DNA of 64,000 bases, from positions 23,505,936 to 23,569,935 of the forward strand of contig CAIIXF020000006.1 in NCBI GenBank assembly GCA_903813345.2, written 5' to 3'. The position numbers and the translations under genes are program-made. Source of the DNA: Owenia fusiformis. Its lineage: Eukaryota; Annelida; Polychaeta; Sabellida; Oweniidae. Below the pieces are notes generated by a model. That model was not told the DNA's origin, ran no database searches, and was given only the letters and a program-made list of their open reading frames with translations. Below, piece by piece: positions 1-64,000 of the stretch; positions within the stretch are counted from its first letter, which is position 1; every line of letters starts with the position of its first letter.

Positions 1-55
1 ACGTTTTCGTAGGACTGGCAAGAACGGGTAAGAACGAGTTTGGTGTGATAGGGGG

Positions 56-275
56 GTAAACACAACATGTTTAGGTCTCTCAATATTGTAATTCTACAAA
101 GGAAATTTTGGTTGGTTTTAAAACAAGTATCTTGTTAATGAAATTAAAGGGCTATCTTGATCTTTATCTATTTTGGGGGGATTTTGTTTTAATTTTTTGA
201 ATACTTTTTTAAAATCAACCAAAATTCCTTTGTATAACTATATAATATTGAGAGGTCTAAAAACATGTTGTTTAT
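56..275. repeat. Foldback MITE-like inverted repeat
   Basis: Two arms of about 60 bp pair with each other: the left arm (about 62-122) contains AGGTCTCTCAATATTGTA, and the right arm (about 206-272) carries its near-complement ending AATATTGAGAGGTCTAAAA. The loop is AT-rich. There is no coding potential. The structure looks like a small non-autonomous DNA transposon, but no target-site duplication was resolved. It lies in what should be the intron upstream of the last exon of the left glycosyltransferase copy. The rest of 276-1105 holds no gene that I can see. From about 590 to 930 it is similar to 8930-9200, the matching intron stretch of the right copy. Confidence 0.6.
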
Positions 276-1105
276 GCTATTTTGTTCCAACAAGGTTCGG
301 AAAGACATTTTATTGCATTCTCAAGAATTGGTAGGAAGGAGCAAAAACAATTGCACTAAAAAACAAAAAAATGTTAACAAAAACAGTTATATAAAATATT
401 CCTAAATAATTGTCGCACTAAATTGTTGTCAATCAGTCAACGTTACATAAGATACCGTGTTTTTACAGAATGTTTTCAATGATTGGTTTAAGAGAAAAAC
501 ATTGTTGAATTCAGTTCTCCATATCGATACCACTCCTTTTAACTACTGTATCATCATCAATTATCATGGCAGGCAATATACTAGATGAGAGTAGAAATTA
601 TCTTGATTTCCGTCATTAAATATTCGAAATTCAGTCAAAGTGATGTCATATTTGAAATCTACATGTAAAAATACGTCTAAAAATATGGTTTAGAAAATTG
701 ATTATCAACTTTGAACATTTTATCTTTTTTGAAAATGTGACTTCTAGTTCGGGTTGATTCCCCATAGACCCCATATTACAAAATCACAAAAAGTGAAATA
801 TATTTTCTTGTATTGGACATATAACATTTTCTTTTACTCGGCATACTTTAATTTGCATAACTCTTCAATACATAAGGGCTATATGAAAATTGAACCACTA
901 AAGCAGATGTAATTTAAGTTAAAGGGAACTTTCTACTATACCCGCCATGCTATCTGACCCGAGCGAGCCATCTGGTGGTGAAACTGGTAACTACCTACTC
1001 GCATTTGCGTTATTTGCTTTGCGTTTTTAATCTTGATGTTCGTGCTTGAGCCATTAAATACCAAACAAAGAGTCTGTTATGTATTACATTTTATAATGAT
1101 TGTAG

Positions 1106-1656
1106 AGTACGGTGGCACTTATCTTGACAGTGACGTCATTGCGTTACGCTCTCTTGCCCCTCTTCGGCGCTATAACCACACACAGGGAGTAGGAGTGATG
1201 AGTTCTGGTCTCTCAAATGGTGTAATTATCGCAAAGAAATCATCTAAATTTCTCGATATTTGGTTGGAGGAATACAAAATGTATGGAAAGGAGAAAGTGA
1301 AAAGTAGTTTTTGGAGTTACTATTCCATAAGAAGGCCCAGACAATTACTTAAAAGACAACCAGAGTTAGTCAGAATAGAGAAAGACACTTTAGTGAGGCC
1401 TCTTGAGGGAATGTATACGAACATGGAGACGAGACAAAATGTTTGGAAATATAGTTATAGTATGCATGTCTGGAAACGCAAGACTTTTATACCAGAGAGA
1501 CCAGATCAAATAAAATTGATCTCAAACCAATCGCTGTTAAGAGATGTAATGGAATACGTTGTATTCAATAAGATACCATTCTATGCGAAGAATGATAGAA
1601 AAGCTAAGGGAAATAGTCAAAGCCGTAAAGCTAGGCCCAGGGCATCAAGACAATAA
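1106..1656 (+). CDS. GT32-like glycosyltransferase, last exon of left tandem copy (partial)
   Basis: This is the terminal exon of a glycosyltransferase; its first exon must lie left of the window. The acceptor is TGATTGTAG at 1105. The frame enters at phase 1, so that with a preceding G the exon opens E-YGGTYLDSDVIALRSL. That contains the DXD (D-S-D) motif that binds the metal and nucleotide-sugar in the Gly_transf_sug/GT32 group. It encodes about 183 residues, ends in a Lys/Arg/Ser-rich tail and stops at TAA. It is nearly identical to the exon at 9895-10442, differing by one extra codon (KVKSSFW against HVRSLW) and scattered substitutions. The 3' flank (1657 to about 1905, then about 2184-2230) also matches 10443-10795. 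The open frame suggests a working paralogue. What is seen is the exon, frame and duplication; the Golgi glycosyltransferase role is inferred from the family. Confidence 0.75.
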
Positions 1657-2478
1657 ATGTTCACCAATACCATATTGCAATATCAGCATTTTTATCGGAC
1701 CTCAATTTTAATGTAAAGTCCTGGCTGATAGAGTCCGACGGATGCATCAAATTATTTCCTTGTTGGGTTTCAGAAATCAGATGAACTGGTCATTCACCAG
1801 ATTACACGTGTTGGTATTTGTCGTGTTTAAAGCCGCATATAGCAAATGATCTTTGGGACCAAAATTAATTTTTCCTAAATTGTGTTACTATTAAAACCAA
1901 TCACTGGGTAAATAAATAGAGATTTATCATTTATGATGTTCAGGATATTGGGATTATCCCGAGGCAAATATATTATATTCACCATGGCTAGTCGAAACAC
2001 TGTGTATTGATCAAGAGTTCATATTCGTCGTGGTGTTGCTACACTGTGTGATGACTACGATTCCCTGGGTTATATCATTTATTCGTTATTTTTATTAACA
2101 TGCCATGGTCGAATAATAAATCTCTGTATGACACTTTCCTGAACAAGTCAGTTATTAATAAAAGTCACCATCTGGCACAAATGTTCTTTACTTTCAACAG
2201 CATTGTCATACATAAACATGGCAATAGTTAAAAAAGAAGATACGTAAAGCAAATTAGATGAAAATGCCAGTTTTGTAAGCAAAACATTTCTTTCGAGCGT
2301 TTTTAGCACTTTTCAAGTTTGTTTTTGGAGTTCTGATCTTGATTATTCGACACAATCAAGCACATATTTTATAATGCTAAATTTTTTAGCAACGATAAAC
2401 TTGATTTTCAGGCTCATTCTAAAGCTCTATATTTAAGCTAAGCCTTACATTTTATGAAAAAAACTATGAGTTGTGTTA

Positions 2479-2645
2479 ATGGATTTAAGCTCTGGACTCA
2501 ATGCATTGTGTGTTGAATCATCCCTCTTCAAGATGTTGTTTTCAAATCATTGCATGACTGCGCAGCGAGAATGCAAAGTTTAGGGAACAACGCCTGAGTG
2601 GAGTGAATCAGCCACAATGCATTGAGACTTGGGCTTAAATTCCTT
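2479..2645. repeat. Foldback MITE-like element
   Basis: GGATTTAAGCTCTGGACTC at 2481 is complemented imperfectly by GAGACTTGGGCTTAAATTCC at 2624-2643, with inner complementary blocks around CAATGCATTGTG. A related end with GAGTCCTGGGCTTAAATCC occurs near 36180 in an intron of the NCS-1 gene, so this is a dispersed family. It is non-coding. Confidence 0.5.
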
Positions 2646-2699
2646 TCACACTTTGTAAAATATTTTATATAATTTTTTATTTCAGTTTATCAAATAAAG

Positions 2700-3650
2700 T
2701 TATACAATATCTTTACATACATTAATACAATCATTTTAAGTGGCCTTTCTTATTTATAGCTCTTGTTCTAGTAAGCATGCTTTTGGTTGTTGTCCATTTT
2801 TATACTTATTACAATTCTTAATTCTTATTTGTATATTTAAGCAAAACCATTTCCATGATTTCCTTTTTTTATACAGCATCCAAATTTTGCATTTATTTTT
2901 TTCCATTATTTCCTTCCATATACATATATGTATATGTTTCACCCTTTCACAAGAGATGAAGAAGTGAGCATATGAGTCTTCTTTATTGATAATTTACAAT
3001 TTTTCGAATTTATTCATTCAATCTCCACTTTGAGATGTGTACATTTGTAAGGTATACCATTTGCAATATATTGTATTGTAAGCTCTTCAGGTTCAGCAAT
3101 GTTTCGAATCATTTCCCAAATATCAGACCAATCAATATTTTGTTACGCATTATTCCATCGTTGTAAAGCTCCTGGTGTGATATTCTCTTTTTAATGATTA
3201 ATTGTTTATAATCTTTTGACTTGATGTTTTTATTATGATGTTATTGTACAATATTTTATTTTGACCTAGTGCAATTGCCTTGTTTTTCAATGCATTTTGA
3301 ATGACAAAATACTCAAGAGTGATACCTGTATTGTTAGGCACCATTTGTTTGAAGATATTTATATTCTTTGTTTCTGTTGATTGCCCAGTACATCATTTAC
3401 CAAATTGATACTTGCCTTTTCCAGTTCTAAATACAACTTTTGCCTTGTAAGTTATGTTTAGATTGTTCCAAATATAGCTATTATAAAATATCATCCCATC
3501 CCATGTTTTATGTTTGAACCAAGTTTTCAACAGGAATTCATAGTCAAGTCCAATCTTTGATAACATCATTTTACTCATGTTTTTCCAATTTGAGTTTTCA
3601 TCCTCCATAGAACGCCTGACCCAGGCCATAACAAGTGCCTCTGATTAACA
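2700..3650 (-). mobile_element. Degraded L1/Tx1-like LINE fragment
   Basis: On the minus strand, 3629-3393 reads as an open stretch with the pattern W.G..F.NS.IWNN.NI..K.K..F, which resembles the C-terminal part of L1/Tx1-clade ORF2 proteins. Downstream (about 3180-3010) the same strand has broken pieces such as IDWSDIWEMIRNI, with stops. No reverse-transcriptase core or endonuclease is present, so this is a 5'-truncated, decayed copy. The family assignment rests on pattern recall and is tentative. Confidence 0.45.
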
Positions 3651-3811
3651 AATACATCAACTATCAACATAAGCGACAAATATCTTATACAATATCACTA
3701 AAAATATATGAAATGGCTTAAAAGGATATATTTCGAAGAACAATTTTTGCAAGGGTCGAGTTTTTTCAAGTAACTTCTATTTATGTCAGTCAGCACTTAC
3801 CATTTGACCTG

Positions 3812-3882
3812 CTTGCACGCACGCACACACGCACGCACGCACACACGCACGTACGTACGCACGTACGCACGCACGCACGCAG
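3812..3882. repeat. Simple repeat, (CACG/CGCA)n
   Basis: About 70 bp of alternating purine-pyrimidine CACGCACGCACAC and CGTACGTACG units, the type of tract able to adopt Z-DNA. It lies between the LINE fragment and the ruined acyl-CoA synthetase. No gene was found in 3883-4200. Confidence 0.9.
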
Positions 3883-4204
3883 TTTGTTTTTTCCGATGAT
3901 AATATTTATAGATTTTTACTCAACTATGTAATTGATCAGTTTATCGGTTTCATTTGTTTTACTAGAATCTAAAACAAAAATGAAATGTGACCTTGGATAC
4001 GGTAGTTGATTATTTAATGCAGTGCAGTTACATAAATTCTAGCTGTGTTCTAGAATCGGACGCCCTTTAGCTTACCACCAGCTATGTGTGAAAACTTAGT
4101 TATGAAACGTATTCCTAAAACCCATTGCTACTGAAAGAAATAATAAATTAAAAGAATGATGGTTGATTATAGTAGTTAATTGGCGCATGTTTTGATATTC
4201 AAAA

Positions 4205-4915
4205 GCAATGTTTAAAAGCAATGTCCTTTATTTCGCTGACATTGGGGTTGCCATTTGATAACACGTGCAACTTGTTTAGAATCACAGCAATGTCCTTTAT
4301 TTCGCTGACATTAGGTTTGCCATTTGATAACACGTGTCACTTGTCTAGAATCACAGCAATGTCCTTTATTTCGCTAACATTGGGGTTGCCGTTTGATAAC
4401 ACGTGTCACTTGTCTAGAATCACAGCAATGTCCTTTATTTCGCTGACATTGGGTGTGCCATTAATTGATAACACGAACTACTTGTCTAGAATCACAGCAA
4501 TGTCCTTTATTTTGCTGACAATGTCCTTTATTTCGCTGACATTGGGTTTGCCATTAATTGATAACACATGCCACTTGATGAGCCAAAACGGTCTCTTTTA
4601 TAGACTTAGGTGATATCAGAATAATCCCTCCTTTCATGAACTGTTTCTTTCGACCTTAAACTGTGATGTGCCCGTGGGGCGTTAATTGTCATACCATGCA
4701 GCCATTTTGAATTTTTCCCTTCGTTGCATCTGGGTTTCAGAAATAACATGCAAACATTCGTGGACTTTTGACTGTTGCCCAGTTTGTTAATGGGTATAGT
4801 ATTGTCGTTTTCAGAGACGATATTTACCTCAGTATAGCAGTGGGAAACCTGATGAGTAAATCTGTGCTTCAATTATATCCCGCACAGCATCATCTTTACA
4901 GAATTTACCACGACC
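4205..4915 (-). pseudogene. Acyl-CoA synthetase pseudogene (partner of left glycosyltransferase copy)
   Basis: Minus-strand relic of the synthetase found intact at 11106-12920. 4580-4915 aligns with about 11385-11740 and keeps recognisable words (YTEV.IV, DNTI.PIN, LGN) but has several indels and stops. The segment equal to 11200-11385 is missing, so the minisatellite joins directly to the upstream part. Everything 5' of about codon 380 is absent. Its position relative to the left glycosyltransferase mirrors that of the full synthetase relative to the right copy. This implies that the pair was duplicated together and one synthetase then decayed. Confidence 0.8.
4214..4585 (-). repeat. 69-bp minisatellite derived from acyl-CoA synthetase coding sequence
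   Basis: The core AATGTCCTTTATTTCGCTG recurs with copies starting at 4221, 4290, 4359, 4428, 4500 and 4520 (spacings 69, 69, 69, 72, 20). Read on the minus strand, each 69-bp unit is 23 codons of the end of the acyl-CoA synthetase, including the S-N-G-K segment that holds the catalytic lysine of motif A10. The single-copy parent is at 11136-11200. Several units carry TGA in place of the TGG tryptophan codon. The unit length is a multiple of three, which creates an artificial open frame on the plus strand. Confidence 0.85.
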
Positions 4916-5947
4916 TGGCATCAAACGTCTGTTATTTGAACATTATTTTTCGCATTTAAATAGCAATTTTACATTGAACCCTGTATATGGGGGTGTATGT
5001 ATTCCAGCTCATGAGGATTTTCTAAAAATGCCCAAAGTGTAAACTTTATTTGAGGAAAACTAAAGATTCTTGCAATAACGCATTTAATTATCTATAAATG
5101 ACTTCTATCTGTCCCACATCATTTGAGATTGAATGCTCAATAGTGTATGAATACTTGTATCTACAACTATTTTTGATGCTATGAGTATTGGTTATCAATT
5201 TTAAATAGTCTTCAACATGTATTGTAATGACTTCAGTATGAATGAAATGTCTTTTGGTGTTATGATTTCGTATGATGATATTGGTACTTGAATGGTGGGG
5301 AAGGGGTTTTTAGAAACAGTTTCTTTTCACGTTGCATTGTGGTCTGGGATAGTTGTTTTTTCTTTCTGGTGTACTCTAAGGTGTTTTCTTTTTCTTACTA
5401 TGTTCATTAGCTCTCCCGTTGGTACTTTCCCATACACAGTCAATGAATTAGAAATGATCATATGTTGTTGGTAGAATGCCCATGTCCCTTATGAATTGGT
5501 GATTCAACAATATTCTCCCATATTATCGTTGCTCTGTGGGGGATATTTCAAACCGTGAGAGGGGGGGGGGGGGGCAACTAAAACCAAGAGTGACCAGGGA
5601 CACTTAAAAGTTTAGCACCGTTTAAAATGGTTATTATTTTTATCTGACTGTAGTTGTTTTCAGGACTACGTTTTACTTTGATTGAAGAGAGAAGTAGAGA
5701 CTATTCTGCCATTGGCAAGATATGAACATTATGTAAAAACATTTATAGTATTTACAGCGACCAGATTAAGTCATTTTAACCTGCCATAGACCTATCTATC
5801 AAATCAATCATATTCACCTAATACAATCGTAATGTCATTCAATCACCAATGAATGTAGACACACGCATCCCTTGTCGTTAATAATTAAAACCATTGGCTG
5901 TTGCATTGACAAACGATTTATATGAGCAATACATATATGGTAGTGAA
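4916..5947. other. Intergenic, no gene seen
   Basis: AT-rich sequence between the dead synthetase and the right glycosyltransferase. It holds a 14-15 bp poly-G run near 5562-5576. Short open frames here have no recognisable motif. The promoter and 5' UTR of the downstream gene probably lie in the last few hundred bases, but no clear TATA box or initiator was identified. Confidence 0.5.
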
Positions 5948-8900
5948 ATGGAAGAAAAAGTTAGATTATTCTATATTCTAAATGTAGTTGTAGCAAGTGT
6001 GGTCGCATTTCGACAACTGATTTTCAACAAATCAACTAGAGAGTCATACTCTAGTGTCTTAGGACCAGTAAATGCTGTGAAGGCAAAAAGAAAATGGAGT
6101 AACGCTATAAATGAGTCTCGCGTTTTCTTAGGACAAAGTATTGCTGAGAAACTAGTAGATAATTCGAGTCACACTATACATGAAACTCTGGTCCCTAACA
6201 TAGTGCATTATATATGGGTGGATTTCGGAGGAGTATACAAATTTACCTTTCTAAACGCAGTCAGCTTTATCAGTGTCCACAAGAACTGGAAACCGGATGA
6301 AATTTTGGTGCACGTAAATAATAACAATCGCCCCCATGGGCAGTGGTGGGATTATGTGACGTCTCATGTAACAACAAAAATACGATTTCTAGAATATAAT
6401 ATGAGCCAAATAGACATCTTCGGGGAAAAGCCGAAATATGTTGAGCATATAGCAGATATAATGCGTTTACGAGTACTTAAAGGTAACTCAGACATTCTTT
6501 TCATTTCCTTATAAAGAATATAACCAGGGCTATTTCAAAAAAAATATACACGGTTGATATATGAATGTATGAAAGGAACGAGATCTGAAAAGCAAGCCCA
6601 ATGTCCTGTTTACTAATCCATATTCTTACCATTGAAAATGGATTCTTGCAAAACTCACTGGAACTCACCTAGTTACGCTGACGATACGTCAGCATTAAGA
6701 TGGAAGAACTTCCGGGCTTCGTTTTCGTTAAGATATTTTTATTTCTCAATTTTACACCACTTATAAGTCAAGTTGTGGACAATAATTTGGCTCAAAGTTA
6801 AGGCAGATAGTCTAGTTTGAGAATATACATGCGGTTTTATGTTTGGTAGATTAACGAAGACTCAATTCACATATTTAGTCCCTCGCTTTTGTTACGTTGA
6901 CGATCTGCATGAAAATTGCCAATGTGACGTTGACGAAGACACTTTGTTACGTTGACGAATGAAAAATGTTGATCTTTGGAATGCCATGGGGTATCGAAAG
7001 CTCCAGATCCAGGCTCAAAGATTTGTGGCATGTGCCCGGGGCATTTGTTAAGCTGAGATAATGAATCCTGACATCCTATTCACAATTTAATTCATTAGAG
7101 GCTCAAATAACTGTGGATAATCTGATAGTGTTATTGGTAAAGCGTTGCCTTGGCTTGGCCCGAGGACCTCCTGTTAAGCACGGGTTCGAAACGTGGGGAA
7201 GCATTTAATTTTTCATAAGATCCAATCATCAACAGTTGTGGAAATGCGAAGATATTTTCTTTATGGTCCAATTTCTTCCCTCTCTCACATAGCAAATGTT
7301 AGCAAGTGTCGATTCGATTTGCTCTGTGTAATTCATTGTTTACAATAAATAGAAAGATTCACCCCCCTTCCCCGCTTATGAAATTATCTTATTGACTAAA
7401 AATAATTCAGGCATAGCTAGTCAAATCAGAACGCTCACTCATACTAGATAACATTGAACCTAATGAATGTTTTCGAAGCGATAAATGGATAAGTTCATAT
7501 TTGAGTAAACTTCTGGTATCATTCAGTAAAATGTAGTGTATTATTATTATATCTTGGTTACCGCCATATTTGGCGAGCAATACCTCATTGGTATATTCCG
7601 TATTTAACGTATTTTACACTCGAAGATAGAGCCAGAAACCCCTCCTTGGAGGAGCCCTGTGTTCTTTTGTGTGTACAGGTACACAGATATACAGGTACAC
7701 ACCACAGCCTTTTATACGAGTCGTGAACCACTCAGTCAAACACCCAGAATTACATAACGCACAAACAAACTTGTCTGAACCGGGAATCGAACCCGGGGCC
7801 AAGCGATATTGGTAACCTTGACTCTGCCACTGAGGCATAGTGGAGTGTAATATAATGCAATATAATGCTATACTATGCTATGACCAAAATATTTCAAACA
7901 TCGCCAATAAAAATGTGGAGCCTATATCACTTTTGGTGTTTCAACCACGCACTTCATTGTCACGTGACGTAAAATTTCTGCTCTGAAAATGAAATCAGTT
8001 TTGCCACGAAAACAGACATGTGCTGACTTTATATCACCAATATTATGATAAAATGAACTTTTGGAATTGTTGATGGTTCACTATCATAAAGATGGCATAA
8101 CTAAATCGAGAAAAATGGTTTGAGTACAATCGAATCAATTTGTATCCTATGTCCCTCATCTTGCCAAGTTTTAACTGCATTTCACACCAAAATGATGGGA
8201 TCTGTAAATATAGGATCCTCATTTCTCGTCGAGTACCTGTCTCTGAACGCTCAGTGCCTCACCCTCGTGATTTTAGGACTTCCAGGACTCTCTGAAATAG
8301 TTGAACTATGTATTCATGATTGTTGCCCAATATACGCCAATGTTAATATGGTTCGTCAATGTAGCAACGGCTCAAAGTCACACAATTGTCAACGTAACAT
8401 TGATCTCACGTCAACGTAACAAAATGAGGGACTAAATATGTGAATTGTGTCTTCGTTTATATATCAAACATAGAACCGCCTGCATATTCTCAAACTAGAC
8501 CATCTTCTTTAACTTTGAGCCAAATTATTGTCCACAACTTGACTTTAAAATGGTGTAAAATCGAGAAAAATATGAAAATATCTTACCGAAAACGAAGCCC
8601 GGAAGTTCTTCCATCTTGTTACGCTGACGTATCTTCAGCATAAATAGGTGAGTACCAGTGATAGTATTCCACATGAATCTACTTCACTGCTAGATGACGT
8701 AATGAGTGGTTTAAGTCTGCGTAACGGCTACTGTAGTTCAATTAAGCTTCACAGAAATCACTATATATTTTATTGTTAACAACATGATTCTTGAATGGAA
8801 GCAAAGTTTTAGATTTGTAAATGTGAATGTAAAGTAATGCGTTTTTCAGATTGAGAGATATTATCACAGATAGTGATAGACATACTGGATATGGATGCCA

Positions 8901-10442
8901 AGTTTTATAAATTGATTTTTTGATAAACTTTCAAATTCAGTCAAAGTGATATCGTATTTTAAATCTACAAGTAAAATTATACCTAGAAATATGGTTTCAA
9001 ATATTTAATTTTCTTTGAAAACGTGACTAAGTCGGTTAGATTCCCCATAGACCCATATTATAAAATTACGAAAAGTGGAATATTTTTTTTATATTGGGCA
9101 GATAATATTTCTTTTACTTGACATATTTTCATTTGGATAACTATCAGATACATAAGGGTAATATGAAAATTGATCTGCTAAAACTGAGGCATATTCAAGT
9201 TTAAACAGCTTCAAACTAGTCATTACGTCATTACGTCTACCTGTTTACTTGTTTAGACTCGATCAACTTGACTTCTTCTGAGAAAATGAGGATTCCAGCA
9301 AAAGAAATATTGCCTTTGACATGGTAATACAACTTAAAAGCTGCATGTCACCATGCATGCTTATACTATGTTATCATGGGTATTGCTACAAAATCCTCAT
9401 TATCTTAGACGAACTCAAGTTTATTGAGTCTCAACAAGTAGTATGATGTGGGAGAGAGTCGGTAGAATTCATTTTCAATAATGGAATAGGGTTTCTTAGA
9501 TGGGGCCTTAAAGTCTTATTGAAAATTTTGGTTAGCTTTAGGCTAACAAGTAACAAACCCAACATAACGATGTCAACAACTCAGTGATTAGGAAACTGTC
9601 ACAAAGATCATAGTTTGACTTACTGAACACACCTAGCTAAAGTCCATAAGACGGAAAGGCAGGTACAGTATGTTCAGTTACTTCTGACGGATACAGGAGA
9701 CGGATCCGGAAAGTTTGGAAACATTGAAATGAAGTGAATTTTGTTTGTATCAATAATAATTTCTAAGTATTCCAGTTCTCTCAATACATTATTATCTTGG
9801 CAGGCAATTTGCTTTGCGTTTTCTTATCTTGATCTTTGCCATAGACCTATAATCAAGGAATCGTTTATGTATTATATTCTGTGATTTATTGCAGAGTACG
9901 GTGGCACTTATCTTGACAGTGATGTGATTGCGTTACGCTCTCTTGCCCCTCTTCGACGCTATGATCACACACAAGGAGTAGGAGCGATGAGTTCTGGTCT
10001 CTCCAATGGTGTAATTATCGCAAAGAAATCATCTAAATTTCTCGATATTTGGTTGGAGGAATACAAAATGTATGGAAAGGAGCACGTGCGCAGTCTTTGG
10101 AGTTACTATTCCATAGAAAGGCCTAGACAATTACTTAAAAGACAACCAGAGTTAGTCAGAATAGAGAAAGACACTTTAGTGAGACCTCTTGTGGGAATGT
10201 ATAGAAACATGGAGACGAGACAAAATGTTTGGAAATATAGTTATAGTATGCATGTCTGGAAACGCAAGACTTTTATACCAGAGAGACCAGATCAAATAAA
10301 ATTGATCTCAAACCAATCGCTGTTAAGAGATGTAATGGAATACGTTGTATTCAATAAGATACCATTCTATGCGAAGAATGATAGAAAAGCTAAGAAAAGT
10401 AGTCAGAGCCGTAAAGCTAGGTCCAGAGAATCAAGACAATAA
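5948..10442 (+). CDS. GT32-like (Gly_transf_sug) glycosyltransferase, two exons, right tandem copy
   Basis: Exons are 5948-6482 and 9895-10442. The donor is AAAG|GTAACT and the acceptor TTATTGCAG, phase 1, giving a 360-residue protein. Residues about 7-26 form an uncharged stretch (FYILNVVVASVVAF) expected to be a type II signal anchor for the Golgi. PNIVHYIWVDFGG at about 83-95 is the usual start of the catalytic domain. The codon split by the intron opens EYGGTYLDSDV, whose D186-S187-D188 is the DXD metal/sugar-nucleotide site. The C-terminus is a basic Lys/Ser/Arg tail. The ATG at 5948 was chosen because it directly precedes the anchor; the frame extends upstream without another ATG. The family transfers a sugar from a nucleotide donor to a glycolipid or glycan; the substrate cannot be told. 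AATAAA overlaps the stop codon. The 3.4-kb intron is filled by nested repeats. Confidence 0.8.
7135..7205 (+). repeat. tRNA-like remnant (weak)
   Basis: TATTGGTAAAGCG near 7133 resembles a polymerase III A box, and GGGTTCGAAACG near 7183 resembles a degenerate B box at a tRNA-like distance. The acceptor stem does not close, so this is at most an old tRNA-derived SINE head. Confidence 0.3.
7590..7845 (-). mobile_element. tRNA-derived SINE
   Basis: On the minus strand a tRNA-like head is followed by a non-tRNA body. TGCCTCAGTGGCAGAGTC (about 7840-7820) fits an A box. GGTTCGATTCC (7793-7783) is a perfect B box, inside a T-arm with CCCCGGG...CCCGG pairing. The body carries a GT/AC-rich dyad (GTGTGTACCTGTATATC and its repeat) and ends near 7590. 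It sits inside the foldback element of 6655-8665. It is not a working tRNA: there is no acceptor stem or sensible anticodon arm. Confidence 0.65.
9237..9512. mobile_element. MITE family 2, copy with long inverted repeats
   Basis: Left arm: GACTCGATCAACTTGACTTC then GAGAAAATGAGGATT (about 9257-9295). The right arm (about 9390-9505) is its complement, with AATCCTCATTATCTTAGACG and CAAGTTTATTGAGTCTCAAC. Related copies are at 28925-29375 and 32385-32715. The left end looks truncated. It lies in the glycosyltransferase intron. Confidence 0.65.
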
Positions 10443-11105
10443 ACTATGTTCACCAATACCATATTGCAATATAAACATTTTTATCGGACCTCGATTTTAA
10501 TGTAAGGTCCTATCCCGGAGGACCTATCTTAGCTGATAGAATCCGTCGGATGCATCAAATTATTTCCTGGTTCGGTTTCTGAAATCAGATAATGAACCCG
10601 TTATTCACCATCACAAATTGATTACAAGTATTGGTATTTTGTCGTGTTTAAAGATGCATAGCAAATGTTCTTTGGACCAAAATTAATTTTTCCCTCAATT
10701 GAGTTACTTAATAATATCAATTACTGGGTAATTATATATACTGTAAGTTCTACACTTTCAACAGTATTGACATAAAGATGGCAAATCATATTGTATTGTA
10801 TATATATTTATTGCACATATTTAAATCGAGGTACAGATTATTGTTTTTTACAAAATAAAATAGAAAATAGGTTTTCAATTTACAACGAAGACACACATAA
10901 TACCCTATAAACCATTGAAGAGCATTTAATTGTTGTTAAAGTATGAACATATGAAGATGCATGATAGAAAATAAGAAATATTTTGAACTAACGTTTAAAA
11001 GTGAGTATGAGGCAGCCTAAAACGGCAGTCAGTCTAGCTGGATATGACTAATGCAGCTGGGTTGTACGATTTTAATAAATAACGTAAACCAAAGGTTGAA
11101 AGCAG
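10443..11105. other. 3' UTR duplication and convergent intergenic spacer
   Basis: 10443-10795 matches the 3' flank of the left glycosyltransferase copy, so it marks the duplicated block. Near 10790 a short ATTGTATTGTATA tract resembles the 3' tail of the LINE at 16.5 kb. TTTATT at about 10808 would be a polyadenylation signal for the minus-strand synthetase. I see no gene here. Confidence 0.45.
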
Positions 11106-12920
11106 TCATGCTTTGATATTCAAAACTTTAAAAGCAATGTCCTTTATTTCGCTGACATTGGGTTTGCCATTTGATAACACATGCCACTTGTATAAAATCA
11201 CGACATTCTTGGGAACTGGTAATAAACCATCTAATTGTTTAAGTTCTTTACTCGTGTCTTTGCAAAATGTTATTAAATCATCCTCAGATACCGTTTGACT
11301 ATCTTTTAAATAAACACATACACAGATTCCTTGTCCCAATCGTTGGTCGGGTATAGCGATAGCCAATGCTTTCGCCACTGCAGGATGAGCCAAAATGGTA
11401 TCTTCGATGGACTTAGGTGATACCAGAATAGTTCCTCGTTTTATGAACTCTTTTTTTCGACCTTGAACTGTGATGTGCCCACCGGCGTTCATTGAGCCTA
11501 AATCACCAATGTCATACCAGCCATTTTGAATTTTCTCCTTCGTTGCATCTGGATTTCCGAAATAACATGTAAACATTCTTGGGCTTTTGACTTTGATGTT
11601 GCCCAGTGTATTAATGGGTAGAATAGTGTTGTCATCAGTTACGATCTTAACCTCGGTATAAGGCAATGGGAAACCCGATGAGCCAATCTGTGCTTCAATT
11701 ATATCCCTAGTGGCATCATCTTCACAGAATTGACCAGATATGAAAGATGTCTCTGTTGTGCCATACCACATCGTAACACCAAGCGTCGGTAATTTGACCT
11801 TGACCTCTTCAAGTAGGTCACATGGCACCCTCTGTGTTCCAGTCCAGGCATTCGTGAATTTATCAAGCTGCAAATGTTCATATGATATAACATTTAACAT
11901 ATCCCGAAGCATGTATGGAGCGAGAATACCTCTGGTACATTTCTCACGTGATACGATCTGAAGAATTGTTTCAATTGTCGAGGCGCCTTGCGCAACTGAA
12001 TGTTTAGGATCGATGGTGACAGTTGTTTAGCCAGTTACCATACAATGAAACAGACCTGCCAAACCTGCTCCCCACGACATTGGCAAATCACTAAAGTACC
12101 GATCTTCAGCATTGATACGTTTCCTTTTTGCAATAAATCGATACGAATTGACTATCCCAAAATGTCTATGTACTACATGTTTTGGCCGTCCAGTTGTCCC
12201 TGATGTCTGATAGACTGCACAAATACTTTCAGCTGTAATTAAGGCCTTATGATTGCTCAATGCATCTGTATCTTCCCGTCCCGTATCCTTTATTAGATTG
12301 TGAAAATCTGATGCTCCTTTCATTGTTTTACCTATGCATATCACGGATTTAACGTGTGGTAAATCGGCGTCATATTCAGAAGTGCAGACTGTTTCAAAAA
12401 CTCGCCTTGTGACTTCATTAAATTCACGATCAATGTGATCTGCTTTTCGAAGGATGATTACAGCCCTAGCTTTCAAGTCATTCAAAGAGAGTTTTAAGTC
12501 ATCTCCGCTTTTTCTAGACAGCGAAAGGAAACACGGGACCAAATTCGCCTTTAATGCAGCCATCCATGCAACCGGGTGCTCAATTCGATTGGGAATAACC
12601 ATGGCAACCGCATCGCCATTGGTTAAACCAAGCCTGATTAGCGAGGCGGCTAAATTATCAGACTGGCGATGCCACTCCTTAAAACTAAGACATTCTCTTT
12701 TGTTAAGATCAATATCTGCAACTACAAGTGCATCCTTGTTCGGAAATTTATGTGCATGTCTTTCGAACGTATCAACAAGTGTGAGATTTGAAAGTTTTGT
12801 TGGTGATGTTACGTTAATGTAACTCTCTGTTAATGCCCCAGTCGAAGGTACAGCATCCTGGATGGAATCGGGTCCATCCATTTCCGTTGATATATCGGTT
12901 GAATTGTCGAATGTTTGCAT
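11106..12920 (-). CDS. Acyl-CoA synthetase (ACSF2/medium-chain type), intronless, one in-frame TAA
   Basis: One 605-codon minus-strand frame from ATG at 12920 to the stop at 11106, interrupted only by TAA at 12029-12027 (codon 298). The reading phase is the same on both sides. It belongs to the AMP-binding (adenylate-forming) family, which activates a carboxylate with ATP and then loads CoA. Motifs: P-loop TSGTTGRPK at 239-247, YGTTETS at about 386-392, YDIGDLG at 469-475, GRKKEFIKRG at 487-496, and SNGKPN with the catalytic Lys at about 586. The N-terminal SYI...T.VDTFERHAHKFPNKDALVV pattern is like ACSF2. No mitochondrial presequence is evident. The lack of introns beside spliced genes suggests retroposition. 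The TAA may be a fixed nonsense mutation, a polymorphism or a read error; if real, the product stops before the C-terminal catalytic motifs, and the locus is a young pseudogene. Confidence 0.75.
12027..12029 (-). other. In-frame TAA within acyl-CoA synthetase
   Basis: Between ...HCMVTG and TTVTIDPKHSV... the minus strand reads TAA. The 38 codons after it continue open to the next methionine and keep the family sequence, so no frameshift is involved. A single base change would account for it. Confidence 0.85.
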
Positions 12921-13289
12921 GATTCAGCCCAAAGACTATTTATTTGTTAGTATATTCTGGTTAGTTTCTGGTCTGAGTTTCTGAGATTTATCACAATCTA
13001 CTATAAATGATTGAATTCAGTGTAACACACGTCTACATGTTCCCAGTGAGTAGTAACTAGCAAATGTTAAGTTGTATGAAGCTCAAGTGTGTTAAGTCAA
13101 ATTTACATTTTATCGTAGATAAGGTGCAAGTCAATGTTCAATGATCCCACGTACACTAATAAAATCAGGTTGCATTATATGTTCACTTATATTCCAATGT
13201 TGCATGTTAATATAAGGCTAAATTAGACAAATGTCGTATCATCAATAATCGAAACAATAAATACGTTATATAATTTTCCATCATAGTCA
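12921..13289. other. Upstream region of acyl-CoA synthetase, no gene seen
   Basis: AT-rich and without a convincing reading frame or inverted repeat. It would hold the promoter of the minus-strand synthetase; no core element was recognised. Confidence 0.4.
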
Positions 13290-13690
13290 CTGTTCCACAA
13301 CTAGTTACTTTGACGGAACGTCAATGTAACAAAATGAATGAACTTCCTGGATTACATGGGAATGACGATTTTCAAAAGTGCATCAAAATTATAAATTTTC
13401 GACCTATTGTAATAAAGGAAAAAATTGAGAAACTTTGGAGGTATTGGAAATGAAGTCAAGTTACGTTTCCATCAATATTATTAGTTATTTCATTGCCGGT
13501 TAAGTAAATAAAAATTCAAATGTAAAGAGGCTTTAACACGTAGTTCAATGGGGGAGCTAATGTTGCCAAACTTATGGAGGGGAGATAAGGAGGTTTAAAT
13601 CGAGAAAACATAAAATTCGTAAAGAGGAAGTTAATCCATTTTGTTACATTGACGTTCCGTCAAAGTAACTAGTTGTGGAACAGTGATAGT
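13290..13690. mobile_element. Foldback MITE with GTTAC...TGACG palindromic ends
   Basis: About 60 bp at 13291-13352 is the near-perfect complement of 13632-13690: TCACTGTTCCACAACTAGTT at the left end, and AACTAGTTGTGGAACAGTGA at the right end. Each end also has an internal palindrome, GTTACTTTGACG / CGTCAATGTAAC. The same architecture and motif occur at the ends of the larger foldback element at 6655-8665, so the two are probably relatives. It is non-coding. Confidence 0.8.
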
Positions 13691-14045
13691 CTTCTCTTAA
13701 AACTTTGTTCCCCCCTCTCTTCACCTTCCCAGCACAAAACACTGCTGTTAAAGAAGATATGGGAGGGGGGGTCCATTTCCGTTAAATCGCATCCCCCTTT
13801 CGGTCCCCTGAACATTCCCCTCTTCATTTATCTATGACGTTTTTCCCTTTTTAAATTCCATCCCTACTCCTTATTTCATCTTCCATACCAAGTATTCCAA
13901 TCCCTCCTCCACTTTTTGGAAAATTAACATGAGACAAAAATAAGCAACCTACAAAAGGAAGACATAATGCCGATTAAAATCAAATATTAAATTAATTACA
14001 AAAAAGAACTGCTGGTGGTAAAGAACCACTTAAACAGATGACATG

Positions 14046-14537
14046 CAGGCCTGTCAACTGTCCCGCAATTTGCGTATTTGTCACGCATTTGCTGAAGAAT
14101 TTGTCACGCCAGTTATTTTTGCGTGACAAAAAATGTCACGCAAATACGCATTATACCTGATAATTGTCAAGCAAAAAGATTTCTGTAGAAAAATTTCTAA
14201 AAAAGATCGTCTACACAGCAAAAATACGAACGCCGAAAAAAAACGTACGCATTTCGTTCGGACTTTTCACGCGAATTACGTATATGTCACGCATTCCGTT
14301 CGAAATTTTTCGTACCTACCCCCCCCCCCCACGTTGATGGATGTGTGAAACGCGAGCGTAGCGATCGCGAAAAATTTGAGGTGTTCAAAATTTGGCAAGA
14401 TGTAATAAAATTTAAACCAAGGTGTTCAAAATTTGGATCAAGGTGTTCAGATTTGGACCAAGGTGTCCACATTTTGAGGGGAGGTGTTCAACATTTCCAA
14501 GTCACTCATGTTAGGTGTTCCCAAGTTGACAGGCCTG
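14046..14537. mobile_element. hAT-like non-autonomous transposon (492 bp) with target-site duplication
   Basis: The element begins CAGGCCTGTCAACTGT and ends AAGTTGACAGGCCTG. It is flanked directly on both sides by TGACATG (14039-14045 and 14538-14544), a 7-bp, possibly 8-bp, target-site duplication. A terminal CAGG and a duplication near 8 bp are hallmarks of hAT elements. The interior is non-coding and has tandem degenerate blocks: GTCACGCA-type repeats at 14090-14300 and AGGTGTTCAAAATTTGG-type repeats at 14380-14520. Related termini are seen in other marine-animal MITEs, as far as I recall. Confidence 0.85.
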
Positions 14538-14851
14538 TGACATGAGACATCCAGAAATGCGTAGACTCAAAGAAGGAACATCTCAAAATATTATGCATGA
14601 TTCTGTTGGATGGTGTCCAAAGAAGGTACAGTAAACGTGGTCATGACCAAAACACTGAGTGATGCCTGGTCTAAGATCAAAAATGATTTTAATGATATAT
14701 GCTAAACTACTTTGATATATTCAAATTGCAAGTGCCCGCAATCTTGACATCTGATATTTGATACAGCTATTTGATACTATGAGGTTATGGGATATTTTTA
14801 TGGTTTTTAATTGTTATGATTGTGTTCGAATCAACTGTAACTGAACTTAGA

Positions 14852-14986
14852 GTGGCATAATACGATTATATAATGGTTCATTCTGTATATCGTACATTCT
14901 ATACACTCGTGAGAATATAATATATTCACTCGTTCGCTACGCTCACGATATACAGAATGAACCATTATATAATCTTATTATGCCAC
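14852..14986. repeat. Long hairpin, 42-bp arms
   Basis: GTGGCATAATACGATTATAT at 14852 continues to a near-perfect complement ending TAATCTTATTATGCCAC at 14986, around a loop of about 50 bp. The two 42-bp arms differ at a few positions. It is probably a small foldback transposon. Confidence 0.75.
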
Positions 14987-15036
14987 TGGATACGGAGGAG
15001 TTGTATACGATGACGATATACCACTCTCCACTGTAT

Positions 15037-15247
15037 CACACTACTATACCTAACACCTAGAAATGCATAAGATACTTTGTTTGTCTAATTGAATCGTTTA
15101 ATATATTTTTGAAAGTGCCTTACTAGCATCTAATTTTCAACCGATAAACCATTCATAAGGAACAGACAAATAAAAACAAATACATAATCATTACTAATAA
15201 GCCAAATGGGTTGCTCATGAACACCAAATGCAAGGTATAGTAGTGTG
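15037..15247. mobile_element. MITE family 3, copy 1 (211 bp)
   Basis: It has perfect 15-bp inverted termini, CACACTACTATACCT and AGGTATAGTAGTGTG. The body shares GGTTGCTCATGAACACCAAA and GACAAATAAAAACAAAT with a second copy at 35007-35216 in the NCS-1 gene, in the same orientation and of the same length. Confidence 0.85.
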
Positions 15248-15673
15248 TGTATATCGTTGTTATAGACCCATGTTATACAACTGTAATTGGACTTAGAGTG
15301 GTATCGTTTTTATTGTACTTGGCATATTCGTGAAGCAGTGAAGACTGAGCGTGTTAATATATGTACTTGTGTGAATTAGTAAATATTCTATTCGATTACA
15401 AACTTAAGTGTTCAAAGTCTGTGTTAAGTGAATACAATACTACAAACCAGCTGACTATAGCATATAGTAGGCCAACTGTACACAGCTTAAAATGACCCTA
15501 TTTGATAAAATGGCACTAGAGCTTGAACATGTGTCTGGCTTTATCTATATATACCGATAAAGCAGAAATATATTATTTAAATTAAATGATATAGAATGAA
15601 GGTATTCATGGTAAAGGATATCCCATTGAGATCCTGAGTATTATCAAATGCTGAAGCCTAGTATCGTTTAGGG

Positions 15674-18600
15674 ATGGGAGAAAATAAACTTGGAAATGAA
15701 GTCGTGGAAATAGACGAGAGTGACATGGTTTCATTGCACAATGAAGGAACAGATGAGGAGGAATTTGTTAGTTTGAACAATGCTGCTATAGGAAGTAAAA
15801 ATTGTGTTGTCAACGATCCCGATGAAAACGCAGACGACAGCTCGAAAGCCCCGGATGGTGGATGGGGTTGGGTGTGCGTGTTTGCTTGTTTTTGTATGCA
15901 TATCTTAATAGGTGGCTTAGGAAGAGCGTATGGGATCATATATCTCGATCTCCTAGATACGTTTAATAGTACGGCTGCTGAAACTGCCCTTGTCGGAGGC
16001 ATGATGTCCACATTAAGGACAGGGTTAGGTAAAATGTTTTAAGATCTCTTTCCCAGGGTATATCACTTTTACATGTAGTCATTTTCTATCTCCATTACAT
16101 GACTTATAACAGAGTTGTACAAAATTATACCATTGATGATGAGTGGTATACATCATCGTTCTCAAATTGTATAAAAAGCAGTTCACAAGCAAATTATTAT
16201 TTAACTGTTGAAACATTATGTAGTTTATAAATTATGTAACTTTAGATATCACACTGCCAACTGTAACTACGCAAAGAGTGTCATAAAGTTACTTATGACT
16301 GGTTTTATTAGTTTTAAGTCTTCTTTCCAGGTTTCATTGGGACAACATTGAGTAACAGATTCACAAGCAGGAAGGTCGTGATGGCTGGTGGTCTGTTTCT
16401 AATCATCGGATGTCTTCTCAGTGCATTTCCTCCAAATCTCCCCTACTTGTATTTTAGCTACTCATTAATTGCTGGTAAGTAAAGTGAATATGAAATATTC
16501 CGAGAGAATTCAAAATGGGAAACACCTGTATTGTATTGTATTGTATTGTATTGTATATTCTTTATTTCCTCCATTAAATGAAGATTACAATTTAACATTT
16601 TAACTTAACTCAAAATTAAGGACAAATAAAATAATAATAATAAATATACATTATTTACAAATATTCCAGGTATTTACATATTTAAATGTAGTACAGCATG
16701 GTTTAGAATATAATCTATTTTCACCGCAGATACTATTAAAAATTGTTGCCAAATGCAATCATTACAATCAAATAACATATCTGTTCTGCTACCTAAAATA
16801 GTTTCAAGAAATATCTCATCATCAGTATTAAATAACGCCACTGAGTCAACAACTCCTAATGTATCAACAACAGCATTAAATAGATTATCTCTTTTTTGAA
16901 ATAGTACTCGACACTGTAACAATATATGTTTTGTGATGTCATTCGTCACACTATTGCAAAGAGGACAGCATCTATCAGTTTCTGAGTTCAGTATTAATAA
17001 GGATAAAAGCTGTCCCAATTTCCAAGTGTGAGATGGATAAATAATTCCCAATTTCCAATGTATTATTGGTTCGTACACTGTATGACTATTTCTAAAGCGA
17101 TATAGAGAGGCATCCTGATCCAGCATTTGGTGCCATAATTGCTGTTGTTTTGAAAAGATTTGTGCGTTAACTATCATTTTCCATTTGGATTTATGCATTA
17201 CAACAGTAGTTTTAATATAACGTTCAAACTCAGTATATAAAATAGGATAAGAATCTTTAAGTTGCAGAATATCAGCCAAAAAGCCCATTTGTTTGAGGTG
17301 TAAAACGTTTCTAACCAGCAAGCTAGATATTCTAATTAGTAAAATCTGTTTTTGAACATATAGATTATCAGTTCTCAGTAATCTGCCAAGAAACAGGAAT
17401 TTCATTTTATTGATGTAACTCTCAACGGACAATAGACCAAGCGTGCTCAAGACTATAGCACTAGGTGTTCTTATAGGGAAACCTTGGATTCTTTTGGCAA
17501 CCTGTCGTTGAGCACGCTCGAGCTTTTCCATTTCATTTTGTTTAATATTGAACCAAAGTTCACACCCATAAAATGCAGAAGGCATTATGATATTTTTCCA
17601 TATTTTGGCACTAGTTAGAGGGTTGAGACCATTACGGTACATACCAATAAAACACAAAGAGTTAAAAGTACGTGTTGCTTTAAGACAAGCTTCTGTTATA
17701 GCTGCCTTAGAGCTTACATGAGTATTAGAGTCAATGATATTGCCTACGTATATTTGTTGGTGTCTAGTTGGAAGGGATTCACGTCCAAGGTGCCAACGTG
17801 TTTCATCATATCGTTTTAAATGCAAATCATATATTAATATGGCACTTTTACATTTATCTAAGGGGAATCCTGCATGGTATACTAGACGCCAGCGACAGCT
17901 GTAATTATATACAATATCTAATAATTTTTGTAGTTCATTAGGCGTAGTTCCTAACACGGTAGTATCATCCGCTACTAGGATACATGGCATTATTAAGTCA
18001 TCGCTAAGTGCGACTCCTAGGCCAGAATCACATAATTCTTTTATAAGGTCATCAATGTATACCATGAACCAGAGCGATGAGCAAATTCTACCTTGACCAC
18101 AGCCCTGATTAATAGTAATTTCACGGGAGTATGACCCATCATATAGAATTCTAGCTTTCGTGTCGCTATACGATTTGACAAAGAGTCTCCAAGCTTTTGA
18201 GTTAATTCCAAGTTTATATAATTTTACAAAAAGTCCATTTCTGTACAATAAGTCAAAAGCTTGGAGATTATCAAGCATGGCTGTGAAAATGGGAGAGTTT
18301 CTCTCTTGGAAATGAGCTACTATTTCTTTAAAAACGAATGTGGCCATTTGACTCCCGCCATTATGGGCAAATTGCAATTTGTGCGGAACATTTGCACATT
18401 TTAAGATATGCATATTCCTTTCCAAGAGAATAGTATCCCAAAGTTTGTTAACAACAGAGGTGAGTGTAAGTCCTCTATAGTTTGTCCTGATTAATTTATC
18501 TTTTTTCTTGCCCTTGTACAATGAAATAATGACGCCAATTTTTTGGTTTTGCGGGACATATTCTAGCCTAATCATTGCATTGAATAGGTCAGTGATCACC

Positions 18601-21600
18601 TTAACTAACATGCTACCACCGTTTTTAAGATGTTCATTAGTTACCATATCTAAACCAGGAGCTTTGTTATTAGGACTCTGTACAATAATATCATGTATTT
18701 CCTGAGTAACGATAGGATTAATTAAGGTAGTATCATGGTTTGAAAATGATTCTTTGTAATTGCGTTGGAACTCAGTTTCAATATTTCGCATAAAGTCATT
18801 ATCAAAATGTGGAAACTGTTTGGGAGTCCCTAACATCTCAAAATGATCTGCCCATGCGTCCCTAATTAGACATGGATCTCTAATTATTGTTCCATCAACT
18901 AGTAATTCGTGCGAATTTGTTTTAAGTTTTCTGGATTTCCTAACCAGACGATAGAAATCATTTATGTTGAGCTCAGCAGCTTTGTCAAATTTAGAATCAA
19001 GATTACGTTCATAATTTATTTTAGCCTTCCGCAGTTCTGCACGAAAGAGACGTTTTGCATTTTTATATTGTGTTAAAGCTACATTGTTATGATTTCTTGG
19101 TCGTCCTGCGGAGATCCAAATGCGTCTAAACTGTCGCATTGATACATGAAGATTTTAAACTGCACCATATTTCCAAAAAGGATTCAAAAAGTGGTGAAAT
19201 TGAGATTTAGGTATCGCAAGGTCTGCTGCATCATTTAAACAACCGACAATTTCATGTGTCAACTTTTCCAAATCAGAATGATTATGTGCATTCGAAACGT
19301 TAATTTCTTTTAGTTTACTCTTAACAATATTACGATATCTAGTGAGCTGGTCTTCGTTAGCATTATTCCATTTTAGAACACTTTTATAGCTAGTTTCGAA
19401 ACACCTACTTTCTAATTCAAATTGCATATATATCGGATTATGATTGGATAAAATCAAATCATGATCATTAAGGACTGCACATTTTTTCACAAAATCCAGT
19501 TTAGAAGCAGGTATTATGATAAAATCAATGCATGATTGATGTTCAAAATCAGAACTACAATACGTATACACAGGGCCTGTCGTCAGGTTTTGTGCATTAG
19601 CACATACCAGATTAGAATCAAAAATAAATTTCTCGATACATTTTCCTCTATCGTTAATAGCACCAATAGAGCGTGGCCCTATATTAGAGGATAGGTGGGC
19701 ATTAAAGTCCCCTGCAATTATAACAGTACCCTTACTATTGTACATATCAAAAATATCCATCAAATTTTGAACATACTCACGGTACTCAAAAATCGACGTA
19801 TTACTACAGGGTAAATAAACCCCTATTATATACAATGGTTCAGTTTCTAGACCTATCTTTATTCCACAGATTCTGTCATTTTCAATGTCTAATTCCGAAA
19901 CATTTTTAATTGAATTTCTGTATAATATCCCGACACCACCTTGGCCGCGTCGTTTATTTACTATATCGATAGGAAGTGATTTATCACAGACAGCAACACT
20001 AGAAAAATGCGAATCAATGGAATTAAGATAATTAACATTGCAAGGATAAAGCCAATGCTCTTGTATAACACAAACATCAATGTCAGATAACTTCTGACAT
20101 AAATATGGCGTACTGTACATGACGCCTTGTACATTCCATGACATTAAGTTAAGTTTAGCAGTCATAGAAAGAATGACAAATATATATACAATAACACTTG
20201 AACTAATCAAAGTCTTCATATACAGTTTTGTTCTTATTAATCCACTCTTTCGAAATTATACCTTTAGGCCAAAAGGCAGGATCATCAATTATATATTGAA
20301 AGTATTTTGCTACAACATTTAGCCTCAAGGAATAAGCTGTGGTGATAGGAGAGTGATATTCCTTCAGGAGTCGAACAAAGGTAACAGTGACACCTTTGTT
20401 TCGTGCATACAGTTTAAGTTTGTTGCTCAATTCTTCAAAAGGGAGTTGAGATCTAACACGTGATATGAATAGGCGTTTAATATTTTGTCGACTATGTACG
20501 CCTGTGAATCCAATATCGTCCGGGTTGTTAAAGGTGGATACACTATCAGAGTTAGATGATCTTGAAGAAATAGGAACGGTAGGAATAGGTAGTGAAGCAC
20601 TGGGGGCACTGTTACTGTTAACAGGTGTTGTAACATTAGCTGCAGCAATCTTGTTTGATTTAACAGTGGATTTGTTAATCGCTTGTGGAGATCTAGTATA
20701 GGTTGTTTTGGGCGGTGTAATTGCTGCTTTTAAACAGAAAGTATGGGCACAATCACTAGAATTAGTTGCTGAAGTTAAGTGAGAAGAAGTAGTAACATCA
20801 GAGAGTACATTAGTTGCCATCGCAGCACTATTTGTCGTGACACTGTTGTCTTCAGCATCTTGATCAGCAGTTGTAGTTATGGTGGACTTGGCTATGTCGG
20901 TAGCATTATGTTCAGGTAGGTCAGTACTCTGGAGCGGTGAGGAGGAACAGTGTTGCATTATTGGTGATGGATCAGTGACGACAGGTGAATTCCTATTTGC
21001 AGTATCTGAGTGGTTGCTCCTTGGGGAGTTATCAGAAGATGTCATCACCAATTTACTAGTTTCATTAACTCGATTTAAGGTGGTGTTCGTGTTGACACAA
21101 TTTTTATGGACAGTAGCTAATTTGCCCTCAATTATGTTCAGTTTTGTTTTCAATTCATTTTCACATAAAGACAATTTTGATTTCAAAAGAAGAATCTCAT
21201 TGTTCTTATCTTTGATTGTAGAGTTTATTTGTTTTAAGTCATTTTTTGCTCTAAATTCCGAATCTCTCAATTGTTGTTCATTACGTTTCAACGCTTCATT
21301 TTCATTTTGAATTTGTTTTATTTGAAGTTTCTGTTCATCCAGTGTTTGAGAGATGTTTGCACATGTCTCTTTAATAGATAATAGATGATTCATCATCGAT
21401 TCTAACACAGGTGATGGGACTAATGTCGTATTCTCTGTTGGATCAACAGGTTTTGCCTGTTTAGTAGTAGTTGAGCGGACTTTCCGTGGGTTTACCATAG
21501 CTTTAATATCGCTGATATTTCCAGCTCCCTCGATGAAAAGAAATAAGTGATAAATATCAGTAGCGAGTTTTTCATTCGCACTGGAACTGGCTTTTTTCTT

Positions 21601-24600
21601 TCTACTTGGGAGACGGCGCACAAGAGCACCTTGAGGCATCACATCTTTCTTGTGGATTCTTGCATAGTCGAATAAAGCTTCGCGTGTAGCTACCAAGCTA
21701 ACCTAGGAATCACCTGGGTAGAAAATTGTAAGCAAAGTATTGTCAAAAGGGGGACCACCTGTGTAAAAATATGTAAGCAAAGTATTGTCAAAAGGGGAAC
21801 CACCTGTGTAAAAAATTGTAAGCAAAGTATTGTCAAAAGGGGAACCACCTGTGTAAAAAATATGTAAGCAAAGTATTGTCAAAAGGGGAACCACCTGTGT
21901 AAAAATATGTAAGCAAAGCATTGTCAAAAGGGGAATCACCTGGGTAGAAAATTGTAAACAAAGTAGTGTCAAAAGGGGAACCACCTGGGTAAAAAATTGT
22001 AAGCAAAGTAGTGTCAAAAGGGGAATCACCTGGGTAAAAAATTGTAAGCAAAGTAGTGTCAAAAGGGGAACCACCTGTGTAAAAATATGTAAGCAAAGTA
22101 TTGTCAAAAGGGGAACCACCTGTGTAAAAATATGTAAGCAAAGTATTGTCAAAAGGGGGACCACCTGTGTAAAAAATATGTAAGCAAAGTATTGTCAAAA
22201 GGGGAACCATCTGTGTAAAAATATGTAAGCAAAGCAGTGTCAAAAGGGGAATCACCTGGGTAGAAAATTGTAAACAAAGTAGTGTCAAAAGGGGAACCAC
22301 CTGGGTAAAAAATTGTAAGCAAAGTAGTGTCAAAAGGGGAACCACCTGTGTAAAAATATGTAAGCAAAGCAGTGTCAAAAGGGGAATCACCTGGGTAGAA
22401 AATTGTAAACAAAGTAGTGTCAAAAGGGGAACCACCTGGGTAGAAAATTGTAAGCAAAGTATTGTCAAAAGGGGGACCACCTGTGTAAAAAATATGTAGG
22501 CAAAGTATTGTCAAAAGGGGAACCACCTGTGTAAAAATATGTAAGCAAAGCAGTGTCAAAAGGGGAATCACCTGGGTAGAAAATTGTAAACAAAGTAGTG
22601 TCAAAAGGGGAACCACCTGGGTAGAAAATTGTAAGCAAAGTATTGTCAAAAGGGGGACCACCTGTGTAAAAAATATGTAGGCAAAGTATTGTCAAAAGGG
22701 GAACCACCTGTGTAAAAAATTGTAAGCAAAGTATTGTCAAAAGGGGAACCACCTGTGTAAAAAATATGTAAGGAAAGTATTGTCAAAAGGGGAACCACCT
22801 GTGTAAAAATATGTAAGCAAAGCAGTGTCAAAAGGGGAATCACCTGGGTAGAAAATTGTAAACAAAGTAGTGTCAAAAGGGGAACCACCTGGGTAAAAAA
22901 TTGTAAGCAAAGTAGTGTCAAAAGGGGAATCACCTGGGTAAAAAATTGTAAGCAAAGTAGTGTCAAAAGGGGAACCACCTGTGTCAAAAATATGTAAGCA
23001 AAGTATTGTCAAAAGGGGAACCACCTGGGTAAAAAATTGTAAGCAAAGTAGTGTCAAACGGGGACTCACCTGGGTAAAAAATGTAAGCTAAGTAGTGTCA
23101 AAAGCGGAACCACCTGTGTCAAAAATTGTAAGCAAAGTAGTGTCAAAAGGGGAATCACCGATTATTCTGTAGCTATAAATTATGGAAAATTATACCCATG
23201 ACAAATTCTTCAATTGTTTTTTAGATATTCATTTAGTATGCCATGTTATATTTTCCAGGATTTGGGGGAGCACTTGTCTATGCACCTGGTCTGGCAACCG
23301 TAGGGGAATATTTCGATAAGAGACGTGGGATAGCTATTGGTTTATCAACGGCAGGCTCGGGATTTGGATCCTTTATATTTCCTCCAATTATTCAGATTTT
23401 ACTGACCAAAATTAAATACAAAGGGACTATGCTATTTCTTGCTGGGCTCATGGGAGCTCATTTGCTTATTGGGGCTGTATATAAACCCCTCAAAAATAAG
23501 CCAACTAGGCGATTGGACAAATGTGAAGATGGAACTGCAAATGCCACGGAACTTGAAACGTTGGCTGTGGAAGATACAGATGAAATTACTGAGACAAGTA
23601 AATGCGGAAATGATGCCGCAAATACAGAAGGTGTTAACACTGATGTTCATGCAGATAGTAAAGAGCAACGCAATGGCGTACTTGAAGAAATTGATGACTC
23701 TGTCCAAAACTCAGAAATTGATTGTGAAGAGAGAAAACGCACATGTGGCTGTTGTGGGAAAAGATCTAATAGTGCTAAACCTCTATTGGATTTGTCTTTA
23801 TTGAAGGATATTCATTTTATGCCGTTTGCATTGTCGGTCCTTTTTGCGAATGTCAGCTACAACCCTGCATTTATGTTGGTGGCTGCATTGGGCAAAGAAA
23901 AAGGAACATCTGATACTCAAGCTGCGTTTCTATTATCAGGTTTAGGAATCGCAGATACAATCGGAAGAGCATCCTGCGGATTCTTTTTTGATTCTCGCTT
24001 TGTTAAACCTGGTCACAAACGCCATTATTTCACATTTTCCATGATAGCATCTGCTACAATAGCCACATGCTGGCCTTTCGCAGAGAGCTTCGGAACATTA
24101 ATGGTTTGCAGTGTCCTCCATGGTTTCGTAACGTCCATTATGATCTCACAAAGGCACGTGATGGTTGCGAATGTTGTGAAGCCAGAGAGTTATTACAGTG
24201 GTGTGGGTCTCACGACTGGTTTCCAAGGTGTTGGTATTGCAATAGGACCCCCTCTGGCAGGTAACAGAAACCTTTAGAAACAGTACACTGACACCGATGT
24301 TTGTTACGTTGAATCTAAACACGGTGTAAATACCATATACAATTCATTTGCAACCAATATTAGAATCATTCATGCCATATAAGGAATATTTACATAATTT
24401 ATTTAAAATTCTACCAAAAGTTGATCCATTGCATTAGCAACAACCCAAGGAAAATCTTGTGGGTGTTTTTGCCATCATCACTGTGCATTTAATTTGCTTA
24501 AATCACTGTTTGTTTTTGCAGGTTTAATCAGGGATAAAACGGGCTCGTACACTATTTCTTACTTCTACATGGGTGGAATGATGGTATTCGCAGCTCTCAT

Positions 24601-24676
24601 TTTCCAAGTTGACATTATTTTTAATTTTTGTCGCAGTCTGTTCAATAAAAAAGAGAGGAGTGTACCAACCGACTGA
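15674..24676 (+). CDS. Monocarboxylate transporter-like (SLC16/MCT) major facilitator, 4 coding exons
   Basis: Coding exons are 15674-16028, 16331-16474, 23259-24260 and 24522-24676, all joined in phase 1 with GT-AG ends (donors GGTAAAA, GGTAAGT, GGTAACA). The total is 552 codons, 551 residues, a usual MCT length. After an acidic cytosolic N-tail comes APDGGWGWVCVFACF (from about 59), the signature of SLC16 transmembrane helix 1. Further MCT-like parts are NRFTSRKVVMAGG, the GEYFDKRRGIAIGLS loop between helices 4 and 5, and GSYTISYFYMGG in the last repeat. A long acidic, Cys-bearing loop (about 220-300) separates the two six-helix halves, as in the family. SLC16 members move lactate, pyruvate, ketone bodies, aromatic amino acids or thyroid hormone, often with protons; the substrate is not deducible. 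Polyadenylation signals AATAAA occur at 24699 and 24768. Intron 2 (6.8 kb) holds a LINE and a minisatellite. Confidence 0.88.
16674..20219 (-). CDS. LINE ORF2: APE endonuclease and reverse transcriptase, one in-frame stop
   Basis: A single reading frame of 1182 codons on the minus strand, broken only by TAA at 19157-19155. Endonuclease part (before the stop): LNLMSWNVQGV, VIQEHWLYP, GGVGILY, IIAGDFNAH and DFIIIP are the conserved APE-type blocks. Reverse transcriptase part: NKAPGLDMV, NYRGLTLTSVVNKLW, AMLDNLQAFD, INQGCGQGRICSSL and VADDTTVLG. The last is the Y/FADD catalytic box with Val in the first place, aspartates kept. Near the C-terminus C-P-L-C-(x8)-H-(x4)-C forms a zinc-knuckle-like motif. 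It would nick the target DNA and prime cDNA synthesis there. The stop sits in the linker between the two enzymes, so this copy is probably immobile unless readthrough occurs. A methionine at 20165, just before the endonuclease, is an alternative start. Confidence 0.85.
20203..21696 (-). CDS. LINE ORF1 protein
   Basis: 497 residues. The basic N-terminal region is Lys/Arg-rich (MVATREALFDYAR..., then SRKKKASSS). Residues about 105-205 form a predicted coiled coil with regular Leu/Ile heptads and many Gln/Asn/Lys/Glu. A long Ser/Thr/Asn-rich linker follows (about 205-390). The compact C-terminal domain (about 400-497, from IKRLFISRVRSQLPFEEL to DPAFWPKGI) resembles the nucleic-acid-binding end of LINE ORF1 proteins. 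The role inferred from the class is an RNA chaperone and ribonucleoprotein component. The last 17 nt overlap the start of ORF2 in another frame, which suggests coupled or reinitiated translation. It appears intact. Confidence 0.8.
   Translation of the reverse strand: MVATREALFDYARIHKKDVMPQGALVRRLPSRKKKASSSANEKLATDIYHLFLFIEGAGNISDIKAMVNPRKVRSTTTKQAKPVDPTENTTLVPSPVLESMMNHLLSIKETCANISQTLDEQKLQIKQIQNENEALKRNEQQLRDSEFRAKNDLKQINSTIKDKNNEILLLKSKLSLCENELKTKLNIIEGKLATVHKNCVNTNTTLNRVNETSKLVMTSSDNSPRSNHSDTANRNSPVVTDPSPIMQHCSSSPLQSTDLPEHNATDIAKSTITTTADQDAEDNSVTTNSAAMATNVLSDVTTSSHLTSATNSSDCAHTFCLKAAITPPKTTYTRSPQAINKSTVKSNKIAAANVTTPVNSNSAPSASLPIPTVPISSRSSNSDSVSTFNNPDDIGFTGVHSRQNIKRLFISRVRSQLPFEELSNKLKLYARNKGVTVTFVRLLKEYHSPITTAYSLRLNVVAKYFQYIIDDPAFWPKGIISKEWINKNKTVYEDFD
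21705..23160. repeat. 45-46 bp minisatellite abutting the LINE 5' end (about 30 copies)
   Basis: The unit core GCAAAGTATTGTCAAAAGGG is followed by GAACCACCTGTGTAAAAA and a variable TATGTAA or TTGTAA. Two main unit types alternate (AACCACCTGTGTAAAA and AATCACCTGGGTAGAAA), in blocks that show higher-order duplication. The array starts within about 15 bp of the ORF1 start codon and ends at 23158, next to host intron sequence. On the minus strand the repeats give long artificial frames (VPLLTLLCLQF-type), which are not genes. A diverged single copy of the core (CAAAATGGGAAACACCTG) sits at the other end of the LINE, at 16510-16527. Confidence 0.92.
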
Positions 24677-26899
24677 GAACAAGTGACAAAACCTAAGAAA
24701 TAAAAGATTAGAAGTATTTAACGAAAGTGGATCTGTATTTAGATCACAAGATGTATTATATCAAAGGAATAAAGAAAGAAACATTTTGGAGAAAAAGTTG
24801 CAAAAATATACACCATCATACTTAGCGTCGTGGAGATTAATACACGTACATGACTGCTTTATTTAACTATGGGAGGTAGGTAATGTTTATTCCCGGTTGG
24901 ATAACATAAATATCTTTCCAGATGTAAGTTGAGACCTCCCGTCATAGAATGTAAGGCATGCAAAATGTTTCCCCTCATGCCATTTGTACAGACGCCCAAT
25001 TTCCGAACACCAACCGCCGAACGCCGTTCACAAAAAAGTTGGAGACTAAAACAAAATGTCACCACTTGTGGAAGTGACGCAAAAATGTTTGACATGTTTA
25101 AAAGATTTGGATTTGGTAGGTTTGGTGTGATTTGGGGGCGATTTGTTATCTAGGCTTTTGATTGGCGGAGCGACGGAATTCCATGCCCAACTCGAATTCT
25201 ATGTGTGTTTCGGTCACGTGATAGGGAAATCCATCATGGGTGCCGCCATTTTGAATTCTATACATCAAAAAAATCTTTGAAAAATCCGACAAGGTTTGTG
25301 TTTGCTTAAATTGTTTGACCGAGATAATACTAATGAAGCTGTAAAGTGTTCTGGGTACACGCGCTCTGATATGCAAAAGTGAGGGGAACAAAATTGAATC
25401 GGTTTGTTGTTGTCATTATAATGACGTTATTTCATTATAAACAACATAATCTGAAAATGTTATATAACAATTCGTTTTGCCATTTTTCTGCCAATAGCTG
25501 ACTAAGGCAGATATTTTCTTCAATTACATAATTATTATTTTATATAACAAGGGAAGCAATAGTAATAAATCATATCCACTGTGTCTATCTGACCCTATGA
25601 AACATATCTTCGAAAACTTATAAGGTTTCTGTTATGTTATCGCCGTAAGTAGTGTAAGAAATATCATTAGTATGTATGGATTTATATCGTAATTATAGAT
25701 GGTATATTAATTAGTTAGAACGTTCACGGATGGCTGAATATACGCCTAGATCATTTTAACAAACAAACATAATTCCGTCTTTTGAAAGCATAGAAGAACG
25801 ATCATCCATGCACAATTGCAAGATTAATCATCGTGTGTGTCTCGCCAAAACGTATAACACAAAAATATAGTTTATGCACCATCATGATAAACCTTACCAT
25901 GACATCTCATTTCTTCTCAGCCCTGAGATGTTTCGGGTGAACAAGAAAGATGAGTATCAGAATGGTTATGCATAGATAGCATGGAGCTGAAATAACGGTC
26001 AAAATGCACTGGAGGAAACAACTTCAACAAAGTTATTAGCAAAAGATAAAACATAATGAATATTTGGCACACGTAGTGATTGTCAAGTTTTTAGATTATA
26101 AATAATGACACATATCAATGTTTTTTGGGGGTTAGGGATTAGTCCGATTACTAATATAATCCAGAGCTTAATTACACATTCTATTTAGTTTGAATAATGA
26201 ATGAAAATCAATGCTGATTTAATTGAACTATTCTTGGCTTATTTAACCTCGTCTATTTCTTGTTATTTATAAACAGCCGAGTCTGTTTGTACCAGAACAC
26301 TTCTATTTTTATCGCTTATGCAGCAAACTTGGTGCAGCCTCTCTGCATATCTTGCATATTGTATGCCCTTGCACGCAAATTTGGCTTTTCACTCATGTTC
26401 TTGTAAAACCATAAAAGACCGAAAAAACATATTATATATACGTGTGTATTAGGAGAATTCGCATGTTTTGTGTTATATGCAAACTATGCCAGTTTCAAAG
26501 GGTGACTTCCGAAATAAATTTTGAATGTAAGATGTCAAGTACCTATGAGATAATATGTTATTAGGGATATGTATCATGGGATGCCTAGCTTATTCTATGT
26601 AAAGGTAAACATATCATTTTCTGCTCAACTGTACAACAAGCGCTGAAACTAACCTTCCTCTCGGATTATCATTCTTTGCAGCAATTAGTGACACGCCTGA
26701 AAACAAGGAAACTGCATGTGGCAAAGAATAACTCCACCCCTGATCATATATTTTGGATTATCTTCAAGCATAGGGGGACTTGATGATGATAACGCATACT
26801 AAATACTGAGCAGAAGAGATACAACAGGAAACAGGAGTCTAGTGAACTGTAGATACCGTACACTAATAATATAGACGTTGGAACTGATTCATACTCAAC
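24677..26899. other. Intergenic between transporter and NCS-1 gene
   Basis: The first 100 bp is the transporter 3' UTR with two AATAAA signals. The rest is AT-rich without a recognisable gene. The last 200 bp should contain the NCS-1 promoter and 5' UTR; no core element was identified with confidence. Confidence 0.5.
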
Positions 26900-29800
26900 A
26901 TGGGGAAGAAACATAGCAAATTAACATCACAGGATTTAGATGATTTAAAGAAAAATACATATTGTAAGTAGGTCTAATTGTCGTAATTGTAGATATAGCT
27001 AAGCGTGTGTGTGTGGGGAGGGGGTTAGAGAACTGATCGGTTGAGTTTGGATCATGGGACCAAATGCGATCAATGAATGTGCTATCAAATTTAATTTAGA
27101 CAAGAAACGACGTCCCCGAGTGATTTAGCCCATGAACCTCGATCATAGTCCATAGGCCCTGATTATGTATAACAGATGATTTAAGGGGGGGGGGTGCATT
27201 TGTAGCGAGGATCCAAATTACGGTCTACACCTGGGAATCATGTTTAGGGACAAGGTGAACAAGCGATAAGGAGAAGATGAGTAATAGAGGTTTAACACCC
27301 TTTTAGGCCTCATATAGCTGGTAACTGAGAGTTCTCTGTGCGATCTTGTCCGATCTCCAAAAACGTTTACCATGACTACACACCGCTGGAACGTCCCTAA
27401 ATAAGTTTGACATCACAACCGGAAATGTATTTGCACCCTTGCTCGTATTTTAGTAAAATATGAATTTATTATTACGCAATGAATTACTACATTTTAATTG
27501 AATTCATAAAATAGCAATGATTTCTTTGCCTAGCTACCTGTAGAAGTTTCCACATATAAACACAATATAATACACTATTGATATGCATCTTCGATTATTA
27601 ATATTAATTATTATTATTAATTTTTGAAACATTATGGAGAATTGAAGCAACCTATGTTTGGATAGATTCCCGGGAAATGTTGTCCCTATATATAACAAGT
27701 CATATACTACAAATACTCTAAACAATTCAGTTTATTACAAATCTACCTAGGGCACATCGAAATTTCTAATATCATGAGTAAATGTCATGAGGATGAGGAT
27801 GAGGAATATTCCAACCTCTATGATGTTTGCACTCACTTATTAATAGCATCCCGTCCCATTCACCTGGATTTATACTAAGTTGGAATACAGCGTGGGGCAT
27901 GGGGGGGGGGGGTTGCAACAAGTAGACCAGGTGTAAAAGGGTAGAAGTTCCTATCAAATTATGGTCCTACTCTTCATTGATTTATATTGTGGCCTCTTTC
28001 CCTTATTATCTTATACACAATCAGGGCCAGAAAGGGCTGTTAAGAAAGGGGACCATAATCCCTGGGGGACCATAATTTCTTTCACATCGGTCTTTGTGTG
28101 GATCAAACCATATTCTATACCAAGCATGATTCATGTGAGTATTTTAATATTAGATACTTCAAGATTGAACCATTCTGCTATTAATCCATATTGCTTATAG
28201 ATAATTCTAAGCTTATCTAGACAGTTTCGCTCTAATGAATGTTGGGAGCATTTGAACATTCTTTCATGAAATGATAACATTTTGGTGTACAGTTTGTAAA
28301 TTCTGTCAAAGTATTTTATACGTATATACAAATTACCCCTTTCAATATTTTCAACAGAGGTTTTAAATATAAAACATTCCTTTGTTATTAGGCATCGTAA
28401 GAAACCAAAAGCCTTCTATTAGTTCCTTTCTAGTTGGGAAACAAAAAGATTGATGAGTATCAGCATGGTTATTAAAGGGTATTAACTCATTTTAGAAATA
28501 TGACAGGGATAGCATTCGAATCTTCGGTGGGGAATTTATGGATTCAAAACGACAGCCTTACTTAATCCTCGATGACTGTATGGGGATTAACCAATCATAA
28601 CTATTTTTGAAAATTACGATATCAATATTAACAATGAGATAACACCATATACAAATGTGGAGTGGTATTCACTTGTAAACTCGTTCATAAGACTTAGTTA
28701 ATTATTTTAAAATGTTACATCTAAATTAACCATCTAGTCAGACATATAAAACATCATGTGACATAAATCGTGACCAACTGGACTCATCATGATAAACCAT
28801 GACATCTCATTTCTTCTCATCCCTGTTTCAGGTGAAACAGAAAGATGCTATGCGAATCAGAATGAACTGGACTAATTAGAAGTCAATATAGATATATTCA
28901 GATATAGCACTAACCAAAATTATAAAATTCCTGTTTAAGAACCCATATTCTTACTATTGAAATTGGATTCTTGCAATACTATACCACATAAATCTACTTG
29001 TTGAGATTTGATCAACTTGAGTTCTTCTGAGAAAATGAGGATTTCACCAAGGGCCCTTTGATATAGAATGGTGACATGCACGGTGTTATTCCATGATGGT
29101 GAAATTCCCTTCGACCTGATTGGTCCATGTCAATCAAAAAACCACTCGAATCATTGAATAACTTATAGTACCCCGATGCTAAGCTGTCATTGGTCAATGG
29201 TGTATATCCCCATGTTTAGTCAATGCACCCTTGCCGAAATCCTCATTTTCTCAGAAGAACTCAAGTTGATTGAGTCCGGAAAGTAGATTCATGTTGGATA
29301 GTATTGCTAGAATTCATTTTCAACGGAAAGAATGAGGGTTCTTGCAGGACATTGGGCCTGCTTTCTAGAACTTATTTTCGGTACTAATACTGCAGATGCC
29401 TGAAGATATCGTTATACAATGATCAACTACAGCAACTGGTCTTTTTACATGATTATGTATTCTATTATCCAAGGTTGGATTAAAACGGACATGGACAATT
29501 TCTCCAAAATTATACGAGACCATTTATGAGTTATGATTCAATGTATGATTGGAATATAGATCAAAGGCTGGAATCATTCTCTTTATTGCAATCATTTGGT
29601 CTATATTGGACTTGTTCTCTCCTCATAATTGCATTCATCCCAAATACAATCTTACCGCGACCGGTTCTGTCTGTGTAAATAAGATCTAAAATGATGATTG
29701 ATACTAGATATAGTATTCAAAATTGCATGACTTAAAAGTCCATGTTTTTATATAATAGGAGAATTAAAAAAAATCAAAGCCAAGTTCAATTATTCTTAAA

Positions 29801-32800
29801 ACATTATATTTCTGTGGGTTATTAATATGAAACAGAAGCTTGTCACTTTAAGCAACAGTGCCATGTATTCAAGCTTTTTATAGTCTGGTTTAAGAAATAT
29901 ATATCGAAGAGCATGTGTTATATCGACGGATAAGTACCGCAGGACAAGGTAGACGTTTTCTGTACCCCGAACGACAGGACGGCTGTGATATAATACTTGA
30001 TCTTAGGTCTATATTCGAAAAAAGAAACTCATAAAATTGTGCAAAATCGTCACTTCCTTTCCTAGTTCCGGTGTAAAAGAAATTATGGTCCCCTGGGGAT
30101 TATGGTCCACTTTCCTTGCGGCCCTTACTGGCCCTGACTGTGTATAAATAATAAGGAAAATAACTGTAATTGGGTCACCATATAAATCAATAGAGAGTAG
30201 GACCAAAATTTGATAGGACCACCTACCCTTTTACACCTGTTTAGCATTTAGCGCTGAATGAAATACTTAGTATAGGCCAGGTATTGTATGTTCGAATTCT
30301 GGATAATACCCCGGGATACTACATTGATACCCTGGCGGTGTTGGAGTCTTATTTTCTGTTACAACTATTTTACAAAAATCATTTGTATCACGGAAATGTC
30401 AGGGCTCCGTCGTTATAAGAATTCTTGCCAAAAGTCAACAATGCAATAAACAAATTCTTCATTTTCCGAACAATACTGATGCAAATAATCTTGCAATTGC
30501 TCTTAACCATTTACGTGGCTGAGGGTAGATTAACCTTGGTTTCGTTCCAATTACAAGCAATTTTTCTCATATGAGTCTAGAAGTAAATGCATTAGTTTAC
30601 GAAATAAATGCACTCTAATTTGTGAAAGAATCATTTTTGTAATACTGTAGTGACTAACATTCTACAGGGTGTTAAAAACGCAACCCAAATAAATCGGTAT
30701 ATCTTGGAAAATACTTATTCAATTATGTTCATTTTTTCAGGAAAGAAAGAAGATACTGTGTATATATGTCCCATAGTTGGTTAGTTGTAAAACATGATGC
30801 TTTGGAAACCTGCTCAAAAGACATTGTACAAGAAAAATAAGAAATATGCAGTCGAGGGTGACTGCAACCTAACCATATTGTTTTGGCTCTTCATCTTCAT
30901 TCAATGTATGGTAAAGCTGAAGAGAGAAATCAAAATCACTCCAGGGACTTTACAGTTTGTCGAAATCCTTTCAAAACGCAGAAAACGTCCTGGTTTAGGC
31001 AGACTTAAGAAGGTAGTTTGACCATGACTGTAAAGTCCCTGGAGTGATTTTGATGAAACTCCATAAAATTCACCACACATTGAATGAGGATAATTTGTGT
31101 CAAATCTGAAGTGCGAAAACACCATGTTTAGAAATTTATTCGGTTTTATTGCTGTGGCAGTCACCTCTAACTGCGTTTCTCGTATCTTTCTAATAACCAA
31201 TCTAATACCAACAACAGGAGCTATACAAATACAGTCTCTTCTTGCTTTCCTGAAAAAATAAACACGGATAAGTATTTTCCAAGATATAGCGATTTCTTTG
31301 GGTTGCGTTTACTTAACACCCTGTACCATAACGGCTCACTCTGTAATTATATATAGCACCATTCCCTATCAGATAGTATATCAATGTTGTTAGATAAAGT
31401 TCACATTAACCTTTTTATTTATTTCATTAAAACAATGCAACATTTGTAGAAATTTGTGACCATGATACCTATATGTATGTATAATTGACCACATTTAAAG
31501 CTTGAATATGAGTACAAAATAGTGGACCTACTGCTACTGTAGAATGTAGATACAGTACATGTTCTTACTTATTTTTAGTGATACATAAATTAGTTTGTAT
31601 ATCGGTTCTCTATATACAGTAATTATTCGACAACTGAAAGTCTGTAATGAATCCAGTTTTTCAGTGTTGCAGTCATTTTAATGTTGACATTTCCTTGGTA
31701 TTGCAGTTGCATTTACTATATTATGCATGGATGAAATTATCAGACCAGTAGCCAGGGGGCTCTGGGGGTTTGGGTGAACCCCACTGGCCAAAAATTATTT
31801 CAAAATCATGCAGTTTTTCACCATTCTGAGTATCTTTCATGTGAGTTTGGTCATCTAAGTGCCCCATGGATTTCTTTAAAAAGTGAACCCCCTTGGCAAA
31901 AAGCTGGCTACGGGCCTGAATTATAATCTTCCTTATATTTCCCTTACTAGCTCCGAATGAGTCTAAACTAAAGAAATTGCTTGCAAAAAGAGATAAAACA
32001 CAAAGCAATTAAGAGGGGGTCGTGTTTGCCTGTATGACCCCAATTCCATTTACAACGATTATCAACAGTAGCAACGGTAGATTCAATTGAAATTACCCAA
32101 TGTTTGTTACGAATTTTCTCTTTTTTAATTTCAGTTACAGAAAAAGAACTTTTACAATGGTAAGTTAAAGCATTCTGTAAATAATGGGAATGTTAGCTGA
32201 TGATGATAATGATGATGTGTTTAGAATAATGACGGAGATGATGTGGTGAGGTTTAGATTTCACGAGAATTCAGATAATTACGGCAAACAACTGTTTGAAT
32301 AACACCAACACAAGGCAACAAGTCATTTATCAACCTTAATAGAGCAATGTTGTTGTTTTCCTCATAAAGACTCAACAAAGGGTTCTAAAAAGCAAGTCCA
32401 AATGTCCTGTTTAAGAACCCCTATTCTAACTATGGAAAATGGATTCTAGCAATACTATCCAACATGGATCTAGTTGTTGAGACTCGATCAACTTTAGTTC
32501 TATCGAGAAAATGAGGATATCAGCAAGAGTGCATTGAGTTAACATGGGGATATACACCATTCACTAATAACTTGGCATCGGAACATCATCATTATTTCTC
32601 CATGGGGATAGATTCAAAATCCTCATTTTCTCAAGTTTATCGAGTACGTCATTCATGTGGGATATTATTGCTAAAATCCATTTTTAATAGTAAGAATATG
32701 GGTTCTTAAGCTTAACTAACACCTTTTTGAATTTTTGGTTAGTACTTTACAGCGTTGCGTCTGTATTTGCGTTTTGTTTATTTCAGGTACAAGGGATTCA

Positions 32801-35800
32801 TCAAAGATTGCCCCGATGGGATGCTGACGGAAGAGGTAAGAATGATTGTAATCTCTGTCGGGTTTCCCATTATGCAATTGGCTAAATATGCGTCACGTGA
32901 CATAAAGGATCCTGTAATATTTCATTATTGTGATGTTTATTGCCAGATGAGTGGGACAGAAATTTATTGACTATTCTCAAATGCAAAGCTATCAACTGGA
33001 ATAGGCGTAGCCAGGGGGGGGGGGGGGTGCACCCCCCTGACTGAAAGCTGGCTACGCCCCTGATTAAATATGCAATTTATTGTTAACACTAAAATATGAG
33101 TCTTTGAAAATCGCCATTTATCATGTTCATTAGCAGTTTCGTTTTTATGGTTTCTTTATTTTACTTTACAAAATTATCTACAAATGACAGGGCCGAGGCT
33201 GAAATCAGCATTATTGGCCCTGTTAATACAAAGTTTATTCAAATTTACAAAATAGCAACAAAATGACTACCAACATATATGTATGCATGGCAGGGATGTG
33301 TTAAAACTATATAATTATATCAATGCATTCACACAAAAAGGATGTAAAATGCTTCAATATTGAAGAATTGCATGTTATGCTAACTCCATCTCTGCCATAC
33401 ATTAAGATATTCAGCTTTTGCTCTATAGAGCATCCTGTAAAGAAAATGTTCATTTCTGGCATGTTCCTGAGTTCCCCCCAAAGTTTCTCTCTTATAACAT
33501 TCAACAGAGGGCATTTGAAGATTAGATGCTTTGTAGTTTGTTGTTTAAAACCACAGATGCATTTGGGACTGTCAATACCTTGAAAATTATGTTGAAAAAG
33601 ATGACCAGTAAAAATGAAATCACATCTTGTTCTATTCAGTAAAATTTCTTCTTTTCTTGTAAGATCCAGGTTTGTGGTTGTTAAATGCTTCATTGTTCCT
33701 GAATATTTACGTAAATTGGTTTTGAAAGTGACTCTTGATGGTGCACTTTTTAGATAATTTGGAATGGCTTCCATTCCATTCATTAGCAGTGGTACCGGTA
33801 TGTTCAATAGTAGCTCCATGTTAATTTGAAACATCACGATCAATTAATGTAGATCATGTTATTATATAACTGATAAGAATTACAGCGTTCATTAACGAAC
33901 CATCATTAACGTTTAAAAGGAAATTCACTATCTAAGCTATAACAATTATGGAAATTAAGTAGTCAGGAGAATATGGTACATCTCCAGAAAAGTGTTAAAA
34001 AGTCCAATGAAATCAGACGGATTTATTTATTAAATCCCGGAAATTCAGTGGCTATTTGACAAATTAATTACATGATTATGAGCAACAGTGTACATGAACG
34101 GAATCAACAGTAACCAAATAAATGTAATTTATTGTTCTTTTACAGTGATTTATCAGGAATTCACTTTTTGTTATTACCAATCGGCTACAAATATGACAGT
34201 GCAAGTCTATGTATGGGGGTGAAGACTGAAAAGTATTTAAACGAGAAAAATAGAGTCAACATACCAAATAATGATCTAACGTTCAGAGAAAGTTTCCAAG
34301 ACTCTCCATTCATCATTCAGAATCTATTTTCACAATTCTAAACCACAACAGCACAGGATATTTCATTTGAATGAAGTGTTATAACAATATATGTTGAAAA
34401 ATATAATATATTTTGACCAATACCAATATGACCAATACTCTTATATCAAAAATAGGTGGGGCGCTGTACCCACTTGAGATTATGAAAAGTCTTGCAACAG
34501 ACTGAAATTTCATTTGCAGCCACATGAAAATGAGAAAAATCACGACGGTTTTTGTCTGAATTTTGACAATGAGAATTTTGCAACCTGGTTCGAATTTGAC
34601 ATTGCTTGAAGTACATGTACATGTATGCTATATTTGTTTGTTCACTTATTTGTTCATCTTTACTTTATTCTAGGGTTTCAACAGCATGTACAAGCAGTTC
34701 TTTCCACTAGGAGATGCCAAAGACTTTGCCACTTTTGTATTTAATGTGTTTGACCAAAATAAGGTGAGCAATATGTGTAAGGCTACATATAAGCAACGTT
34801 TCATTTAATAAAATATCGCACAAGGCTTTATCTTACACAAGATACACAAGAAGAATTTAGAGGCGCAAGATAAGGGTGTGAATTGTGAACATAACTTTTT
34901 CATCATTGTCAGAATATTATTTTCATCTTTATAGAGTAAGAAAATAAGTAAATCAGAAAAAGTTTCACAAACAATATACATGTATGAGATCAACTACTAC
35001 ATTGTTCACTCTACTATACTTAACCCATAGAAATGCATAGCTACTCTGTTTGTCTAATTGAACTGTTAAATGTATTTTGAAAGTATCTTATTAATATCTA
35101 ACAGTCATCCCATAAACCATTAATAAGGAACGGACAAATAAAAACAAATATCATAATCGTCACTATTAAGCCGAATGGGTTGCTCATGAACACCAAATGC
35201 AAGGTATAGTAAAGTGTTAATACATAATTGTGTTTGCTGAACAACTTTATTTTTGATTTTAGAATGGAAGAATAGAATTCAAAGAATTTATGTATGCATT
35301 ATCTGTCACATCAAGGGGAAACGTGGAAGAAAAACTAGAATGTAAGTTGTATGTATTCAATATGACAAAATTGTCAGGTATCGCAATATTTACGTACTAA
35401 TTAAATGTTAATTTATTTGTATATCAAATCCAGTATTTTCAACTGTCGAAAGACGTAAGATACTACAATATATTTACAAGGGATAATATTCGTTCTGATA
35501 AAATCCGCTTTTACTCAATCAACGCAAATAATATAGTTTCCTAAAGGAGAACCTTAAACAAGCATAGAAGTGATTAATTTTGACGTATGGTCCTCAAAGG
35601 TTATTCCTCTTTGTTCTTTCTGTGAAATATCGCATATGAAATGCATTTAATGCATACTAATTTCTATGCCACGGGTTCAACTGTAAATGCAAGGTTTAAA
35701 AGCTTCTCTAATGGAACATATTTCGGAAATTGTGGATATTAGCAAGTTTAATATATTATCTTTTTGATTGTTAATAAGTGTTATCGTGTTGACACAACTA

Positions 35801-38155
35801 GGCACGATATACCTAATTCCAGCCAATCAGAACTCAGTATTTCGAATAATGCATTCTTAGTATTACAATAGAGTGCATGGTTATTTTAAGATCCAGCGAA
35901 ATTAATTAATTACCCCATCAATTTCACAATTCAAGTTGGTAGTTGAGTGAAAACCTATCAATAACACCATAAAGTCATAAAGAATAGCATTTCAAGATAG
36001 GTCAATATGCAGGTCAAAGTGTGAAAAGGTCAAAACTTGAAAACTCTGCAGTGAAAATACTTTAACACGCTGTATTCAAAAAATTGTGGATGATTTAATG
36101 CACTCATGTCTTGTATCATAGACTTTGAATTCGAGCTGCCACCCTCAAGTCGTGATTTAAGACATAAGTGAGTCATTGAGTCCTGGGCTTAAATCCTTAA
36201 TAAATCATGATGAAAATCGAATCACATCCCTCTACAAGTTTGGCAACCGCATGTTTTCATTGTCAATGTAAGACTCTTAATTTTTTCCATTTTATTCATT
36301 TAATTAGATGTACGACATTGATGATATTTCTAAAACAGCCAAACGCGGTAAACCAGAGGAGGGAAACCCCATGATTCAATTGATGACATACGATTTCCTC
36401 CTTCGTGCACCTCCTTTCCCTGAAGTACTTACCCTCCATCTTGGTTTTCAAAGTTTTCAAATTGACCTAGTTTTAAACCAATCAACGATCGACTCGCTAA
36501 ACCAATCAGCGACGATGTCATCTCAATACAGATTTACATTATAAGCGTATGTCATCTTTGAACCCTGGAGTTTCTCCCCCTCTTGCGGTAAACGGACTTT
36601 TAACAAGCGATCCAAAATGAGACTTCCGGTTCCCATCTTACTGAGGGGGCACATGGTTGTATGTTTACCTTGCCTTATTCATAAGTATAATATTTCGATT
36701 AATTGCACTCGGGGAGAATGGTTTTTATCTAATTTTTGTCATGATCGGTTGAAATTGTTCAGTTATAAACTAACTTACTGTGTGTCAACATACCCTCTCC
36801 CTTATCATGATAATTCAGTAAACTAGGAATCACCGCACCAATCTAGATATGTGAAATAGAAAACACCGCGTAGGCTTGATTTGGAAACACAAAGCTTGTT
36901 TTCACAGCCAATCTGTTAAGCAAAAACATGTCAATGCAGACCATACCAAAGAAAGGAGTAGAAAAGAATGAACCCAATTTATTATTTCAATCAAATATAA
37001 TAAGGCCATTCAAATTTGTTCATTAGTTTTATTCCCTATTTTTAGACTAAACAAATTAAAATGCTGCACATATTTTGTGTCAGAAAGAATGTACGTCTTT
37101 AAAAGCGGTGCTTCTTGTCCAAAACATATTTCGAAAACGATAGGCCTACCTTATTACCTTATCTTACTTCTTACTGTTTTATCCTTAGGGGCATTCCGTC
37201 TTTATGACTTGGATAGTGATGGCAATATAACAAGGGACGAGATGCTGGCTATAGTTTCAGCAATATACAAGATGGTAGTAAGTAACGAACGTTGAGTACG
37301 TCTTCTAGGTCGTATTCAAATAGACTTCACTGATGCGTGAAATAGTAGATATCTTATTATCTAGTTCGTTCATTATATGCTAACTTACTACATTAGTGTA
37401 CCTCTAAGAATGTATCAATAAATAAATAAAATTATTTGCACTGTCGAAACACTTCCAATTATCAAAGTCGTAAAACTGAATGAAAACAATATTAGATGTC
37501 TGTGTTTTAGGGGAAAGGTGTAAAACTTCCAGACGAGGAGAGTACGCCGGAGAAACGCGTGGATAAAATCTTCCGAATGATGGATAAGGTATGACACGCA
37601 AGTAATAAAGGCTCTGTGGTAATATTTTCCAAATATACATGGGGCCTTTAATAAAGTGTGTTACAGATGGATTGTATTAGCCCATAACATATCATTATCT
37701 CATTCTTGCTTTATCATTGCTACTATTTTGGAGCTACAGTATGCCCCAGTTTCACAGATCCTAATAAATGTTATAAATAGACATATTTGTCCTGACCTGA
37801 GACACATCCGTGCTATAGACCTGAGGCCCAGGAATACGTTAAAAATGTTTAAAAAGTCCGCTTGTGTACTGAGTTGTAAATGCGTGGCATATATGTATGA
37901 ATATATTAGAGATTACTTACATGTATAAGAATAAGACTGATTTTTAATGGCTTAATGTATAAGAATAAGGCTGATTTTTTTTATTAATGGCAGTATACCC
38001 GGGCCTCAGCTATAGACTGTTAATACATATGTAACGGGTGTTTGTTTTTCTTTTAGAATCACGATGACATTCTTTCACTGGAGGAATTCAAAGATGGATC
38101 CAAAAAAGATTCAACAATCACACAGGCGTTGTCAATATACGATGGACTTGTGTAA
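26900..38155 (+). CDS. NCS1: Neuronal calcium sensor 1 / frequenin-like EF-hand protein, 8 exons
   Basis: Exons are 26900-26963, 32135-32159, 32787-32835, 34674-34763, 35263-35341, 37189-37277, 37511-37588 and 38057-38155, all GT-AG and in phase. They total 191 codons, giving 190 residues, the exact length of NCS-1. The protein starts MGKKHSKL, a myristoylation-type N-terminus. EF-hand 1 is degenerate (KDCPDGML, with the Cys-Pro of the family). EF-hands 2 ([12 protein letters not shown]), 3 ([12 protein letters not shown]) and 4 ([12 protein letters not shown]) have the Ca-binding positions, but EF-4 has Asp in place of the usual loop glycine. It ends SIYDGLV, as frequenins do. The family senses calcium and regulates phosphatidylinositol 4-kinase, channels and neurotransmitter release at membranes. 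A polyadenylation signal AATAAA lies at 38629. Introns host several MITEs and a truncated LINE. Confidence 0.95.
27927..30240. repeat. Pair of inverted 175-bp repeats, 2 kb apart
   Basis: 27927-28100 (CAGGTGTAAAAGGGTAG, CTATCAAATTATGGTCCTAC, GACCATAATTTCTTTCA) is complementary to 30052-30240 (TTATGGTCCCCTGGGGATTA, ending GGTAGGT-like CTACCCTTTTACACCTG). They may be the two ends of one 2.3-kb element or two MITEs in opposite orientation. The material between includes MITE family 2, but no transposase. Confidence 0.65.
28925..29375. mobile_element. MITE family 2, copy in NCS-1 intron 1
   Basis: Inverted arms of about 110 bp: left (28935-29045) with CCATATTCTTACTATTGAAA, GATTCTTGCAATACTAT and CAACTTGAGTTCTTCTGAG; right (29238-29355) complementary, with CTCAGAAGAACTCAAGTTGA and GAATTCATTTTCAACGG. 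It matches copies at 9237 and 32385. Confidence 0.75.
30665..31323. mobile_element. Tc1/mariner-like MITE (659 bp) with TA duplication
   Basis: It is flanked by TA on each side (30663-30664 and 31324-31325). The ends are CAGGGTGTTAA...TTAACACCCTG, and inverted arms of about 60 bp share GCAACCCAAATAAATC and TATCTTGGAAAATACTTAT. Inside is a second inverted pair, ATCACTCCAGGGACTTTACA and its complement. No transposase remains. Confidence 0.85.
31741..31918. mobile_element. hAT-like MITE, GTAGCCAG family, with target duplication
   Basis: Ends are CAGACCAGTAGCCAGGGG and AGCTGGCTACGGGCCTG, flanked on both sides by AATTAT. Two shorter relatives occur at 33008-33062 and at about 59549. The family, with terminal CAGG.CCGTAGCCAG, is dispersed in this window. 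Confidence 0.75.
32385..32715. mobile_element. MITE family 2, copy in NCS-1 intron 2
   Basis: It has the same inverted arms as the copy at 28925: left with AAATGTCCTGTTTAAGAACC, GAAAATGGATTCTAGCAA and GAGAAAATGAGGAT; right with ATCCTCATTTTCTCAAG and CCATTTTTAATAGTAAGAAT. It ends about 70 bp before NCS-1 exon 3. Confidence 0.75.
33008..33062. repeat. Minimal GTAGCCAG-family foldback
   Basis: GGCGTAGCCAG, a poly-G/poly-C core and CTGGCTACGCC form a hairpin of about 55 bp. It is an internally deleted relative of the hAT-like MITE at 31741. Confidence 0.6.
33160..33850 (-). mobile_element. 5'-truncated LINE, ORF2 C-terminal fragment
   Basis: A 178-codon open stretch on the minus strand (33843-33307) has the pattern [16 protein letters not shown]...[12 protein letters not shown] and [11 protein letters not shown]. 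This is the Cys/His motif and flanking sequence found at the C-terminus of CR1-like reverse transcriptases. The catalytic core is missing, as expected of a truncated insertion. It is a different family from the LINE at 16.5 kb. It lies in NCS-1 intron 3, antisense to the gene. Confidence 0.75.
35007..35216. mobile_element. MITE family 3, copy 2 (210 bp)
   Basis: Ends are CACTCTACTATACTT and AAGGTATAGTAAAGTG, imperfect inverted termini. The body is about 85 percent alike by eye to 15037-15247. It ends 46 bp before NCS-1 exon 5. Confidence 0.8.
35999..36032 (+). promoter_or_regulatory. Three AGGTCA half-sites in NCS-1 intron 5 (candidate)
   Basis: AGGTCA occurs at 35999, 36011 and 36027, all on the plus strand, spaced 6 and 10 bp apart. 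Direct repeats of this hexamer bind nuclear receptors, but these spacings are not a standard class. A chance cluster is possible. Confidence 0.3.
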
Positions 38156-38787
38156 TGACTATAAATGTTTTTTAAACCGATCACTCACCACACACATTCA
38201 CCAATAACGCATACTAAAGACGCTATAGAAAAATGCATGACGTTTAACGTTTTATAGATAACATTCGTACATTTGGTATGATGGATATATGACGTATCAT
38301 TTGGCAATATAAAAAGTTCTTTTATTGCTGTTACATGATGGTCATCTTAGATTCAACTCAAACGTCACTCGAATGACCAGTGTACGGTAGATTTGTGTAC
38401 GGTATCCAAAAGGAATTCGCATGCCTCTCAAATTCATGAATAGCTTGCAATTGTATCAATTGAAAATGATATTTGAACTTTAGGTAAACGCTTACTTTGT
38501 GAAATGAAAATCAAGCGAGATACTACAAATACTGGAAATTACTTATGTATGGAAGTTTTGTGTAATGTCAATATCTGAAGAAATATTTGACAATCATATC
38601 AAATGTTATGGATATGATATTGTTTAGGAAATAAACATAAATCAAAGCTTGTTGAAAGCATAAAAGATTTGTGGGGGGGGGCATTTGTCCATTTACAAAA
38701 AATTATCTTGGTTGCATCTGGCATTGTATGTTATTTAAGCCGCTGACGCATATTAAAAACGTCACCAGGAGTCTTAAAATACATGTT

Positions 38788-39068
38788 CACGCGGTACTAA
38801 TTTCGACCGTTAATTTGAATTTTTGACCTACCAGATGCTCGAAAATCAAGGATTGCGAGTCTCATACTGCACCGTTTTTCTTCAAACTTATACCATTAAA
38901 AGCAAAACAAAATTGCCTTTCTGTCGGTGCATTACTTTATTGTAAAGAGTCCCTCGTTCTAGCCAAGTTTGAAGAAAAACGGTGCAGTATATGAGACTCG
39001 TAATCCTTGATTTTCAAACATCCGGTAGGTCAAAAATTCAAATTAACAGTCGAAGTTAGTACCGCGTG
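38788..39068. repeat. Hairpin with 100-bp arms downstream of NCS-1
   Basis: The left arm 38788-38890 starts CACGCGGTACTAATTTCGAC and includes ACTGCACCGTTTTTCTTCAA. The right arm 38959-39068 is its complement, ending AGTTAGTACCGCGTG. The arms are about 90 percent complementary by eye around a loop of about 68 bp. It is probably a foldback MITE. It lies after the NCS-1 polyadenylation signal. Confidence 0.85.
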
Positions 39069-42065
39069 ATGTTATTATCAAATAAACGGGATAAGTCAAT
39101 CAAGAGGTTCCGCACGTACAACACTTTTAACCCAGCTTATACAGAGAATATACCTCTACACGCAAGATACATGTTTCTACCCTATGATCTTTCCCAAAAT
39201 ATTGTTCTATGAAACAGAATATACCCAAATGTTCTTATTGTATATTGGGCCTGGGTTTATACAGCGACATATTTGCAATTAGCTTGATCTCTCTAAATCT
39301 ATTCATCAATCCGGAAGCAAACAGAATCATATAAAATATGGATTGTTAACGAGAATCAGTAGAGAGGTTAAGAGAACTTGGACGTGGATGAATGTGTATA
39401 TAACATGCGCTTGCCCGATTGATAAAAAGGTATTGTATCTCCTTTTCATAAAGGGCAATAAAGATATACATACATACATACATAAAATATACATACATGG
39501 GAAAAAAGTTGTAATCACTTTGTGAAGTGACTCTTCAAACTTCTTAACAAAATGTCGCAGCCTCGAAGAAACGATTTTTCTTCTTTACGATTTAACGAGT
39601 GCCACAAGCTGAGGCCACAAGCATGTGTCTGTTTATGAAAATCTAATAATTTGCGAACGACGGCGTGAAAGGTGCAGATGTTAAGCCTAACCGTTTTAGC
39701 GTTCCGTAACGTTTTCGTAACTAAGTAAAGAAGCACATCAATAACTTCATGGCGTACTGCAAACATGTCATTGCAACATATACGACTCATACAATTCATC
39801 AAGCACTCCTCGATGCTAATAACCATTCTTCAATGTTTACGGGTAGATATGCCTTAATTTTTCACCACTTGCTTACACGTCAATATTAGACAGTTCTTGA
39901 AATTTATGTAAGTCCCTTAATTCGTTGTCATGGTGACCTATATCGACTTAGATCTGAAGATGTCTATACCATGCATAATAGTGATCCCTGTATGATTTCC
40001 TACTTCTCAATACAAGCATATCACTATGCAACCAGTACTACTACTTTTCGCAATTTCTTGCCATGGTAAAAGAGGTTGTCCAAAATCTCGACACTCTTGT
40101 AACATCTACAGACGGCGTTCACATTTTTGTACGAATTTAATCAAAACTTTACTAAAGTCTCTGAATGTCAATGTTTTTGCTATATCAAACAAAAATGGTA
40201 GTGAATGCCATTGCAGCTGGTTCAGTTTTAAAAAATAAGTTTCCATACGTTAGATAAATGATAATCGAAAATAATATTGAAATTGAACGGTGGAGGGGAG
40301 TGGACGGAGGGAGGGAGTAATAGGCCTATGTCGTTTAGGTTGAAAATAATTCGGCGAATTCGTGTAGGTGAAAAACAGGAACATTTGGAGTTATTGAAAA
40401 TAAAGGCCAGTTACATATCTTATCATATGTATTATAGAAACATAACCTCCCCCCTCCGTTCAATTTTAATAATTTTCGATTATTTTAAACAGGCCTAACG
40501 TACGTGTATGGTAACGCATTTTACTAAACCAACAATGAGAATAGATTTGTGATAATAACGTCGTGTAGACCCCTCAGTGTTGCTTGAAATAGCAAAACTT
40601 GGCATTTGCATGTTGTCCATGCGCCTTTTTAATTTATATCTTAGAAGCCTATCGAGCCTATCGGTTCAAAAAAATCATAGAAGACCTAACATATTTCCAT
40701 GTGTCGTGGCCTATTTTAGCAACAATTGTAAACTTTCTCTTGAAAAAATAAATTTCTAGCGAAATTCAGGTAACCTACTCCCCTCCCTCCGTTCATTTCT
40801 TCCGATCACCGGACATGAAGGAAGACCAAAAACCTTATTGATACAATGAGCTAAGATCAAAGTTGCATTTTTTATTTGGAATATTAGCGTTGTGCTTTTA
40901 TAGATGCCGCTTCGTGCCATTGTGCCAGCCTATTCCCTGCTTTTCCCGGTAATTTTGTGAAATGACGCCTTCGTCTAGTGTATTTATACGGGCACCGCTC
41001 ATAAAATAGTCCAGCTTAACAACCCTATATTCATTCGCTCATTTAGTCATCATTTTATCTCAACTGATGTGCTTTACAAAATACATCTTTGTTATATTGA
41101 TGTGAATTTGAAATATTTACTCATATTACTTTCCATTTATTATAAGTAATGAAGAAAATAGAACATAACGTAAACTCTTTTTAATGCGGATTTATTTATC
41201 TTTGGTGTTCTTGGGCTCAGTCTAACAGTAGCGACAGATTTCTAAAAGTTTCGTTAAAATCACCTCAAAATGACTAACTCTCATTGGATTTTAATGCACT
41301 CATTGGATGGATTGTAATTAAGCACGCCAGAGTTCACAAACATGTAATTTTACGCAGTAATACGGACCATGGGCAAGAATAAACAAGTCAGTTGCTGAAT
41401 TTGAAATTTTCACTCTTTCCCACTCAACTTACTTCGGTCCAAAGCCTTCTCTATATTCCGGCTTTGAGGAGGAAGATTGAGCTGCCTTAGTATTATAAAT
41501 ATTGTAAATCATTGTGTCACACGCACAGTAAATATGGCATAATAATATGAAATATACCTTTATGTATAGATTTGAAGAACATCAGCTCACATCCCCGTCT
41601 GAATCTATGGTTATATTTGATTTCTTTAAGCGAGAATAATTTCAAAGTTTCCTCCATTTATTCACGTCCAGACCCGGAAGCCATTTTTAGCTACAGCGAG
41701 AAAATTTCACCATGTGTCAAACTCCGAAATGAAATTTTGAAATATCTAAATCCAGACAAGCAACGCTTCATCCTAAATATGATTAATATTCTTAAAAATA
41801 TTTATAAAATTTATTAAAAATGAGTTCTAGGTGCGTGTAGGTGCGTGTAGCACAGTACATACGAAATCAATGAAGTTTCGTCTAGCTGTAAGCTAGAGAC
41901 TCGAGTAACACTCAACAGCTTGGAGCTTCGGAGGCCAATGTAAATGAGAATTCATCCAGTGGTATTGTTATGACAGATATTTTCAAGATCATTGTGCAGA
42001 TGACAACTTTGGATATGAAAAGTAACAGCTCGCTTGCAAAATGGAAAATCAACATGGCCTAGGGC
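39069..42065. other. Intergenic between NCS-1 and AGBL-like gene
   Basis: I recognise no gene. An open minus-strand stretch at 39826-39515 (103 codons, Cys/Leu-rich) has no family I know, and I do not call it. A foldback with poly-G arms lies at about 40258-40490. A CTAGAGACTCGAG motif at 41890 recurs near 49452. Confidence 0.45.
40258..40490. repeat. Foldback MITE with G-rich/C-rich arms
   Basis: GATAATCGAAAATAATATTG then AAATTGAACGGTGGAGGG at the left pairs with CCCCCCTCCGTTCAATTTT and AATAATTTTCGATTATTTT at the right. A third partial arm (CTCCCCTCCCTCCGTTCAT) is at about 40780. Confidence 0.65.
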
Positions 42066-42650
42066 TAAAGTGGGGGACAAAAATAAATCTCAACCCTCAA
42101 AAGTTGTCACAATGAGCTAAATTCTAAGTTTCATGTCTCAAACTCTCCCAAGTGGTATAAAAATAATTCCCATCCACTTTAAGTAGCACAATAAATGAAT
42201 CCAAAGCCTCATACCTGCAAATGATGGATAAATCCCTACCAAATCGGACTAATGTTTTCATGAATCGCCATGTTTGTGATCCAAGGAGGATTGACTCCCA
42301 GAATGCAACATCAAGTAACCTTATTTATTCGTGACGTATTTCAAAACGGCGGAATGGCATTTTGAAAGCTGACACGTGTCATGTTGCATTCTGGGAGCCA
42401 ACCCACATTGCGGCGTAATCTGGCTCCAAAATCACCTCAACATTTGAAGAGTCGGCATTAACATGTGAATTCCACATCAAATTTTTAAGTTCTTATTTGT
42501 CATTATGGACACAAATTCCACTATATCTGGACTTACTATGACGGAGAAAATAGAGCACTGAATACACTGAGGTAAGAATTTATTACATATGCGACAACAT
42601 GTAATTTCCATAGGTTTTGTAATTCTTTATGCCCCCCACTTTAGACATCT
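42066..42650. repeat. Foldback MITE-like element upstream of AGBL-like gene
   Basis: The outer ends CTAAAGTGGGGGACA and TGCCCCCCACTTTAG are complementary. An inner pair, GACTCCCAGAATGCAACAT and ATGTTGCATTCTGGGAGCC, forms a second stem. It is non-coding and lies 300 bp before the first AGBL exon, so it could overlap the promoter. Confidence 0.6.
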
Positions 42651-42958
42651 AGACTACAACCTGATGCTGAATGTTTAGCAAACACGATTCAATGAAATTT
42701 GGTTTTTATCTAGGCTAACAGGTGAAAATATGCAAAATTAATTTCAGTCATCCATATTATGTCATAGGCATGGTTCAAGTTCAGAAGTTGTTACATGTAG
42801 CTGACCTATGCCGTGGCAATGGTATACATGTTTAGACAAAAAAGTCTAGTCACTCCACTGGAATCGCAAGAAATTGTAAATCCACAGACTTGATTCTTTA
42901 GATCAAGTTTACACCGCATGTATATACAAAAGTTACGATATACATAAAGATAATCAAA

Positions 42959-45900
42959 ATGAGTTGGAAATACAAGAAACAAGAGAAGGAAGAGCCAGCA
43001 TTTGAATATGACATGGTAAGCCCTTAATTGTTTCTCATATAAGTATTCTCCATGTAAAAAATGGACAGCAGTTTGTGCAGATGTTCTATATATCCCATAG
43101 TTAACCTAACCGACAAAGCATTTCAAAACAACATTCAGTTTTATTTTGTCATTAATTGAACAATAGCCAAAACTTTTATCATTTCCATATTGTGACGTCA
43201 TGATATCACCATGTAAGCTCATGTTACAATGCACGTCACATTGGCGGGAGTTTTCAAATCCATGGAAAAAGGTGATAACTGTGGAATATTCTCCATATTC
43301 CACAGATATCGCTTTTTTTCTAGCATTTCCAAAATATCATGAATATATACATATTATTCTACAGATTTGACCTCAACTATGGGATAAATGGAGAATATCT
43401 CATGACATATTCTTTTGCTCATTAATCATCATGTAGATATATCTGGTATAACACTCATCAAATTATCTATTGAACTAATGAAAATATGCTTATACCCCAA
43501 CTTACATGTATATCATCTGTTTAGAATCACATTTGAATCTGATTCATAAAATTTGATACATATAGAATTAATTGCCATAAATATATGTGGATCAGGGTTT
43601 ATCACTGACTTGCACATTTAGGGGAGGCATCAAAAGTTCGATGTCGGATAGAAAACTAAATAAATCTAGTTAGGGGGGAGGGGGTTCAAACCCATTTCAG
43701 TTTGCTATCCGACAAATTTCAACATTTCAAATTTTTGGCAATTTTGACTCAGTATGCATTGGAATGGTTTAAAAATAAAGATTTTACCTGATGCTTTCTT
43801 CGTCAAGATCATTCCAATGGATATGGATTCTATTCTATCAATAGTTGTTAAAAGCCGCAAATTACGATAGGAATTAACAAAAACTACATCGTGTTTAGCA
43901 ATAATTTTTCAAATTCTCAAACCGGAAGTCAGCGATCAACTTTGATGGTATTCAGTTTTTGGGGGGGAGGGGGGGGGTCAGAGTCAAAACTAGATTTATT
44001 TAGTTTCCGATCCGACATCGAACTTTTGATGCCTCCCCTTATTTATAAATATTTGATGGTAATGTCTGATATTAATAACCATAAATATATAGTATGAATC
44101 ATGTGATATAATAGTGTGTGCCAAAACCCCAGAAAATCACAAAAACCTATGTTGTGGTAGCTTACTATGAAGTGACCCATTATCATTATAGATTGGTCCA
44201 TCAACTATTCATTTTTACTTGTCTGCACTCAAAAAGGTGACACGAAAGGGCTAAACGGCTTGCACCAAGGTGCAACCATCAAAAAGATGAGTTTGATAAA
44301 AAATTATTTTTTTCAAATAATAGCAATGGGTATACAATAAAGGAGGCAAATTTGATATTGATAAGTATGATAGTCCATTTGCGTGTGGCCATTTTTATAA
44401 AAAACAATAATTGTGAAGAATTATATATTTCTGACCTGAAAATACCATATTTATTCAAAAGTCATGGTTGTCAATGATAATATTCCTATTTCACTTATTC
44501 AATGTTTTCAAAATATTTTGATTACCATTATATTCATTTTTGGCAAAGTAAATAAATATAGGGCTCACACAAGGATCAACTTTATTTGCAATATTTTCAT
44601 ATTTAGTGATGTTTTGAAAAAATATAAGGTTAAACACAATTTTATTTGTTAAATGTTTAACAAAATAAACAGATTGTGTTTATTTCATTGTTTTGACTGA
44701 AAATCGCAATTCATTGCTCTTCCTCTTAGAACGGCAGGGGATATACAAGTACATAAACAGTCTTAAAAAAACGTTGATCCTTGTGTAAGCCCTACACTTA
44801 TTTACTTTGCCAGAAACTGATATAATGGTTATTCGGTGGTATGAAAATCATTTCAGAGGTAAAATAGGAAGAATGTCTTTGAACTTGGAATAAAAAGCAT
44901 TATATGGTTAGAAATACCCAATTTTTACCATAATTGTTTTTAATAATATAACCATACCCTCATGGACTATCTTTACATTTCAATAACCAATGTGCATTAT
45001 ATTTTGCATGTTTTACTGCAATTATTTGTAAAAATATTTTTAAATCTTACATTTTTGACTGGAAAGTGAAGAGACAATACTCAAATATACTCATATTATT
45101 GGTCACATTTGGTTATTTCACCCAAACAGATTCGGGATTTTTTAGTCCAGGCATATGAAGACACTAGTGTGAATTAAATGGTCACATTATACAATGTAAT
45201 ACAATACAATACAATACAATACAATACAATACAATACTGATCCAATTCAGAATTACTAGAGAAAGTAACTCTCGTGGCTGTTGATTACTGATTGCAGTCA
45301 TTAAACTAATGACCTCATATTTGGATGTCCTCTCTTCCGATATGATTTTACAATTCACTTCAAATTGGCAAAGGACCAGGTAAAGTATGGCAAGTGATAT
45401 CTGATCGTCATATATTTTACCATGACTACTTTCTCAATATAAATATGACATTTCTCAAAAACACAATATGTTATCTTTCAAGAAAATTCAATTCTCAATG
45501 ATTATAAAAATATCATTCAAACAATCTAAAAAACTATGAATGGGGAACCCTTCTCAACATTTTTTGAAATTATTTACTCAACAGAGGTTCTTCTTTTTTA
45601 TTTGAATTGCATGAAAATATTATTCAACAAGTGATCTAAAACTTTTTCATTAGTAGAATTGTAATGAAAGTCTAGTTTTGGAGATATTAATTTTCAATGA
45701 CCACAATTATGTTGAAAACAATGGAAAGTTTGAGTTTTTCCAATGGAAAATAACATGGAACTTATGGTTTTTAACTTTATTGCATTTCAATACCCGTCCC
45801 CTTTTCAGAATTTGTTAATTCATTAGCGTAGAAGAACTTTTGATATATTCGAATTAAGAAAAAATACTTTAGAAAATAAGCCTAATATTTTTCAAAAAGT

Positions 45901-48900
45901 GACAAGGTGGGGATCTTATCAATAATATTTCAGATATATTTTCAAATATTTATATTTTCAATTTCAATTTTTTGATACATTGAAGCATTATTACGAATGT
46001 TATTAATAACAGGTGGCACCACATTTGATGCTTATACCCGTACATATAGTAGTAAAATCATGTAGTGTATCATTAAGTTGTCAAGTAATCAAACCAGAAT
46101 GAAATCATAAAAAATAAGTTGAAAAATAAAGGTTGAGGGGGATTCATGATGTTTTTTTCTTTTCAAGTGAAGAAGTTGGATGATATCATTTTTATCACAG
46201 GGACTTTACATAAGAAAAATCATATTGTTTTCACAAAAACACGTTCAGCCCCAAAACGCCAAATACTAATTAGATATTGAGCTATGACCTTGAAATGATC
46301 TTGATCCATAAACATTGACTTATAGATCTCTGGTCATTTTATCATTGGTCATTAAATAGGACTGTAGCCCCACATTTGCCAACAACTTAGATATTGACCT
46401 TGAAATGACCTTGAAACCAGGTCACCTAATCATTGGTCTCCAAAGGTCACAATTGTTCTCAATTGCCTTTAAACTCCAAATTGCTAGATATTGACCTTGG
46501 AAGTCACCCTATCATGAGTCGCTAGGGGCCACAGCAGATACCAGGGCCTTAATACACCAAATACTTAGATACTGATATTTGACCTTGAAATAACCTTGAC
46601 CTCAGGTCACACATTCATGATTCACAAAACGCCAAATATTTAGATATTGATGACCTCGAAATGATCTTGACCTATAGACCTTGACCCTGACAACAGGTCA
46701 CCTAATAATCGGTTGTCAAGGGTCAGAATTGTTCTCAATTGCCTTAAAACACCAAATTGCTAGATATTGACCTTGAAATTACCTACACCCATTCAGTTGA
46801 TCTTTACCTCAGGTCACATAATCATCGGTTGTGAAGGGTCACACCATCGGCAAAATGTCTTAAAATGCCAACTATCCAAGATATTGATATTTTAAACTTG
46901 AAATTACCCTGACTTTTGACCTGTGTTGAATACACATTTTATGAACAAAACATAGTACGAAGTTGAAAACTGATCTTTTTGAAATGAAATTGCTGCTAAT
47001 GTTTCAAAACTAAGGTATCTTTATTGCAAAAGTACTATTCAAATTGAATAAACCAAAAGAGATAGACTTAAATTATCTAATGTTCCATCAGATTTAGTAA
47101 AATTATAACTCTTAAGTAAATGTTGCAATATATGCTCACACATATCTTGTTGTATATCAATCTAGTGCAACTGCTACAGGTATCACTCTGACACGTATCT
47201 GTGAACAAATCAAACTTCTTTGATGTTGATGCAAATTGGTATCTTTTAATATGACGTCCGTAAGATAAACCATCAATACTAGGATTGTCAAAACTTGCAT
47301 TAATAAAATCAATTCCCGTCTCATCACTGTCACACCCATTACTACAAGATGATGCCTCTTAGATCACTGTCTGCAAGCTATAAACTAAGTGATGCACTAT
47401 ATGCTCGTAATACTTTTTTATTCAAAATCAAAAGTCAATGATACTATTCCTATTTTTTATATATCCGAATAACCATTATATATGTTTTTGACAAAGTAAA
47501 TAATTGTAGGGCTCACACAAGGATCAACTTTTTGAAAACTTTTTCGTACTGGTGTAGACTCTCCTGCTTGCGAAGCAAGGGCGATGAATTGAGATTTTTC
47601 AGTCGAAACAAGAAAACAAACATATAATTGTTTTTTCTTCAACAAATAAAAAATAAAATTGAGTTTACCTTCGTATTTTTTCAAAACATCACTTATATGA
47701 AAATGCTATGAACAAAGTTGATCCTTGTGTGAGCCCTATAATTATTTACTTTGTCAAAAACTAATGAAATGGTTATTGGTATATTTAAAAAACACTGACT
47801 ATATAAAATAGGAATAATATCCTTGACAACAGTAACTTTTTAATAGAAATCGCATTTTAAGGTCATAAATATCCAATTTTTTACCATAATTGTTTTTCAT
47901 AAAATTACCACACCCGAACGGACTATCATTACACATCAATATCAAATTTGCATCTTATTTTGTATACTTACAAGTATTATTTAAAAAAATGTATGTTTTT
48001 CAAACTCATCTTTTTGACGGTCGCACCTTGGTGCAAGCCGTTTAGCCCTTTCGTGTCACTATTTTGACTGCAGACAAGTAAAAATGAATAGATAATAGAT
48101 CAATCTAAAATGACTATGGGTCAATTCATAGTAAGCTACCACAACATAGGTTTAGCCTAACTAAGCCACTTAGAAAGCAATTTGGCACACACTATAAATT
48201 ATATTTTTCAGAATCCCTACGACAGTTTCATGAGAAAGCATCTTCAGCATTATGGCTATTATACAGGTAAATATCATTGAACCATCTAAAAGTTCAAAGT
48301 AACTTTCCCATTGACAACCTGGAAAGACAGGTAACTTATCTGGGGTCCAGGAAACTGGGCATGTAAGACAATTGGCTGCAATGCTATATATGCAATCTTG
48401 ATGTGGAAAAGCCAGTCTGTCCTATAGTTCAGTGCTGGGGTAGAGAAATTGTCTTGTAAGTGGGGGGCCGTAGGTTCGATCCCCACTGGGGTGAACTGAC
48501 TTTTTCACATCAGCCCTTAGCACAGGATTTCATTCTGTGTTTTCATTAACAATAAATATTTTATACAGCTTTGGATAGTGAACATGTCATGCACACTGTT
48601 GTTCGGTCTGTCCTTCCAAGGGCCAGTATCTCTATATTGCTTATGATATACAGCAACTCAGATATTCATTCAATAAGAATTTTGCTATTATCACCAAGTC
48701 GTTATTGCACCCGTCGCACCCCCTGGCTACACCCATGCCTTGTCTATGTCAATAATCTGCAAAAGGCTATAATAAACCCATTTAAAACAGAGTATATGAG
48801 TTAACCGTGATAGAAGTTGAATAAACTATACATGGCATTTAACCCTTAACATTTAAAAAGATCTATGGTTTCAACTCAATTGAATAGATAACACTGGTGA

Positions 48901-51900
48901 TGACTGGTGATTGACATCGCCACTGTTTACCAGTAGTGCATGCTGTCTACTCTGCACTGGGAACCCTATTACGTTAAAATAATTTACCTTCTTCTAAGGC
49001 CACTGTATCGTGGCCTTCCTGGATAGATAATTTCCTGCATGAACAATTGGTCATGTCGTAATCATAAAATTTGAAATCATATGTCCGCCATTTTTCCACA
49101 TCACAATTTGAATTGCGAGTTTTGGTCTTATTACCTCACCAAAAATTTCAAAACACACATGAAGTGATCAGTGTATTAGTTCACATCTTCTGGATCGCTA
49201 ATTTAGAATTTACAGCCAGTTACTAATGTCAGACGTTAACGACATTTCGTCCAGTTTTTGAATATTGCCAGTTTTCTTGGAGCCATTTGACGAAATCATG
49301 TCAGATCTCATCAAGGAGTTGAGTCGGTTCCGATTTAATTGATGATTTATCTGGCGATTTTTAAAATATTCAATAAATTTATGACACCACGGCCAGCTTT
49401 TTTCAAATGGAGTTCACAGTATTCCAGATGAAATCCCCTCTAGCCAAGTATTGGCTAGAGACTCGAGCAAAAAATAATGACATTTTTGCTATGTTCTAAA
49501 GAGATACTAGATATAGGAGGATAGGGTGAGGGGATTCAAAAGAGATGAGATTTAGATTTTGGAAACTAAGAGTGGAGATATGTATAAAGTTTAAAGTACA
49601 ATTGTTGAATAAAACTAGATAATAATTATACTTTTTAACAGAAACATTGTGTTTGAGTTAAAGTTATAAGTAAAATTAGCGCAGAGAACACAACAGTATC
49701 AACATTCATTATGCCTATTGTCAGAAAATGTCATTAATGGCTGCTTTGATACAGGGAAATTATAATACACATAAATAATTTATATGAACAAATTGATATA
49801 AGTAGCAAAGTGGGATTGTAACTGTAGATATTAGTTCACAGGAAGTCTGTACAAATAGCAAATGAACAATGGTTGGAGTCTTTAATTCAATAACACTTAG
49901 TCAATAGTATCCTTTATCTTGGAGTAAATCCAATAGGTTTAAGGGTTGCAAAGATCAAGAAAGTGCTGCTATTTGATATAATGAGATCGATAGCTGTATG
50001 GAATGAATCCAGTGCCTTGATAAAACCTTATGCAATTTCTGAAGTTTTCCTGACCTTACATATCAGTTTGTTTATTTGTTGAGCAGTGGGTTATTCAATG
50101 GCACAATCCTGTTATTTAATTAGGGGTTTTCTTAACGACTCATTTTACAAAACATGATACTCACTAGCTTTTTAGATGATTTGGCAGGGCAATACCTTAC
50201 TCTAATTTCCTCCTACCTATTTTGTTTCAACTAAATAGCTCATTGAATTGAATCAATCAATTTTCCTATTATGGACTCCATTCACAAGTGAAAATCCTGA
50301 GGAGTCTAGATAGGGTGATTCAGGGCTCTCACCAGGAAATATTTAGGGTGTGGTGCTAACATCTTCAGCATAACCGTTCACTCGTGATAAATCATATTTA
50401 TGGTATGTTTTATCATTTTTACATGCTATTATTGTATATTCAGTCAAGTTTAGACTGTAGAAACAGTCATGATTTGCCAATAGGGTGTGGAGGGAGCTAA
50501 ATAGAGTGTGGTGCTGCGCCACAGTCTAAAAGCCTGGCGAGAGCCCTGGGTGTATTTGTTCTTATTATTGAAAATTTAAATATTAGATTTGATGACGAAA
50601 ATAAAGAATATGTCAACTCCTAGGAATATGTTAATCAATGAACTCCCCCAACATTAGAGGAAATTGGTGTCACAGTCACACCCTGCTTAAAATCTGAATA
50701 TTTCAATAAGTAACTCTCTTGAAAATCTGTTTGAACCTTGCAGCATGAAATATTGGGATCATTTTTGTCATTTTTGCCAAAAAAGTAAAATGGGGATTTA
50801 ATACCTTGTTGGGCAAACATGGGGAGATCAATGTGTTATTGTGTGAAATGATTCTCCAACAATAGAATATTTGAGATAAAATATCATTTTAATTAATAAT
50901 GATTAAAGCACCATCCAGTCTGATATTTACAAGAAATTATCGGTGGTCCAGTTCAAGTAAAAGTATTAACAAAGTTCAAGACCCCGTCGCCCCCCTGCCT
51001 ACTTCAACACCAATTTCCTGTTGTTGAAAGATAAAGAAGGGGGGGGGGGGAGGTGCTAGAGAATCTTTAAGCAAGACTAGTTTTTATTCAAAATGTCCCA
51101 TTCTTACTCCTATTGCCCTGTTTTCCTATGGCCAACCCCAAGTACAGAGTGAACCCCTTGACCTGATCATAATATTGTATTTGTGTTCTTTTCTTGTACC
51201 CTTCTATAATGCTGTTCGATGATTGAAGGGATTTACAATATATAAAGAAATAAAATTATTTTAATAAAAAAACTAGCTCCTCTTGTTCTCTTTCCCTGAA
51301 ATGAGATTTCAAAATAACACTCAGTATATATGTTTTTTTTAATTTAGGGAGGAATGAAGGTTACAGAATAGAGGAATGGGAGAGGACTAATGGATATAAC
51401 TATGGACCTAACAAGGATGACTCTGACATGGAATCAGATGACTCCAATGATGAAGATGATGATGATGATGGTAAATATAAATTCATACTTGTTAAAGCAA
51501 TTCAGAATGGTTAAATTAAAATGGTGGCTTGCAAAAGTAGCATTTTCTATACATACAAAGTGGTAAACACATGTTTTTATCAAATTTTTAGTTCAAACTG
51601 TTATGATGCCGGTACTAGATATGCTTTCTTTTTGGAAGAAATTTTTTAGTTTTATCTAGTACCTAAAAAAGGTATGTTATTTAATTTATGTCAATTTTGT
51701 GGATGATGGCATATCACTTTTCTTGCAAGTGCATTTCCTGACTGTATAACTGCTTAAAATTTTCAGGGATGTTTCTTGATACATATGTTTAAAGATCTGA
51801 TTAGTTTGGTCAGGATGCTGGGTAAAATTTCAAAGAGGCTATTTTTGATTTTTGGGTACAGCATTGTTTACCCCCCTGCCTTGTTTAAATTGATGCCATG

Positions 51901-54900
51901 AAATTTGCACGGAAATAATGATATTAAGGTATTATTCCTTGATTATTTTTTGCAAGGGATCTTTTGAAAAATTGTGTTGATATTTTTGTTTTAAAGACTT
52001 CAAAAAATGTTTTATTTAAACAGTTCTTTGTTCCAATTCACTGCTTTATCAGATGAAATATAAGTTCCCCATATTCTCGTGATTGAGGTCAATTATATTA
52101 AAAGCATGCCTGTTAAGAATGCGATCAATAGGAACCTTCCCTTTGAAGGGTAAAGTGATATTGTTGTTGTTTAAATTGCACAAGTTGATTGTTTGCTCGA
52201 CAATGGTTGGAATTTAAAGTATGTTTATAGATCAACATGTCAATAAAAAACATTTTTACGAAAAAGCTGCATTTTTATTTCGTACTTCAATGGAATATAA
52301 GTATAAGTATGTTCAGAAATGCCAATTTTTAGTGTCTTTAAATTGAGGAATTACTAAAGATTGTGGAAAACCTTCCAAAAAATGGGGGTTTTCTTATCAC
52401 CATAATCAATATTGTATATATTTTTATAATTATACTTGACTAAAAGTCAAGTTTTTAAGTCAAGCAATCAGTGCTTATTTTAAATTTTAGCTAAAGACAA
52501 TAACATAGATGATGAATTCTTTTTGATTTCTAAACACAAAATGAAGCTGGATCATTTTGGTATTTAACGACCAGGTTTTGGTGAGAGCTGCCAGTTTTTG
52601 TGACAATCTGACCACATTTAAAAAAAAGATATGCCTGGCCCAATTAACTATAATATTATTGCTTTTTGACAAACTTTGTCATATGCAGCGGCAGATGATA
52701 TTAAGTGGAGCACAGATAATAGAGGAGTTTCCATATAGAGTTGAAGTCTCGCTAATTCTTGTTTTTTCATGTATTTTAAGAGATTTGCACTTTTAACCTC
52801 TAACGACTAATTTTTCTTTCTTTTTAATATCATATATTTGAATTCAGTGAAAAGCCTTCCACAATAAGAGCTTTGATATATAAAGTTATGTCATTTAAAT
52901 TAATTTCCATGACGTTTTAAAAGAACTTGGGCCAAATCTCCACTGATTCAATGTTATGATTCTTTAAAACCTTGGTTTATTCATTTGATAACCAAAAATT
53001 TCATGATTAATCACAAAAGGTACATTGACAGGGTCATCCCATAGTATCTCGTCTGAGTTTCAGACAGATTCGACCAACACTTTTTCATAAATCATTAAAT
53101 TAAGTGACTGTTGCAAGTTGATAACATGGACGGCTGACGGCTATGGCAGTGACAGTCTGGCCCAAGCAAAACAAAGAATGACAAGGGTGACATCTATTGT
53201 GTCAGCTTTATTCAGCTATTTAGAAACTATACAATTGCATATCAGGTATATCCTAACAGGAACAATTATCAATATGAGAGCACTTTGCATGACATACAGC
53301 TTACATCAAATTACACTATCAAATTCATCGATTTCTGGTTTTGTACTTTAGTGGAATCAATTGGTGCAAGGCCCCCATAGGGACCTTGCGTTTTCATACT
53401 AAAGTTTGTTTTGGAGTTTTTTTTTATGGTTCTATGTATTTCAAGACATTTTAGAGACAGGGCCCTTTTTCTAAAGCCCTTTTTAGAAAAATAATTGAGA
53501 TTACAGAGGATACCCATTTTTACTGCTTTTTAACACAATGTGACCAGAAAATTCAAATTTCAAACTCTTTATCTCACTTAAATTCACCAATGGAGAATGG
53601 AAGTTGAGCAACCAAACTTGGCACAAAGTTGGACCCTAAGATAAACTCTAATCTGAAGATTTGATCTTTTGCGATATCATACATTTACCTAGCAACCACA
53701 TAGCAACCATCTAAAATAACACATTTTACAATATAAATCCACTTAATATATGCTAGGATGCTATAAGACCATTACAAAAAGTCTTCTTATCCTAAAATAC
53801 AATAATTCAAACATATTTACAGAAGTGACATTACCATGTTGCATAGCAACAACATGGCAACAGGTTACAATGCCCATTTTGACATTTTCACACCATGTTC
53901 CTATTTTATGCTCACTTGTATGCTTTTGGATCCCTTCCACATTATTTCTTAACATACAGAAATTGTATTTAAGCATAAATGATGCAGTTATGCCTGACAA
54001 TTTTCCCTAACAACTTCCTAGCAACGCCTTAAAATAATGCTTAAATTTTCCTAGCAATGACCTACCAACAGCTTAAAATAGCAATGTTTCTCATAAAAAT
54101 CTCACTATATATCCACTATTATATAATATGTATGTCTTTTAATTGATAAAGCTTTGTTGCTGCACACTCAAAAACCTGTAGTCTCTTGTGCAAAGCATGA
54201 TGGGACATTTCTTGTCTTATGTTAATCAAACTGCAAAAGTCCTGCAATTCATGTTTCAGTTCTGAGATGAAGTATACACAAAATATTCATCATATCTATC
54301 CTTGTTACATTTTCAGCATTAATACCCCTAAGATAATACTCTATTTGGGTTAATTGCTACAATTTCCTTTGCAATTGCATAGTTTCGGTGCAGTAGAATG
54401 CACCATGGCATTTGCAGTTCCCTTTGCAGTCACATTTGGTGCATCCACATTTAATTATGACTTTACATGCCTCGGATGCTTGCGACAGTATTGTCCATCT
54501 GGGTACACACAATCCTGATGCGCTCCTGGAGCATGTGCTCCTTGGAGCATGACATTATAGAGTGCTGCATCGCTTGTTGGAGGTAATCTATCGGGATCCA
54601 TCTGCCATGAGTGAACATGTGCCTGGGCATGGTATTGAGATTTGTCTCGCTGTTTGTAGGCTGGTAAACATGGATAATAAACCTCTCAATTGTGCCCATA
54701 ACTTCTGTTGTTGTTATGGTTGATGGGCGATCTACTAGAGTCAAAAGGACTCCTGTTAGATCATTACATAAGTTCCATTGCTTGAAAACTGTCACCTTGC
54801 TCTGATGGTAAAATCCAGACATCAGTTCCAGTATGGGCATGGAACATTGGCAGCGCACATGATCTTTGTGGTCCTAGTGCTCTAGCAATCTCATGAACTG

Positions 54901-57900
54901 GAATGTAGGGATACGTTTTGCATTTTGAAAATGCTACATAGACCTCAATCAGCTCAGAGGCACAGGCTAAGGCTATCACAATAACATTACTGTCCAATGA
55001 TCTTATCATATATGTCCTGTACCCTTTTCCGACACCATGAGACACATGCAAAAACATATATGTATCTGCCTCATGACATTGTTAATTTTCCACATTTGGA
55101 TAGTAATATTCTACTGGACCCAGTATATGGGGTTTATGTATCCCAGCAGGGCATGTTCAAAATACTAGTATATAGATTTTAAATCAAGACACTACTGATT
55201 AAATCGTTAGGTCAAGGTTATACTTGTAAAAAGCTTAAAATCCTATCTGGGATTTGCTGAAACATACAAGTCATTAATTTCAAAGTTTGAAGTTTTACCA
55301 CTTGAGATGCTGAAGGATGTAGGAATTGTGCAAAGAGCTCTATCTTTCAATAAAGGCTTTCCAATATTGCTTGGTAGTTTGGTGTTAGGATAGGATTTCT
55401 CAGAAACAATGACAACAAGATAGAGTTCTTTGCACTACTAGCAACTGTCACAAGACATATTATGGCAGAGGATAGAGTCTTTGTCTCAACCATTGAAGGA
55501 GAGTGCATCAGTAATCCTGCTAATTATGCCATAATAGTCCCTGCTCCCAGGAAGAGGCAGATACACATATGTTTTTGGATGTGTCTCATGGTGTTGGAAA
55601 AGGTTGCAGGACATTTGTGATAAGATCGGTGGACAGTAATGTTGTGATAGCCTAATAGCCTGTACCTCTGAGCTACAGATTGAGATCTATGTAGCATTTT
55701 CAAAACTAACACTACATTCCAATTTATAAATTTGCTTGAGCACTAGGACCACAAAGATCATGTGCGCTGCCAATGTTCCACATCCTTACTGGAACTGATA
55801 CCACATCTGGATTTTACCATCATAGCAAGGTGACAGTTTTCAAGCAATGGAACTTATGTAATGATCTTACAAGTGCCCTTTTGACAAGAAGCACATGGGG
55901 GCAGTGGTATATAGTGGATCCAGTTTTTCCTTCACCAAGCCTATGGGGATGGTTTAGGAGCCCATCAGGATTGTGGGTGCCCTGATGGACAATATTGCCC
56001 AAGCATCCATAGCATGTAAAGTCATAATTAAATGTAGATGCACCAAATGTGACTGCAAAGGGAACTGCTAATGCCATGGTGCATTCTACTGCATCAAACT
56101 ATGCACCTGTAAAGGAAATTGAAGCAATTCACCAAGGCTGAAAATGTATCAAGTATCAATGTGATGAATCAGAACTGAAACATGAATTGCAATTTGATAC
56201 ACGTAAGACAAGAATTGTCTAATCATGCTTTACACAAGAGACTAAAGATTTTTAAGTGAGCAACTATAAAACTTCATAAATTACAAAAGACATATACATA
56301 TATTGATTTTCTTTAAGTCATATAGTGGATATGTAGTGAAATTCTTATGAGAAACATTGCTATTCTAAGATGTTGCTGGGTCGTTGCTAGGCAAATTTAC
56401 CTTTATTTCAAGCCGTTGCTAGGGAAAATGGTCAGACATAACTGCATCAATACATTTGCTATATGTTAAGAAATAATGTGGAAGAGATCCAAAAGCAGTG
56501 AACATATAAGAGATATATGGTCTGCAAATGTCAAAATGGGCATTGTAACCTGTTGCCATGTTGTTGCTATGCAACATGGTGATGTCACTTCAGTAAATAT
56601 GTTAAAATTGTTGTATTTTAAGATAGAATACTTTTTTGTAATGGTCTTATAGCATCCTAGCATATATTAAGTGGATTTATATTGTAAAATATGTTATTTT
56701 AGGCAGTTGCTATGTGGTTGCTAGGCAAATATAAGATATCACAAAGAATTAAAGTCCTAAGATTAGAGTTTATCTTAGTATCTAACTTTGTGCCAAGTTT
56801 GGTTGCTCAATTCCCATTCTCCATTGGTAATTTATAGTGAGATAAGGAGTTTGGAATTGGAGTTTTCTATTAAAATTGTGTTAAAAAGCAGAAATAACAG
56901 GTATCCTCTGTAATCTCAATTATTTTTCTAAAAAGGGCTTTAGAAAAAGGGCCCTGTCTCTTAAATAACTTTAAATACATAAAACTATAAGAAAAAACTC
57001 AAAAACAAACTTTAGTATGAAAACGCAAGATCATTCACCAATTGATTCCACTACTTGTAGTTTGGTAGGAAGGAGGGGTTCCCAATATGTGCACCCTGAA
57101 AATATATAAATTAATAATTTGAGTACTATTTTTACACCGATAGGATATCTACATAAAGAATTTTGAAAAATAATTTTTGTAAAAAAAAGTAGTGATTAAA
57201 AATTTATATCTTTCAGGTGCATGAGAATCCTCCCAACAAAACTATTATCCTATTGATTCTGATGAGGTTTTGAAATGTATCAGTTTATATTTGATATGAT
57301 AAAATATATACATTTTTATGAGATATTTTGTTTATTCATTATTAATTGTCATCCAACTACCTTACAACCCCCTTTACAAAACATATTGTATTTTCTGTTT
57401 ATATGGTTTCAATTTGTAGTTGTACATAATTTTATTTCATATTATTCAAGCATAATACTGTTCATGTTAATTATGAGCCAAAGAATATAGGCCAAAGGAA
57501 TTCCAAGAGGAGGATTCTAGTAGCATTGTTGCCAGGATTATCCTACTCGTATAATGCAATGTTGCATGCTCGATCAGATTACAAAGAGCTTGTTAGACAA
57601 AATTGAAGATTTAAGAATTACAGAATTGAGCATTGCTTCGAGAAACTTGAAGTGACGCAAGAGTTATTATACTATAAATCTTTGAGAATTTGAGAGATTT
57701 GCTATGTATATTATGTTGCTATACAAAGGAGATATTATAACACATGTTCCTATTCCTATAAAGTGATTTTGAAAAAATGTGTTTTTATTGTTTGAATACA
57801 GTAGAATCTGTTTTGTGTAAACACCTATGGAGCCACAAAAATGTGTTTGCAGCAGAGGCAATTTTATACAGAAGTCAGTGGAGTATGTGCTCAGATGGGA

Positions 57901-60900
57901 TTTACTGTATCTTTCTTTATTACTAGATTCCAGCAGGGAAGTTAAGAGAAAACCCAGGAATCTATGCAATCATGCAACCCAACTAAGGAGGATTGTGTGT
58001 TTCTCATACAATGGTTACGCATATGAACATTTGTCAATTTTTTCATTATTAGATTCCAGTAAGGACGAAAAACAACGTACCACCCAAATATCATATGCAC
58101 CACAAGGAGGAAGGATGGTGCCAAAGTTACGGGAACCTAGACAATTATATGCAGTGTGTGGAGGGGAGGAGGCATATCATGCACTGACCAGATGGTAAGG
58201 CACCCACTATTGGCTGGTATATATCACACTAAATTCTACAAGTACTGTAGATGCTTTCATAAGGGGGCAAATTGTAAATGATTTTGAAGTCAATCTTCAA
58301 AAATAATATGGGTGGGTGGGTTGGGGGTCAAATAGTTTACTAAAAGGGTCATGTGTAGAATTTAGTGTGATCAAGCTTATGGGACTGGTTCTCCTCAATA
58401 TTTTGAAGATGAGAACACAGACAACAGACAAATATTGGGGAAAGTGTCTGGGGGTAACATGGAATCATGGATGCTTGTTGTGTTATTGATTTTATGCCAC
58501 AGATCAGATCAATTCAATTCAATTTATTTGATTCAACATTTCACCATATGCAATACAATATTTCATTTTGATAATGATATTTCATGAATCATTATTTTTA
58601 TTTTTAACAGTCATGTTTTAGTTGTAGAACAGAAGCTATTTCAATCAAAATAAAAAAAATGAAAAAGAGTATCATTTGTACTGATTAAAGATCTTTTTTT
58701 TTATCATTTTATGAAACCCCTAAATACTGTATGCTAAAAGTCTATTGCCAGAGAATAATAAAGGATGGCTCCTCTGATGGCAATTGACTTTTGACCAGTC
58801 TCAGTCACAATTGCATTGTGAACCAAGAGCAACCAAGCCAAGTTTGTCACTAAATTCAGTATGCGTAGATATCAGTATACTGCAATCCTGGCATACAGGG
58901 TGTACCGAAAATATGGGGCCCCCATTAATTTGCATGTATAATTGTACCTTTATTCATATTCCAGGCCTGCTGAGATACAAGTACTACCAGAACCCATAGA
59001 GTTCTTGAAGAATCCTATATCCCTGGGCCAAGAACCTATGTACAAACCAAGTATGTTTTTTCTCTATTCATATTTTTCAGTGTTCAATGGTATATTTAGA
59101 GATTTTTGTCAATATGACGTGAAATATGTCTGAGGTCTGCCAGTATAGGCTGACCTTGCACCCGAAGCGCTATATTTGGGTAAGAATGTATGTTTCATAT
59201 CATAATTACTTTACTGATGTATAGTGAAACCTGTGAAGTGGAACACCTCTAGAAGTGGACCACCTCTGTAATTGGAACACTTCAGAGTCCCAAGACTAAT
59301 GGGCATAATGTTAAATTAACTTTCATAAGTGGAACACCTTACAAGTAGAACACTTTATAGAGGTTCCTAAGGTGTTTCACTTGACAGGCTTTACAGTATA
59401 CATACTATACCTTTATTTCCAAGATTATTTTTATCAATGACGTGTCACATCTGTTTGTGCATATGAAGTAGAAATGAAACATGATGTTATAATGTTGTCA
59501 TGTAATTAAAGAAAGTGGGTGCCGCTATATCGGCCTCTATAGCCTGCAGGCCCGTAGCCAGGATCTGCCAAAGGGGAGGGGGGTTCATTTTTGCAAAATT
59601 TTAGACCAGGGGGAGGCTGCCTAGGGGGCTGATAGCCTCCCATAAAAATGCCTTGTTAGATATGTTATACTTTAAGCTACTGTATATCTGAACTTCAGTA
59701 TATAAAGCAAGATTATTTGATTAAAATACTTTTTAGATGTAAGATCATGGGAATAGATACTTACTCACATTGTATATCTTTGATTCTAGCTGGCAAGGAG
59801 ACTACACCAATGATTAGAGGGGAGAATGGGGGAGGAAGGCTTGTCTACTTCTATGAACCTTCAGCAGGAAGTTTTGTAAGACATCAATGGCACAATAAAA
59901 GCTTGCATCTTTTGAGAATTTTTTTTTTTAAATGATAAATTCATAAAAATCAATTAATAAATTAATATTTTAAATTTTTTCTGATTTTTACTGATTTTCA
60001 TTTAATAAAATCAATTAATAAATTAATATTTTTAAAATGTTTCTAATTTTTAGTGATTTTCATTTAAGCTATGATAAAATGAAAATTGGTGTGTTTATTT
60101 CCAGTTTCTACGATCACGTGTAGGGGGGCATCGCAATGGATGTGCAGACAATGTTGCAGTGCAATTACAGAACCAAGAGGACAAAACCTTAATATTTGAA
60201 GCCAGATTTGAAAGTGGAAACCTGCTTAAAGCTGTGCAAATGTAGGTAGTACAGCAGAAAAATTAAAAAAGATTTTTCTATCAGTACATGGTTTGAAAAT
60301 AGGCATAGAGTGTATGTGACTAAAAATTATGCAATTTCCAGTAATTCAAATATAAATTACATTTCACAGGGAAAATTCTGTGAAAGTTAAAACCAGAAAT
60401 TAAAAATGGTATCATGTACATTTTCCACAATGAAAAATACATGGATGTACACTGTTAACTTATTATTTTGAGTTAGCTGAATCTATTATGTTAAAAAAGC
60501 TATCAGATTTAATTCAAGATTGAACTTAAATCATTTGGACATTAATACCAATCCATACCTTTACATGAATGTTTTTTTGCTTTCAGATCTGATTTTGAGT
60601 ATGAATTAACTCTAAGAAATGACCTGTATACATCTAAACACACTCAATGGTTCTATTTCCGTGTGGCAAACACCAGAGCCAACTGCAAATATAGATTCAC
60701 TATCACCAATCTCATGAAAGTAAGTGGCCTCGCTTCTACTTGTGTAAAGCACATGTCAGTGTGGTAGCCTGACATTTGTCTCAGTGTATTTCAACATAAA
60801 AGGGGGTATATAGGTCCTAGGGGGTATATGGGCCAACCATAGAGTTTCCTTTCAATTTTAAACAAGTTGAAACCAAACCAAAGATATTTTAAAATGTTAA

Positions 60901-63900
60901 GGTATCCTTTTCAAATTCTATCACTGTTCAACTATATGATACATGTATGTGCTTTAAATGGGCTCTACCAGAACTAGCCTTTTGCAGATTATTGATGTAA
61001 ATAGACATATTGTTATGGTCTCCATTTTTTCATGATGGTGGTTTGTGTAGCATCTGGCTTTCAGCATCTTTACCAAATGGCAGGTGGTGACATTTTGCAT
61101 GTTAATGTCTTGTTTCTTATTTCAGCCTGATAGTTTATACAACAATGGCATGAGGCCAGTCTTATACAGTGAAAGGCTAGCAGCTGAGAAACAAATAGGT
61201 TGGAAGAGATGGTGACACTTTGCATGTTAATGTCTTGTTTCTCATTTCAGCCTGATAGTTTATACAACAATGGCATGAGGCCAGTCTTATACAGTGAAAG
61301 GCTAGCAGCTGAGAAACAAATAGGTTGGTAGAGATGTGACACTTTGCATGTTAATGTCTTGTTTCCTATTTCAGCCTGATAGTTTATACAACAATGGCAT
61401 GAGGCCAGTCTTATACAGTGAAAGGCTAGCAGCTGAGAAACAAATAGGTTGGAAGAGATGGTGACACTTTGCATGTTAATGTCTTGTTTCTCATTTCAGC
61501 CTGATAGTTTATACAAGAATGGCATGAGGCCAGTCTTATACAGTGAAAGGCTAGCAGCTGAAAAACAAATAGGTTGGAAGAAATGGTGACACTTTGCATG
61601 TTAATGTCTTGTTTCTTATTTCAGCCTGATAGTTTATATAACAATGGCATGAGGCCAGTCTTATACAGTGAAAGGCAAGCAGCTGAGAAACAAATAGGTT
61701 GGAAGAGATGGTGACATTTTGCATGTTAATGTCTTGTTTCTTATTTCAGCCTGATAGTTTATACAACAATGGCATGAGGCCAGTCTTACACAGTGAAAGG
61801 CTAGCAGCTGAGAAACAAATAGGTTGGAAGAGATGGTGACACTTTGTATGTTAATGTCTTGTTTCTTATTTCAGCCTGATAGTTTATGCAACAATGGCAT
61901 GAGGCCAGTCTTATACAGTGAAAGGCTAGCAGCTGAGAAACAAATAGGTTGGAAGAGATGGTGACATTTTGTATGTTAATGTCTTGTTTCTTATTTCAGC
62001 CTGATAGTTTATACAACAATGGCATGAGGCCAGTCTTATACAGTGAAAGGCTAGCAGCTGAGAAACAAATAGGTTGGAAGAGATGGTGACACTTTGCATG
62101 TTAATGTCTTGTTTCTCATTTCAGCCTGATAGTTTATACAACAATGGCATGAGGCCAGTCTTATACAGTGAAAGGCTAGCAGCTGAGAAACAAATAGGTT
62201 GGTAGAGATGTGACACTTTGCATGTTAATGTCTTGTTTCCTATTTCAGCCTGATAGTTTATACAACAATGGCATGAGGCCAGTCTTATACAGTGAAAGGC
62301 TAGCAGCTGAGAAACAAATAGGTTGGAAGAGATGGTGACACTTTGCATGTTAATGTCTTGTTTCCTATTTCAGCCTGATAGTTTATACAACAATGGCATG
62401 AGGCCAGTCTTATACAGTGAAAGGCTAGCAGCTGAGAAACAAATAGGTTGGAAGAGATGTGACACTTTGCATGTTAATGTCTTGTTTCCTATTTCAGCCT
62501 GATAGTTTATACAACAATGGCATGAGGCCAGTCTTATACAGTGAAAGGCTAGCAGCTGAGAAACAAATAGGTTGGAAGAGATGGTGACACTTTGCATGTT
62601 AATGTCTTGTTTCCTATTTCAGCCTGATAGTTTATACAACAATGGCATGAGGCCAGTCTTATACAGTGAAAGGCTAGCAGCTGAGAAACAAATAGGTTGG
62701 AAGAGATGTGACACTTTGCATGTTAATGTCTTGTTTCCTATTTCAGCCTGATAGTTTATACAACAATGGCATGAGGCCAGTCTTATACAGTGAAAGGCTA
62801 GCAGCTGAGAAACAAATAGGTTGGAAGAGATGTGACACTTTGCATGTTAATGTCTTGTTTCCTATTTCAGCCTGATAGTTTATACAACAATGGCAATGGC
62901 ATGAGGCCAGTCTTATACAGTGAAAGGCTAGCAGCTGAGAAACAAATAGGTTGGAAGAGACTGACACTTTGTATGTTAATGTCTTGTTTCCTATTTCAGC
63001 CTGATAGTTTATATCACAATGGCATAAGGCCAGTCTTATACAGTGAAAGGCTAGCAGCTGAGAAACAAATAGGTTGGAAGAGATGGTGACACTTTGCATG
63101 TTAATGTCTTGTTTCTCATTTCAGCCTGATAGTTTATACAACAATGGCATGAGGCCAGTCTTATACAGTGAAAGGCTAGCAGCTGAGAAACAAATAGGTT
63201 GGAAGAGATGTGACACTTTGCATGTTAATGTCTTGTTTCCTATTTCAGCCTGATAGTTTATACAACAATGGCATGAGGCCAGTCTTATACAGTGAAAGGC
63301 TAGCAGCTGAGAAACAAATAGGTTGGAAGAGATGGTGACACTTTGTATGTTAATGTCTTGTTTCCTATTTCAGCCTGATAGTTTATACAACAATGGCATG
63401 AGGCCAGTCTTATACAGTGAAAGGCTAGCAGCTGAGAAACAAATAGGTTGGAAGAGATGTGACACTTTGCATGTTAATGTCTTGTTTCTCATTTCAGCCT
63501 GATAGGTTATACAACAATGGCATGAGGCCAGTCTTATACAGTGAAAGGCTAGCAGCTGAGAAACAAATAGGTTGGAAGAGATGGTGACACTTTGTATGTT
63601 AATGTCTTGTTTCTTATTTCAGCCTGATAGTTTATACAACAATGGCATGAGGCCAGTCTTATACAGTGAAAGGCTAGCAGCTGAGAAACAAATAGGTTGG
63701 AAGAGATGTGACACTTTGCATGTTAATGTCTTGTTTCTTATTTCAGCCTGATAGTTTATACAACAATGGCATGAGGCCAGTCTTATACAGTGAGAGGCTA
63801 GCAGCTGAGAAACAAATAGGTTGGAAGAGATGTGACACTTTGCATGTTAATGTCTTGTTTCTTATTTCAGCCTGATAGTTTATACAACAATGGCATGAGG

Positions 63901-64000
63901 CCAGTCTTATACAGTGAAAGGCTAGCAGCTGAGAAACAAATAGGTTGGAAGAGATGGTGACACTTTGCATGTTAATGTCTTGTTTCTTATTTCAGCCTGA
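42959..64000 (+). CDS. AGBL2/3-like: Cytosolic carboxypeptidase, AGBL2/AGBL3 (CCP2/3) type, 5' half
   Basis: Exons, all GT-AG and phase-consistent: 42959-43015, 48212-48266, 51348-51470, 58053-58194, 58965-59050, 59790-59875, 60105-60241 and 60587-60719, giving 273 codons; then a repeated exon from 61126. The ATG at 42959 opens [27 protein letters not shown] is the short N-terminal signature of CCP2/3. An Asp-rich stretch (residues about 70-78) follows. [44 protein letters not shown] and RFTITNLMK match the N-terminal beta-sandwich domain that precedes the M14 metallopeptidase domain. The zinc-binding HxxE/H catalytic part lies beyond the window. These enzymes shorten polyglutamate side chains of tubulin, mainly in cilia and centrioles. 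AGBL2 and AGBL3 cannot be separated here. The gene is over 21 kb because of repeat-filled introns. Confidence 0.88.
43617..44042. mobile_element. Foldback MITE in AGBL-like intron 1
   Basis: GGGGAGGCATCAAAAGTTCG with GATGTCGGATAGAAAACT at the left (43621-43676) is complemented by AGTTTCCGATCCGACATCG and AACTTTTGATGCCTCCCC at the right (to 44038). The arms are about 56 bp. The inner edges are poly-G-rich. Confidence 0.8.
45195..45238. repeat. Pentanucleotide microsatellite (ATACA)n
   Basis: About eight ATACA units. The same pentamer forms the 3' tail of the LINE at 16528, so this could be the scar of a severely truncated insertion of that family. Confidence 0.8.
46250..46930. repeat. Degenerate tandem array rich in TGACCTTGA
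   Basis: Irregular units of about 100-190 bp each contain CCAAAT..., TAGATATTGACCTTGAAAT and a following CAGGTCACCTAATCATTGG. TGACCTTGA or a close form appears near 46287, 46396, 46409, 46491, 46583, 46672 and 46768, with AGGTCA near 46425, 46606, 46695 and 46813. TGACCTTGA is the complement of TCAAGGTCA, the extended half-site bound by ERR and NR5A nuclear receptors. No coding content. Confidence 0.7.
48425..48570 (+). mobile_element. tRNA-derived SINE in AGBL-like intron 2
   Basis: The A-box-like AGTGCTGGGGTAGAGAAATT at 48431 is followed 40 bp later by the B box GGTTCGATCCC (48473-48483) within a GTGGGG...CCCCAC T-arm. A tail ending TTAACAATAAATATTTT follows. It is not a functional tRNA. 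It is different in body from the SINE at 7.6-7.8 kb. Confidence 0.6.
48571..50320. other. AGBL intron 2, no feature resolved
   Basis: AT-rich intron sequence with no gene, clear repeat arms or RNA recognised. Confidence 0.4.
50321..50548. mobile_element. hAT-like MITE (228 bp)
   Basis: Ends CAGGGCTCTCACCAGG and CCTGGCGAGAGCCCTG form a 16-bp inverted repeat with one mismatch. The flanks GGGTGATT and GGTGTATT are an imperfect 8-bp target duplication. The interior repeats AGGGTGTGGTGCT near both ends. Confidence 0.8.
51471..53344. other. AGBL intron 3, left part
   Basis: AT-rich intron, no gene or structured repeat recognised. Confidence 0.4.
54330..55095 (-). pseudogene. HEADT-motif repeat-family protein relic, left arm
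   Basis: Minus-strand reading from about 55085: [19 protein letters not shown], then [30 protein letters not shown] and [13 protein letters not shown]. After a frame change comes [13 protein letters not shown] with further fragments. The downstream end (about 54460-54360) reads as a Cys-rich tail ([15 protein letters not shown]). This is the C-terminal half of a protein found in many copies in marine invertebrate and fish genomes, known to me by its HEE/AADTR...H.V..G motif. Function unknown; probably mobile-element related. It is broken by frameshifts and truncated 5'. Confidence 0.6.
55545..56110 (+). pseudogene. HEADT-motif repeat-family protein relic, right arm
   Basis: Inverted partner of the left-arm relic. 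GGCAGATACACATATG at 55557, GAGCACTAGGACCACAAAGA at 55738 and GGAACTGATACCACATCTGG at 55792 correspond to the left arm in reverse. Multiple stops and indels make it more decayed than the left copy. The Cys-rich tail equivalent is at about 56000-56110. Confidence 0.55.
57799..57907. mobile_element. pogo/Tigger-like MITE (109 bp) with TA duplication
   Basis: It starts CAGTAGAATCTG and ends GGGATTTACTG, flanked by TA on both sides (57797 and 57908). Related to 59222-59396. It lies 19 bp upstream of the extra AGBL splice acceptor at 57926. Confidence 0.6.
57927..58052 (+). other. Possible in-frame extension of AGBL exon 4 (duplicated splice acceptor)
   Basis: TTTCTTTATTACTAG|ATTCCAG at 57926 is mirrored 126 bp downstream by TTTTCATTATTAG|ATTCCAG at 58052, the acceptor assigned to exon 4. 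The 126 bp between them is open in the AGBL frame (42 codons, both copies opening L/D-S-S). Use of the upstream acceptor would therefore insert 42 residues without a frameshift. Partial similarity beyond the acceptor suggests a local tandem duplication. The downstream version encodes the family-like sequence ([11 protein letters not shown]). Confidence 0.5.
59222..59396. mobile_element. pogo/Tigger-like MITE (175 bp)
   Basis: The ends TAGTGAAACCTGTGAAGTGG and CACTTGACAGGCTTTACAG are complementary for about 25 bp with mismatches, and are flanked by TA. The repeated GTGGAACACCT pattern is like pogo-group termini. Confidence 0.65.
59547..59650 (+). repeat. GTAGCCAG-family MITE fragment
   Basis: GCAGGCCCGTAGCCAGGATC at 59547 is the left terminus of the hAT-like family seen at 31741. 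No matching right end was found. Confidence 0.5.
61087..64000 (+). repeat. Tandem array of an AGBL exon with its 3' splice site (24 copies, open at right edge)
   Basis: Exon starts after CAG lie at 61126, 61251, 61375, 61500, 61625, 61750, 61875, 62000, 62125, 62249, 62374, 62498, 62623, 62747, 62871, 63000, 63125, 63249, 63374, 63498, 63623, 63747, 63871 and 63996. The 23 intervals are thirteen of 125, nine of 124 and one of 129. Each unit is about 39 bp of intron end (GTGACACTTTGCATGTTAAT, then TTTCTTATTTCAG) plus 85-86 bp of exon ([18 protein letters not shown], then [10 protein letters not shown]). The peptide matches the AGBL segment expected next after NLMK. Units are nearly identical. 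Changes include TAG for the last Lys (copies 2 and 9), N to K (4), L to Q (5), Y to H (6 and 16) and a 6-bp insertion (15). Copies 2 and 9, 874 bp apart, share the same TAG, showing block duplication. Minus-strand frames here are shadows. Confidence 0.95.

Follow-up and report, generated by a model that had tools for sequence, protein, structure and literature searches.

When one gene holds a run of strong, near-identical splice acceptors, nature itself puts to the test how the splicing machinery passes over many such sites and finds the working one. This question is raised by the right end of the window analyzed here, i.e., the whole stretch of 64,000 nucleotides, where positions 61085–64000 form a head-to-tail, minisatellite-like tandem repeat with a unit of about 125 bp inside a gene. 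An earlier note on this DNA had described the repeat as a minisatellite born from an AGBL exon, amplified together with its splice acceptor. An origin from an intron–exon boundary in an AGBL-type carboxypeptidase gene is supported by the TRF array, an open spliced frame and a match to the Pfam family PF18027.

Layout of the Array

The repeat array is genuine. TRF returned a period of 125, 23.4 copies, 96% matches and a score of 5435. Split at its acceptors, of which there are 24, the array yielded 23 complete coding copies; copy 24 is represented by its first 5 bases only. Thus, the 24 head-to-tail copies previously claimed held for the array and its acceptors, while the number of complete coding copies had to be lowered to 23. 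Since the array runs on past position 64000, where the window ends, both counts are lower bounds. The main features are as follows:

61085..64000, + strand: minisatellite array (24 acceptors, 23 complete coding copies; TRF, unit listing)
61087..61125, + strand: intron tail (39 nt) of unit 1 with GTGACA, branch-point-like TTAAT, pyrimidine tract and TTTCAG (sequence, distances, acceptor score)
61126..61211, + strand: first coding copy, 28 residues plus TG, followed by the joint ATG/GTGACA (unit listing, open frame)
62871..62999, + strand: exceptional 129-bp copy u15 (6-bp insertion, joint without GT)

The unit length was 125 bp in 13 of the 23 units, 124 bp in nine and 129 bp in u15, the frame of which runs through into the following copy. 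With a mean pairwise difference of 3.39 events, the 23 units were 97.3% alike. They fell into 17 distinct types that were intermixed along the array, and several variants were common to scattered, non-neighboring units. Similarity was not greater between neighbors, and differences did not rise with distance along the array. The first unit was not divergent from the rest; the right boundary of the array lies beyond the window. When one unit was compared by BLAST with the whole window, 25 matches were obtained, and the sole match outside the array spanned 12 bp (E = 0.36).

The Host Gene

Upstream of the array, five coding exons were delimited on the + strand:

58065..58194, + strand: 3' part of an upstream coding exon, donor ATG/GTAAGG (open spliced frame; donor score 5.13)
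58965..59050, + strand: upstream coding exon, acceptor TATTCCAG, donor CAA/GTATGT (open spliced frame)
59790..59875, + strand: upstream coding exon, acceptor GATTCTAG, donor TTT/GTAAGA (open spliced frame)
60105..60241, + strand: upstream coding exon in which the cytosolic carboxypeptidase N-terminal domain begins (open spliced frame, PF18027)
60587..60719, + strand: coding exon adjoining the array, ending in TITNLMK, donor AAA/GTAAGT (open spliced frame, PF18027)

Spliced in silico, these exons and the first copy formed a single open frame without a stop, and the five introns up to the first copy measured 229–770 nt. The sole Pfam family matched was PF18027, the cytosolic carboxypeptidase N-terminal domain, with E = 1.3e-10 for the spliced peptide of 118 residues and E = 5.7e-10 for 218 residues. 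The match scored 41.8 bits against a cut-off of 23.2 and covered profile positions 1–67 of 107. Among PDB entries, cytosolic carboxypeptidase-like protein 5 and the metallo-carboxypeptidase 4a37 matched weakly. As judged from the predicted protein, the host is a cytosolic carboxypeptidase (CCP/AGBL-type) gene, the nearest relatives of which we take to be AGBL2/3. The remainder of PF18027 and the catalytic M14 domain would lie farther downstream, beyond position 64000.

The frame was open across the junction of 60719 with 61126, i.e., the unit spans an intron–exon boundary. Since the joined upstream frame is open and matches PF18027, the left edge of each coding copy marks where an exon truly begins. 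The right edge is less certain. The joint directly follows GWKR, after which carboxypeptidases continue with further conserved residues, and a native downstream donor of the repeated exon was not found within the window. Because no such donor is in view, the unit may hold either a whole exon or the 5' part of a longer one. Of the proposal that one coding exon had been amplified, the 5' edge was thus confirmed, while the unit may be a 5' part only.

Intron Tails and Joints between Units

The TTAAT, the pyrimidine tract and the TTTCAG were present in 24/24 intron tails, as had been stated before for TTAAT, a pyrimidine tract and CAG, and one 38-base pattern with C/T choices at four positions fitted all of them. 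The second A of TTAAT is separated from the exon start by 20 nt. Splice sites were scored with human-type percentages that are not fitted to the host organism, and the scores are to be read accordingly. On this scale, the array acceptors scored 5.69–6.04 (n = 24), compared to 0.64–5.5 for the four native acceptors scored in the host gene. This level was equalled by at most 1% of 3512 AG sites, i.e., 35 sites scored at or above it, with 23 rather than 24 array acceptors counted as the scan ended 10 bases short of the edge.

Four sequences were observed at the 23 joints. The 125-bp units ended in GATGGTGACA (12 units) or AATGGTGACA (one unit), all nine 124-bp units in GATGTGACA, and u15 in GACTGACA, which contains no GT. 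GATGGTGACA also occurred once outside the array, at 12012 (13 occurrences in the window, 12 of them in the array). The 124- and 125-bp units differ by one G within a GG, and the coding length up to the joint GT was correspondingly 86 nt in 13 copies and 85 nt in nine. The nine joints that are one base shorter and the one without GT speak for copies that look neutral.

GTGACA stands at the joint after 22/23 copies. The left flank at 61087, within the upstream intron, already reads GTGACATTTTGCATG, so that at the joint GWKR plus TG is followed directly by letters that this intron contains as well. The sequence given for the pre-existing intron in the earlier note was therefore right, although its position is 61087 and not 61091, and the caution that the GT at the joints need not be a real donor was sound. 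With the human-type matrix, ATG/GTGACA scored 0.63 and GAT/GTGACA −1.78, and the five native donors ranged from −1.94 to 5.13. Since these scores fall within the native range, the joints are poor to middling donors that cannot be dismissed by score. This position of the joint scores counts, in turn, against the favored reading, in which a single copy is used productively and the other acceptors are decoys.

Variation among the Copies

Among the coding substitution types, 3/12 were silent, compared to 19–26% expected without selection. One change from Lys to stop was carried by 2/23 copies. From these patterns, the coding copies in view look neutral and unconstrained. The distribution of common variants differed between the two parts of the unit: base substitutions with a minor count of at least 3 were found at 4/4 variable sites of the intron tail and at 0/12 coding sites (p = 0.0005 by Fisher's test, post hoc; the count excludes indels, the joint change of u15 and the difference of one G at the joint, which by alignment affects 10/23 units). 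The commoner variation is thus confined to the intron part and presumably older. Uniform neutral drift would not be expected to give such a contrast, for which earlier constraint on the coding sequence, copying from one master unit, or chance could account. The restriction of common substitutions to the intron tail counts against the favored reading insofar as it could point to such earlier constraint.

Coding Consequences of Splicing within the Array

Reading on from each of the 23 testable acceptors led to a stop after 26–72 residues in all cases (23/23). Inclusion of two copies through the joint donors likewise met a stop in every combination tested, with 13 distinct outcomes; the combinations joined were those that skip at least one copy and do not use u15 as the first copy. 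Splicing from one copy to its neighbor would require an intron of 39 nt with 18 nt before the branch A. For comparison, the shortest human introns named in excerpts of PMC4463651 measure 43 nt. Because every alternative tested meets a stop, a productive mRNA has to include one copy and no more, and that copy must have a proper exon end. The last copy, beyond the window, is probably the natural candidate for productive use.

Comparison with Known Repeats

The nearest counterparts were found in lancelets, where minisatellites across intron–exon boundaries, termed 'mirages', are described for Adh3 and the globins BflGb6 and BflGb9 in excerpts of PMC3087553. According to the same excerpts, the BflGb6 unit joins the 3' end of the intron with the 5' part of the exon, measures 150–160 bp, is 81–100% alike and carries AG/GT signals in many units, and RT-PCR of Adh3 and globin suggests regular splicing. 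For lancelet Adh and TnC mirages, the parts of PMC3902484 at hand state that no aberrant mRNAs are generated; for PGBD5, with 60- and 108-bp repeats over splice sites, its authors infer undisturbed splicing. The present array shares with mirages the tandem repetition within a gene, the unit spanning an intron–exon boundary and the AG (24 acceptors) and GT (22/23 joints) signals. Mirages are further marked by concerted evolution in which boundary units escape homogenization, and by lengths that vary between haplotypes; in the present array, unit differences did not grow with distance and unit 1 did not stand out as divergent. It differs from BflGb6, for which 6 or 3 units by haplotype are given in the excerpts of PMC3087553, in having at least 23 units and in lying in a different gene. 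Like the PGBD5 repeats, it consists of short stretches duplicated in tandem, splice sites included, within a coding gene, but the 108-bp repeat is, in the portion of PMC3902484 considered, an imperfect triplication, whereas the present array has at least 23 copies with a similarity of about 97%. Human internal tandem repeats at exon–intron boundaries are similar as minisatellite expansions that alter a splice boundary, yet they average 30-bp units in four copies and lie in segmental duplications (PMC2812944, in extract). Duplications of exon 4 in earthworm metallothionein are absent from the final transcript, with inversions also mentioned and no unit size or number of copies given that compares with the present array, in the available text of PMC12783039. 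In structure, the array is a long example of the mirage kind; it is most likely neutral, and splicing most likely tolerates it. What differs, relative to the extracts of the published accounts, is the carboxypeptidase gene and a copy number above the published values found (3 and 6 in lancelet globin; a triplication in PGBD5). In the limited collection of literature searched, no carboxypeptidase gene was found to be described with an array of this type.

Relatives of the array were also sought in other sequences. An exact 26-base DNA pattern had no match in viral contigs, and a scan of genome contigs gave 109 pattern matches with no relative among them. The protein search in viral contigs returned one locus, L001, in which 27 query residues matched at 47% identity without PF18027; it was rejected as a chance match. 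The 14 control genomes likewise gave no match, which does not show absence.

Proposed Origin and Alternative Explanations

We consider it likely that the array is a neutral intragenic minisatellite of which only one copy, probably the last, gives productive mRNA. A segment of about 125 bp, composed of 39 nt of intron end and the first 86 nt or so of the coding sequence behind it, would have been duplicated in tandem and then expanded, probably through unequal exchange. In the pre-mRNA, the array would act as an added intron: the donor at 60719 would productively join one copy, most likely the last, the coding part of which would continue outside the window as far as the native end of the exon and its donor. 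The remaining acceptors would be decoys, and exon definition, i.e., the use of an acceptor only with a good donor nearby, may silence the other copies. The earlier claim that the spliceosome is offered many near-identical acceptors stands as far as their similarity and high scores are concerned. A real choice among them finds no support beyond these scores, since the use of an inner copy or of two copies ended in a stop wherever tested, and undisturbed splicing was seen or inferred by the authors on the like arrangement in lancelets.

Dscam1 is a mutually exclusive exon array, and such arrays resemble the present one in that many exon copies stand in tandem of which only one could be used. Every copy would then count as an exon in its own right, entered at its acceptor and left at the joint GT, one being chosen per transcript. 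The 24 well-scoring acceptors, the GTGACA joint after 22/23 copies and the donor scores within the native range are in line with this, as is the stop in all two-copy combinations tested, by which only single use would be tolerated. Here, however, the copies lie 39 nt of intron sequence apart, look neutral and differ in frame. They are nearly identical in protein, so that a choice would gain little; with mixed lengths to the joint GT (86 nt, 85 nt or no GT) they are not interchangeable in frame; two carry a stop, and the coding changes look neutral. An RNA-structure mechanism for mutually exclusive exons is described in excerpts of PMC6071210. Docking–selector pairing between the upstream intron and one unit showed no excess over 200 shuffles, 76.5% of which were equal or stronger. 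Mutually exclusive use is accordingly rated as quite improbable. It is also very improbable, to a still greater degree, that the assembly inflated fewer units or that the one-base joint variants are consensus errors. Tandem repeats are prone to assembly error, units of 124 and 125 bp are set apart by a single G of a GG, and an apparently aberrantly assembled draft is mentioned for one such lancelet locus in the extracts of PMC3087553; against this stand the 17 mixed types among 23 units and the several variants shared by scattered units.

A decoy or poison-exon array seems unlikely, in which some transcripts would be spliced to inner acceptors, run into a stop and be degraded, whereby the copy number would tune carboxypeptidase output. 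The array acceptors (5.69–6.04) do outscore the four native ones (0.64–5.5), and each inner use tested ends at a stop, but lancelet authors saw or inferred undisturbed splicing in a like arrangement, and the coding part of the copies bears no sign of present selection. A more far-reaching version takes the unit as a complete exon and the at least 24 strong acceptors as a copy-number-dependent splicing rheostat, in which inner-copy transcripts are destroyed, array length sets carboxypeptidase output, and older purifying selection explains the absence of old coding variants. We regard this version as decidedly doubtful; if it were true, expansion or contraction of the array would set carboxypeptidase output.

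The host gene has a recognizable protein, so that ordinary RNA sequencing could test the array, which may also be an early step in the lengthening or gain of an intron. Intron gain via an AGGT site that serves as both donor and acceptor was tried as a candidate. AGGT was present in 23/23 copies, with two in one copy; scored as an acceptor, one AGGT reached −9.12, and 74.1% of the AG sites scored equal or better. By this scoring, intron gain via AGGT fitted poorly, and AGGT-type precise removal of units found no support.

Unit u15 and Variation within the Carboxypeptidase Array

The exceptional 129-bp unit u15 (62871-62999) of the carboxypeptidase array carries a 6-bp insertion that copies the adjacent bases, and GT is absent at its joint. 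Owing to the insertion and the joint without GT, the coding frame of u15 stays open through the intron tail into the following copy. Across the array units (61087-64000), common substitution variants were confined to the intron tail and rare ones to the coding part.

Other Repeats and Open Reading Frames in the Window

The following further features were recorded:

4217-4520, 69-bp tandem repeat, 4.4 copies
21706-23159, second minisatellite, 45-bp unit, 32.2 copies
16677-20255, minus strand, LINE-like element ORFs with endonuclease and reverse transcriptase
20206-21702, minus strand, further long ORF
991-1653, 5885-6511 and 9885-10439, plus strand, glycosyltransferase-like ORFs

The 45-bp minisatellite adjoins the LINE-like element on its 5' side, past the minus-strand ORF 20206-21702, a position that would suit a 5' repeat region of the element. 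On the minus strand of the minisatellite, 22 CAGGTGG motifs were counted.

With regard to the glycosyltransferase-like ORFs, a Pfam match to Gly_transf_sug, barely over the cut-off, was obtained for ORF 991-1653, and Pfam at E 0.001 returned no match for ORF 5885-6511 or ORF 9885-10439. Judged by eye, ORF 9885-10439 strongly resembles ORF 991-1653.

Translation of the 69-bp tandem repeat contains the phrase MSFISLTLGLPFDNTCHL, which was found again in ORF 11083-11295.
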